Positions 1 through 64,000 of a stretch of 64,000 nt of DNA are shown in pieces. Made by a program: the position numbers and the translations under genes. The stretch is from Zanthoxylum bungeanum (Eukaryota > Streptophyta > Magnoliopsida > Sapindales > Rutaceae). Within the stretch, counting starts at the first letter, position 1, and the number at the start of each line of letters is the position of its first letter. Below the pieces are notes generated by a model that saw only the letters and a list, made by a program, of their open reading frames with translations, had not been told where the DNA came from and did no database searches. The stretch covers positions 1 through 64,000 of the forward strand of contig SKCR01017749.1 in the NCBI GenBank assembly GCA_019454045.1, written 5' to 3'.

Positions 1-1330
1 TCATTACGTCTGATTCCAAAAGATCGAACAGTATACCGTGCTGTTGAACATAAAACAAAAAATAATAATAATAAGTACAGAAGTAACAGAACTGGCTAAA
101 CAATAAGAAAATTAAACAAAATAAATCATTAATTGGTCAATCTACCAATTTTAGTTTGAAGAGTAATAATTAAATCACAACAAAGCCAAAACCAACAGAC
201 TCTCATCCCCCAAGTACAATACTCAAATCTCTGTAGGCATATTTAAAAAATAATAACAAAGAAACAAAAGTCAAAATCTGGGGTTTGATCGTCCTAGTAA
301 TACTGGATGTGTTGGAAACAAAAGAAGAGGATGGGATCTGAATTGTTTAATTAGCTCATGAGGCATCATATATCAGAAACTATAAAGTTACGAGCATGAA
401 TGCAGATTATACGAAAACTCTTAAGATGATATACTAACTAAATCATGTCAAGGAATGGTTACTATGAAAAAATAACACCGGATGAAGTACCCAATCAATC
501 GAATAAACTAGATTCCGAATTTTTATCTTTTTTATTTAGTTTAGACCCCAAAATAGAGAAAATACAAAATAAGCCCCAAAAAAAACTAAAATCAGCACCA
601 GTGAACTCAACAAGAACAAAACAAGACCATTACTAAAAACCACAATTTGTTTACTTCCAAAATCCACGAAACAATTAAAAAAAAAAACACAATGTACCAT
701 TGCGGTAAGCAGAAAATAGGCAACACCAATTCATAAAAAATCCCACCACCAAACACACTCAACCGAAGCAATCAGATATATGCATTGAACTCATACTATC
801 ACACTCTTAAGCACAATATAGGATCCAATCCCCCTAAAGCTTCTACCTTTATATCAAAAATCTTATTTTTACACTTTCCCAACAATTTTTGAGTTTTGAC
901 TACACTAATAAAATAAATTACCTTTGGAGAAAACAGGTGTCTGTCCACTGAGTTGCTCCAGCACCTGGCATTACAAATCAACATCAAAATTAATTAACAC
1001 ACACAAATAAAATGAACAACTTTAACAATTAATAAAATGAATAAATTTATTTAAAAAAAAAAAAAGAAGTTACAGGTTATTAATTGAAGACCTTAGCGGC
1101 TCTGGTGAGACGATCTCCACTTTCACCGACGGAGATGTTAAGGACAAGCTTCTGCACTTTGATTTCCCTCATAGGGTTCGAAAGTTTCTTCTCTGCAGCC
1201 TGTTGTTCCATTAAATTTTGATTTTTTATTAATCAAAAACCCCAGTAACAACATAAAGCATGAACGAACATACTGAAATTGAACAGGAAAAAAAATTGAC
1301 AACTAAAATCTAGAGAAAGGTAAATACCAT
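1..1330 (-). CDS. RPL11: 60S ribosomal protein L11 (uL5), 5' part, four exons, runs off left edge
   Basis: Cytosolic large-subunit ribosomal protein uL5, which binds 5S rRNA in the central protuberance. Reading the minus strand, exon 1 is only the ATG (1330-1328), exon 2 is 1199-1092, exon 3 is 964-922, and exon 4 starts at 40 and leaves the window. All three introns (1327-1200, 1091-965, 921-41) have GT...AG ends and the frame stays open across every joint. The joined product begins [16 protein letters not shown], continues through [14 protein letters not shown] and [14 protein letters not shown], and reaches [13 protein letters not shown], which I recognise as the conserved N-terminus of plant L11. 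About 64 of the usual ~180 residues are visible. An intron directly after the start codon is common in plant ribosomal protein genes. This is the only clear ordinary host gene here, and nothing in the visible part is damaged. Confidence 0.95.
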
Positions 1331-1386
1331 TTTGAGTATGCTGATGTTGAGTTGCAGCAGCTGCACACTGACGACGGAGAGAAATC

Positions 1387-1554
1387 AAACCCTAATATGT
1401 GTTTTGACTTTTGTGTTAAATATGAGTTATATTAGGGTTTTTGAGGGCTGCTGGTAAGTGTCGCAATCGGTCGGGCCGGTCTCGGGTTTCTGGAAAAGCT
1501 TGAGTTCGGGAAAGCTCTGCCCAAAATATTGTCGGGCCGATCCGGCACGGCCCA
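1387..1554 (-). promoter_or_regulatory. RPL11 promoter motifs: two telo-boxes and a site II element
   Basis: A telo-box AAACCCTAA reads on the minus strand at 1440-1432, about 100 bases before the start codon. The same motif in the other orientation lies at 1387-1395. A site II motif TGGGCC reads on the minus strand at 1554-1549. Telo-boxes combined with site II (TCP-bound) elements are the known signature of plant ribosomal protein and other growth-linked promoters. The transcription start is not determined. Confidence 0.7.
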
Positions 1555-3563
1555 TCTCGAGTTCAGGCTTAGGTTTGGGTTTTTTTGACTTGGTTTTTCT
1601 ATAATTAAAATTATTAATAATTTAACTCTTTTATATCAAGTCAATAATATATTATCAATTCCGAAAAAACATCAATTTAAGAATAAAAAATTTAGGGATT
1701 AATAATTATTATTTTTTTATTGTTAAGCTTGGGCTTGAGTTTTTTTGTTATGTATAATTCTCGATTTCATTCAAATTACGATAATGCCCTCCTATGTTAT
1801 AAGGGTTAATATCTATGGCGGTAAATAAATTGAGCCATTACTGAATAATTTGAGCGCTTCCGTATTTGATTTGATTTGAGATCGATTTGTTTAATATATG
1901 AGCAACTTGAAATTGAAAATAATAGTTTCATTATTTAATGAGACTGACTCATAAAAGCTCTATTCAGTTCGTTTTTTATTCGTGAATTACTATATATGTA
2001 TATAAAATGTGTGTACAAACATTTGAATTTGTATGGAAAATATTTAAAATTTGATCAAGTAAATAAAAAATAAAAATTGATTTCTTTTTAAAATTATTAA
2101 TGGAGTGAGCAGAATCGTTTAATAATCAAATCCGAACCAAACTCGAACCTAATATTTTTCTTAATTAGTAGATTTCAAATAAGACATCTAAAGTTTGATT
2201 TGAGATCGAGGTTTTAGTGAGCCGAACCAAGCACTGCTTAGCTCCACTATACCCCTAATGCCACTTCATAGTTCATAAATTAATAATTAATAATATAATT
2301 AAAATAATTAGTTTTGTCGAAAACATTTTTTTTGCTGAATTTTTAGATAGACACTTTATAATTTTCCTCATCATCTTGTACTTATTTATTATATAAATTA
2401 ACAGTTTCTTCGTATACATACATACACAAAGTTGAAATTATTTTTTTTGAACTTTTTATCAAACAAATGGACTTCAAATGGTGAACAGTGAAAACACTTA
2501 TTTGGTCAATTGGTTATTAATTTATAGAATTACAATTATATTTTTTATGAAATTCTTTTCAATGATGTTCTCATTTTGAGTCATCATGAACAGGCTCTCC
2601 TACTTTTTTTTTCTGGGGATGTAGTCGGGAAATAGATGGAGTGCTCTTAGTAAGATGTCTTTTTTCGCCTTTAATTTAAGGCCCATGATGTATCATAACA
2701 GATCGTATCTTGCCCAACAATTTAGGCCCAGAAAGTTTTTCTAGCCCATAAAGTCCCAAGGGCTGCCAGAAGAGTCAATTTAAGGGGTGAAAAATAATAT
2801 TTTCTAGAATTGAAGGGTAAGTTTTAGTAAAAATTAATTATATATTTCTATATTTATGAAGAATTAATGTAAATAAATTACGACAATTTATATAATTGAA
2901 TCATATCAGGATTAAACGAATATTCATTTGAGATTTGTTTATTAAATGAATCGAATATGAATCAATCATATTTTGATTCGATTCATTTATGATTTGATAA
3001 AAATTTGATTCGTCAATTTATTTTACCACTCATAACCTTTAACGGTCCCAAATTGTGAGATACAATATCCTGAAATATTATAGTTAGACCCTAATTAATA
3101 ATGCACATATATACAAGTCAAGGCCACCTTTTTCATTGCACTATAGCTAGCCATACGATATAAATTTACATTCGATTTTTAAAAGCTAATGATAAGATTC
3201 TTATCCTATGAATAGCAATATTGTGTGAGATAGAACATAAAAAAGCGAATGTAAATATCATGTTGCTTTAATAATATTGGATGCCATCTAAATGATCGGC
3301 AGGGAGAAAGCAAGCATCCAAGTTTCTCAAGCAAGAATTTTTCAGAAAACTTTTTTTCCCACTATTATTGGGACCTCATGCCAAACGAATCCATTCTTGA
3401 CGGTCTTCATTCTTGAAAGCAAGTATGATAGATACTTGGATAGCATATAATTTTGGGAGATATACACTTTTTTACTTATAATTTTTATATAGACCCACTA
3501 ACAAGATAATTTTAAATTCTAGCCTCTTAAGAAACATAGCTTATTATTTAATGGAGATCATTA
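1555..3563. other. AT-rich intergenic DNA upstream of RPL11
   Basis: I recognise no coding region. The stretch just before it (1465-1570) contains repeated CGGGCC and TCGGG words. The stretches 2100-2240 and 2920-3015 contain repeated GAATCGAA and GAACCAAACTCGAA words, of the kind seen at the ends of degenerate hAT-like DNA transposons. No convincing terminal inverted repeat pair could be matched by eye. A few GGCCCA words lie at 2680-2760. The rest is simple AT-rich sequence. Confidence 0.5.
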
Positions 3564-3568
3564 TATAT

Positions 3569-4417
3569 TGTTGACGGGCGATTTTCGTCTCAGAGGCAAT
3601 GTTGGGATAATGCTCCCGGGATAATCCTCCTTCAACTGTGAATTTGTTTGGTTATTGGATGACCAAAAGCAAATTTTGGCAAAAAACAAGAAACACACAA
3701 GAAATCGAAAAGAAAATGATTTAACGTGGTTCGGTGGAGCTTGTCCAACCTACGTCCACGGTCACAAAGCAGGGTGGGGGTTCTTTTATTACTAAACCGA
3801 GCTCGACCGACCTGTTTTAGTGAAGGTCTAAAGAAACCGAGCAGGTTGTGCTATTTCTTACAAGTAGTTCTCAAATGGAAAATTTCGTAACCCTTACAAA
3901 TGTGATCAAACTTCCCTTATATACTACTCAATACATGGCACTGTTCCCGTATCTTTGTGACGTCAGCCTCGCAGATTTGCAGATTTGCAACGATTTGACA
4001 GGTTCTCTTCCCCATTCTGCCGTCGCCGAAAGTAAAACCTACCCTACGAATCCCTGTCACATCACGCCGTAAAAGTGCACTGTCTGACCCTTTTCATTAA
4101 TGATGATAGCCTGTTGAATTTCGAATGTGAGAGTTTTTGGAGGGAAAATCTAGTTGTTCCCATCACGCGTCGGTCTTCGAGAGGTCGGTCAGATAACGAA
4201 CTGATCCGCCCCTGCCATTTACGACCTGATTCACAATATTTGAGCTATCGATCCTGGGAGTGAGTAGAAATGAACCGAGATACCGGGCTATTGTGGTCGG
4301 TCTCGACTCACTTGTTGCCGGTCTTGAAGAACTGAATCATGCTATGTCCTCTGGATGAGTGGAACTTCCCTCACTTGTTGCCGATCTGTTCAGAAACCTT
4401 AGCCGCAGAAATCCCCA
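3569..4417 (-). repeat. 3' LTR of the Tat element
   Basis: This 849-base LTR aligns with 19777-20506. It holds about 133 bases (near 3703-3835) that are absent from the other copy, where about 7 unrelated bases stand instead. The adjacent purine-rich minus-strand stretch at about 4420-4436 (TAGGGGACAG) is a weak candidate polypurine tract. Confidence 0.85.
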
Positions 4418-4679
4418 TCAACATCTGTCCCCTAGTTCTCGGTTCCAACGAGCGTACGAGTTGGTGCCGGGAACTACATAAATCAGAAATGTGTTGATCG
4501 ATTGCCAGGTGGTTGATCCTCGGAATTGTACAGAGAACTGCCATGGTGTCAACTTTGGCCATCCTCAATGCCTTCTCATGGTCTGTCCTCAAGCTAGTGT
4601 TAGGCACTCGGTGGGACGTAACCCGACCCCGAGGAGAAGGAACAAAGCATTCGGGGGAACCAGTCCAGCCCTAATCTGA

Positions 4680-5040
4680 TGGAATAATACAGTCTCAACG
4701 GAACGAATCCAGCCCCGATCTGGTGGAATAATACAGACTCGGCGGAATGAATCCAGCCCCGAGCTGGTGGAATATAACAGACTCGGCGGAACGAATCCAG
4801 CCCCGAGCTGGTGGAATATAACAGACTCGGCGGAACGAATCCAGCCCCGAGCTGGTGGAATATAACAGACTCGGCGGAACGAATCCAGCCCCGAGCTGGT
4901 GGAATATAACAGACTCGGCGGAACGAATCCATCCCCGAGCTGATGGAATAATACAGACTCGGCGGAACGAATCCAACCCTGAACTGGTGGAATAATACAG
5001 ACTCGGCGGAACGAATCCAGTCCCTCACTGGTGGAACCTT
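4680..5040. repeat. 44-bp tandem array in the 3' UTR of the Tat element
   Basis: About eight copies of a 44-base unit follow head to tail, each with the words ACTCGGCGGAACGAATCCAG and CCCCGAGCTGGTGG. Central copies are nearly identical and edge copies diverge. The unit is not a multiple of three and has no minus-strand stop in any frame, so it makes long spurious frames of 93 to 171 codons. Tandem arrays in the 3' UTR are a known feature of Tat/Ogre-type elements and a known source of satellite DNA. Confidence 0.9.
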
Positions 5041-5373
5041 TGAGACTTACACGAAGGAAGATTTTCAACCTCTGAGGCTCTGCGGATCCTGGTGCGGGCG
5101 TCATATTACCAAACCAGCGAAAAACAAAAATTGGAGTAAGGTAAAATTAGCAAAAAGTGGAAGTGACTTAGCACATACCCCATGGAAAAAATCAAGAAGT
5201 AAAAACAACAATTCGGGTGTCCCGAGGCAGCGTCCTGCCCGAGGCCTCCCAAACACAATTCTGAACCTTACAATTCACTGTCCCGGCTAACCAGGCTATG
5301 GAAACGCCGATCCGGGGTGGTCAGGCAAATCCCTACGGGGGAGGAAGACACCCCGTGTGTGCCCTCCTTGGGT

Positions 5374-6010
5374 GGTACTCAATGGGCCTCACCAGCAGAC
5401 TCACAGGGGAAGAAATCTCTCTGGGTCTGGTTTACCCCGAGACTCCTGTAATCAAGAGGACCATTCGGCCATACCCAAGCCAGGTGGTCTGATGGTACTC
5501 AACGGGACTCACTAGCCAACTCGCAGGGGAAGAAACCTCATTTGGTCTGGTTTACCCGAGACTCATGTAATCAAGGGGACCATTCGGCCATACCCAAGCC
5601 AGGTGGTCTGATGGTACTCAATGGGACTCACCAGCCAACTCGCAGGGGAAGAAACCTCCATGGGTTCGGTTTACCCGGGAGCATGATGGTCATGGAGGCA
5701 ATTAATCCATCCTCATGCCATACTCTCCGATAATCTTCAACGGGATTCACCAGCCGACCTGCAGGGGAAGAAACGTCCATGGGTCCGGTTTACCCGAGCT
5801 AATCCTCCAAAATACGAGCCAGGGGGTAGTAACGCTCCGGCCTCGGGGGTTTGATAATGACACCCGAGAGTGGCGTGCCGCGAGGGGTTTGCGCGTTTCC
5901 TGCATGTGCTCCATCCCTTGATGCGGTCGGGATCCTCAAAAGTGAAAGGAACCAGGTCGGAACACTTCCACCCGGGGGTTTGATAATGACACCCGGGAAT
6001 GGCTTGCCAC
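5374..6010. repeat. ~120-bp tandem array and a ~126-bp duplication in the Tat 3' UTR
   Basis: Units of about 120 bases start near 5374, 5494 and 5613, with a more diverged fourth near 5735. Each holds GGTACTCAA, GGGACTCACCAGCC and AGGGGAAGAAA. A separate pair built on GGGGGTTTGATAATGACACC lies near 5846 and 5972. This array is distinct from the 44-bp array and older, judging by its divergence. Confidence 0.8.
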
Positions 6011-6271
6011 GGGCTTGGTGCCCTTCCCAGTTACCGATCACCCATTCGCATCGAGCATGTCCCAAAAATATTGATCATGATTTTCGCATTTAATTTAAAC
6101 AAAAAGTAAAGTGGACAGGCTTTTTAATTCAGAAGGAGAAAAACATGTTCATATTCATGGGACCTACTGCCCTTCTTACAACTCTTGGCGGGTCATTTCA
6201 AGAGAGGCTTTAGAAAAAGTCTTCCGGTCCTGGCTAGTTTGCCTAATTACTTGTAATTTCAAAGAAAAGGG

Positions 6272-7559
6272 CTATTGGAAGTACCTTATCAGCATTTCAG
6301 CATTCCAAGGCTTCTTAATCCGGGTACCGTCCAATTGTTCCAAAAGATAGGCACTTGGTCTTACTATCTCCAATATTCTATATGGCCCTTCCCATTTGGG
6401 GCCCAACGAACCTTCATCGGGCCTACGAGTATTCAACGTAACCCTCCTTAAAACCAAATCTCCGGGAAGGAAGGATCGAATCTGAACCCTTTTATTGTAG
6501 AAACGGGCCATTCTCTGTTGACATACGGCCGCTTTCATAGTCGACTTTTCCCATTTTTCTTCGGCCAGATCAAGATGATTTCTGATAAGTTCTTCATTTT
6601 GTTTTGCCTCAAAATGTCGGACCCGGTGGGTGATCATCCCTATCTCTGCTGGGATAATCGCCTCACACCCGTAAGCCAAAGAAAACAAGGTCTCTCATGT
6701 GGAATCCTTATAGGTTATCCGGTGTGCCCACAATACTTCTGGTAATTCTTCGACCTACAGACCTTTACATGATCCGAGTCGGGCCTTCAAATTTGCTTTG
6801 ATCGTCATGTTGGTAGCCTCGACCTGCCCGTTGGACTTGGGATGAGCAGGTGAAGTGAATCTTAAGGCGATTTGAAGGCGTCACAGAGTTTCCTGAAACC
6901 CCTACTGTCAAACTGTTTCCCATTGTCGGTAATGATGGCCCGGGGAATTCCGAACCGACAGATGATATTTTTTTTTACAAAATCTGTTGCCATCTTTTCC
7001 GTGATTGCGGATAGAGGTTCAGCCTCTACCCACTTAGTAAAATAATCAATGGCAACAATGGCATACTTGGCTTGTCCCCGTCCTGCAGGCATTGGCCCGA
7101 TGATATCCAGCCCCCACTGAGCGAACGACCATGGGCTAACTAGTGAAGTCAACTGCTCTGCCGGCTGGTGATGAATGTCTGCATTCTTCTGGCACCCCTC
7201 ACACTTTCTTGCCACATTCATTCCGTCCTGATGCATGGTCGGGCAATAGAATCCCTGTCTCAAAGCCTTATGTGTAATAGATTGCCCCCATCGTGACTTC
7301 CACAAATACCCCCGTGGATCTCTCTGAGCACATAGTCAGCCTCTTCTTCCGCGAGGCATCTCAAAAGCGGCACAATATATCCCTTCCGATATAATATCCC
7401 TTCAATTAGACAAAATTTTGAGCTTCTGTATCTCAACTTTCTCGCTTCCTTTCGATCTTCGGGCATCTCCCCCATCTCCAAATACTTCTTGATCGGGCCC
7501 ATCCAAGAGGCATAATCTCTTATTTCTACTTCCATTACCTCTAGATTTCCAACGCTCAT
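6272..7559 (-). pseudogene. Tat integrase, frameshifted
   Basis: Three overlapping frames together make an integrase. The N-terminal part (7559-7260) ends in the zinc-binding region. The core (7305-6862) holds CEGCQKNADIHH, the first catalytic Asp in WGLDIIGPMP, and the second in IITDNGKQF. The C-terminal part (6688-6272) starts after LAYGCEAIIPAE and holds LGPKWEGPYRI, the usual end of gypsy integrases. The third acidic residue falls in the broken stretch near 6690-6860. The order N-core-C is intact, but frameshifts near 7290 and 6860 prevent a single product. It would insert element cDNA into the nuclear genome. Confidence 0.9.
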
Positions 7560-7639
7560 TTCTTATAGACAAATCAAGGGGATGGTTTGGGGCTTCTCTG
7601 ACTTGATAGAAGATGCCAGCCGAGCCAACGAGTCTGCCT

Positions 7640-8000
7640 GATGGTTATTTTTCCAGACCGATCTGTTCAAATTGTACACTACCCATTTTTCCGGCCAGCT
7701 TCTTAACCTTGGCCATATACGCCGCCATTTTAGGCTCTATAGCCTGAAATTTGCCCCTCAGCTGCTGGATGGCCAGCTGTGAGTCGCTCTTCACAATCAC
7801 ATCTCGGACGCCCATCGCCTTGCACAACCTCAATCCGACCAAGATGGCTTCATATTATGCCTCATTATTGGTGGCCTCAAAAGCAAATCTCAAGGCGTAG
7901 ACCACCTATTCTTCATCACTAATCCGTAGCACGACCCCGGCCCCAGAACCTTACGAACTAACAGATCTGTCCACAGACAACTCCCACTTGGTCTCTAAAA
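7640..8000 (-). pseudogene. Second, archaeal-type RNase H (aRH) of the Tat element
   Basis: The minus-strand frame from 7842 reads GLRLCKAMGVRDVIVKSDSQLAIQQL and continues to about 7645, with further remnants up to about 8000. The LRLA(K)xxGV...SDSQL pattern is the extra RNase H found only in Tat-group gypsy elements, downstream of the ordinary RT-linked RNase H. The Asp of SDSQL is one of the catalytic metal ligands. Stops on both sides make it non-functional. It is the best evidence for placing this element in the Tat group. Confidence 0.85.
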
Positions 8001-8010
8001 CTTCTAGAAT

Positions 8011-9718
8011 CTAGGGCCTAGTGAACTCGGCCACAAAGTCTGCTAGGGCCCGCCCTTTTACCGATGCCCTTGGCAAATAAGATATGTCGTACTCACTCAA
8101 CTCCACCGACCATTTTACTAACCGACCTGAGATCTCCGGTTTATGCAGGATCTGCCTCAAAGGGTTGTCGGTATAGACTCCGATAGGATGAGCTTGAAAG
8201 TATGGCCTCAGCTTCCTAGCAGTCGTAACTAATAATAATGCCACTAGTTCATTAGCCGGATATCTCGTCTCCGCATCCAACAGTGCTTTGCTGACGTAGT
8301 ATACCGGCCTTTAGATCTTATCGGCCTCATGTACCAATACCGAACTCACATCATACTTAGATACATCTAAATACAGAAACAAAGTCTCACCATGGATCAG
8401 TTTGGCCAAAAGTGGAGGTTAGGCTAAGTATTGTTTGAGCTGCGTGAATGGTTCCTCGCACTCTTCCGTCCATGTGACGTCTTTTTTAATTTTCTTGATC
8501 AATTTGAAAAATGGATGGCACTTGTTGGTTGCACGGGATATGAACCGGTTTAGTGCATCTACCCAACCTGTTAAGCTTTGCACTTCTTTGACTGTCCTGA
8601 GAGATTTCAAATCCAGAAGTGCTTGGATCTTCTGTGGGTTAGCCTCTATTCCCCGTGCACTGACCATATACGCCAGAAACTTCCCCGAGGCCACTCCAAA
8701 TGTACATTTCTCCGGATTCAGCCTCATGTCAAGGTTTCCACGAGGTCAACCAAATGACCCTCCGGTTTCATGGTCATTGTTATCATGTCATCAACATATA
8801 CCTGCATGGTTCTAACGATGAGAGGCTTAAAGACCTTGTTCACCAACCTTTGAAATGTTGCCCCTGCATTCTTTAAGCCGAAAGACATCACCCTATAACA
8901 GTACAGCCCCCGATCTGTGATGAATGCATCTTTCTCCTCGTCCCCGGGATGCATTTTTACCTGGTTATAACCCGAAAATGCGTCCATGAAACTGAGCAGT
9001 CCGTGGCAGGCAGTTGAATCCACCAGCTGATCTACTTTCGGGAGTGAGAAACTATCTTTCGGGTAGACTCTATTAAGGTCGGAGAAGTCCACACACATCC
9101 TCCATTTCCCGCTAGGCTTCTTCACTAGAACCATATTGGAGACCCACTCCGAGTACTTTACCTCTCGGATGAAACCTGCTTTTAGCAATCCCTCCACCTC
9201 GACCGCTATCGCCTCACAGTGCTCTTGGTTGAATATTGTTTTTTTTGTTTGACTGGCTTGTGACTCGGATCCACCGCTAAGTGATGGTCGATGAACTTAG
9301 GGTCTATCCCGGGCATGTCGCTGTGCCCCCAAGCAAAGATGCCCGCATACTGCTTCAAAATTTTTAGGAGATCCTTCTTCAGGTCTTCCTCCAGACCCGC
9401 TCCTACTTTGATGATCTTCCCCAGACCAGAGAGTTCCACTGACTCCAACTCTTCGGCTGCCCCCAAACGGGAAAACTGTTTGAATCACACATGTAGGCAT
9501 TCATCTGATTCCTCATCCTCCTCCTCTGCCTCCCTCATTCTATTCTTCCGTCTATCCTTCTCAACACAAAGAGTTTCTTTTGAAACAGTTGCAAAGCAAC
9601 TCCAGGCAACTTTCTGGCTTCCACACACAATCCTGATTCTAGCCCGGGTGGGAAACTTCAGCTTTAAGTAATAACACAACATGGCGGTTTTAGTCTTCAC
9701 TATAAAGGGCCGGCCCAC
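8011..9718 (-). pseudogene. Tat reverse transcriptase and RNase H, frameshifted
   Basis: From right to left: the linker after the protease (LGRP-like MGRPFIVKTKTA, 9718-9485), the segment before RT (9466-9206, FAWGHSDMPGIDPKFIDHHL), the RT palm (9197-8724) with KKPSGKWRMCVDFSDLN, the catalytic YVDD, and FGLKNAGATFQRL, then the RT connection (8727-8419), and RNase H (8280-8011) with GVYTDNPLRQIL and SGRLVKWSVELSEY. The YVDD box is intact, but at least four frame breaks separate the parts, so no full polymerase can be made. Confidence 0.92.
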
Positions 9719-9798
9719 TATGACCTAGTAACTGCTCATGCAGTCCACCACTGTAAAGTCTATCATGATTGTTCGGGTGTGTGGGGAAGTTCTGACTG

Positions 9799-11270
9799 TC
9801 ATGGCCAGCTGTATCCTGCCCAGAGGGACGAATATTGCTCCCCAAACCCGTACAAGGGAGTCCCATCCTGAGTCACTATCGCATACTCTATCTCCAATCC
9901 GTCCAAGGCTTCCTTGGAGATTATGTCGACCGCACTCCCTGTATCCACCAAGATCCTGTCTACTTCAGTTCCCCCTATCGCTGCTTTAATTATCAATGCA
10001 TCATCATATGAAAAATTTACCCCATGTGCATCCTCGTCGGTGAACATTATAGGGACCGACCGTTCTCTTTGCATGCTCTGGGTCTGCCCCACCGACATTA
10101 CCTCTCGGATCCTGTAGTAATTCTTTCTCGAGCGATTTGAGTTTTCGGCTAGTGTTCTTCCGCCGGCGATGGTATACGTCTGTCTATGCCCTTGCCGCTC
10201 TCGGGCTGCCATGGCCCCATGGTTAATGTACTTATTTAGATAGTAGTTTTGTGCAAGATTTTCCATCTGCTCTCGCAGATCCTTACAACCTTCTGCCGAA
10301 TGCCCCATCATATTATGGTGTACATAATAATATTTCTCATTCTTCTTCTCTACCGGATACTTTCTCAGATCAGGCTCTATTAAGAGGCCCCTACTTTGAA
10401 TTTCTTTTGCGATCTGAGCCATCAGTTTATTCAAGGGCGTGTACCCTACTCCTTCGGTCACATGGTTTACTTGTACTTGAGTTCTCCTCTCTTGTGGCAG
10501 ATTGATGGGAGGCACCGACTTGAACTCCCTCTGTCTGGGAGGAGGATTCCTCAACTCTCTGTCCGGCCTCCACGACATCTCCGAATTCTGCACTCTTTCC
10601 TTCTGTACCCCTCATTTTCGGGCGGCATTCTCCCATTCCTCCATCAAAATGAATTTTCTCGCCAACTCCAGAGCTGTGGCATAGTCTGTTACGTCATAGA
10701 CCCTTAAGTGAGTCCACAATCTTTCAACCTTTAGGGACCCTTTAAGACTTTCCAAAGTCTCCGTTGACTCATAGGCCCCGGCCTCGAGCACCAAATTGTG
10801 GTACCTTTCAATAAAATTCTTCAGAGGCTCATCATCCCTCTGCTTCATCAACCTCAACTCGCCTACTGTCTTTTTCTGAACACACGGTCCTCTGAAATGC
10901 CGAATGAATGACTTCCTGAGCTGTGAGAAACTACTGATGCTCCCTAGAGTCAAAATTATGAACCACAGAATTGCGGGTCCTCCCAGGGTCAAAGGGAACA
11001 CCTTGCAGATGGCTTCTCCCACCATTCCCTACACTTCTATTAGCAGGAAAAAACTCTCCATGTGAGACTTAGGATCATTGTGACCCTTGTATACATTTAT
11101 AGACGACATTGTGAACCACCTAGGAAATTTTGAAAACAAGATTTCTTCTGTAAATGGAGAGACCATCTCTCCGTCCTGACCATCCCCTTTACCCACCTTT
11201 GGATTTTCCTCTCACTTTTTCATTTCTTTTCTAAACACACAGGCTTTCATATGGTTATCAGTATCATCAC
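9799..11270 (-). pseudogene. Tat gag and aspartic protease, broken
   Basis: The frame 11025-10612 holds the capsid-like domain (VGEAICKVFPLTLGGPAILWF, then LRLMKQRDDEPLKNFIERYHN). The frame 10593-9799 holds a degenerate zinc-knuckle region (YYYVHHNMMGHSAEGC, the first Cys apparently changed to Tyr) and ends with the aspartic protease, active site ILVDTGSAVDII. The two frames are offset near 10600. Gag would package element RNA and the protease would cut the polyprotein. Confidence 0.88.
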
Positions 11271-11271
11271 A

Positions 11272-11411
11272 TTACCTCCCCCGAACATCTTTACGTCTGC
11301 TGCGCAGATCACGACGTGCACCATGGCTAGACACCTCTCGCTCCCCTCTCCCATATCTCCTACATTCTCCATTTTTAGAGCGTGGGCTATTACTTGATGA
11401 CTCCAGCGTTT
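11272..11411 (-). pseudogene. Tat gag fragment left of the nested element
   Basis: An Arg/Ser-rich gag linker (SSSNSPRSKNGECRRYGRGE) reads up to the insertion point at 11411. It should join the gag N-terminus at 19399-19776 once the nested element and one copy of the CGTTT duplication are removed. Confidence 0.7.
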
Positions 11412-14011
11412 TGTTGGGGTTGGTGATCAGAGCGCCAATCCAGACCGTATTTATGTCTGATTCATGAATATGAACAATCACTTTTTCCATAATATTACTT
11501 ATTTATGGTTGCACCTCTTGTTTTTATATACGTATTCGATCTGATTACGATTAGATTGAAACTAAATGTTATTTAGTGATATGTATATATTAGACAAAGG
11601 CCCGATAATATATAATGCAGTACACAATTACAAAGCTAGTTTGTAATTGACATTGGGAAGTGTCACTGTTAAATATATATTATCAAATATAGTTCATGAT
11701 CAAGATTCACTAACACGGGTCGGTTAGTCAAATCCGTTGAGAGTAGTACATGTCGTATATCGAGACTTGGTTCGATGGTTTATCCCAATGAACCATGAGT
11801 CTAGGGAGACTCGTATAGACGTGTAGGTGTTTATAATAGATAAACACTGAACGACTCACCAGAGATTCTTAATGGATGGTACACCAATGTCAATAAGAAT
11901 CTTCTCGGGTTGAGTAGCATAGTGGTCCTTCGACTTGAGATACCACTGTGGATGTATGAGACCTCCTCCACACTTAGATGGCAGTCACGTCACCGATCTA
12001 TTTAGATCAGACCTCCGCCTGTTTGTTGGGTGTGGACCGATCCTCAGGATATCCTGTGTGTATCAAGATAGGATCCGTCAGTTCTGTGTACAGAGCATAG
12101 GTAGTCCATATATGATTAGCAGTCTGTTAAATCTGTGGCCACAGTAAACTTCGAAAGTAAGTTCCGAATGTTATTTAGAGATTGCTAATAGAAACGTCGA
12201 CGGGATAATACCTATAGAGATTTGACGTTTACATCTATATCTCTGGGATTATCCGGATACTTGTGACGGAGGGATTATACGTATACAATGACCTCGACCT
12301 GTATGATTCAGCTAGTTTATTTGTGGTCGTCATAATTTACGAGTGGGTAAATTATGGACACGAAATTGGATTTTGTGACGGATATACCTGAATCTAGAGA
12401 GTCTCACTAATGAAATATACTCGTAGAGCACTTGGACAACTTTTATGAATAATGGTGATTATTTATAAATCGTTTAAACGTTAAACGAAAGATGCATGCA
12501 AACGGGCCGAACCGTCATTTCCAAATTAATGTGTATTTGTATTTAATATATGATATTATTAAATATACATTAATAAATTGTCAAATAAAGGTATTTGACA
12601 TATATCATTAATATATGTATTTGAGATATTTAAAGTAAATATAATACATATATTTGAGATATTTGTATTTAATTATTTAATTGTTAAATGATTAATATAA
12701 TTAAAATATAAATATCTCACCAAATGATAAAGTTAGGAAATGATTATAAGTGTAAATTGTTGACTTTATGCTTAAAGAAAAGGTTGTCAAACTGGTTTTG
12801 ACTTCTTAAGATATTTGTTTTAAATTGTTTAAAATTGAAATATCAATTTCCTTTTCTTTTAACTAAATTCGGCCAACACCCTAATTTAAATATAAGTGTT
12901 ATATTTTTGAGTTGCTTTTGTTGACTTATGAATTTTCATTAAATGTGTAATGATAAAATTTGCAAGTTGATTAAAGTAACTTTAAATGAAACAAAAAATA
13001 TCTAGATATTTTATATACACCCTAAATTTCGGCCAAGGCAATTTTTGGAGGGTATATATTGTTTTGTTTCACTTTTAGGTTTTTAGGAGTTCATAATTTA
13101 CCAAATAAACATAATAGAGTTGAGAGAAAAAGGCTTGGAGGCTAAAGAAGAAAGCTTGGAAAGTCATATTTTTGTAAGTTTTTCTTTAAAGTTTTCAACA
13201 TAGAAAATGTTTCTAACATCCTTAGCTTCATCTTGTGTTTCTTTGATGTTGTCTCTTCACTTATAGTTTATGTTTTAATTGGTTATGAACTTGGAAGAAA
13301 GATGTATGCATGTTTAGTTTCAAAGTGAGCTTGAAATGGTTTCATAAGCTCTCTTTTGATTTTTAGAAAATCAAAGTTGCCATTCTAGAGTTAGTTAGCC
13401 ACTCATTGGTGACCTAGAATTGTTCTAGAGTTGTTTCAAAGTGGTGAGGCTTGATTGGTGAAGTATTGAATGGATTAAACTGTTTGATTTTGTAAATTTG
13501 GTGAAATTGGACAATTTGATGAAATTAAAAAATTAGGGTTCTTAACCCACTCCAAATTTGGGGCTTTTCATATATGTGATGTATTATGGTATGAATATGA
13601 TGCATGTAAAATTTTAGGTTAATTGGATTTGATCTTGGCATGTTTTGAACAAAATGGACCAAATTGTAATTAATTGGAAATTTTGGGGTGCTCACGGCAA
13701 TTGCTCAAAAATTGGGGATTTGTGTGAAATATGATTTTGATGCATTAGATGTGTTGAAAAATATTTTAGAAATGATTTAGAATCATCCAAAAATGTATGT
13801 GACAACTTTTGGACTTAAAATGATTAATTAACAAAGTTTTGGGGCAATTCGGTAATTACCAAGAAATTTGTGTAATTTTTCAGAATTTGATAATTGGATA
13901 ATTAAATAAATAATTTTATTTAATTGATCCGAGAAAAATTTTGAAATCGGAAAATTTTGATTTTTCACTATTCCGCTGCGTTACCGATATTCCGCTATAA
14001 AACCCCCAACA
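11412..14011 (+). repeat. 5' LTR of the LARD-like element
   Basis: This 2600-base LTR has the same ends as 16798-19393 and matches it throughout with scattered substitutions and small indels. Small frames within it, such as one at 11935-12147, also occur in the other LTRs and are not genes. Confidence 0.9.
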
Positions 14012-16797
14012 AAATTGTATCAGAGCGAGTCTGATTCTGGAAACCCCGATATGATTAGCCCTTTAAAATCTAATGTTTGTTCTTTTCTTTACTTGATACA
14101 TGCATTCTTTCATTTAATTTGATTAAATTTAAAGTGTATGACACTTTATGGAATATCCCCGCTTAATAAGGTTTTAAAGTAACTAGTATTTGGAATACTT
14201 GTTTCTTGGTCCGTCTCGTCAATAAGGGTTTATGAATATTTTTCCGTGACTACATCCGAGACCGTGCCTCTACTGTGAGGGTGTAGCCGATAGAGATTTA
14301 TTTATGCCGGATGTATATTAGATACTAGATAAATTCAAGCGAAAGCGGAATCCTGAACTTGCCCTAACTGTCAGGGTTACACAAGTAACTTGAGTTTATC
14401 ATTGACGAGTTTAACCTTGGTACGTCTCCTTGTGGGCCTGCCTTAACAGCGAAAACGAGAAACGACCAGGACCGGAAACCCAGGAGTCTCTAGTGAGTGA
14501 TTGACAATGAGTTGTCTACCTGTGAATATACGTAGGCGAGACCGTGCCTCTGCTGTGAGTCGAAATATATTCATGGGGTCCACTTCCCATTATGGAATTC
14601 GATTTAATTATTGAATTCTCATTTTTCCGTTGGGGATTACAGTATTACGTAAAATAGTGGGAAGCACTGTTAAGTTTAAAAATTCCTTAACTTAGGCAGT
14701 GTGTATTATTATGGAAATTGCCGCATGTTTGTTTTCCTTAATCTATATTAGATAGAATTAAACTTTTAATTTACTGCACACATATTTTGATATGTTATCT
14801 GACTTGACTCTTGGTTGCAGTTATTCTAGAATAGGTTCTAGATACTATTAGACTAGGATATTATTAGATTGGTCTAAACCATCGGGAACTGTTGTTCCGA
14901 TTTTCTTCAAAAATTAAGATGGTTAATGACTTAGTTTCTAAGTCATGATAGATAATCTAGATAAATATCCCTTTTAGGATATAATACTTTAGAGAGAATA
15001 GTTTCTTATGCAGTAAGAATTGACTTGAATTAGTTCATGTCTCGAGATTCTTGACTGGCATTAAGAAAGCCCCATTAGGTATTTGTTTATCTAGTAATGA
15101 CATTTCTTAGCTTTAATTACCTTTAGAGGCAATGTGTCTGACACAATTTGCTAATCAATTATTTGCAATTGTTGTGAATAGTTGAATGCAAATAGTAAAG
15201 CTAAAGAAAGGAGATGCGTATAGTTGTGTGTAGAAAATATCGATTTTCACAATACTACAACTATAGGTATTGGATACCAGATCTCCCGTCTAGTTATTTA
15301 AAATATTAGTTAACGATTGTTTTGATATTTGATATCGGAACTTGCGACTATTGGATAGTTACTTGTTCTTTATAAATAATTGTTATATATATTTTAAATA
15401 TAACAAGTAGTGTCATTGACGTAGAGATAAACATTAAGAAAAAATTATTCGGTAAAGTAAATAATTTAGAACGGTGCTTTATAAGATTTTATCACTTGAG
15501 CATTGGATGCTTATTCCGTATGGTAAATGATGGTTTGATATGAGATCACACCACATATCCTTATCCATTTAATGAATATTTTATTCAAGAAGGTGATTAA
15601 AATCTCGTTTAACCAATGATTTGTCATTGGACCACCAAATTTATTTAACTGATACATTGGATGTATGTAGTTTAATAAATTGTAATTGCTTAAGATAGTT
15701 TTCTTTACTTCGTAACTTAGTTTATGAATTGTCATAACTTAGTTACGTGTTTCTGAAAGAACACATATTGAACGACTTGAAATGATCAAGAACTTTCAAT
15801 CTGTTCTGATGAAACGTAGATTGAACATTTTTGACTTGTTCATATATATTCAATCTAAAGTTTTTAGAGAACTCTATCCTCAAAATTCATTACATGTCTT
15901 TAAACTGTTCAAAGATTTTTGATACGATCAAACGTATGAATTTAAAATAATTAGTTCTAAGGTTATTCAATGAATATGATTCTTATTCAATATAATTCTT
16001 CCACGATTCCATCTTAATGGAATTGGTCAGTGGGAGTAATTGAATCTTATATGATTTGATTCGTTTGATATTGAATGTTACCGAATTAGTTTCAATACTC
16101 TTGGGGGTTATGCTCCAGTAACACTAATCCATCTCTTTAATTAATGTTCCATTATTTTCTACAGTTGCATATATGATATATATAGGTAGAAAATTCGAAT
16201 CTTGAAAAGTTTAAGATTTGAATATTTATTTTATTATCTCAAAAATTCTTGAGATAATAAGAACGAGTTTCTAATTCATGGAGAATACAGTCTGCAACCA
16301 TTCGAGTCATATTAGTTTTGAGACTAATTATGACGTTAGATAGTCTACGTCATAAAGAGTCACAAAAGATGCAGTGGGAGTGTCACGCATGATTCTACTG
16401 TTACAGTGGAATTAGATGCAACTTATGAAGTATTGACTTATGAAGTTGCATAGTGACCTTATAAATTAGAAGTTTTATATTGGTGTTGTGCTTGCGGTTG
16501 TCCGCATAGTATTTTGGATTTGATCCCTGAATACTTGGACAACTCAGTAGCTGTAGCACAATACTGATGTAGTGTCTGATTCATATTAATATATAATTTA
16601 GATTCTACAAAATATGAAAGATACTGGCTATGAGAAACGATTGGGTTTGTTTGACAAACTTATTATGTTATAGCAGACTTACTTCTTGTTGCCTACGTCT
16701 TAAGTACTAGGTGAGCTTTTGAGGGCTATGTGTATACGATACACATTGAGATGTATATATGATACCATGGATTGGCACAAGAGCAAGTGGGAGAAAT
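14012..16797 (+). other. Non-coding interior of the LARD-like element
   Basis: It starts with the PBS at 14015-14026 and ends with the polypurine tract at about 16784-16797. The first part (14100-14620) repeats the phrase GAGACCGTGCCTCT(A/G)CTGTGAG near 14260 and 14540, set in moderately GC-rich DNA that could be structured leader or packaging RNA. The rest is AT-rich with no frame resembling a retroelement protein on either strand. Confidence 0.75.
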
Positions 16798-19393
16798 TGT
16801 TGGGGTTGGTGCTCAGAGCGCCAATCCGGACCGTATTTATGTCTGATTCATGAATATGAACAATCACTTTTTCCATAATATTACTTATTTATGGTTGCAC
16901 CTCTTGTTTTTATATATGTATTCGATCTGATTACGATTAGATTGGAACTAGATGTTGTTTAGTGATATGTATATATTAGACAAAGGCCCGATAATATATA
17001 ATGCAGTACACAGTTACAAAGCTAGTTTGTAATTGACATTGGGAAGTGTCACTGTTAAATGTATATTATCAAATATAGTTCCTGGTCAAGATTCACTAAC
17101 ACGGGTCGGTTAGTCAAATCCGTTGAGAGCAGTACATGTCGTATATCGAGACTTGGTCCGATGGTTTATCCCAATGAACCATGAGTCTAGGGAGACTCGT
17201 ATAGACGTGTAGGTGTTTATAATAGATAAACACTGAACGAATCACCAAAGATTCTTAATGGATGGTACACCAACGTCAATAAGAATCTTCTCGGGTTGAG
17301 TAGCATAGTGGTCTTTCGACTTGAGACCACTGTGGATGTATGAGACATCCTCCACACTTATATGGCAGTCACGTCACCGATATATTTAGATCAGACCTCC
17401 ACCTGTTCGTTGGGTGTGGACCGATCCTCAGGATATCCTGTGTGTATCAAGATAGGATCCGTCAGTTCTGTGTACAGAGCATATGTAGTCCTTATATGAT
17501 TAGCAATCTGTTAAATCTGTGGCCACAGTAAACTTCGGAAGTAAGTTCCGAATGTTATTTAGAGATTGCTAATAGAAACGTCGACGGGATAATACCTAAA
17601 GAGATTTGACGTTTACATCTATATCTCTGGGATTATCCGGATACCTGTGACGTAGGGATTATACGTATGCAATGACCTCGACCTGTATGATTCAGCTAGT
17701 TTATCCGTAGTCGTCATAATTTACGAGTGGGTAAATTATGGACACGAAATTGGATTTTGTGACGGATATACCTGAATCTAGAGAGTCTCACTAATGAAAT
17801 ATACTCGTAGAGCACTAGGGCAACTTTTATGAATAATGGTGATTATTTATAAATCGTTTAAACGTTAAACGAAAGATGCATGCAAACGGGCCGAACCGTC
17901 ATTTCCTAATTAATGTGTATTTGTATTTAATATATGATATTATTAAATATACATTAATAAATTATAAAATAAAGGTATTTGACATATATCATTAATATAT
18001 GTATTTGAGATATTTAAAGTAAATATAATACATATATTTGAGATATTTGTATTTAATTATTAAATGATTAATATAATTAAAATATAAATATCTCACCAAA
18101 TGATAAAGTTAGGAATGATTATAAGTGTAAATTGTTGACTTTATACTTAATGAAAAGGTTGTCACAATGGTTTTGACTTCTTAAGATATTTGTTTTAAAT
18201 TGTTTAAAATTGAAATATCAATTTCCTTTTCTTTTAACTAAATTCGGCCAACACCCTAATTTAAATATAAGTGTTATATTTTTGAGTTGCTTTTGTTGAC
18301 TTATGAATTTTCATTAAATGTGTAATGATAAAATTTTCAAGTTGATTAAAGTAACTTTAATTGAAACAAAAAATATCTAGATATTTTATATACACCCTAA
18401 ATTTCGGACAAGGCAATTTTTGGAGGGTACATATTGTTTTGTTTCACTTTTAGGGTTTTAGGAGTTCATAATTTACCAAATAAACATAATAGAGTTGAGA
18501 GAAAGAGGCTTGGAGGCTAAAGAAGAAAGCTTGGAAAAATCATATTTTTGTAATTTTTTCTTTAAAGCTTTCAACATAGAAAATGTTTCTAACATCCTTA
18601 GCTTCATCTTTTGTTGCTTTGATGTTGTCTCTTCACTTATAGTTTATGTTTTAATTGGTTATGAACTTGGAAGAAAGATGTATGCATGTTTAGTTTCAAA
18701 GTGAGCTTGAAATGGTTTCATAAGCTCTCTTTTGATTTTTAGAAAATCAAAGTTGCATTCTAGAGTTAGTAAGCCACTCATTGGTGACCTAGAATTTTTC
18801 TAGATTTGTTTCAAAGTGGTGAGGCTTGATTGGTGAAGTATTGAATGGATTAAAGTGTTGGATTTTGTAAATTTGGTGAAATTGGACAATTTGATGAAAT
18901 TGAAAAATTAGGGTTCTTAACCCACTCCAAATTTGGGGATTTTCATATATGTGATGTATTATGGTATGAATATGATGCATGTAAAATTTTAGGTTAATTG
19001 GATTTGATCTTGGCATGTTTTGAACAAAAGGGACCAAATTGTAATTAATTGGAAATTTTGGGGTGCTCACGGCAATTGCTCAAAAATTGGGGATTTATGT
19101 GAAATCTGATTTTGATGCATTAGATGTGTTGAAAAATATTTTAGAAATGATTTAGAATCATCCAAAATTATATTTGACAACTTTTGGACTAAAATGATCA
19201 ATTAATAAAGTTTTGGGGCATTTCGGTAATTACTAAGAAATTGGATCTCTTGTGTAATTTTTCAGAATTTGATAATTGGATAATTAAATAAATAAGTTTA
19301 TTTAATTGATCCGAGAAAAATTTTGAAATCGGAAAATTTTGTTTTTCCACTATTCCGCTGCGTTACCGATATTCCGCCATAAAACCTCTAACA
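16798..19393 (+). repeat. 3' LTR of the LARD-like element
   Basis: This 2596-base partner of 11412-14011 begins TGTTGGGGTTGGTGCTCAGA and ends CCTCTAACA, followed directly by the target-site copy CGTTT. Confidence 0.9.
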
Positions 19394-19398
19394 CGTTT

Positions 19399-19756
19399 GT
19401 CTCTCTTCTTTTCCCCCAACACTCTTTCTGTTGGCGGGGCTCTCGCTATCACCATTGACCTCACTCTCTGTGGCTCCCTCCTCCAGTATTCATTGTCACC
19501 GCTCAGGTCTACCACCCTTTTCCCTTCCGCTATCTCATTTCTCCTCCGACTTGGACCAGCCTCCAACCTTTCATTATTTGCTTTTTCCAGCCTTTCCAAT
19601 TTCTCCAACATGGCCTTCATTAGTGTCTGGTTCTCCTCCCTATCCTTTCTCATGCTCTCCTTCATTTTTCCCATCCACTCCGTTGTTGAACTCTCCGATG
19701 ACCTATGGTTTCCACCTTCTACCATCGTCTTACTACGTAAGCTGCTAATTGTTCTT
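19399..19756 (-). pseudogene. Tat gag N-terminal region
   Basis: The minus-strand frame 19785-19399 begins inside the LTR/PBS and reads a charged, coiled-coil-like stretch (WMGKMKESMRKDREENQTLM, then MLEKLERLEKANNERLEAG). Such Lys/Glu-rich helices are usual near the N-terminus of Tat gag. It is cut off from the rest of gag by the nested element. Confidence 0.65.
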
Positions 19757-19774
19757 TCCCCACAAACGGCGCCA
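19757..19774 (-). other. Primer binding site of the Tat element
   Basis: The minus strand reads TGGCGCCGTTTGTGGGGA two bases from the end of the 5' LTR. The TGGCGCCGT start matches the 3' end of plant tRNA-Asp, a primer used by many non-chromoviral gypsy elements. The later bases fit less well. Confidence 0.75.
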
Positions 19775-19776
19775 AC

Positions 19777-20506
19777 TGTTGACATGTGATTTTTATCTCA
19801 GAGGAAATATCGGGATAGTGCTCCCAGGACAATCCTCCTCCAACTTTGAATTTGTTTGGTTATGGGATGACTAAAAGCAAATTTTGGCAAAAAACAAGAA
19901 ACACACAAGATTTGATACCGAGCAGGTTGTGCTATTTCTTACAAGTAGTTCTCAAATGGAAAATTTTGTAACCCTTACAAATGTGATCAAACTTCCCTTA
20001 TATACTACTCAATACATGGCACTGTTCCCGTATCTTTGTGATGTCAGCCTCGCAGATTTGTGAATTTGCAGATTTGCAGCGATTCGACAGGTTCTCTTCC
20101 CCATTCTGCCGTCGCCGAAAGTAAAACCTACCATACGAATCCCTGTCACATCACGCCGTAAAAGTGCACTGTCTGACCCTTTTTATTAATGATGACAGCC
20201 TGTTGAATTTCGAATGTGAGAGTTTTTGGAGGGAAAATCTAGCTGTTCCCATCACGCGTCGGTCTTCGAGAGGTCAGTCAGATAACGAACTGATCCGCCC
20301 CTGCCATTTCCGACCTGATTCACAATATTCGAGCTATCGATCCTGGGAGTGAGTAGAAATGAATCGAGCTACCAGGCTATTTTGGTCAGTCTCGACTCAC
20401 TTTTTGCCGGTCTTGAAGTACTGAATCATGCTATGTCCTCTGGATGAGTGGAACTTCCCTCACTTGTTACCGATCTGTTCAGAAACCTTAGCCACAGAAA
20501 TCCCCA
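19777..20506 (-). repeat. 5' LTR of the Tat element (internally deleted)
   Basis: This 730-base partner of 3569-4417 lacks about 133 bases present there. The left edge TGTTGACATG and right edge GAAATCCCCA are clear. Confidence 0.88.
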
Positions 20507-20773
20507 AATATATATAGTCAATGTCTATGTAGTATACAATTTCCTTAAAATGAATTTACTTCATTCACTCTAGTGCTCAAAGATTTGAATAATGTATATC
20601 TTACAGGATATAACGATGGAGGAATATCAAAGAAACATTGCTGTTATATTCTAACAAGATGAATTTAGCTAGAACTCCAATATTAAAAAAATAAATAAGA
20701 ATACTATAATCTCTTAGGAATTAGATAGAAATCTACCCGGAAAAAATTGAGTACCCAAAAAAAATGGGGTTCT

Positions 20774-21500
20774 CTAGGGGTGAAAAAAATCGGTTTGTTC
20801 CGGTTCCGCGTAAAACATGAACCTACCCGGAAAAAATCGGTTCATAACTAAGTGTAATCAGAACCTACCCGATTAAATAGGGTACCCTATTAATCAGTTC
20901 CAATTCGGTTCCGTATGGAGCCAGAACCTATCCAATTAAATAAGGTACTCTATTAATCGAGTCCAATTCGGTTCCGGCCCGATTTACCCTATTTATTTAT
21001 TATTGTCAAACTTTGAAAATAAAATTATTTCTCACACTTGAATATTACATAATATTCTTGGCAACTTTTCATACAGAAATAAAATAATAAATAATATTGC
21101 ATATTGCATAATATTTTTGACTCAATACATGTTATTCTTGTAGGAAGTGCTTGGGTTTAAATTGGATTATGAAATTAGATTTTAATTGGGTTATGAAATT
21201 GGATTTTAAGTTTGATTATAAAATTGGGATTAAATTGGATTTTAAAACTAGTTATGAAATTGAGTTTAAATTTAGCTTTAATTTGGGTTATGAAATTGGT
21301 TCTAAATTATGTTCCCAAAACAGGTTTCGGTCCAGTTTCGGTTCCGTCCATAACAGAATCGGTACCACACCGTTTAAATTTGGTTATTCTATTTTGGAAC
21401 TGGAACCGGTCCGATTTCAATCGGTTCCGATTCGAAACCCGAAAAACTAGTTCGGTTCCAACTGGTTCCGAGTAGATCCATAATCGGTGCTCAGCTTTAC
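20774..21500. mobile_element. Possible non-autonomous hAT-like remnant with internal minisatellite
   Basis: The left edge CTAGGGGTGAAAAAAATCGG resembles hAT termini of plants. Subterminal GGTTCCG/CGGAACC words cluster at 20795-20985 and again, as GGTTCCG and CCGATTC, at 21325-21480. A possible right end, read inverted, is GAGCACCGATTATGG. The centre (21156-21310) is a minisatellite of about 24 bases built on TTATGAAATTGGATTTTAA. I could not find a clean 8-base target duplication, so the class is tentative. Confidence 0.4.
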
Positions 21501-21690
21501 GAAGTATCGAGGCCAACAAAGGAGAAACCATGACAACACCAAAAGCCACAGTAACATAACCAAACAACCCATTCCAACCATTTACACCACTCTGAGCCAA
21601 AATAACACAAAGGGGTTTGAAACAGTATAAAAATTTATCATACACCTCCATCAACCATAGTAGCACCTCACTCCATTGCTAATTCCAGAA
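21500..21690 (-). pseudogene. Unrecognised coding-like fragment with hydrophobic segments
   Basis: The minus-strand frame entered at about 21666 reads KFLYCFKPLCVILAQSG and then FGYVTVAFGVVMVSPLLASI, two hydrophobic segments in reasonable coding composition, and then runs into the repetitive DNA near 21480. I do not recognise the family. It could be an exon remnant of a membrane protein carried by a transposon, or chance. Confidence 0.25.
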
Positions 21691-21895
21691 AGGAACCATA
21701 AAATAACCCGACCCACTCACTTGACAGGAAGGGGCTAGACCCAAAATCAAAGATAGAAAGTCAACAGAGATCAGAGGAGATCAGGGATATTGTGCCAATG
21801 ATGACAGCGAAACGGTTCGAACCATGAAGCGAGGATGACAGTGTTAGTTCTATTTTTGTTCGTAATATCCGTAACAAAATAAGTTCAATTTGCAA

Positions 21896-22251
21896 GAGAC
21901 GACTGCTAGCATGTCTCAGGCATCCCATATCGACAAGATCCTTGTGCGATTTGGGATGCAGAATTCTAAGAAAGGAAATTTACCTTACCGACATGGAATT
22001 CATTTGTCAAAGAAACAGTCTCCTAAGACACCTCAATGAGTTAAGGAAATGAGACATATCTCATATGTCTTAGCAGTTGGTAGTCTCATATATGTTATGT
22101 TATGCATGAGACAAGACATCTATTTTGGTGTGGGACTAGTCAGTATATTTCAATCTAACCTAGGATTAGATCATTGGGTGGCTGTGAAACACATTCTCAA
22201 GTATCTTAAGATAACAAGGAATTATATGCTTGCTTATTCTGGTAAGAATAT
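21896..22251 (+). pseudogene. Ty1/copia reverse transcriptase 3' part (left piece of a split element)
   Basis: From about 21909 it reads SQASHIDKILVRFGMQNSKK, then, after a stop near 22040, ISYVLAVGSLIYVMLC and LGLDHWVAVKHILKYLK. These are conserved copia RT to RNase H linker motifs. The 5' part of the element is missing to the left of about 21896. The frame is interrupted at 22251 by the Tekay-type element and resumes at 33351. Flanking AATAT (22247-22251) and GATAT (33351-33355) mark that insertion. Confidence 0.88.
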
Positions 22252-24932
22252 TGAAACATCCGGTAATCTCGACTACTGTTACATTATGGGATGAGTGTTA
22301 CATAATATAAATTATGTTTGAACACATATACACTCATAAAATGACTTTGGGGATAATCGGTAAATTCTTCGAAATTGCGATATGAAATGGTACGATGTTC
22401 CACTCCAGATAGTCCATGATATTTGGGCCATAACCTTTTCATACGATCTCTGATTGTTATGAACTTTATATTGTCGGAAATCTAAGACCGAGACCTACAA
22501 CTTCCACGTTGGATATTTTTCCAAATTGGAAACATAATAGGTAAAAATATAACTTAAAAAATTTGGATGAATAGTAACTGCGGACCTATCTAGAGAATTC
22601 CACATTTCTCTCAAAAATTCTGATTTTCCTTAAAATCAAAATATTACAAATTAGCCAAATTAGCTCTTACAATAAATAAGGATAACTATTCACCTATCCT
22701 CAATATTTTAAGGGAAAGAGAGAGAGACGTGAGAAGAGAGAAGAAGATGAAAGTAAGAAAGAAGAAGGAAAAAATAGGGAAACAAATACAAATCCTCTCA
22801 TAACAAGATAAGAAGAAAAACAACCATGGAAGACTTAATGGATGAAGGAAATCAAATGAAATGAGGTAAGGTCAACTTGACCCAAATCTTGGATTAAGAA
22901 ATTTTGATGATATGATGTTATGTTGAGGATAATGACATACTAGGAATTGCATTTAGTGACATATTGAACATGAAAATTGATTGTATTAAAAAAGGTCTAA
23001 ATTTTTGAAAATTCTAATGTTTACCCTTACATAACGTTATGAAGTTGGAAGTGTATTTTGATGATGACATATTACTTTAGCATACATGAATATTATATTT
23101 TAAAGAAGAGCTTGCACGAATGTTATGGTGTGAGGTTGTTGGAGATGCATTTGAAAGAATTGGAAATTAAAGTGATGATGATTAGGCCTGAAAATAGACA
23201 AGCGTCGCAATGCCAATATGCTAACATCGCGACGCACAACAGAATGGTGGCCTCTATTTCAGTTTTATAGTGTGAGCGTCACAACGCCCAACTCACAGCA
23301 TCGCGACGTGAAACAGAGGAAACTCTCTGCCCCAGCTTACTCGAGTGAGCGTCGCGACGCGTAAAACTTACCATCGCGATGCGATACAAGGGAAACTTTC
23401 TGCCTCAACCCTACCCATGTGAGCGTCGCGATGTGCAACGTCTGATGTCGCGATGCTTGGCTATTTCTTAGGATTAATTTTTAGCCAATTCAGTTTCAAC
23501 TCAGGATATTATAGACCATAAGAAAGGTTTCGTATCATCTTATATATACACGTAATTTATCATATCATAAACATTGATTATCATATAGCGATGATAGTTT
23601 CGATCTATATTCCATGATTTGTATTCTAATTTAATTACCCATCAAATGTCATCGCATGAACCATAAATTCCTTCGTCGAAGTGAAGTAATGCTAGCGGGA
23701 CTCCAAATCAGTGAGTGGACACTATTTCCTTAAGTTGATTTTTCATTGTATTGTTTTTAAATATCAGACTTACTTTTCCGCATTTTGGGCGTTAGCAAAT
23801 TTACTTTCAAATATATTTTGATTAAGAATGTTTTGAGAAATGATTTAGAAAAGTGATGATTACAAAAGCATGATTTTATGATTTCGAGGCATAGGGGAAA
23901 AAATCACCTCAGTATGTAACTTGATTCAGATATGAATTGACGGATTCATATATCGTGTACATATGTCGTTTAGGACTATGGATGACAGATGCCCATATAA
24001 CCTAGATTCAGAGTCTGGAGGGTAGCATAGATCCGCACCCCGACTTCAGATTTATGGCTTGGGGGACGACGATACGTAACACCCATGACCCTAGTTTTAG
24101 GGACATGATAATGGAATGCATTGGGGGACGACGATACGTAATACCCTAATATCATGGATTTACAACCCTGGCTCTAGTTAGGCGTATGAGGGACGACGAT
24201 ACATAACGCCCACATGCGTCAGATTTTTCAGCAGATATTTAGATACAGACTTTCAGAAAACAGTTTTTGAAAGACAGATTTTCAGAGATAAGATTTCCAG
24301 AGATGTGATTTTCAGAAAGACTAGTCTAATGAAAGTTTTTTCAGAGAAACAGTTTTATGAAAATAGTTGTTTTCAGAAAGAAAGAAATTTCCAGAAAGAT
24401 TTTCGGAAAAAAGAGATTTGAGAAGAGCTTTTAGAAATGTTAATTTTTCCAGAAATGTTTCCGATTATAGACAATGAATATTTTTTATAAGTATTTCAAT
24501 TTCCTTTTAAAACTGTCCACTCACTAGGTCATTCAAAGATCTAAACTCCCCACTCCCAATTTCCTTATTTTGCAGATTACTCAGAGGACGAGCTCGAGAG
24601 GATGGATACTGATGGTAGTCACTAGGGTGTTCGGTCCACCAAGTCAAGTCAGAGATAGAGTTTAGTTCAGTCAGAGTCAGGAAAATTCATGTTATATAGT
24701 AAAGGTTACATATGTAATGTATTATAAGTGTTCACTGTCAGAGTTGTAATGTGTAGTGCAATTGAGTACTTAGTATGAAAAGTATTATGCATTTACGTTG
24801 TTGAGTTGGGCAATGGTCCAATGTATGAGTTTATACATGAAATGAGATTAGCAATTGTCAGAGAGTCAGAGGCTTGGGGGGATAAGACAGTAAATTCCCT
24901 GCCGGTAGTATCTCCGGATTGGGGATGTTACA
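22252..24932 (+). repeat. 5' LTR of the Tekay-type element
   Basis: This 2681-base LTR matches 28689-33350 with the nested insert removed, and also, inverted, the solo LTR at 47586-60310. It includes a run of palindromic CGTCGCGACG words (23200-23460) and a stretch of TTTCAGA words (24225-24470). Confidence 0.88.
23200..23460. repeat. Cluster of palindromic GCGTCGCGACGC-type words
   Basis: About nine copies of (A/G)(C/T)GTCGCGACG(C) or one-base variants alternate with less conserved spacers. Each full copy is its own reverse complement. The corresponding clusters lie at 29575-29850 in the other LTR and at 59185-59365, inverted, in the solo LTR. Confidence 0.8.
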
Positions 24933-27900
24933 AAGATGGTATTAGAGCATGGTCTTTAGAGTTAGTGACTTCAGTGAGTAGAGTGATGGGGTCTTGTATA
25001 CGTAGTATGCCCGGGGTACTAGTATCCGATCCTCGAGTATGTCCTCAAAGTTATATAGACAGGTTAATAAAAATTCCTGAACTATTCGAATATTCTTCCT
25101 TATGAAGAAACTATATTCTTTGAAGATCCTTCCACAGTTATCCTGATTTATTATCGAAATGTCCAAGGCAAGTTATGGAGATAGACAATAAATTTCTAAA
25201 ACTATTTTACTATGGGGTGTGGGAAGAGAAAGCTTTAAGAAAAGTAAAGAATAGTACATAGATGTTCAAGTAAACAGAGCCAATAAGAGATGAAAATACA
25301 GAAATAGATAAATAAGGAAGTATTAGAACCTATAGTAGTAGAGAGAATATAATAAGTTTGAGCAAGAGATAAATGTCAAAGTAGACCTGAGTAAGGGTCA
25401 TTCCCTTCTCGTAAGATTCCTTCATTCCTACTAAGACTCTTTCCCTCATCAGAAAATTCCTTAAAGTAAATCCAATAGCCTAGAATACCTCATATCGATA
25501 GCAAGTTCCTCGAGTAACGAATGATAGATAGAAAGATAAAAGAAGCAAGAAATTAGAATTAGACTTGGTAGTTTCGATAGGCAAGAGATGCCAAAAAGGA
25601 TGAAGAGATTATAGATCCCTAAACCCAGACCCGCAAGCAAATAAATGGAGGCCATAAGCAGAGATGATTAGTTACCTTGCCCCAAGAAACCCGACATAGA
25701 TACGACCCTAAGCTACTCAGATTCCCACACCTTAGTAATATCGGTTGAAGGAATTATCCCGAAAGAGTCTATCTCATACCTACCTTACATGAGTAATAGA
25801 CTCTACCAGGACATAAAGTACCAGAATGAGGACAACGATATTCATCGAGATGAAAAAACTTGTCCCAACCCTTTACCAGCTTAGATAAAGATAACCGTAA
25901 GAGAAAGCTCGACAATAATTTATCCTAAGTAAGAAAAAGAGAACACTTAAAGATAGACCACCCAGAGTAAAACAAAAGAGGTTTCAAAGGATAGAAAAGA
26001 AAGAACCTGACCCAAGTCAAAATGGATAAGTTTGTAGTACCAGTAAGAACCCATAGATCGAACCCAGGCTAATGAAAATTCTTGAAAGTTTAAACAAACA
26101 GACCCATAAGGATGGAGGCACGCAGGAATAACAAGAGTAACAGTACGAACAGTAGGACAAAGTGCTATAGTCATGACCTATATCAAGAACAGAGATCTAG
26201 AGAGTAGCTCATAAGACCTACCACCACTAACCACGACAATACATCTTAGACCCAAAAGATAGGATATGGAAACAATACAAAAGGATACGATTAGTAATAA
26301 GGAAGTTCATAGTATATAGTAACAATAGATAATGTAGCTTGATGACAGTAGGTAAATGAAGACTTTGGGTTGATTGATAAATATTAAGGTATTTTAAGAC
26401 ATGGAATAGTCGATGTAGCTTCCAATAGAATGAATAGTAATTCTCTCTTCCAGTAGCCCCAACTCTAGTAAGCTTATGGACACCTAACCAGATCAGCACT
26501 GAGCTTAAGTAAATAACAAAAATGCATATTCACAGATCTCTATAGAATGCATATACTCACCCTCCACTTAGAGCCCAGTAAGGAGGAAAACCAGAAAAGA
26601 AGTGTATTTGACAAAATAGACGGATCACGAGACGACTAGATGGCCGAACAAATAAGGTAAATGAAACATAGATAAGAATAATGAGATGGTAATGTTCTAT
26701 ATGAGATAAAATAGTTTGAAGTTACAGTAAGCCGAGCCAAACCTAGAAGTCATCGTTGAATTGGAAGCCCTTAAGGGAGTAAAGGCTCAAAAAAGCGAAG
26801 GAACCAGATGAGTCGACACTCAGGAATATAGTATATAACTTATAAGAGTCTCATTGTATTGAGATGGAAGAACTAGCAGGAGAATAACACATGAACTAAA
26901 ATATTTAATGGAAATGTCCTAAGCAATCAAAGTCGATGGAGTTTCCAGGGGAGTAAAGACGTAAGGAGTTCAAGGAATTGAGATAAGAAGGAAACTTAAG
27001 TAACAGAGTAAACTTCGTAAGGAGGAATAGCAAAGATAATATAATAGAACTCTGAGATAGGGTAACGATTTAAGATGGATAAGCAATAAAGAGTAGTAAG
27101 AAGTAGTACATAGGCAGCATGATATAGTTTTTAGAGAGCATAACTCTAGAGGAGGTTCACAATAAGAGGTAGTATAATCGATAGTCGGAAAACGGATCAG
27201 GAGTGAAGTTGAAACATAAAATTCAGATCATATGTAGTAGAAGTACCTTAGTGTGGGAACCAACACCATATATGTAATCACGAGAGTCATAGACTTATAG
27301 ATGACCAGCACGTGCAACTACAACAAGGGTAGTTAGTGAGGTCACCAAAACCAGAAAGAAGTAAGGACCAAACCCCACCCTCCCAACCCTCGTTTGACAA
27401 CAGCAGCAAAGAAGAATTTCGATGTTTGCCTCAAGACAACAATAGAAAAGACACTAGATAAATAATGACAGAGGTACACAAGTACTAAAATAAACTTTCC
27501 ATAGTTAAGTTCAGTAGTGCTATGAAATAGCAAACTTTCCAGCGTCGAGATAAGATTGGAAATTCCATCAAATAGGAAACGAAAAGTATATGAGCAATAA
27601 CCATAACCAAGTAGTTAGTGTTGACGTTAACAGTAAGGAGTAATATCTTGGAGTTAGAATATCGGAAAACTCCGATGATGAACCAAGAGTATGTAGAGAG
27701 CTTGATTGTAAGGTATTAAATTCCACAGATAGGTAGAGATAGAATGAAGTAGAGGACGAAGCCCATTAGTAGTTTAAAGCTAGCAAAAAAGGAAATAAGA
27801 CAGTTAAGCAGTTAAGTTAAGAGGATGAATGCCAAGTTTAGGTTGAGCATGTGGAACTTGGGATGTATAAAGTATGATTGATTTTACTAGAAATAATGAT

Positions 27901-28688
27901 TGTCCTTATTCCAGAGCTACGATAGAACATGAAGAAACTTAACGATAGGAAACATAATCACCTTTAAAAATGAGAAGATGCTAGATAGGAAGGGATGGAA
28001 GAAAGAGAGAGAAGAATTCGAGCTATACTTGAAGTCAAAAGAAGTAAGATTATCAGCGGTAGTATAAAGTACAATAGTGATACATTAAGAGGGAGGAGTA
28101 ATAGAAGCTCCAAGTGATATTTAAGAATTAGTGTTATTATGGAAAATGATATAAGAGCTAAGAAGAAATGTTTCAATTGGAACGGTCATGGATATGCCCC
28201 TATTAGCATGAACACATTAAATTCAGATAGGACCTTACAAATTAAGAATGTAATTAAGTAAAATATAGTCATAAAGCATCAGACAGAAATGAGCAATTCA
28301 CTTAGGCACCAGTTTGAAGGGAACCTAAGTTCAGATCATGAGAAATTGAGTATTTATAGTACACCCTACGAGACGTTATATAGTATGAAATAAGAGATAG
28401 ATAGAATTTTATGAAGGATAACTTTCATTAAGAGTGACACCTCTACGAGAAGGCTAGAGATATGGCACAAACCCATAGGATTAAGCATTCGTCTATAAGA
28501 AGCGAATAAAGTATATCAAGGTAAGAGATTCCCAGAAGTCATACTATCAAGTTCTTGAGCAAAATAGTAGAAAGTAAGTAAATGAAAATAAGAGTAGCAG
28601 AGGTCAGATACCTTCAAACCAAGTCGGGCCTAAACATTTTAGCATCAAAAGGGATTCGAGGACGAATCCTATTTAAGGAGAGAGAATT
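24933..28688 (+). other. Decayed interior of the Tekay-type element, purine-rich on the plus strand
   Basis: No retroelement domain can be read in any frame. Two sample lines (26941-27000 and 27001-27060) contain 43 and 41 purines out of 60, and TAG is abundant. Frames on the opposite strand are mirror effects of this bias. The 3' end has the polypurine tract before the LTR. This suggests long-term decay with heavy C-to-T change at CAG sites, or a non-autonomous interior that never coded pol. Confidence 0.7.
24937..24948 (+). other. Primer binding site of the Tekay-type element
   Basis: TGGTATTAGAGC, four bases after the LTR, differs at one base from the initiator-Met tRNA site TGGTATCAGAGC. 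The change is C to T. Confidence 0.8.
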
Positions 28689-29044
28689 TGTAACATTCGA
28701 TAATCTCGACTACTATTACATAATAATAGAAATTATGTTTGAACATATATATACTCATGAAATAATACGATGTTTCACTCCGGACAGCCTATGGTATTTG
28801 AGCCATAATTTTTTCATACGATCTCCAATTTTTATAAACATTATATCTCAGAAAGCTAAGACGAAACCTACAACTTCTACATTTGATATTTTTCCAAATT
28901 TGAAACAGGAGTAGGTCAAAAATGTAACTCACAAATGAGGATGAATAGTAACTACTAACATATCTAGAGAATTCCACATTTCTCTCAAAAATTGTGATTT
29001 TTCTTTAAATCAAAATATTAAAAATTAGCCAAATTAGCCCCTAC

Positions 29045-29052
29045 TATAAATA
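29045..29052 (+). promoter_or_regulatory. Candidate TATA box in the Tekay-type LTR
   Basis: CTACTATAAATAAGG lies about 350 bases into the LTR and is followed by a leader-like AG-rich tract. The matching place in the other LTR (about 22675) reads CAATAAATAAGG and has lost the core. Confidence 0.5.
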
Positions 29053-30575
29053 AGGAGAACTATTCACCTATCCTCAACATTTTGAGGGAAATAGAGAGAG
29101 AAGTGAGAAGAAAGAAGAAAAGAAGAAGAAGAAGAAAGAAGAAGGAAAGAAGGGGAAACAAATACAAATCCTCCCATAACAAGCTAAAAAGAAGAAAAAC
29201 AATCATGAGAGACTTGATAGATGAAGGAAATCAAATGAAATTAGGTAAGGTCAACTTGACCCAAATCTTGGATTGAAATTTTTTGATGATATGATGCTAT
29301 GTTGAGGATAGTAACATAGTAGGAATTGCATTTAGTGGCATATTGAACATGGAAATTGATTGTATTAAGAAATGTCTAAATTTTTAGAAATTCTAATGTT
29401 GAGCTAAAGAAAAGTTATGAAGTTGGAAGTGTATTTTGATGGTGGAATATTGCTTTAACATACATGAATATTGTAGTTTAAAGAAGAGCTTGTATGAAGG
29501 TTATGGCGTGAGGGTGTTGGAGATGCATTTGAAAGAATTGGACATTGAAGTGAAGATGATTATGCCTGAAAACAGGTGAGTGTCGCGACGCTAATAGGCT
29601 AAGGTCGCAACGAGCAATAAAATGGTGGCCTCTGTTTTAGTTTTATCGTGTGAGCATCGCAACACCCAACTCCCAGCGTCGTGATACGAAACATAGGAAG
29701 TTCTCTGCCTCAGCCTGCTCGAGTGAGCGTCACGACGTGACGCGCAAAGCTTGTCATCGTGATGCGATACAAATGAAACTTTCTGCCTCAACCCAACCTG
29801 TGTGAGCGTCGTGACACGCAACGTCTGGCATCGCGACACGTGGCCATTTCTCAGGATTAATATTTAGCTAATTTAGTTTCAACTCAGGATAATAGAGACC
29901 ACCCAAAAGTTTTCGTATCATTTTATATTTACATATAATTTATCATGTCACAAACGTAGAACATCGTATAGCGACGATAGTTTCGAAGTATATTCCACGA
30001 TTTGTATTTCAATTAAATTACCCATCAAATGTCATTGAAGGAACCATAAATTCCTTCGGCGAAGTGAATTAATGCTAGCGGGACTCCAAATCAGTGAGTG
30101 GACACTATTTCCTTAAATTGATTTTTCATTGTATTATTTTTAAATATCAGACTTACTTTTCCGTATTTAGGGCATTAGCCAAGTTTACTTTCAAATATAT
30201 TTTTATTAAGAAGGTTTTGAGAAATGATTTAGAAAAGTGATAATTACAAAAGCATGATCTTATGATTTAGAGGCATGGGGAAAAAGCTACCTCAGTATGT
30301 AACTTGATTCAGATATAGAATTGACAGATTTACATATCGTGTGCACACGCAGTTCAGGACTAGGGATGACAGATGCCCCTAGATCATAGATTTAGAGTCT
30401 GGAGGGTAGCATAAATCCGCACCCGACTTAGATTTGTGGCTGGGTGACGGCGATATGTAACACCCCTAGACCCTAGTTTCAAGGACATGATAGTGGCATG
30501 AATTGAGGGACGGCGATACGTAACACCCCGTTGTCATGGATTTACACACCTGGCTCTAGTTAGCTGTATGGGTGG

Positions 30576-32606
30576 TGATGAGCGGAAAATATATCAATAT
30601 TTACCGCCCCTTTTACTTAATATTTTGTTTAGTTTCTCGGGTTTGATGAAAGTTTTGATATGTTTTATTTTATTTTACAGATAAAATAATATCGGGACTT
30701 AATGAAATCATTTAGGACGAAATGTGGATCAAATAAGGGCAATTATTGGACTTGATATATTAATTTTGGAGATTGGAAACTTGAAATGGCGTTTTTGACG
30801 AAGTGCAGTTTTGGAAATTCCAGTTTTGCGCATCTGTCGTATTTTGGGCATAACTGTTTACTCAGATATCGGATTGAGCTGATTCAAGATCCAGATTAAA
30901 GAAGACTCAATGTTCTACAACTTTGAAAGAGAACATATTTTCAAATTCTGATGATTTCATGACCGAAATTGATGAACCATACAGAAGTGTGTGGAGTGTA
31001 ATTATTAAAAGTCATTATCAATCATTTTCAAAGCAAAATATTAATTAATAAATAATTAATAAAAATTATCAAATCACCACCAAACAAGATAAGAAATTAG
31101 TGGAGCAATTATGGATTTGGTGGAGTAATTAGTGGATAAATTAATAATGGATTTGGTGGAGAAATTGATTGATGATTTGATGGTGGCAAAATTTTGCCTA
31201 TAAATACCAAGCCATTTCATTTGTAAAATTCATACTTTCTTCTTTGAAATTCTTAATGAATAAATAAGAAGATTGTATCTAGTTTGTTTATTTTTAGTTT
31301 TCAGTAATTAATTTTCAGTTTCGCACTTTCTTTTCTTTACTTTTCAGTTTTTACTTTCCGAAATTTACTTTTACGCACAATACTTTTCTTTTCTTTAATT
31401 TTTCAGTTTTTACTTTTCAGTAATGAGGAGGTAACTCCCCCAGCTAGGGTGAAAGGTAATTCTTTTACTGTTACTATTTAGATTAATCTCCCTTAAAAAT
31501 AATATATTCACTATTTAAAATATTGACTTAAAAAGGATACCGCCAGATTGGTCGGTTGGTAATTCATTTTAATCTGATTTAAACCTGACTAATAAAGGAT
31601 ACCGCCAGATTGGTCGGTTGGTAATTTAATTTTGGATCCGCCTTTATGGCTGGTTGGACTTAATTTGACTTAATCAGGTTACCGCCTATATGGCTGGTTG
31701 GAAAAAGAATCACAAGTTTATATATTATTTTATGGGAGATATCTAAATTAGTAGTAGTAAAAGTAATTCCTTTTACCTTAGCATTTTATTTTATTGTAAT
31801 TTACTTTTCAGTATTTACTTTACCGCATTTTTACTTTATGTCTTTTATTTTCAAGTTTTTACTAGCCCTAGTTATGTGTTGTAACTAAATTAGTTATCTA
31901 GGGTTGTGATGAAATCCAATATCACCGTTTTATAAGGGTTAGATTATAGCTTGGGTAATATAAAGATTTATTTATTGAGTCTTAAACTTAATGCTTTTTC
32001 ATTAACTGGCCATTAATAAAATTGATCTGGTAAATCTAAAATGAACTAGACATAGGGATTTTAGGTTTCAGCCTTAGACTCAATAGCCCACGATCTTCCT
32101 TGAGGATAGATAACCCTTTAATAGATTTCCTTACAGGATAGGAATATACCTGTCGGGCGGGGGTAGCCATAATTGGAACTTAAACTTAATGAATCCAGAT
32201 AATTTGGTTGACATAGACATATGGTTCAATTGGGTTAAACTGGATATTTGTGTCTGACCATCGACAGAGGCTTACACATAATTTAGTGTTCCAGGTTAAT
32301 AAATCATATATTACCCAACTTTAAGATAACCACTTCATCTTTAAAATGATATTGGAAGAAATCACAACCCTAGATAGTTTTTAATATTAAATTTTCTTAA
32401 AATCTACTTTCGAACAATGTTATTTACTTGTTTTTAAATTTAGAATCGTCACAATTTCAAATCAATCAAACAACCTGTTAGATACTAGTAATCATTTGAC
32501 CTCATAAAATTAATAGATTAGATATTAAGTCCTCGTGGGATCGATATTTTTATACTACTTGAACGATACGTGCGCTTGCGTTATACGTGTGTGTTTACGC
32601 CGGTCA
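30576..32606 (+). repeat. Solo LTR of the LOG-carrying Athila-like element
   Basis: This 2031-base LTR begins TGATGAGCGG and ends GCCGGTCA, with perfect GGTGG duplications on both sides (30571-30575 and 32607-32611). It lies in the right LTR of the Tekay-type element. It differs from 38812-40843 at only about a dozen places seen by eye. Internal short repeats include two copies of GGATACCGCCAGATTGGTCG (31540-31625) and two related CCGCCT...TATGGCTGGTTGG words. No PBS follows it, so it is a solo LTR and not the 5' LTR of an adjacent full element. Confidence 0.92.
31199..31206 (+). promoter_or_regulatory. Candidate TATA box in the Athila-like LTR
   Basis: GCCTATAAATACC sits about 620 bases into the LTR and is repeated at 39435-39442 in the second copy. 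Both retain a perfect core, which would start transcription about 30 bases downstream. Confidence 0.6.
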
Positions 32607-33350
32607 GGTGGATGACGATACGTAACGCCCCCATGCGTCAGGTTTTTCAGCATATATTTAGATACAAACTTTCAGAAAATAGGTTTTCAAAGATAGATTT
32701 TCGGAAATAAGATTTTTCAGAGATGTGATTTTCAGAATGACTAGTCTAATGAAAGTTTTTCAGAGAAACAGTTTTATGAAATAATTATTTTCAGAAAGAA
32801 AGAAATTTCTAGAAAGAGTTTCAGAAAAAGAGATTTGAGAAGCGCTTTCAAAGAGGTTCAGTTTTTCTAGAAATATTTTTGAATATAGAAAATTAAAATT
32901 TTTAATAAGTATTTCAGTTTCCGTTTAAAACTGTCCACTCACTAGGTCGTTCAAACGATCTAACCCCCCACTCATAGTTTCCTTGTTTTACAGGTTACTC
33001 GAAGGAATAGCTCAAAAGGATGGATACTGATGGCAGTCACTAGGGTGTTCGGTCCACCAGGTCAAGTCAGAGACATAGTTCAGTTTAGTCAGAGTCAGGA
33101 AAATTCATGTTATATAGTAAAATTTACATATGTAATGCATTATAAGTGTTCACTGTCAGAGTTGTAATGTGTAGTGCAATTGAGTACTTAGTATGAAAAG
33201 TATTATGCATTTATATTGTTGAGTGAGGCAATGTTCCCATGCATGAGTTTAGATATGAAATGAGATTAACAGTTGTCAGAAAGTCAGAGGGTTAGGGGGA
33301 TAGGACGGCCTATTCCATGCCGATAGCATCTTCGAATTGGGGATGTTACA

Positions 33351-33914
33351 GATATGATCCTCAAAGTATATACGGACTCTGATTTTTAGGTGGATGTCGA
33401 TTCTAGAAAATCAACATCTGGATCAGTGTTTACCCTAGGTAGTGGGGCCATTATGTGGAGGAGCATAACGAAATTTTATACTGCTAACTCCACCATGGAC
33501 GCTGAGTATGTAGCAGCTTGCGAAGAAGCTAAGGAAGCAGTCTGGCTCCGAAAATTCTTTAGAGATCTGGAAGTTGTTCCAAATATGGATAAACCATCTA
33601 GAAGTTGTTCCAGATTTGGATAAACCACTCACACTTTATTACGATAATACTTGTGCAATGGCGAATTCCAAAGAACTAAGAAGCCACAAAAGGGGAAAAC
33701 ATATAGATAGAAAATATCATCTCATCATGAAGATAGTGCAGAGATGAGACATTTCTGTCACGAAGATTGCCTTCGTAGAGAACCTGGTCGATCTGTTTAC
33801 AAAGACCTTATCGGAAAAAGTGTTTGAAGGTCATCTAGTGTGTATATGATTACGTGATATTTCCCATTTACTCTAGTGTAAGTGGGCGATTATTGGGATA
33901 TATGCCTAGAGCTT
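33351..33914 (+). pseudogene. Ty1/copia RNase H and 3' LTR start, left copy
   Basis: It reads VDVDSRKSTSGSVFTLGSGA, AEYVAACEEAKEAVWLRKFF, then, after a 31-base duplication that shifts the frame, TLYYDNTCAMANSKELRSHK and ENLVDLFTKTLSEKVFEGHL. These are the RNase H domain and the end of copia pol. A polypurine tract AGTGGGCGA precedes the LTR start, TATTGGGATATATGCC (33891), mutated from TGTTGGG. The LTR is cut after about 24 bases. Confidence 0.9.
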
Positions 33915-34699
33915 TTAACTACAACAGAGCATCAGAAGAAGCAATGAGACTGCGTGTTTTCCCATATTCCTTGAAGGACAGAGCTAAATCTTGGCTACAT
34001 TCACTACCAGCAGGTTCTATCACAACTTGGAACACTTTAGCCACCAAATTTCTTGCAAAGTACTTTCCACCAGCCAAAACTGGAAAACTGAGGAATGACA
34101 TCACATCCTTTGTACAACAAGATTCAGAATCCCTATGCGAAGCTTGGGAAAGGTACAAAGATTTACTCCGGAAATGTCCTCACCATGAAATTCCAAAGTG
34201 GCTACAAGTTCAGACCTTCTACAATGGACTTTCTGGAATAATGAGAACCACAATCGATGCTGCTGCTGGAGGAGCTTTAATGGCGAAAGGAGAAGATCAA
34301 GCCTGGGACTTAATTGAAGAAATGGCCAACAACAATTCCTTGTGGCCAACAGAAAGGAGCATGATCCAAAGAATTGCAGGAATTTATGAAGTTGGAGCAA
34401 ACACAGCAGTGAATACCAGGCTGGATCAGATATGCAAATGTCTAGAAACACTTAGCACGCAAGTTGTGAACACCACTGGATCCACAAGTTCACCATATGG
34501 AGGAGCACCAGAGTCAAACCAACTTAAAGAAACGGTGAATTATGTCAACAATTTCAACAGGCAGGGGAACAATCCATATTCCAACACCTACAACCCAGGG
34601 TGGAGGAATCATCCCAATTTTTCATGGAGCAACAATTCAGGCCAACAGCAGAACTATTCACCACCTGAATTCCAGCAACAGAACAAAGGCCATGAGTAG
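33915..34699 (+). pseudogene. Athila-type gag, N-terminally truncated
   Basis: From the junction it reads FNYNRASEEAMRLRVFPYSL, SWLHSLPAGSITTWNTLATK, FLAKYFPPAKTGKLRNDI and WERYKDLLRKCPHHEIPKW, the conserved Athila/Tat capsid region. It ends with the Asn/Gln-rich NNFNRQGNNPYSNTYNPGWR. A TAG stop at 34697 separates it from the following frame, which is in the same register. The zinc-knuckle cysteines normally placed before NNFNR are not present, which fits an internal deletion. The apparent start at 33854 lies in copia LTR DNA and is accidental. About the first third of gag is missing. Confidence 0.9.
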
Positions 34700-35875
34700 G
34701 CAAATAAATCAGGAATAACAGAAGTGTTGACCTACTTGAAAAAGATGGAAGCAAAACACGACTCTCAAGCAACAAGATATGATACTATATTTCAAAGCCA
34801 TTCAGCCTCTATCAAAGCACTGGAGAATCAAATTGGACAACTGGCAAATGCTCAGAGTTACAGACCGCCAGGTACCCTTCCTAGCAACACAGAGCCAAAT
34901 CCAAGAAACATGGGGAAGGAGCAATGTCATGCCATTATGTTAAAAAGCGGTACTGAAATCAACAAAGATGTTGGAGTCAATTCAACTGCTAAGGAAGTTC
35001 CAAAAGAAACAAATGTTAACTTGATGCCTTTCTCTATTTTCAGGAAATTACAGATTAGAGAAACAATGCCAACTTCAGTCTCACTGCAACTTGCTGATAG
35101 AACGCTCGTATTTCTGAGAGGCGTAGTTGAGGATGTGCTGGTCAAGGTTGACAAATTCATTTTCCCAGCAGATTTTATTGTCCTTGATATGGAGGAAGAC
35201 GCAGACGTGCCAATCATCCTTGGGAGACCATTCTTGGCTACAGGTCGAACCATTATTGATGTACAAAAAGGAGAATTAACCATGAGGGTACAGGACCAAG
35301 AAGTAACATTCAATGTTTTCAAGGCCATGAATTTCCCAGATGATGAAAAGAAAGAGGAATGTTTCAAACTCGATGTGATACACAGTACCATTCAGAACTC
35401 CAATGCAATGCAAAGTTCTACTGACAAACTTAAAACATGTCAATTGCCTATGGAGCCTAAAGATAAAACGTCTTTTGTACTGAAAGAGCCAATTCTTGCA
35501 CTACAAGCAACAGAAGAGAAAAAGTTCCACCAACTCAACGAATTGGAGGAATTTCACAATCAGCCTTTTGAGGATGCCAAATTGTACAAAGAAAAGGGCA
35601 AGAAGAGACATGATGAGAAGTTAGTGCGCATACAACTGGAACCAGGGCAGAAGGTACTGTTAAACAAATCAAGGGTGAAATTCTTCCCATGGAAGCCAAA
35701 ATCACGGTGGTCAGGTCCATTTGTGATCACCAAAGTTTTACCAAATAGAGCCGTTGAGATACATGATCCTGACGCTAACAAAACTTTCAAGGTTAAAAAC
35801 AAGAGCGTCAAGCACTACTGGGGAGAATCATTTGATCGACAAAAAGAAAGTGTTACACTTTCAGATCCAGCTTAA
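34700..35875 (+). pseudogene. Fused protease remnant and integrase C-terminal domain in one frame
   Basis: The frame runs on from gag after one TAG. It has a short coiled coil (LTYLKKMEAKHDSQATRYD), a protease missing the Asp-containing active site (KETN joins directly to VNLMPFSIFRKL, where CDLGAS-type residues would be expected), the conserved later part DADVPIILGRPFLATGRTII, then a jump to the end of integrase: FEDAKLYKEKGKKRHDEKL, SRWSGPFVITKVLPNRAVEI, SVKHYWGESFDRQKESV. RT, RNase H and the integrase core are gone, yet the joint keeps the frame. Either the deletion was in frame by chance or a fused Gag-like protein is still made. Confidence 0.88.
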
Positions 35876-36013
35876 CGTTCGAGAAGCTAAGTCTGGCTGA
35901 CGACTTTAAACTTAGCGCTAGCAGGGAGTCAACCCATGCAATTTGTGTATATATTGTGATTTGGTGTGTTTTATTTTTGTGTGTTTAATTTTTACAGGAT
36001 TAGTCATTTCAAT

Positions 36014-36592
36014 ATGGAAGAAGCTCTCGCAAATCTTCGCAAACAATTTCATTCTCTCCCTCAAAAATCTCTGATGAAAGTTTACAAAGCTCGCTTGGAA
36101 CGGATGAGGTTATTGACAATCCATGGTATTCCTAATGATATTCGTTGGGTAATTGAAGCACGAGTCCGATTGGCAGGTGAGTCTTCTGACTCTTTTATTT
36201 CACATCTGCCTGGTTTTGGAAGAAGCACCTATGCAAAGAAACATAGAGCTAAGCAAATGGGTGTTTGTTTCAAATGTGCACGATTTAATTGCAACACTCG
36301 TTGTCGATCTTTAGGAATGGTGTCTGATAATCGCGAAGACAAAATTAAATTCATTAGGGATGGCTTGAGTAAGGAGTCTTTAGATGATATATCTTTAACT
36401 CTTGAGACGCATCCCAGTGGATATGTTCACATTGCCATTCGCAAATTACATACACAATTCCAAAAAGAAAGACAACAATTAAGTCTCGGGAATCTGACTC
36501 AAAAAGACCCTGTTTGCCAATTTATAAGAAAATTGGATGAGAAGCTTGTCCCTGACGCATGGACGTCAATCAAGCCGCTACTTTTCTTGTAA
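36014..36592 (+). CDS. Accessory frame of unknown function in the Athila-like element, 192 residues
   Basis: I do not recognise the family. The frame starts at the ATG of 36014, 17 bases after a TTTTTACAG splice-acceptor-like site. It encodes a mostly basic protein with a Cys cluster C85-x2-C88-x4-C93-x3-C97 (CFKCARFNCNTRC), following a Lys-rich AKKHRAKQ stretch, and an acidic/amphipathic C-terminal half. There is no signal peptide. The stop TAA overlaps a possible donor GT (36589); an intron 36589-36663 would replace the last residue and add about 14 mostly hydrophobic residues ending at 36706. A decayed relative lies at 44135-47110 on the minus strand in the other Athila-like element, at the same place after integrase, so it is a lineage-level feature. 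The Cys pattern could bind zinc or nucleic acid; this is inference. Confidence 0.7.
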   Translation: MEEALANLRKQFHSLPQKSLMKVYKARLERMRLLTIHGIPNDIRWVIEARVRLAGESSDSFISHLPGFGRSTYAKKHRAKQMGVCFKCARFNCNTRCRSLGMVSDNREDKIKFIRDGLSKESLDDISLTLETHPSGYVHIAIRKLHTQFQKERQQLSLGNLTQKDPVCQFIRKLDEKLVPDAWTSIKPLLFL

Positions 36593-36663
36593 ATATTATA
36601 TCTCTTTGTATTTTCCTAATAATTGTGATTTGTTTTGTTGTTTTCTTTTATTTTCTCCGACAG
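36589..36663 (+). other. Candidate intron at the end of the accessory frame
   Basis: The donor CTT|GTAAAT and acceptor CCGACAG|GATCC enclose 75 T-rich bases with a branch-like CCTAATAAT. Splicing would remove the stop at 36590 and extend the frame to 36706. Confidence 0.4.
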
Positions 36664-36822
36664 GATCCAGACCTTTTTGACTATCACGATATTATTTCGC
36701 TACTAATCGTCCTTTGGAAGATACTTGTGCTATTATTACTCACCCTTTTTCAGGTACTATAAATTCAGCCCGTCATTGCACTTTTGAAGGCATCCAGAGT
36801 TGAGAAAGAAATACATAAAAAC

Positions 36823-37314
36823 ATGGAAGCCACTTCAAGAAGACGAGTTGAAAACATTTGTGTGTTTTGCGGTAGTAGTGTTGGTACTAAGCCACAATAC
36901 ATAGAAGCAGCACATGAATTGGGTCGAGTCTTAGCTACAAGGAATATGCACTTAATATATGGCGGGGGCAATCTTGGACTAATGGGGATCATTTCAAAGG
37001 CCGTTCAGGAAGGAGGCAGTCATGTCTTGGGAATCATCCCAAAACCCTTGGCAGAGGCAAATCTTATTGGATCATCAAACGGAGAGGAACTGATCGTGCC
37101 AGGTATGTCTGAACGACTGGTAGAAATGATTAATCGTGCTGATGCTTTTATCGCTTTGCCAGGTGGCTTGGGTACATTGGAGGAAATTTTTATAGTTCTA
37201 TCTTGGGCGAACCTGAACATACACCAGAAACCGCTTGGACTGTTTAATGTTGATGGATTTTATGATTTTCTTTGTGTGTTTCTTGATGATGCCAGAAGAA
37301 ATGGGTTCGTGTAA
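36823..37314 (+). CDS. LOG-like cytokinin riboside 5'-monophosphate phosphoribohydrolase, captured in a retrotransposon
   Basis: LOG enzymes release active cytokinin bases from their riboside monophosphates in one step, in the cytosol and nucleus. From the ATG at 36823 the 163-residue frame has ICVFCGSS (12-19), YGGGNLGLMG (46-55), the family Arg in MSERLVEM (R98) and the signature PGGLGTLEE (113-121, catalytic Glu), then LNIHQKPLGLFNVDGFY. Two deviations are visible: the residue after R98 is Leu, where canonical plant LOGs have Lys, and the Tyr/Phe of PGGYGT is Leu. They could mark a distinct LOG-like subfamily. No intron interrupts it, whereas plant LOG genes have several, so it probably came from a spliced transcript. 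A TAA at 37312 ends it about 53 codons early. It lies between the accessory frame and the Athila 3' UTR, in the element's sense orientation. A host gene fragment inserted by recombination is less likely. Confidence 0.9.
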   Translation: MEATSRRRVENICVFCGSSVGTKPQYIEAAHELGRVLATRNMHLIYGGGNLGLMGIISKAVQEGGSHVLGIIPKPLAEANLIGSSNGEELIVPGMSERLVEMINRADAFIALPGGLGTLEEIFIVLSWANLNIHQKPLGLFNVDGFYDFLCVFLDDARRNGFV

Positions 37315-37476
37315 AAACCTATGAAAGAACTCATCTTCACTGCCAGAACTGCTCCGGATCTAATAGACCAACTCATAGCCTATGAACCACAAGTTGACCC
37401 TATCCTTTCAAAAATAAATTGGTTTGAGGACGATCGTGGTAAGAGGCGTAGAATTAATCTGGATCTTAACCTTTAA
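37315..37476 (+). pseudogene. C-terminal remainder of the LOG-like frame after one stop
   Basis: After the TAA the same frame stays open for 53 codons (PMKELIFTARTAPDLIDQL, DPILSKINWFEDDRGKRR) and ends INLDLNL at a TAA (37474-37476). This matches the place and length of the normal LOG C-terminus, so a single nonsense change (probably AAA or GAA to TAA) explains the break. The basic KRRR followed by LDLNL resembles a nuclear signal plus an EAR-type LxLxL motif. Confidence 0.75.
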
Positions 37477-38811
37477 TTTCCTGTAGATTTCAGCTAACCA
37501 GGTACGACCTTCTTAACTCTCCTTTTACTGTTTAAGACATTGGGGACAATGTCTCATTTAGGTTTGGGGGAGGGAATTAGTTGATCAGTACCTTGTTTTT
37601 AGTTTGTGTGTTGTTTTTATTTTTAGTCCAAAATTTTTCGAAAAATACAAAAAAATTGAAATTTTTTCAAAAATTACAAAAATATTTTGTGTTTTTGTGT
37701 TTTTATTTTGACTAAAAAGGTGAAATTGGTAAGAGATAGCCGTGTAAGGAGTTTCCACTCCTGAGACGTATCTCCAACCTATTTTCAAAACAAGTTAATT
37801 TTTGTTTATTTCATTTTAAATTATTTAATTGGTGAATTCTCCATAACACTGACTAAAATGGATCTTCCTATGCTCAGTTGGCAGGTATTATCAACATACA
37901 TGGTAACATACGGACATGAGCTATAATTGAAAAGTTTGTAATATTCTGTGCTCTAGTTTAATTGGAGGAAACATCTCAAAAAGCAATGGAGTAAAAAAAA
38001 AAAAAAAAAAACGTCTGAGATCCGAGTTATTAAGTCTGTAAGGGTGTTTTAACACCTAGTGCCCTAAAACCAACTGGTTTGGGAGTCATTGGCCTAAAGC
38101 TCGTTACATGGATCAAAGATGCTGCCAAAAAAAATATATATATCTGAAGTCTGGGTAATTAAGTCCGTAGGGGTGTCTTAACACCTGGTGCCCTAAAGCC
38201 AACTGGTTTGGGAGCCACCGACCCAACACTCGCTATATAGATGAAAGATATTGTATATAAATAAAAAATAGAGAAAAAAGAAAGAAAAAATCAGAAAAAT
38301 CAGAAAAAAAAAAATTTTACTCCATTACTATAAAAAGGTGTGAAATCTAATAGAACCTTAGGACAAAAATATTATTCTCTTATCAATTGCACTTGTGACT
38401 GTTGTGCGCAAAAATGAGTTGATTATTATTTTGCTGGCTGTGTATATGGAGAATGGTAAATATAATCGGAGAATTTACTTATTCGGTAGTTTAGAAAGAA
38501 ATAAAACAACTAGTAACTTGGAGTAAAAGTTTCACTTGATTAGTCATTAACTTCTTTATTCTCTTTTCTCTTGTCTTTTTGCTTTTGTGTGCATTAGTTT
38601 TAACTAACTTTTTACTTTTGTAAAACATTTGTGGGTATCGTTGCTGTAAACCCTCACGAGACTACAACTCGTCCACTAGGGACACCTAGGGGTTTAAAGG
38701 CTTGTTGCATACGCTAAATGCAACCGTGATCCCTACGAAAGTGGCTTAGTTTAATTTTAATTTTAATTTTTTGTTTTGCTCGAGGACTAGCAAAATGTTA
38801 GGTTTGGTGTG
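37477..38811 (+). other. 3' non-coding region and polypurine tract of the Athila-like element
   Basis: It contains the Athila-type phrase CATTGGGGACAATGT (37539-37553) with GGTTTGGGGGAGGG after it, an A-run (37992-38010), and two copies about 129 bases apart of a unit holding TTAACACCT, GTGCCCTAAA and CCAACTGGTTTGGGAG. A perfect 12-base inverted repeat AATGGAGTAAAA/TTTTACTCCATT (37985-37996 and 38315-38326) encloses that pair. The end CTCGAGGACTAGCAAAATG, then GGTTTGGTGTG, adjoins the LTR as the polypurine tract. Confidence 0.8.
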
Positions 38812-40843
38812 TGATGAGCGGAAAATATATCAATATTTACCGCCCCTTTTACTTAATATTTTGTTTAGTTTCTCGGGTTTGATGAACGTTTTGATATTTT
38901 TTATTTTATTTTGCAGATAAAATAATATCGGGACTCAATGAAATCATTTAGGACGAAATGTGGATCAAATAAGGGCAATTATTGGACTTGATATATTAAT
39001 TTTGGAGATTGGAAACTTGAAATGGCGTTTTTGACGAAGTGCAGTTTTGGAAATTCCAGTTTTGCGCATCTGTCGTATTTTGGGCATAACTGTTTACTCA
39101 GATATCGGATTGAGCTGATTCAAGTTCCAGATTAAAGAAGACTCAAAGATCTACAACTTTGAAAGAGAACATATTTTCAAATTCTGATGATTTCATGACC
39201 GAAATTGATGAACCATCCAGAAGTGTGTGGAGTGTAATTATTAAAAGTCATTATCAATCATTTTCAAAGCAAAATATTAATTAATAAATAATTAATAAAA
39301 ATTATCAAATCACCACCAAACAAGATAAGAAATTAGTGGAGCAATTATGGATTTGGTGGAGTAATTAGTGGATAAATTAATAATGGATTTGGTGGAGAAA
39401 TTGATTGATGATTTGATGGTGGCAAAATTTTGCCTATAAATACCAAGCCATTTCATTTGTAAAATTCATACTTTCTTCTTTGAAATTCTTAATGAATAAA
39501 TAAGAAGATTGTATCTAGTTTGTTTATTTTTTAGTTTTCAGTAATTAATTTTCAGTTTCGCACTTTCTTTTCTTTACTTTTCAGTTTTTACTTTCCGAAA
39601 TTTACTTTTACGCACAGTACTTTTCTTTCTTTAATTTTTCAGTTTTTACTTTTCAGTAATGAGGATGTAACTCCCCCAGCTAGGGTGAAAGGTAATTCTT
39701 TTACTGTTACTATTTAGATTAATCTCCCTTAAAAATAATATATTCACTATTTAAAATATTGACTTAAAAAGGATACCGCCAGATTGGTCGGTTGGTAATT
39801 CATTTTAATCTGATTTAAACCTGACTAATAAAGGATACCGCCAGATTGGTCGGTTGGTAATTTAATTTTGGATCCGCCTTTATGGCTGGTTGGACTTAAT
39901 TTGACTTAATCAGGTTACCGCCTATATGGCTGGTTGGAAAAAGAATCACAAGTTTATATATTATTTTATGGGAGATATCTAAATTAGTAGTAGTAAAAGT
40001 AATTCCTTTTACCTTAGCATTTTATTTTATTGTAATTTACTTTTCAGTATTTACTTTACCGCATTTTTACTTTATGTCTTTTATTTTCAAGTTTTTACTA
40101 GCCCTAGTTATGTGTTGTAACTAAATTAGTTATCTAGGGTTGTGATGAAATCCAATATCACCGTTTTATAAGGGTTAGATTATAGCTTGGGTAATATAAA
40201 GATTTATTTATTGAGTCTTAAACTTAATGCTTTTTCATTAACTGGCCATTAATAAAATTGATCTGGTAAATCTAAAATGAACTAGACATAGGGATTTTAG
40301 GTTTCAGCCTTAGACTCAATAGCCCACGATCTTCCTTGAGGATAGATAACCCTTTAATAGATTTCCTTACAGGATAGGAATATACCTGTCGGGCGGGGGT
40401 AGCCATAATTGGAACTTAAACTTAATGAATCCAGATAATTTGGTTGACATAGACATATGGTTCAATTGGGTTAAACTGGATATTTGTGTCTGACCATCGA
40501 CAGAGGCTTACACATAATTTAGTGTTCCAGGTTAATAAATCAATATATTACCCAACTTTAAGATAACCACTTCATCTTTAAAATGATATTGGAAGAAATC
40601 ACAACCCTAGATAGTTTTTAATATTAAATTTTCTTAAAATCTACTTTCGAACAATGTTATTTACTTGTTTTTAAATTTAGAATCGTCACAATTTCAAATC
40701 AATCAAACAACCTGTTAGATACTAGTAATCATTTGACCTCATAAAATTAATAGATTAGATATTAAGTCCTCGTGGGATCGATATTTTTATACTACTTGAA
40801 CGATACGTGCGCTTGCGTTATACGTGTGTGTTTACGCCGGTCA
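38812..40843 (+). repeat. 3' LTR of the LOG-carrying Athila-like element
   Basis: This 2032-base partner of the solo LTR at 30576-32606 has a TATA core at 39435-39442 and is followed by GGTGG (40844-40848). Confidence 0.92.
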
Positions 40844-41588
40844 GGTGGATGACGATACGTAACGCCCCCATGCGTCAGGTTTTTCAGCATATATTTAGAT
40901 ACAAACTTTCAGAAAATAGGTTTTCAAAGATAGATTTTCGGAAATAAGATTTTTCAGAGATGTGATTTTCAGAAAGACTAGTCTAATGAAAGTTTTTCAG
41001 AGAAACAGTTTTATGAAATAATTATTTTCAGAAAGAAAGAAATTTCTAGAAAGAGTTTCAGAAAAAAAGATTTGAGAAGCGCTTTCAAAGAGGTTTAGTT
41101 TTTCTAGAAATATTTTTGATTATAGAAAATTAAAATTTTTAATAAGTATTTTAGTTTCCGTTTAAAACTGTCCACTCACTAGGTCATTCAAATGATCTAA
41201 CCCCTGCACTCCTAGTTTCCTTGTTTTGTAGGTTACTCGAAGGAATAACTCAAGAGGATGGATACTGATGGCATTCACTAGGGTGTTCGGTCCATCAGGT
41301 CAAGTTAGAGACAGAGTTCAGTTTAGTTAGAGTCAGGAAAATTCATGTTATATAGTAAAATTTACATATGTAATGCATTATAAGTGTTCACTGTCAGAGT
41401 TGTAATGTGTAGTGCAATTGCGTACTTAGTATGAAAAGTATTAAGCATTTATGTTGTTGAGTGGGGCAATGTTCCCATGCATGAGTTTAGATATGAAATG
41501 AGATTAACAGTTGTCAGAGAGTCAGAGGCTTAGGGGGATAGGACGGCCTATTCTCTGCCGATAGCATCTTCGAATTGGGGATGTTACA
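40844..41588 (+). repeat. Second copy of the Tekay-type LTR end
   Basis: It repeats 32607-33350, from GGTGGATGACGATACG to GGGATGTTACA. The first 270 bases match closely, and differences become frequent further on. Confidence 0.88.
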
Positions 41589-42128
41589 GATATGATCCTC
41601 AAATGATATACGGACTCTGATTTTTAGGCGGATGTCGATTCTAGAAAATCAACATCTGGATCAGTGTTTACCTTAGGTAGTGGGGCCATTATGTGGAGGA
41701 TCATAAAGCAATTTTGTAGTGCTAACTCCACCATAGACGCTGAGTATGTAGCAGCTTGCGAAGAAGCTAAGGAAGCAGTCTGGCTCCGAAATTTCTTTGG
41801 AGATCTGGAAGTTGTTCCAAATATGGATAAACCATCTGGAAGTTTTTCCAGTTTTGGATAAACCACTCACACTTTATTACAATAATACTGGTGCAATGAC
41901 GAATTCCAAAGAACTAAGAAGCCACAAAAGGGGAAAGCATATAAATAGAAAATATCATCTCATCAGGAAGATAGTGCAGAGATGAGACGTTTCTGTCATG
42001 AAGATTACCTTCGTAGAGAACCTGGTCGATGTGTTTACAAAGACCTTATCGGCAAAAGTGTTTGAAGGTCACCTAGTGTGTATAGGATTACGTGATATGT
42101 CTCATTTTCTCTAGTGTAAGTGGGCGAT
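41589..42128 (+). pseudogene. Ty1/copia RNase H, right copy
   Basis: It has the same content as 33351-33890: RKSTSGSVFTLGSGA, STIDAEYVAACEEAKEAVW, TLYYNNTGAMTNSKELRSHK and FVENLVDVFTKTL, with the shared frame-shifting duplication. It ends in the AGTGGGCGAT polypurine tract just before the LTR. Confidence 0.9.
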
Positions 42129-44134
42129 TGTTGGGATATATGCCTAGAGCTTCGTGTAATGTAAACAAAATTATTTGTTATAAAATAAAAGATGCATTGT
42201 TCATTTATCAATTGTTTTGATTTAAATCGCATATTGTAAATTATCCTATTTACCCTTGATTACTTATGTGCCTTCGGACTTAGTGTATGTGTTTCATACA
42301 CAAGAGGATTTAAGTCCGGATTTAGTAATTTAAAATAGTCCATAGAGAGCAAACAAAGTGGGAATTTTGTTTGTGGTTTATCTATATGTGCGGTCCATTC
42401 TATAATTATATGACGACCTTGATCCGGGATCGTCCATGCGGTGACATGAGAATGAAGGCACCTTATATGATGTGATCATATAGGACTAGACCAAGATAAA
42501 AATGAATTTCTTATAATATCCGTTAATAAAGAAATTCATTTCAAACTACTAGATGGCCAAATATGAATTGATCTGAATCCTGAGTGTACTACGAGCTCCT
42601 ACATGGCAGGCTATGTTCTTTGATTTACAAAGGTGAGGTTGGTGTGTAGCTGAAGACGTTTTACATAGATATGAAGTTTAGTCTTTCTAGCGAGAAGTAG
42701 AGGAGTATCTTCCATAAGGATTGATTCGGTACTTAAACGATTAGAGCACTCGAGTCTTTCTATTATGAAAAGGAAGATTATTATTCATAATGGTTATGAA
42801 TAAATTATTCATTATAATTAATGGTACTTAAGGTGAAAATAGAGGGGTATAACATACATTATGACCAGACTCTAATTATGAGAGACTTATGAAGGGTCAA
42901 TCCGTATGTAATGACTATATTGATAGACATCGACGTAGTTCGGCAGCAACGAGAGTCCAACTTTGAGTTTTTAGTGGAATAACCTAAAGTTAATAATTCA
43001 GAATATTTAATTAAAGAGTTTAATTAATATTCCAGGATTATTGGAGCTTGGAACTGTAAATCCATTTGGTCTCAATGCTAGCTCAATATATTGTAGTAAA
43101 TTAAATATAATTAGATGGTCTAATTACAAACTCACATGCGTTATAATTATTAATATGATTAATAATTAATGACACTCTTGAAAATTTATATTAAATTTAA
43201 TATAAAGTTTTTCCAATATAAGTGGTTATGAGATAATCATTTAATGATTAAAATTTTGTAAATATGAAATTATATTTTATAATTTAATATTGATTTTAAA
43301 TTGACAACTTTTGAAAATGTGATTTTTGAAACTCTTTATTTGAAATTGGTGGTTATATTCTGTTAATAAATAACACACTAAATGTCATTATAATGACATT
43401 TATCAACAAATTTTTTGTTACAAAAAAGGAGGGCTTGGCCGAATTTTTAAAAGGAGAATGAGGGGAACATTTTTTTTTTCTTTGATTACAAAATAATTAT
43501 CCTTAACCTTAACTATAAATAAAGTTTTTTTTTAATCACTAATCTCTCATCTACCAAACCCTAGCCTCATTGTTCTTCTTTTTCTCTCAAGGGTTGAGAC
43601 AAGAGAAAAAAAAAAGAAAATATAGTGTGACTTTTGATCTCTAAAGTGTTTAGTGATTTGGTTTTTTGAGTGAAGCCCACACTTCCATTTATTGATTGCG
43701 AGATATAACACAGAAGGTCATTTGGTGTTGAAACAAATTCTTCATTATTCCTTTCCATAGCGCTACTTTTATAAGTCATTTGTGAGTTGTTTTGTGATAA
43801 TTTTGCCCATAAAATTTGGGAACTCAAAAGGGTATTTTATGGTAGTTTTGGAGTTATTTTGGAGAGATTATATTGTCTAAATTAGTGACAGAAAAATCAG
43901 CAAATAGCTAGCATAAAATAGTGAGATGTGAGCGCTTAAAGGGAGTTTTCGGTGTGCAAAACAATCCTGTTTTTGGGCTGTTGTTCAGGATTGGAAAAAT
44001 AATTAAAAATAGAAGGAAAACAAGTCCAAAGGGGCTAGACAGTTTTGGCTAAGAAGGGGAAAAGGCAGAAAAATTCTTCAAGGTTGATCATAGTCCTTAA
44101 CACGCTTTCGCCACGCGAGAAATCGTTCCTTACA
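42129..44134 (+). repeat. 3' LTR of the split copia element
   Basis: It begins TGTTGGGATATATGCC right after the polypurine tract and has no coding. The right edge is set at CGTTCCTTACA (44134) because the next bases (TGCTTCATATCC) belong to the accessory frame of the minus-strand Athila-like element. That edge could be off by some tens of bases. The 5' LTR is not in the window. Confidence 0.65.
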
Positions 44135-47110
44135 TGCTTCATATCCAATTTTCCTACAAATTGTCAAACAAGGTATTTTAAAGTCAGATTCCCGATACTG
44201 TATTGTTGTATTTCTTTTTTTTAAATTGTGTAAGAAAATTACAAATCACTCTATGAACATGTTGTTAGGGTTGGCACTCAGAGTGCCAATCCTGATCGTA
44301 TTTATTTTCGATTCATAAATACGAGCAATTCCATTTTCTATAATATTACTTATTTAATGGTAGCACCTCTTGTCTTTTATACACATATTCGATCTAATTA
44401 CGATTAGATTGAAACTAAATATGGTTTAGTGATAAATGTATATTAGACAAAGACCCTAGGATTTACAATGTAGTGCACAGTTACAACTTAGTTTGTAATT
44501 GACATTGGGAAGCGCACTATAAGATGTATATTCTTAAATAAAGTTCCTGGTCAAGATTTACTAATACGGGTTGGTTAGTAAAATCCACCGAGACTAGTAC
44601 ATGTCGTATTTTATGACTTGGTTCGATGGTTTATCCCAATGAACCATGAGTATCGGGAGACTCGCATAGACATGTAGGTGTTTATTTGATAAACACTAAA
44701 CGACTCACTGAAGATTTCTGAATAGATGGTACACCAACGTCAATAGGAATCTTCTCGAGTTGAGCGAGTATAGTGGTCCTTCGACTTGAGATACCACTGT
44801 GGATATATGAGTTATCCTCCATAATTTGATGGTAGTCACGTCACCGATCTATTTAGATCAGACCTCCGCCTGTTCGTTGGGTGTGGATTGATGCTCATGA
44901 TATCCTGTCCGTATCAAGATAGAATATGTCAGTCCTGTGTACATGGCATAGGCATCCTACACGTGTTTACGATCTAGTAAATCCATGGTCGTGGTATAAA
45001 TTCAGAAATCAGTTCCGAGTGTTATTTAGAGATCGTAAATTGAAAGTCGACTATATTAAATCGAAAGGATTTGATGTTTTTATCTATATCCCAGGTATAA
45101 TATGGATAGCCGGTGACGGAGGGATTATACGTATGCAATGACCTCGACTTGCATAGTTTAGAGAGATTATTCGTGGTCGTCATAATTCATGACTGGGTGA
45201 ATTATGGACACGAAATTAGATTTCGTGACGGATAAACCTAAACTTAGAGAGTCCCACAATATGAAGTGTACTTGTTGAGCACTTGGGCAACACGTTATGA
45301 ATAATATAGATTATTCATAATACTTCATCGGATTAAGTGAGTTAATTCGAATAGTTTAAACGGTTAAACGATGACACATGCATTAGGGGATTTTGGTCAT
45401 TTAATAATTATTGTGTATTTGTATTTGATACATAATTTGATTAGATACACATTAATTAATTTTCAAATGAGATTTTGACACATGCCATTAATATATGTAT
45501 TTGGAATTTAATGTAAATAAAATAAATATAATAATAATTATATAAATTAATTATTTAAATATTTAAACGTTAAATATTTGAATAATTAATTGATAAACTT
45601 TTTCATAATTCTTATGAAAAATGTTTAATTATTATTGGTGACACATGACATGATTTAATTAAACTTTATGTGTGCAAATTTGATTTGTTAACATAAAGTT
45701 TGATTTTGTTTAATTTGATTAAAATGAAAAATGACCAAAATACCCTTCCTACTTACCCTAAGTCGGTCATGACCCTAATTATTTAAGGTAGAAATTTTTT
45801 TTCTCTATCATCTAACACCATGGACGAAAATCCTCTCTTCCAAAAGTTCTCAAATTTGTTTGATGAAACAAAGGAAGAAAGTGAAGGAAAATCAAGAAAG
45901 GCTTAAGGAAATTAGGAGTTCTAAAGGTAATCTTCTATATATCCCTAAACTTAGAATATTAGTTTCTTGTTCTTGATTTACTAGAATGGTTCTAGGGATT
46001 CTTTACTTCTTAAATTGGGGCTTTTGGATATGGAGGATGGATTTGGAAGTGTTGTGCATGTGTGAAGGAGAATTGAAAGATATTATTGTAATATTTGTTC
46101 AATTTGATCATTTGATGATATGTTGACATTCTAGAGTGTTATGACCACTCTTTTAATTCCTATAATTGTTCTTGGGTGATTCATTTGTGGTGACTTTGGT
46201 TGGTGTTAAGATTAATTAGATTAATATTGGAAAATTGTATTTTAAGCATAAAAAATTGATATATTTTACTTCTGGATCAGATCTGGAAATACTCTGCATA
46301 TGGTGATGAAAAATTTATCATATGAATGTATTGGATGTGTTTTGGGTGTTGGAACAATTGCCAGAAATTATTTCGGAGTAGAAATAAGCAAAAACGGTGT
46401 TACCGGGTGACTTTTGAGCCACCGGGTGACTGCTACCGAAACAGTGAATTTGTCACTGTTCGGGCAGCCCATGAACTGCCCTAATACTATTGGGGCTGAC
46501 CTGGGCAACCCTCATGTGTATTAAGTGGTCGGTTCGGTCAAAAATATGTTTTATGCCATTTTGCGGAAAAAACGTTTTCGTAAAGGTTTCGCGATGTTTC
46601 TTAACTATTTATGTCATTATTTGATATCGAATAAATATGTTTAGGTGAAAAATGAATGAATTATTCATATTTGATATTGAATAATTTATTTGGTAATTTT
46701 TAAAGGTTTAAAATTACGCTTTCGACAGAACCGCGCTTCCGCCGCGTCCTTTGCCCAAAACCCCAACACATGCCCACTAGGATGTGTCTCAAAAGTCAAT
46801 GATATATCATCTAAAGGTTTAGTCAAGCCATCTCTAGTGAATTGAATTTTATCTTCGTGATTGTCAGACACCATTCCTAAAGAATGCAATAAGTGTGTAC
46901 GTCTAGCGTGTATAATTATAACAAATACCTAATTGTTTAGCTCTTCATTTATTAGAATAAGTGTTTTTCCCTAGACCAAGCATGTAAGAAATGAAGGAGT
47001 CAGATAACTCACCTGCCAAGCGAATCTCTTACTTCAACGAATATCACTAGGAATACTATTGATTATAAGAAGCCTAATTCTTTTTGGTGCGTGCTTTGTA
47101 AATTTTCATC
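44135..47110 (-). pseudogene. Decayed accessory frame, split by a solo LTR
   Basis: The right piece (47110-46769) matches 36060-36425 base by base in many stretches, for example GGAATGGTGTCTGACAATC and GATATTCGTTG. The left piece (44262-44135) matches 36420-36545 inverted. Stops and indels destroy the frame. It follows the integrase end just as in the younger element. The LOG position would lie further left, where copia DNA now stands, so presence of LOG cannot be judged. Confidence 0.8.
44263..46768 (+). repeat. Solo LTR related to the LARD-like element
   Basis: It begins TGTTAGGGTTGGCACTCAGA and ends ACCCCAACA over 2506 bases, with CATGT (44258-44262) and CATGC (46769-46773) as a one-mismatch target duplication. 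It aligns along its length with the 2.6 kb LTRs at 11412 and 16798 but is clearly more diverged, so it is older or a subfamily. It interrupts the decayed accessory frame. Confidence 0.85.
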
Positions 47111-47329
47111 AGAGTATTTTGAGGGAGAGAAGGAAAATGATTGTAGAGTTTTACAAGAGTTTATCTATGCCTTGATTATAGGGTTTCAATAATTTTAAGA
47201 AATTAAGAAAACCGACTTAGAGTCACGGGGTACCGTTATTTGCTATTTTACTGGGGGTGCAAGTCTCTGAAAAAAAGAAAAAATACTGTAAAAGACAAGA
47301 AAAAATGGAAATTAGACAAAAACAAAAGA
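47111..47329 (-). other. Spacer between integrase and the accessory frame
   Basis: This short T-rich stretch (minus strand) includes CTTTTACAG and TTTTTTTCAG acceptor-like sites. No coding is recognised. Confidence 0.5.
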
Positions 47330-47585
47330 AAAGAAAAGAAAATAACAACTTATAATACATCAATCACATTACACTGGGTTTGAAAGGAAAATAGATTCTT
47401 GAAAACTTGAACACTTCAAAAATGGTTTCAGACGTTGTCTATTTACTTTGAATACATCCCCATCCCTATGATTCTCATTGTCAATAGCTCTATATGGGTA
47501 AACATGCTTCACAATAAATAGACTACTTCATTTGGATTTCAATTTTCCAAGAAATAAATGAAGACGAGAATTATAAAGAATAATT
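47330..47585 (-). pseudogene. Athila integrase C-terminal domain
   Basis: The minus strand reads LYNSRLHLFLGKLKSK, then, in shifted frames, VYPYRAIDNENHRDGDVFKV and NRQRLKPFLKCSSF. This corresponds to the LFPGKLKSRWSGPF...VNGQRLKPF region of gypsy integrases. It continues from 60316 across the Tekay-type insertion. Confidence 0.8.
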
Positions 47586-48684
47586 TGTAACATCCCCGAT
47601 CTGGGATATGTTATCGGCAAGGAATAGGCCCTACTATCCCTTTGAGCCATTGACTTTCTAACTTTGAAACTCATCTTATGTATAAACTCATGCATGGGGC
47701 CATTGCCCAACTTATCGTTATAAATGCATAATGCTTTTTAACTCAAATTCATTTCACATCTTAACTTTAATAATGAACACTTATAATTCTTTTGCATGTG
47801 TATACTTTACTAAACTAATTATATATTACATGACATCTTCTGACACTGACTGTACTGAACTATAACTCGACCTGATGGACCAAACCCTCTAGTGACTGCC
47901 ATCAGTATCCATCCTCTCGGGCTCGTCCTCCGGGAATACCTACAAAATAGAGAAATTGGGACGATAAGTGAGTGGACGATTTAAAATAAAAACTGAAATA
48001 CTATTATGAAAATACTTGGTTCTAAAACCAAAATTCTCCCAGGAAATAGTCTTATATAAAAACTCTTTTCTTGTTTGAAAAATCCAAACTTTTTTTCTGA
48101 ATATCTTGACTGAAATCTCTTTCGTAAAACTTATCTTTTCAGAAAGTCTCTTATAAATATGCTGGTTCTGATTTTTCTTTATTGAAAATATCTCTCTGGA
48201 AAACTAACTCTGAAATCTGTATCTGGAAACTGTTTCTGAAAACTGATCTTTGTCTCTGAAAACCTGATGTCTGAGGACGTTATGTATCGTTATCCCCTCA
48301 TACGCCTAACTAGAGTCAGGAGTGCAAATCCATGACTTTAGTCCGTTACGTATTGCCGTCCCCCAAAGTATGCCACTTCTATCCTTGAAACTAGTGGTCT
48401 TGGGGCGTTACATATCGCCGTCCCCCAAGCCACTGAACTAGAACTGGGAGTGCGGATCTATGCTATCCTCCAAGCTCTGAAACTAGGATCTAGGGGCTTC
48501 TATCATCCTTAGTCATGAACTAGGATATGGGGGAGTTATGTATCGATGTCCCCCCAATCCTCTACATTTGTACATGTTCTATTTGTCAATTCTATATCTG
48601 AATCAAGTTACATACTGAGGTGGGTTTTTCCCTCATGCCTCGAAAACATAAAAAACATGCTTTGAAAATATTTCTTTCTAAAAC

Positions 48685-50647
48685 TGTTGGAAAATCTAAT
48701 CCATGTCCCAAGATCAAAAGAACAAGCAAAACATATAAATGAATGAACAATATTGAAGTATGGCGTAATCATACTCACAAAGATCGGAATGCGGATGCGT
48801 TGATGAAACAAAAATTTCTCCTTTGTGCAGTGAGAGTTTCGGCCAAACAGAAAAGAGAAGCTCCAAGCAATTTTTGATCCTTCCAAGCTCTAAGATGAGT
48901 TTCCCATAACACCTTTGTATGATCCCTTGATGGTGCTAGCCAAAGATGTGTATTTTATGTTCCAAACATGCACAAATTCTTCAAGTTTTTTGCAACAAAA
49001 ATAGAAAAGTGGAGAGCCAAAACTGCAGTGAAGTTTTCGGCAATGTGAGAGAGAGGAGAGATCTGATTTTTTGTTACAAAAATCAATTTATATTTATGCC
49101 ATAATATTTATTATTAATAATAAACTTATGACACAAATCATGCAATGCTTAGAGTGTCAAACACTCAATTTCCATGCAAAACCCTTGAGTGCATTGTACA
49201 CTATCTCCATGCAATGCATCAACAATTAAATAATGCATATAATGACATGTGTCATGTGGGCCCCACACGTTTCCAAATGAAAGTGGGCCCACGTGCACTC
49301 ACGCGTTCGGGTTTGATATTTCCGAAATACCGAACTTACGTCGCGACGTTAATTAAATCGAATTTAAATAAATAATTGCGCCTAGAGAAATTATTATTTA
49401 CGTCGCTAACGAATTAATTCTAAATTAACTCGTTTGCTCGAATTAAAATCTAATTTTAATTTCGCGTCGAAATCGAATTTCGATTATTATATCGAATATA
49501 ATAATTTTACGATTAATTCCAAATTAATCGTTCTCTTCTCTTTATATTACTTTATCCAAGATAAAGTCTCTCCGTAATTAATCCAAGATTAATCGAGTTT
49601 GAATCATACGTCATTGGTGAATCTTCGGGAAGCGACCCAAGAGATCTCTAGATATGTTGGCAGTAAATCCGGTTGTCGAACTATCCGAACACGTACGTAC
49701 CAAGTACTACGTTTTTACCGATTTACAAGACAAGGTTAGCCTCTAGCAAAACGCCATGTCTACCCAATTCTCTAGAAATATTCTTATTGGAATATAAGAT
49801 CTATAACAGGCGTAGTATACCGTAGTATAGTGTATATCGAACCAATATCGGATGATCACATGTAAGGCCTGGGGCTGGAGATGTGTCTGCCCCGTACGAT
49901 ACACATATCGGACATCAAGCAACCAGTCTCTTTGAATCGGATAATCCTGACCTAGTCATATTATCCCGATGGTTGCAACCATTATAGAGTACTAGTTCTG
50001 TATCCCTCGCGATCATCATCTCCATATGTCTGAAGTGATACTTCCATCTTGACATCACACCCAATACACTACGATTCTCGATAAACCCAGAAGAGGTGTA
50101 CACAGAACCCGTTAAAGCCCTGGACCACAAAACTAAAGTTTACCGATTGTCGTAAGTACTAGCGATGCAAGTCTCAGGTTAAGATCATATGCACCTACCC
50201 TGAAGCGGACTCCCATAGACACGCAGACATACTACCAATGGGACTCCGCGGGGTCTATCCAGAGCGAAGCTGTTTTCCGTACCATCGGTAAACACAACAA
50301 CCTCCTACCGCACTTGCATAAGTATCCAATACTTAAATATATGAGAACTATGCCGTTGTGCCCTCACAACATGCACAAGTGCAGTACTAGTCTATTCCGC
50401 ATTATCGATGTCCAATCTCGATAATACTACGACTAGGGATATTTAATGATTAAACCTTTATGGATTGATACCGTCTCATATCATCACAATCCGGAACTAA
50501 TCATAGGGACTTTTACCATTTATATATCAAAGTAAATAAATTACAAAACGGTAAAAGGCAATTTCATTACTACATAGTAGTTAATTTTGTACAATAATAC
50601 AATATCATTTACAAAATAGTGACGCTATGGGTCATTACTGTCTAACA
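48685..50647 (-). repeat. 3' LTR of the Angela-like element
   Basis: This 1963-base LTR is preceded, on the minus strand, by the polypurine tract CCAAGTGGGAGAT at 50648-50661. Confidence 0.9.
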
Positions 50648-50661
50648 ATCTCCCACTTGGC

Positions 50662-51172
50662 CTATAGCCAGTCACTCAAGCATCTAATACCTGAACTATG
50701 TACATGTCGCTCAAACTTTTCCCGAGGAATAGCCTTCGTCAGCGGATCTGCAATATTATCCTCTGATGCGATCTTTTCGATCTTCACATCGCCACGATGT
50801 ATGATCTCTCGAATCAGATGGAATCGTCGAAGAACATGTTTGGATCGTTGATGAGACCTTGTTTCCTTAGCCTGTGCTATAGCCCCCCGCTATTGTCACA
50901 ATACAATGGAACGGGCTCAGCTGCTAACGGAACTACTCCTAATCCAATTAGAAATTTACGGATCCAAACTGCCTCTTTTGCTGCTTCAGCTGCTGCAATG
51001 TACTCTCCGCTTCAGTTGTTGAATCGGCAACAGTATCTTGCTTGGAAGATTTCCAGCTCACTGCTCCGTTATTCAAGCAAAATATGTACCCGGTTTGCGA
51101 CTTGAAGTCGTCTCTGTCGGTTTTGGAAACTTGCATCGGTATACCCAGATACCTCAAGTTCTCCATCTCCAT
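50662..51172 (-). pseudogene. Angela-like RNase H and end of pol
   Basis: The frame from 51172 reads [20 protein letters not shown] and [16 protein letters not shown], then shifts. Shifted frames continue with AKEAVW-like and NIADP-like motifs to the pol stop TAG at 50664-50662, next to the polypurine tract. It would digest RNA in the RNA:DNA hybrid. Confidence 0.88.
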
Positions 51173-51175
51173 AGA

Positions 51176-52260
51176 TTAAGAAACATCCTTAGTTCTTTTA
51201 AGATACCTAAGGATACTCTTAACCGCCATCCAGTGATCCTGTCCTGGATCGGCCTGATATCGACTGCACATGCTCAAAGCATAGGACACATCAGGTCGTG
51301 TACATATCATGGCATACATGATCGATCCGACTGCCGAGGCGAACGGAGTCCGACTCATGTTGTCTCTCTCATCTTGTGTTTTAGGACACATGTCCCTAGA
51401 TAGATAGACGCCATGTGATGTTGGCAACAGTCCCCTCTTGGACTGATCCATGTTGAATCTCTTCAACACTTTATCAATATATGTACTCTGGGAGAGTCCA
51501 AGTAGCCTTCTAGATCTATCCCGGTAGATCTTTATTCCTAGAATAAAAGCGCTTCTCCCAGATCTTTCATGGAGAATTTCAATGAAAGCCAAGCTTTCAC
51601 CGACGTTAACATGGGAATGTCATTGCCTATAAGCAATACATCGTCGACATAAAGGACAATAAAAGTCAGTGCACTCCCACTAACCTTCTTATATACACAA
51701 GGATCATCTACGTTTTGAGTGAAATCATATTCTTTTATGACCTCATCAAAACGTTGGTTCCATGACCTCGATGCTTGCTTCAGTCCATAAATGGACCGAT
51801 TTAACTTACAAACCTTGTTTGCAAGTCTTGGTGCGATAAAACCGTCAGGTTGTTGCATATAAACATCCTCCAACAGGTTTCCGTTAAGGAAAGCGGTTTT
51901 AACGTCCATCTGCCATATTTCGTAATCGTAATATGCAGCTATCGCAAGCATTATCCGAATGGATTTAATCATGGCAACGGGTGAGAAAGTTTCGTCATAA
52001 TCAACTCCAAGTTGTTGACGATACCCCTTCGCTACGAGCCTAGCTTTGTACGTTTGTACGTTGCCATCCATGTCTGTCTTCTTCTTGAAGACCCATTTGC
52101 ATCCAATAGGCTTTACGCCTTCTGGTGCATCAACCAGTGTCCAAACTTGGTTGGTATACATGGAATCCATTTCGGCCTTCATGGCCTTTTGCCATAAAGT
52201 GGATTCGATACCTTGTATCGCTTCCTCATACGTAGCCGGTTCAGTATCCTCAATAAGATT
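51176..52260 (-). pseudogene. Angela-like reverse transcriptase, frameshifted
   Basis: The start region near 52250 reads EPATYEEAIQGIEST, then GCKWVFKKKTDMDG, KARLVAKGYRQQLGVDYDET, WQMDVKTAFLNGNLLEDVYM and the catalytic YVDDVLLIGND. A frameshift near 51570 passes to 51592-51176 with ILGIKIYRDRSRRLLGLSQS, GSIMYAMICTRPDVSYALS and GQDHWMAVKSILRYLKRTKD. The catalytic Asp pair is intact, so one shift and the later breaks are the only lesions seen in this domain. Confidence 0.93.
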
Positions 52261-52335
52261 AATATCTACATGAGGTGAGATCAGGAATCCATACCTCTCA
52301 GGTATTACCCTGACTCTCTCCGACCTACGTAGTCC

Positions 52336-53425
52336 TTATGTAATTGAAGATTGTGGTTCAGTCTCATCCTGGATGGACTGTTCATGTTTCGTTCTCGATT
52401 CATTGCCAGGATCAGTATCACTACGACTTTCATCGGTTCTACTTTCTACTTCTCCTCCCACTAACACTGCATTTAGGAATTCCTTCTCAAGGAAAACGCA
52501 TGTAGAGCAACAAATACTTTGTTCTCTTGTGTAATAGAAGTAATATCCTTTGGTTTCCCTAGGATATCCAACAAATAGGCATATATCTGATTTGGGTTCA
52601 AGTTTGGTACTTCCAAACGTTTGACGTATGCCCAGCAACCCCAAATCTTCAGGAATGAGAAACCTGGTTTCTTTCCTGTCCATATCTCATACGGAGTCTG
52701 TTCAACAGACTTTGACGGAACCCTATTCAAAATAAGAATTGCACTTTCTAATGCATGTCCCCAGAAGGATATAGGTAGCTCAGTGCGACTCATCATCGAC
52801 CTTACCATGTCAAGCAAGGTACGGTTTCTCTTCCGTTCAGACACCCATTTAATTGTGGTGTCCAGGAGGAGTCCATTGTGAAAGAATACCATATTCTTTC
52901 AGGTAATCTTGAAACTCATTACTTAAGTATTCGCCACCACGGTCCGACCGTAATGTTTTAATACTCTTGCCTGTTTGTTTTTCAACTTCGTGTCGAAACT
53001 CTTTGAATTTCAAAAGTTTCCGACTTGTGCATCATTAGATACACATAACCATAACGCGATGCATCATCCGTAAAGGTTACGAAGTATCGGTATCCACCTC
53101 TAGCCTGGCTAGACATGGGCCCACAAACGTCACTATGAACGAGGGCTAACAGTTCAGTGGCTCGTTCACCTTTACCACTAAAAGGTGATTTAGGCATTTT
53201 GCCTAATAAACAAGATTCGCAGACGTCATATGAATTTGGATCAAATCCGTCCAAGTACCCACTCTTCGAAAGTGTGGATATGCGAGTCTTGTTGATGTGT
53301 CCCAGACGACAATGCCACATATAAGTTTCTTCCTTTGATTACTCATTTTGAGCCTTTTGTTTGTTATTTTACGTTTTGGAGATTTGTTTATATTCAAAAT
53401 ATAAAGACCATTATTTGCATCGCAC
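52336..53425 (-). pseudogene. Angela-like integrase, frameshifted
   Basis: The pre-integrase domain MWHCRLGHINKTRISTLSKS with CESCLLGKM makes the zinc-binding HHCC. The core begins LVHSDVCGPMSSQARGGYRY (first Asp) and continues after a break with SERKRNRTLLDMVRSMMS and FWGHALESAILILNRVPSKS (after the catalytic Glu). YEIWTGKKP and IWGCWAYVKR are copia integrase C-terminal hallmarks. Breaks lie near 52980 and 52890 and within 52470-52690. Confidence 0.9.
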
Positions 53426-53469
53426 TGCAAATTTCTGCATCATTTTTATATAAATAACACCTAGTGTTA

Positions 53470-54625
53470 TTAAATACAAAAGTGTACCCTATACTGGGTT
53501 AACAAAGATACATAAATAATATTCTTAGTTAAACTAGGAACAAAATAACAGTCATTTAGTTCAAGTACATGCCCCGAGGGCAGTTCTAAAACAAAAGTGC
53601 CTACGGCCAAAACAGCAACAGAAGTTCCATTTCCAACTCGTAGATCTACCTCCCCCGAAGCCAGTCTCCTGCTATCATGCAGATCCTGCACATCAGTACA
53701 AATATGAGAACCACAGCCAGAATCAAAAATCCAATTTTTATAAGACTAGAAGTAGTCATATTTATCTCAATAACAACATACCTGAGGCCGGTGCCTTGCC
53801 CGCCTGTATGTCCTCCTTATGTCCCTTGTTCATGCGGCAGTCACGCTTCCAGTGACCTTTCTTGCGCCGCATTTCAGGCAAACATCTTGAGACTTGTCCC
53901 TTGGCTTCCCAGAAGCCTTTGTTGACTTGGCCTTGCCTTTGTTTCTATGCTTTTTCTCTTCTAACACCCCCAGTTGCCTTGAGCCCAGCTTTCGGCGTTT
54001 GAGATGTTGATGCAAAGTGCGCCTCGCGCTTGTTGCCTTTCAGAAGCTCTTTCTCTGACTCCTTGAGAATCGACAATAACTCTCCAAGAGTATCATCCGT
54101 ATTCATCAATTTGTAGTTGATGACAATCTGTTTCCAAGTATCGGGTAGTGACTGTAGAAGTACATCTATAGCCAGCTCAGCCTCCAAGACTATAACCATA
54201 TTAGCCAATTCATCAAGATCGGCTATCATTTGAGTCCTATGGACCTCAACAGAACTACCATCAGTCATACGGGAGCGAAAGATTTTCTTCACCATCGTAC
54301 CTTGCCATCCGCTTATTAGTGCGGTGAAGATCTTGCAATCTTGCCATCATATTATAAGGATCCAAGTCCCTATTCTGGCGGCGAAGTGTTGAGTCATTGA
54401 AGCAAGCATGATCGACTGAGCCGTGTCACAATCATCACTGTGAGTTTTCCATAACTCCAGCTCAAGTGGCTCAGTGGGCTTAGGCCCGAGAGGTCTTTGT
54501 ATCGTATACAGTATCCTCTCCGCCCCAAGGACTATCCTTAAGTTCATTTCCCAATCAGCGAAGTTTATCCCCTTAAAGACATTGTCACCCATGATGATGT
54601 CTCGGACATTTACCTTGCTTGCCAT
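53470..54625 (-). pseudogene. Angela-like gag and protease, frameshifted
   Basis: Gag starts at the ATG of 54625 (MASKVNVRDIIMGDNVFKGI, WEMNLRIVLGAERILY), continues with LDELANMVIVLEAELAIDVL and YKLMNTDDTLGELLSILKES, and holds a CCHC zinc knuckle near 53850 (KKGHWKRDC in a shifted frame). The protease follows, with DSGCGSHICTDVQ at about 53690-53730 and GEVDLRVGNGTSVAVLAVGT, YFVPSLTKNII. At least three frame breaks are visible. Confidence 0.9.
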
Positions 54626-56836
54626 CTTAACTACGATAGTCCAACTATCTAGTTAACGATATATGGGTACAGTCAAACTGTTACAAGAAAAATAACATTT
54701 TATTAGTCCAACTATTGTTAAAATATTGACGAAATAATTTTTAAGCGCGTAAAGCTAAGTATCTGAATGAAATTGCAAATTCAATACTAGCCTCCCACTA
54801 TTTTCTACAAGTCTCTAACCCTCTGTTGAGTACTCGGGAAATCCAATTTCCTAGTGGGCTAGGATCCCGTTAAATAACACACAACCTTGACTTTGGCCAA
54901 CAAGTTGTATGATATTTAACTAGGTAGATCTCGAAGATCAATTGGATCCCATCCAATTCCTAGATCCGGTAGGTGGACATCCAAGTCCAAAACATATATA
55001 TCTAATACATATGTCAATGTATCCAATACATTTTCCTAACTATTTCCTCTGAATCAACTAAGCCTTGGCTTTGGCACAACAAACCTAATGATTCCAGTTA
55101 AGCGGGACCCATTGACGAGGAAAGTTTCGTCGTAATCAATGTCGATGGACAAGAAGTGATCTTGACTTTGGCCAACAAATCACAACTTGGACAGACACAC
55201 CGATGTGGAACAAAACTCTCATGATTCAAACACATCCTCAATTGACAAAGGTCTTGACTTTGGCCACAAACCAATGCCAATTTCGGATCTTGAGAAAGAA
55301 TCATTCAACGGAAGGAAAATCGCTTAATATTGTTTGAGGGATTTTTCGCGTAATTGGAAACCAATTAATTTATCTTTGTTAGGTCTCATCATCATACAAC
55401 CCTTAAGCATGCTTCTAAAACATCATAAAGCGCGTAAAGTAAAGTAATAGTGATATGCAGATGGATATATAAACAACTTGTTCCTAGAACAAATCACTCC
55501 CTTTCCTCTCCCTCCCCGCTAGCACTATTCTACTTCTACCCAATTACATAATACAATAAGAGAAACCTCATTTACTTTGAGGGGAATTAGGTGAGAAGAG
55601 AATACAAAGAGATAAAGAGATAAGGCTGGACACGCAGGTCCAATTTATAAATTCCAAATTTACAATAATTCTAAAATTACCCTTCCCTTCTAATATCCAT
55701 CCGATATACACTATTCATACAACATCCACATTCATTCATTCATTCAAGCATGTTATACAACCAATCAAATCCATTTAATTAGTCTTTTAGGTTAGGTGAT
55801 ACAATGTTCAAACAATGTTGTTTGCATTTGCGCGAGTCCAACTCGTTTTGAGAATAAATACTTATAGTATGAATTCACGAATTATATCGAACTACTCGTT
55901 AAATCCAATTTAAGTCGTATTCAATACTAATCCTTTTATTTAATTCTAAATTAAATATTTACACTTTTATTGTGCTTTTATAACTTAGATTCCAAATCTA
56001 GTACTATTGGGTCTCAAAACCCAACTAACATCTAATGTTCGTTTAATTAAAGTCCGATGGGCTTTCTATTGATTTCATTAGGCTTGGGCCTTGGTCAATG
56101 TGGGTCAAACCCAATTTCCAAGCCCAATAAGGAATCACCCTCATTTGCCATAAAAATCAATATCAAGCCCATAAGGCCCAATTAAACATAAAAGCCCATT
56201 TATTACATTTGGACTTAAATGGTGTGATTTAGGCCCATTTTGGATCCAATCCAAATGGTCCAAATCTACTTGGCCCAACCAAGCCCATTTAGTCCAAATA
56301 TAATAGTTTTAGGCCCAATTCAAAATTAAGCCCAATTAACCAAGTTTTAAAATTCCAATTTATAACTTAATTAATTAAAGTGTATTATCATGATTAATCC
56401 TTTAAATCAATATTCCCAAAATATCAAATTAATCCATTAATCATATTTTATCTTAAATATATGTCCAACATTATTTAATCAAAAAATCAAGTCCCTAATC
56501 TTCTTCCATGCATTCGGCCAAGGTGATGAAAAACTTACCGATTTCGTTTTCAATCCAATCGAATCACAAATCGTCATTTTATGTTCGTTTAAAGTCATCC
56601 AATTATCTTATAAACAACAAATCATCATCTCCATGGTCTAGGTAGTATTCGGCCAAGCCTCTCCAAGAGGGGAAAAATTAATCCAATTTATTTTTCATGA
56701 AATTGATAATGTATAACATAATGTAACATACATTTAAGCATACTTAATCAATCAAAATCATCAAATCATGCTTCAATCAATTTGCCCAAATATTACCCTA
56801 ATATATTTGCATGCTCTTTAAGCTCAATGATACCAT
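54626..56836 (-). other. Leader of the Angela-like element with PBS and site II cluster
   Basis: The PBS TGGTATCATTGAGC reads on the minus strand at 56835-56822, next to the LTR; it resembles the initiator-Met site with two extra bases. The 2.2 kb leader has no frame of note. It holds four copies of a CTTGACTTTGGCCAACAA-type word (near 54891, 55067, 55161, 55251) and eleven site II words (TGGGCC or TGGGCT) between 56040 and 56345, nine of them in the transcribed orientation. Confidence 0.75.
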
Positions 56837-58793
56837 TGTTGGAAAATCTAATCCATGTCCCAAGATCAAAAGAACAAGCAAAACATATAAATGAATGAAC
56901 AATATTGAAGTATGGCGGAATCATACTCACAAAGATCGGAATGCGGATGCGTTGATGAAACAAAAATTCTCTTTTGTGCAGTGAGGGTTTCGGCCAAACA
57001 GAAAAGAGAAGCTCAACCAATTTTTGATCCTTCCAAGCTCTAAGATGAGTTTCCCATAACACCTTTGTATGATCCCTTGATGGTGCTAGCCAAAGATGTG
57101 TATTTTATGTTCCAAACATGCACAAATTCTTCAAGTTTTTTGCAACAAAAAAACAGAAAAGTGGAGCCAAAACTGCAGAGAAGTTTTCGGCAATGTGAGA
57201 GAGGAGAGATCTGATTTTTTGTTACAAAAATCAATTTATATTTATGCCATAATATTTATTAATAATAATAAAAAACTTATGACACAAATCATGCAATGGC
57301 TTAGAGTGTCAAACACTCAATTTCCATGCAAAACCCTTGAGTGCATTGTACACTATCTCCATGCAATGCATCAACAATTAAATAATGCATATAATGACAT
57401 GTGTCATGTGGGCCCACACGTTTCAAATGAAAGTGGGCCCACGTGCACTCACGCGTTCGGGTTCGATATTTCCGAAATACCGAACTTACGTCGCGACGTT
57501 AATTAAATCGAATTTAAATAAATAATTGCGCCTAGCGAAATTATTATTTACGTCGCTAACGAATTAATTCTAAATTAACTCGTTTGCCCGAATTAAAATC
57601 TAATTTTAATTTCGCGTCGAAATCGAATTTCGATTATTATATCGAATATAATAATTTTACGATTAATTCCAAATTAATCGTTCTCTCTCTTTATATAGTA
57701 CTTTATCCAAGATAAAGTCTCTCCGTAATTAATCCAAGATTAATCGAGTTTGAATCATACGTCATTGGTGAATCTTCGGGAAGCGACCCAAGAGATCTCT
57801 AGATATGTTGGCAGTAAATCCGGTTGTCGAACTATCCGAACACGTACGTACCAAGTACTACGTTTTTACCGATTTACAAGACAAGGTTAGCCTCTAGCAA
57901 AACGCCATGTCTACCCAATTCTCTAGAAATATTCTTATTGGATATAAGATCTATAACAGGCGTAGTATACCGTAGTATAGTGTATATCGAACCAGTATCG
58001 GATGATCACATGTAAGGCCTGGGGCTGGAGATGTGTCTGCCCCGTACGATACACATATCGGACATCAAGCAACCAGTCTCTTTGAATCGGATAATCCTGA
58101 CCTAGTCATATTATCCCGATGGTTGCAACCATTATAGAGTACTAGTTCTGTATCCCTCGCGATCATCATCTCCATATGTCTGAAGTGATACTTCCATCTT
58201 GACATCACACCCAATACACTACGATTCTCGATAAACCCAGAAGAGGTGTACACAGAACCCGTTAAAGCCCTGGACCACCAAAACTAAAGTTTACCGATTG
58301 TCGTAAGTACTAGCGATGCAAGTCTCAGGTTAAGATCATATGCACCTACCCTGAAGCGGACTCCCATAGACACGCAGACATACTACCAATGGGACTCCGC
58401 GGGGTCTATCCAGAGCGAAGCTGTTTTCCGTACCATCGGTAAAACACAACCTCCTACCGCACTTGCATAAGTATCCAATACTTAAATATATGAGAACTAT
58501 GCCGTTGTGCCCTCACAACATGCACAAGTGCAGTACTAGTCTATTCCGCATTATCAATGTCCAATCTCGATAATACTACAACTAGGGATATTTAATGATT
58601 AAACCTTTATGGATTGATACCGTCTCATATCATCACAATCCGGAACTAATCATAGGGACTTTTACCATTTATATATCAAAGTAAATAAATTACAAAACGG
58701 TAAAAGGCAATTTCATTACTACATAGTTAATTTTGTACAATAATACAATATCATTTACAAAATAGTGACGCTATGGGTCATTACTGTCTAACA
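56837..58793 (-). repeat. 5' LTR of the Angela-like element
   Basis: This 1957-base LTR pairs with 48685-50647 with only scattered differences and short indels. Confidence 0.9.
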
Positions 58794-60429
58794 AAAACAT
58801 CATCAAATTTAAAGTAACTGAAATTAGACTTTTTCTACGCCCTATATGCTTTCAAATGTAAGTCTTATATTAACAAAATTTAAAAGAAACATAACTTGAG
58901 AAAAGATGTCCACTCACTGGTTTGAAATTTGGCTGGTGTTATGCCACTCGTCGAAAGGAATTTCAGTTCCTACGATGATCTATAATTGATAAAATCAATT
59001 AGCATATAAGTCATGGAATATACTTCGAAACTAGGTTAAATTTATCCATTTGAACACTTGTTATCGCATCAAGACGTATGATACTTATAATATGATGTAA
59101 TGTGTATGTGTGAGCTGATACGAGACCCTTAAGGTGGCCTGTAACATGCCAGGGTGAAACTGGGATGAACTAAAATCAATTTGGGGAAATTCTGGTCTTC
59201 GCGTCATGACGCAGGGCCTTACGCGTCGTGACGCTAACCATTCCAGAAACAATTGCTTGGAGATTTCTAGTGTGCGTCGCGACACGTGAAATCCAGAAGC
59301 AAATCTGCACAAATTTCCCAGTATGCATCATGATGCGTGATCCTTAGAGTCGCGACGCTAGGCCAAAATTTAGGCCTAATATCAACTTCTTCATGTCTAC
59401 ATGCCCAAATACACTTCCATACTTCCATATTTCTACTTCTACTCATCAATTCCTTAAATTTCAATGTAAATTCTTGCTAAACTAAAACTCCTGAATCCAA
59501 CTTAACCCTTTAATCTTATAGTCCATCTAGTTCAATACTTAGGGTTTCAAGTAATTATCCTTACTTAACACAATCAATTCCATGTTTATTATGCCACTAA
59601 ACATAATCCCTAAAGTGGTTTTAGCATTCACATATCATCAAATTAATAAAATTTCCCAATTTAAACATTTGGGTCAAGATGACCTTACCTCTTTTTCTCC
59701 GATTTCCACCACTCTCCAAGCTTTCAATGGTTGTCATCTTCCTTCTAGCTTGTGGGGAATGATATTTGTCTCCCTCTCATTCCTTCTCATTCCTTCTTCT
59801 TTCTTTCTTATTCTTTTCCTTCCTCTTTCTCTTCACGTTTTATATTTTTTTTTCTCTTTTCTAGTTTTTGAAATTTTGAATATTATACCCTCCTTTTATA
59901 CTGGGGGTTATATGAAATTAATGAAATTGGAAAAGATTTTAGAATTATTGAGAATTATTGAAATTTTTCTAGATGGGTCCGCGATACTATTCCCCAGATT
60001 TTTGACCCGCCTTTTTGACCTATTTATAGTTAGAATTTGGAAAAATATTCAACTTAGAATTTGTAGGTCTCGATCTCATTTTTTTGGTGATATAAAATTC
60101 ATAAAAATTGGAGTTTGTATGAGAAAGTTATTGTCCAAACACCATATGCTGTCCGTAAAAGAACATCGTACAATTTCGTATCGAAATTCGAGGAGTTTAC
60201 CAATTGTTCCCAAAGTCATTTCAGGAGTGCATATGTGTCCAACCAAAATTTTATATTATGTAATCACTCATCTCATGATGTAACAATAGTCGGGATTTCC
60301 GATCGTTATATAATTTTTGACCAATTTCAAATGTTTTTCGTGAAATCCGACTTTCAAGATATTAGTTTTAACTTTAAGAATTTTTGCATTCTCACATGAA
60401 TCACTACTTAACTCTTCAAGTTTATTTAA

Positions 60430-60975
60430 TTACAGTTTATGTTCATGACTGAGATTTTCAAGGTTTGAGTTGAATGTTTTAATAGCCCAATATGCCTTAT
60501 GCTTAAGTTCTACAAGCAAATGACAAGATTTTCCATAAACTAGACGATAGGGAGACATTCTCAAAGATGTTTTAAAAGTTGTTCGGTATGTCCAAAGTGC
60601 ACCAGTGAGTCAAAGAGACCAATCTTTGTGATTTGGGTTGACCATTTTTTTTCCAAAATTTCTTTAATTTCCCTATTTGCTAATTCAACTTCACCATTTG
60701 TCTGAGGGTGATAGAAGGTAGAAACTTTATATGTAATTATATATTTTTTCGTTAAAGACTCAAAAGGATTGATACAAAAATATTTACCTCCATCACTTAT
60801 AATGGCCCGAGGGATATCAAATCAACTTAAAATATTTTCTTTGAAAAATTTAATCACGATTTTGTGATCATTGTTTTGACAAGGAATCGCCTCAACCTAT
60901 TTTGAGACGTAATCGACTGCAATTAAAATATATAAAAATCCAAATGATGGTTGAAATGGACCCATGAAATCTATT
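60430..60975 (-). pseudogene. Athila-like integrase core
   Basis: The minus strand reads FMGPFQPSFGFLYILIAVDY, then, after a stop, FDIPRAIISDGGKYF (second catalytic Asp), FYHPQTNGEVELANREIKEI (with the catalytic Glu region) and [18 protein letters not shown] remains of the [13 protein letters not shown] motif. Several stops are present. The order leads on to the C-terminus at 47330-47585 once the Tekay-type solo LTR is removed. Confidence 0.85.
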
Positions 60976-60977
60976 CT

Positions 60978-61345
60978 CTAATAAATCAAATTTTTGATGA
61001 CAAAAATGAGATGTAAAGGTATTATGTCTCTTTTAGAAATGGATCTCAACACAAGTCCCATTTTTTCAGATCTTTTCAAAAAAATCTCCAAATTATTCAA
61101 CCAATTATCAAATGAGTTCCAAAAAATAGTTATATAATCCATAAAGACCTCTAAATAATGTTCAACCACGTCACTAAATATGCTTAACATGCATCTTTGG
61201 AATGTTGCTGGTGTATTACAAAGTCCAAATGACATATTCCTAAATGCAAATATTCCAAAGGGATATGTGAATGTGGTCTTTCACTGATCTTCTAAAGCAA
61301 TGAAAATTTGATAATAACTTGAGTAACCACATGTGAATGTGGTTG
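60978..61345 (-). pseudogene. Athila-like reverse transcriptase fragment
   Basis: It reads SYYQIFIALED, a stop, KTTFTYPFGIFAFRNMSFGL, NTPATFQRCMLSIFSDVVEH and YLEVFMDYITIFWNSFDNWL. The catalytic pair is changed to MDYI from MDDF, so the polymerase site is lost. It then degenerates. The RNase H is not seen between this and the integrase. Confidence 0.88.
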
Positions 61346-61513
61346 TTCTTGGTTATCATTCATTCAATTGAAGTTTGGATGGTTTCTTTGGATTTGGTCT
61401 CTTAAAGGTATTTATGGAATTGACTTAGTCATGGAAACATTATTGCAGGGCTGGAAAAATTGGGCAAACTTGTGTGACATGTTCAATTGAATTACAGATA
61501 TGACATGTGATTC
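61346..61513 (-). other. Unassigned stretch between RT and gag remnants
   Basis: No protein-like signal is recognised. It probably marks the deletion that removed the protease and most of gag. Confidence 0.4.
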
Positions 61514-61753
61514 TTAAATTGACTTAACATGATCACTCTTCCTCATTTCTAATGCCTCAATGTTTTTAGCTAGAGATGCATATTTAGCAGAAAGGTCATG
61601 GTTTTCCCTAAGGTTAAACATGCCTCTACCAGATGACTGCAGTTTTACAGATGACTCATAAGTGCCAACTGTATCCCAGTGTTGTGCATTCTCATCTATG
61701 TGTTCAAGGTAAATTATCTTCATCTTCGGGATTTTTGTCCCTAAATTTGACAT
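61514..61753 (-). pseudogene. Athila-like gag linker fragment
   Basis: The 79-codon minus-strand frame reads YESSVKLQSSGRGMFNLREN and HDLSAKYASLAKNIEALEMR. The G(R/V)xNLxExHDLSAK...L...IEAL pattern resembles the linker before the gag zinc knuckle of Athila/Tat elements. It is short and isolated, so the call is moderate. Confidence 0.55.
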
Positions 61754-61940
61754 TACACATCATTTCCATAACTTATCTACTTTGGGGTGTTAAACCCATG
61801 TAGAAGTAGGAAACCAGCCTCCATGTTCAAACCCGTGATGTGGACACACATTTAACATTTATTTAAATCTCTTCCAATATTGGTAGAATGTTCCCCCGAA
61901 TCTTGTTAAATTATCATTTTATATACTAAATTATATTCCA

Positions 61941-61958
61941 CCAGCAACGGTGCCAAAA
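61941..61958 (-). other. Primer binding site of the older Athila-like element
   Basis: The minus strand reads TTTTGGCACCGTTGCTGG near the LTR end, a decayed form of the TTGGCGCCGTTGCCGG-type site of Athila/Tat elements. Confidence 0.7.
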
Positions 61959-61961
61959 ATT

Positions 61962-63426
61962 TGCCACACTCACAAAATGGTTCTTTACTCCCAAATATAA
62001 GAGTGTCGAAGTAATAAAATAACCTGGAAAGTTCGGGGTTGATCCACAAGCAATAGATTTAGCAAAATAAAATAACAATTTGAGTAACAAAATAAAAAGG
62101 CTGAATTGATTGAAGTCATGAACCATTTTAAATTGGATTGCAACAATAAAATAAAGTGTTGGGGCTAGAAGATCCACTCTTGATATTTCAAATATCGAGA
62201 AATCTTATTTTTTATAATATATAAATTGTCATTTTTACTAATTAATTTACTTCAGAAATTAGTTATACTAAAACATATAAAACCAACCATATATGTGGTG
62301 ATAACATTTTTCTATAACAAGTACATATAGGAACTCAATTATGCCAAATTATATAAAACCATCCATAAAAACAGTGATACAAATTTTTTTTTTGATAATT
62401 AGTCCAAATTTAAATTAATCTCTCATATAATATAGGGTAAAGTATTAACTGTGCCAATCAAGATGAGATTATCTATAGCGAATCAAGACACCTATAAATA
62501 CAAGAGAAGATTAAATATTAATTTTCAAATTGAAATTTATATATTATAACATAAATAATATTCATTTGTATTCTCATATCAAGAGTTTCACCCTTACCCC
62601 AATAAAATGGAATTAGCTACTAATGCTTTGAATAAAAAAAACACTCATAATTTCATTAATGAAAGAAAAAAGAGATTACAAGAAAAATAAAACACACAAG
62701 ACATTTCTTTCAAATTCTTCAAGAGAGAAAATAAAAGAAGCATGCAGAAAATGAGAGGTGAACACCTCTATTTATAGTAGAGGTGCTCATCTCTCAATTA
62801 TGATTTACAATATTACAAACCAAATATAAACAAGAAATTTTTTCTAATTTTTTATTTATTATTTTTCATTTTTTGATTTTTTTCGATTTTTTAGTGATCA
62901 TTTTGCAAACATTTGTCACAATCCACCAAGATTTCAAATTTTATTTATTTATTTATTTATGTATTATTTTTTTGTATTCTAATAATTAAAATTATATACA
63001 ACACATGTGGATTCTTTATCAATTTTGACCTTGAAAATCTCATAATTAGAAAATCATGTAAAGAGAAAAGTTGCAGATATTTGAATCTTTTTTCATTTGG
63101 AACTAGAATTGCCTTAATCTGATATCGGAGTAAAAATGTATGACTAAAATTCAAAAAATGCACAAGGTTAGAATTTCCTAAATTGTACACTGTTAGAACG
63201 TCATTTAAGTTTCTAGCCTCCAAAATCCAAATGTCACGTCCATTTTTCTAGTTATGCATTCAAAGTATTATTTCACCTATATAAGAAATAAAAATAAAAA
63301 TAAAAATATTTAAAACATAGACTTAATTATTATTTCAAAAATGTGTCAAATTAAGGGGATTAATGAAACTACACGTGTAAAATGATTCATTTTTTTTAAT
63401 AAATGTATACTTTTTAGTGTTCATCA
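61962..63426 (-). repeat. 5' LTR of the older Athila-like element
   Basis: It ends GTGTGGCA next to the PBS. The start is placed at TGATGAACAC (63426) by likeness to the LTR start of the LOG-carrying element, which gives 1465 bases. Its partner LTR is not in the window, so the outer edge is unconfirmed. Confidence 0.6.
62754..62785 (-). promoter_or_regulatory. TATA box within a hairpin in the Athila-like LTR
   Basis: On the minus strand ACTATAAAT is framed by perfect 7-base arms CACCTCT and AGAGGTG (62785-62779 and 62769-62763). A further inverted copy adjoins at 62760-62754. The TATA core is thus the loop of a possible stem. Confidence 0.5.
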
Positions 63427-64000
63427 TCTGGGTTTGATTCTTCAAATCTAGTTTTTCACGTTTCTGCACTAGCTAAACAGACTCAGCTCATTAGTGAGAA
63501 ACTTGTACTGCTGTCTATGAATACTTAGGTGAAAGAGATTCCTAAGAAAGTTTGGGTGAGAAAGGAAAATTCTTTCCCAATAACTTCTGAATGCATTGAT
63601 CCTAACAGATATGATGAGAGTGCACTTTGGTATACCTCTTCTTAGACGTTGCAGTCATATTTCCCCATTGTATATGTGCGCGTGTGTTTTATATTTTTAC
63701 ACGACTGTATTTTTTATTTTCACTGCATATGGGTGTCTATGTTTTATTTTTGTTATATGTCCATTAGTATATAGGATAGAAACTGACATAAATTTCATAG
63801 TCGATTCCGAATGGACGCACTCGGAAATACAACTCTACGTACCATTGGATAATGACAAGCCATGTTGTGTATTTTCTTGTTGTTATGTTAAAGGAAAAAT
63901 ACAAAAAAAAATATAAAATGAAAAAAACCAAAAAGATTTTCTAGCTTGAAAGAGCATGTAAAAGCTTGTGCATGTGGTCATGGTATGTATGATATATGCT
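63427..64000. other. Unassigned right flank
   Basis: I recognise no coding or transposon end. The hydrophobic plus-strand frame at 63596-63916 starts in ordinary AT-rich DNA and resembles no family I know. Confidence 0.4.

Follow-up and report, generated by a model that had tools for sequence, protein, structure and literature searches.

Is a plant hormone gene that lies inside a retrotransposon a recent acquisition from the host, or is it part of the element's own equipment? The question is raised by a 64,000-nucleotide stretch of the Zanthoxylum bungeanum genome (contig SKCR01017749.1, positions 1 to 64,000; hereafter the window), in which a first-pass annotation made from the letters had recognised a LOG-like cytokinin-activation gene within an Athila-like element and had read it as a young capture, a mobile hormone-activation gene and an arrangement of which no description was known to it. 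As detailed below, this LOG looks like a tool of the element and not like a freshly caught hormone gene.

The LOG frame and its element

The frame (36823-37476, plus strand) encodes 217 amino acids plus a stop (final stop at 37474). Its identity as a LOG is real, since the first 163 residues match PF03641 far above chance (E 2.2e-32, 112.4 bits against a cut-off of 27), and it also matches PF18306 (E 2.3e-17) and carries the PGGxGTxxE motif. As annotated, no intron breaks the frame, which lies in the sense direction between the integrase end and the 3' LTR of a Ty3/gypsy element. The claim of a single lesion near the end held in part: there is indeed one stop and no frameshift, but the TAA (37312-37314) falls at codon 164 of 218, three quarters along and not at the very end.

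Upstream of the first LTR, a repeated left flank (28757-30575), which ends with the target duplication GGTGG (30571-30575), has an element-free paralogue at 22382-24932: by blastn, 28757-30570 is 85.6% identical to 22382-24188, and the continuation at 32610-33350 is 87.9% identical to 24191-24932. Next comes a plus-strand LTR (TG...CA; 30576-32606) which, judging from the letters at its junctions, has GGTGG at either side and behaves as a solo LTR. It is followed by a first copy of the right flank (GGTGG plus 1.3 kb; 32607-33914), for which no match of 200 bp or longer was found within the family loci L009-L028, and which abuts directly on a 5'-truncated gag remnant (33912-34699, plus strand; PF03732 at E 6.2e-24 on the ORF 33839-34699) whose similarity to other copies begins near 33912. 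The rest of the interior, all on the plus strand, consists of a fused frame of protease and integrase end without the RT-RNase H-integrase core (34700-35875, from the ORF list), the ORF of NABP, a betaflexivirus-like zinc-finger nucleic-acid-binding protein (36014-36592; PF05515 and PF01623), two splice-acceptor-like sites (36640-36753; pyrimidine tract plus YAG/G), the LOG ORF and a 3' region without long ORF, with a purine run at 37566, that is kept among copies (37477-38811). The 3' LTR (38812-40843, plus strand) closes the element, and a second flank copy (40844-42152) again starts with GGTGG.

The near identity of the window LTR to a solo copy nearby, already noticed in the first-pass annotation, is borne out (99.3% for 30571-32604 against 38806-40841), while the two right flanks, both starting with GGTGG, are 95.5% identical (32605-33914 against 40842-42152). 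Because the same 1.3-kb flank follows both LTRs, the upstream one is not the usual 5' LTR of the window copy. The simplest account is an insertion, then a duplication of the locus, then the loss of one internal region, which left a solo LTR and a 5'-truncated copy. The LTR identity was thus rejected as an insertion date for the window copy, since both LTRs bear the same right flank and this flank is itself just 95.5% identical. That the LTRs are closer to each other than the flanks 3' of them may reflect gene conversion, an odd recombination or an assembly effect.

With respect to classification, LTRs, a target-site duplication and gag are found in the window, and L023, a family copy with the full pol order, has RVT_1, RNaseH and rve one after the other, as in Ty3/gypsy elements; the window copy itself lacks an RT. 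From literature precedent, the element is a putative member of the Athila lineage. Elsewhere in the window, the minus strand of 44098-48682 holds an additional remnant of greater age, with NABP pieces (44098-47160), a flank-like repeat (47583-48682) and no LOG match beside it. Two pairs of long direct repeats are probably the LTRs of other recent elements (11411-14011/16797-19393, 96.3%; 48685-50648/56837-58794, 98.1%), and a tandem repeat with a period of about 44 bp occupies 4651-5036.

Copies, constraint and ancestry

A PF03641 profile search of the 3.96-Gb genome gave 47331 loose first-look candidates, 150 of which were scored, and all 150 lie above the cut-off, hence at least 150 matches. 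That the LOG locus might be unique is ruled out by these many copies. A noncoding query from the 3' region (37480-37980, 501 bp) returned, among the 40 matches scored out of 1483 first-look candidates, the window and 39 others at 94-96% identity. LOG is present in 17 of the 20 loci chosen by this neighbouring noncoding DNA (0.7 kb fetched each), which comprise six with an open full frame, two with a full frame and one stop, nine with a shifted or partial frame and three without LOG; L049 and L064 match in an identical pattern, so that a single locus may have been counted twice. Moreover, 30 of 36 other LOG loci have NABP on the same strand, no more than 1.8 kb before LOG (the remaining six show none upstream), and the order gag-pol-NABP-LOG-LTR recurs in many copies of the same genome.

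The place of the RT core was compared across ten 20-kb stretches. The frame runs on there (residues 104/108 to 383/391) in L015, L016, L018, L021 and L028, and L020 and L023 have about 2.6 kb extra, which in L023 corresponds to RVT_1, RNase H and rve. Some members of the family have pol, some have open accessory frames, and lesions are common. The five copies without the pol core, together with L011 (with a shift) and the window near 35438, suggest a non-autonomous subfamily that kept NABP and LOG.

Repeat pairs bracketing LOG, which we read as LTR pairs, were obtained in six of the ten stretches, with K2P distances of 0.0094, 0.0140, 0.0262, 0.0325, 0.0325 and 0.0823; the last belongs to the older subfamily L009/L010, and the other five span 0.009-0.033. 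At a substitution rate of 1.3e-8 per site and year, these distances correspond to about 0.4-1.25 My for the five and 3.2 My for the sixth. The repeat pairs of L013/14, L015/16 and L019/20 are tandem or ambiguous (0.022-0.18), and no LTR pair was obtained for L021/22 among these stretches. In the older subfamily, made of L009/L010 (LOG at 9918 of the 20-kb stretch) and L001, LOG is about 80% identical and no NABP lies upstream. A separate stretch, G000:C23952:418412-429796, carries seven PF05515 (NABP) matches on one strand at a spacing of about 1.86 kb, much like a tandem array.

To quantify selection, pN/pS was computed on copies with intact frames, frame-broken ones being excluded. At the eight frame-intact loci (those without frameshift) of the 20 chosen by noncoding DNA, the ratio is 0.251 (0.220-0.302) for LOG, with 0.250 inside the PF03641 part and 0.257 outside; over 32 frame-intact copies, it is 0.246 (0.216-0.281). 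Since 31 of these 32 copies came from an HMM-ranked list, the bias-free part is limited to codons 1-53 and 185-216, where the ratio is 0.397 (0.320-0.493), against 0.169 in the enzymatic part. NABP yields 0.367 (0.323-0.412) over 17 copies, and wrong-frame controls on the same DNA reach 0.67 and 1.31 for LOG and 0.88 for NABP. On these ratios, both LOG and NABP are under purifying selection, and the comparison across copies that had been advised at the outset finds LOG constrained at the unbiased loci.

The closest LOG relatives (best 120 of 7855) are up to 87% identical to the window protein, and the named ones among those listed (Xanthoceras, Populus, Reevesia, Paulownia, Diplodiscus) are 48-57% identical, while the canonical set consists of the best 120 of 7998 matches found with LOG3. 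In a tree of 53 rows, including two bacterial ones, the element-type (32) and canonical (19) sequences each form a single clade (99/97), support being 96/95 and 95/94 once pocket columns and tail are removed. The same split appears with FastTree (0.94 and 0.99) on 134 rows, drawn from the 97 relatives (out of 120) of 205-260 aa and, taking one in four, from the 120 canonical LOGs. For the 53-row trees, 30 of the 120 relatives and 17 of the 120 canonical proteins were hand-picked for spread, the host's own LOG genes not being among the rows; in these trees, we did not find the element LOG placed inside canonical LOGs, as a recent transduction would have it. The frame is thus related to plant LOGs, as first annotated, its clade standing beside the canonical ones. 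The youth of its capture has to be given up: one deep clade unites the element-type LOGs named from several genera of plants, with and without the trait columns, so the LOG type is old. The trees indicate an ancient entry of a plant-type LOG into such elements; by LTR K2P, most of the dated insertions are young, but the LOG capture is not. The location inside elements was seen in the copies of this genome and, for the P-numbered relatives, is suggested by their clade; NABP and LOG relatives on contigs of equal size (P0022/P0225, 4511 bp; P0023/P0217, 8723 bp) suggest that these pairs share the NABP-LOG neighbourhood.

Two other views of this ancestry deserve mention. At face value, an intronless LOG with one stop only, sitting in an element of a family with young LTR pairs, might be a recent retro-copy of a host LOG mRNA that is carried passively; we hold this to be very improbable, given the deep clade, the constraint and the presence of LOG at 17 of 20 family loci chosen regardless of it. 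Alternatively, the split between canonical and element-type LOGs could be a long-branch artefact hiding a capture from a particular angiosperm LOG subfamily. The element LOGs do sit on a long branch, and LOG8 is the sole canonical row from outside the set found with LOG3, but the split keeps its support under a site-mixture model and when pocket columns and tail are dropped, which makes the artefact rather unlikely. It would touch the date of the capture alone and is compatible with the reading that we favour.

Active site, tail and neighbouring protein

Residue roles were taken from a bacterial LOG, in which the prenyl pocket is itself called inferred (PMC4979012). Briefly, Arg99 and Glu122 are catalytic in the Corynebacterium LOG, and the inferred prenyl-group site (Met96, His97, Lys100, Glu125, Trp129) is identical in AtLOG3, OsLOG and CpLOG (PMC4979012). 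In CgLOG, the counterpart of the pocket Lys touches adenine, and alanine mutants of AMP-binding or catalytic residues (including Lys100) almost lost activity, S19A excepted; M. marinum LOG differs at three prenyl-site positions, and other cytokinins are supposed to be its product (PMC4979012).

In the window copy, codons 95-99 (M S E R L; 37105-37119) keep the catalytic Arg but have Ser for the pocket His and Leu for the pocket Lys, and codons 120-128 (37180-37206) keep both Glu and the pocket Trp but have Ile for the pocket Glu. At the matching columns, the 32 own-genome copies read MSRLEEIW (29), MSRLEETW (2) or MSRLEENW (1), all with the catalytic Arg and Glu and, in these frame-intact copies, the PGGxGTxEE motif; a further eight copies from loci chosen by noncoding DNA all read MSRLEEIW. 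The window family has retained the catalytic Arg/Glu but not the full prenyl-pocket pattern Met-His-Lys-Glu-Trp. More broadly, MHRKEEEW is found in 34/34 canonical and bacterial rows, against 7/100 element-type rows, and the remaining 93 have Leu, Ile or Met in place of the pocket Lys. Among 97 element-type rows, His, Gln or Thr usually takes the place of the pocket Glu, and Ser or Gln that of the pocket His (retained in a fraction of 0.24), while Trp (0.99), both Glu (0.97 and 0.99) and the catalytic Arg (0.89) are kept. The pocket changed once on the 53-row tree. The model of a relative, P0122 (pLDDT 85.9), has the LOG fold (best PDB match 2a33, TMt 0.95). Since the prenyl-pocket His, Lys and Glu are replaced even though the catalytic residues remain, the reading as a mobile hormone-activation gene becomes doubtful, and the element LOG may have ceased to be an ordinary cytokinin activator. 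Cytokinin activity could nevertheless survive such a change, since the M. marinum LOG varies at three pocket positions.

The protein of the element ends in a tail, KRRRINLDLNL (37441-37473, 3' of the premature stop in the window copy), which combines a basic cluster with an LxLxL motif. LxLxL occurs in the last ten residues of 88 of the 120 listed element-type proteins (best 120 of 7855) but in none of the 120 canonical ones (best 120 of 7998), and a basic cluster in the last 22 residues of 107/120 versus 1/120. The tail is predicted to be disordered (residues 203-217 of P0122, pLDDT below 50). In the drawn tree, P0200, P0237, P0157 and P0160 split off before the other 28 rows; all four have a canonical pocket, the first three without and P0160 with an LxLxL-type tail. 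As canonical-pocket rows, one of them with the tail, branch off first, the tail seems older than the pocket change, and it takes two changes on the tree. LxLxL is one of two EAR patterns, and EAR proteins bind the N-terminal part of TOPLESS (PMC9956375, PMC6283911); EAR motifs are also used by pathogen effectors, such as XopD, PopP2 and Jsi1 (PMC8126959). By its motif, the tail is predicted to dock TOPLESS and the element LOG protein is possibly nuclear, though a tail rich in leucine can also come by an LxLxL that does not bind TOPLESS.

Finally, the neighbouring NABP (36014-36592) matches PF05515 (1e-5, 26 bits, cut-off 23) and PF01623 (1.1e-5, 25.8 bits, cut-off 20.9), families whose nucleic-acid-binding proteins belong to carlaviruses and their relatives among plant viruses. 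It has 192 aa in the window and 182 aa in most listed relatives; at 36560-36592, its frame runs about ten codons past the place of the stop in three of six copies compared. At E 0.01 or better, there are 390 relatives, and PF01623 is found in all of the 120 listed (best 120 of 390); of 50 aligned members, 47 match PF05515 and 46 PF01623 at E 0.01. One set (A1) comprised 49 of the 120 listed NABP relatives, another (A2) 41 proteins. Cysteine 88 is invariant and cysteines 85, 93 and 97 nearly so, the cluster following a basic stretch. With the NABP model, which is of low confidence (pLDDT 64.5), 17 of the first 21 viral fold matches bear the name of silencing suppressors, nucleic-acid-binding or RNA-binding proteins from viruses of this kind; the matches are individually weak (best, Fig latent virus 1, E 0.046; none of 36 reaches E 0.001), so that their consistency alone counts. 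A scan of IMG/VR for NABP gave 39 pattern stretches, none of which was confirmed. Regarding expression, NABP and LOG are separated by 230 nt, a gap that contains two acceptor-like sites (last intron base 36663 and 36753), out of nine this strong on the plus strand of the window. Such a site lies at most 220 nt upstream of the ATG in 36 of 38 LOG copies, in the strict ...AG/GATCC form in 23; as the copies are related, this recurrence shows a site conserved between relatives and does not count as independent proof. Applied upstream of NABP, the test failed (1/23 copies).

Competing readings and known systems

We consider it somewhat probable, from the comparisons above, that the window LOG is a decayed copy of a conserved accessory gene, carried by a high-copy, recently active Ty3/gypsy family and remodelled by the element. 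The sequences show that a LOG of plant type entered the elements in the distant past, that it stands in the order gag-pol-NABP-LOG-LTR in this genome, and that it kept its catalytic core while losing conserved prenyl-pocket residues and gaining the disordered basic and LxLxL tail. It may be translated from a spliced RNA through the acceptor-like sites before it, enter the nucleus, and cleave or bind an adenine nucleotide other than iP or tZ monophosphate, and its tail may dock the TOPLESS co-repressor. NABP might blunt RNA silencing, and the two proteins together would be the element's equivalent of viral accessory genes. A bolder form of this reading, which we put forward tentatively and deem rather unlikely as a whole, is a two-protein host-manipulation module in which a virus-type silencing suppressor works with a nuclear, re-specified nucleotide hydrolase bearing a TOPLESS-recruiting tail, convergent with pathogen effectors and shared, by descent or transfer, among several eudicot families.

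The element LOG could instead still be a working cytokinin activator, its pocket changes being neutral or tuning the preference for the N6 group, and the element would gain by driving its host cells in the meristem to divide. The close LOG fold, the kept catalytic Arg/Glu, PGGxGT loop and pocket Trp, and the purifying selection all agree with this, as does the M. marinum LOG, which also differs at pocket positions (PMC4979012). Against it, residues invariant in 34/34 canonical and bacterial rows are replaced together in 93/100, CgLOG alanine mutants including Lys100 lost almost all activity, S19A excepted (PMC4979012), and the enzymatic part is not clearly more constrained than the remainder (0.169 against 0.397 in the HMM-ranked copies, 0.250 against 0.257 at the unbiased loci). 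We regard a working activator as unlikely, though to be taken seriously: the lack of stronger constraint on the enzymatic part at the unbiased loci and the pocket variation of M. marinum weigh slightly in its favour and slightly against the accessory-gene reading. The fold could also be a nucleotide-binding scaffold or decoy devoid of enzyme activity, with the tail as the working part. Both the new tail and the loss, in 93/100 rows, of the pocket Lys, an adenine contact in CgLOG (PMC4979012), would fit, but the catalytic Glu and Arg are kept in 0.99 and 0.89 of 97 rows, which is unexpected if catalysis is dispensable, and this possibility appears quite improbable to us.

Although the first-pass annotation knew of no description of this arrangement, a LOG as an extra ORF is already known. 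Steinbauerova and colleagues reportedly found, in 2011, two Athila-like elements with a LOGL4-like extra ORF. A YgdH/LOG domain is described from two Citrus species, again within LTR retrotransposons, and with less strict filtering from those of Populus trichocarpa (Alvarado-Marchena et al. 2022, PMC9289625), a finding in line with Steinbauerova et al. 2011 (PMC9289625). These Ty3/gypsy cases involve the same domain in the same kind of element, but the section of that report on the LOG domain makes no mention of an altered pocket, a tail, an NABP partner, selection or copy behaviour. In the literature searched, neither the altered pocket nor the tail nor the NABP partner of an element LOG came up in any paper; the active site, tail and partner of this variant look new.

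The comparison with other systems runs along the same lines. Canonical plant LOGs (AtLOG3, At2g37210; AtLOG8, At5g11950) share with the element LOG the type-I LOG fold and catalytic residues, the model being 46% and 41% identical to them, respectively, over the aligned fold, but the element LOG differs in its replaced pocket His/Lys/Glu, its extra basic and LxLxL tail and its intronless state in a mobile element. NABP resembles the cysteine-rich nucleic-acid-binding proteins and RNA silencing suppressors of betaflexiviruses through PF05515 and PF01623, the viral fold matches being weak, yet it is longer (182-192 aa) and carried by a retroelement, and its suppressor role is putative. Orchid Ty3/gypsy elements with an AlkB RNA demethylase likewise have a cellular-type enzyme fixed as an extra ORF; the enzyme is a different one, and its activity was measured (PMC9289625). 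Similarly, the effectors XopD, PopP2 and Jsi1 act in plant cells as foreign proteins that bear a short LxLxL or DLNxxP motif (PMC8126959), while in our case the motif sits on a protein of a retroelement and binding to TOPLESS is a prediction.

Extra ORFs are common in plant LTR retrotransposons and mostly unexplained. With its known fold, readable active-site change, stepwise phylogenetic series and viral-type neighbour, the element LOG makes the role of an accessory gene directly testable. Members of its clade are labelled cytokinin riboside 5'-monophosphate phosphoribohydrolase in public proteomes (e.g., Populus LOGL10 entries), and such labels may make LOG gene families look larger than they are and misdirect work on cytokinins.
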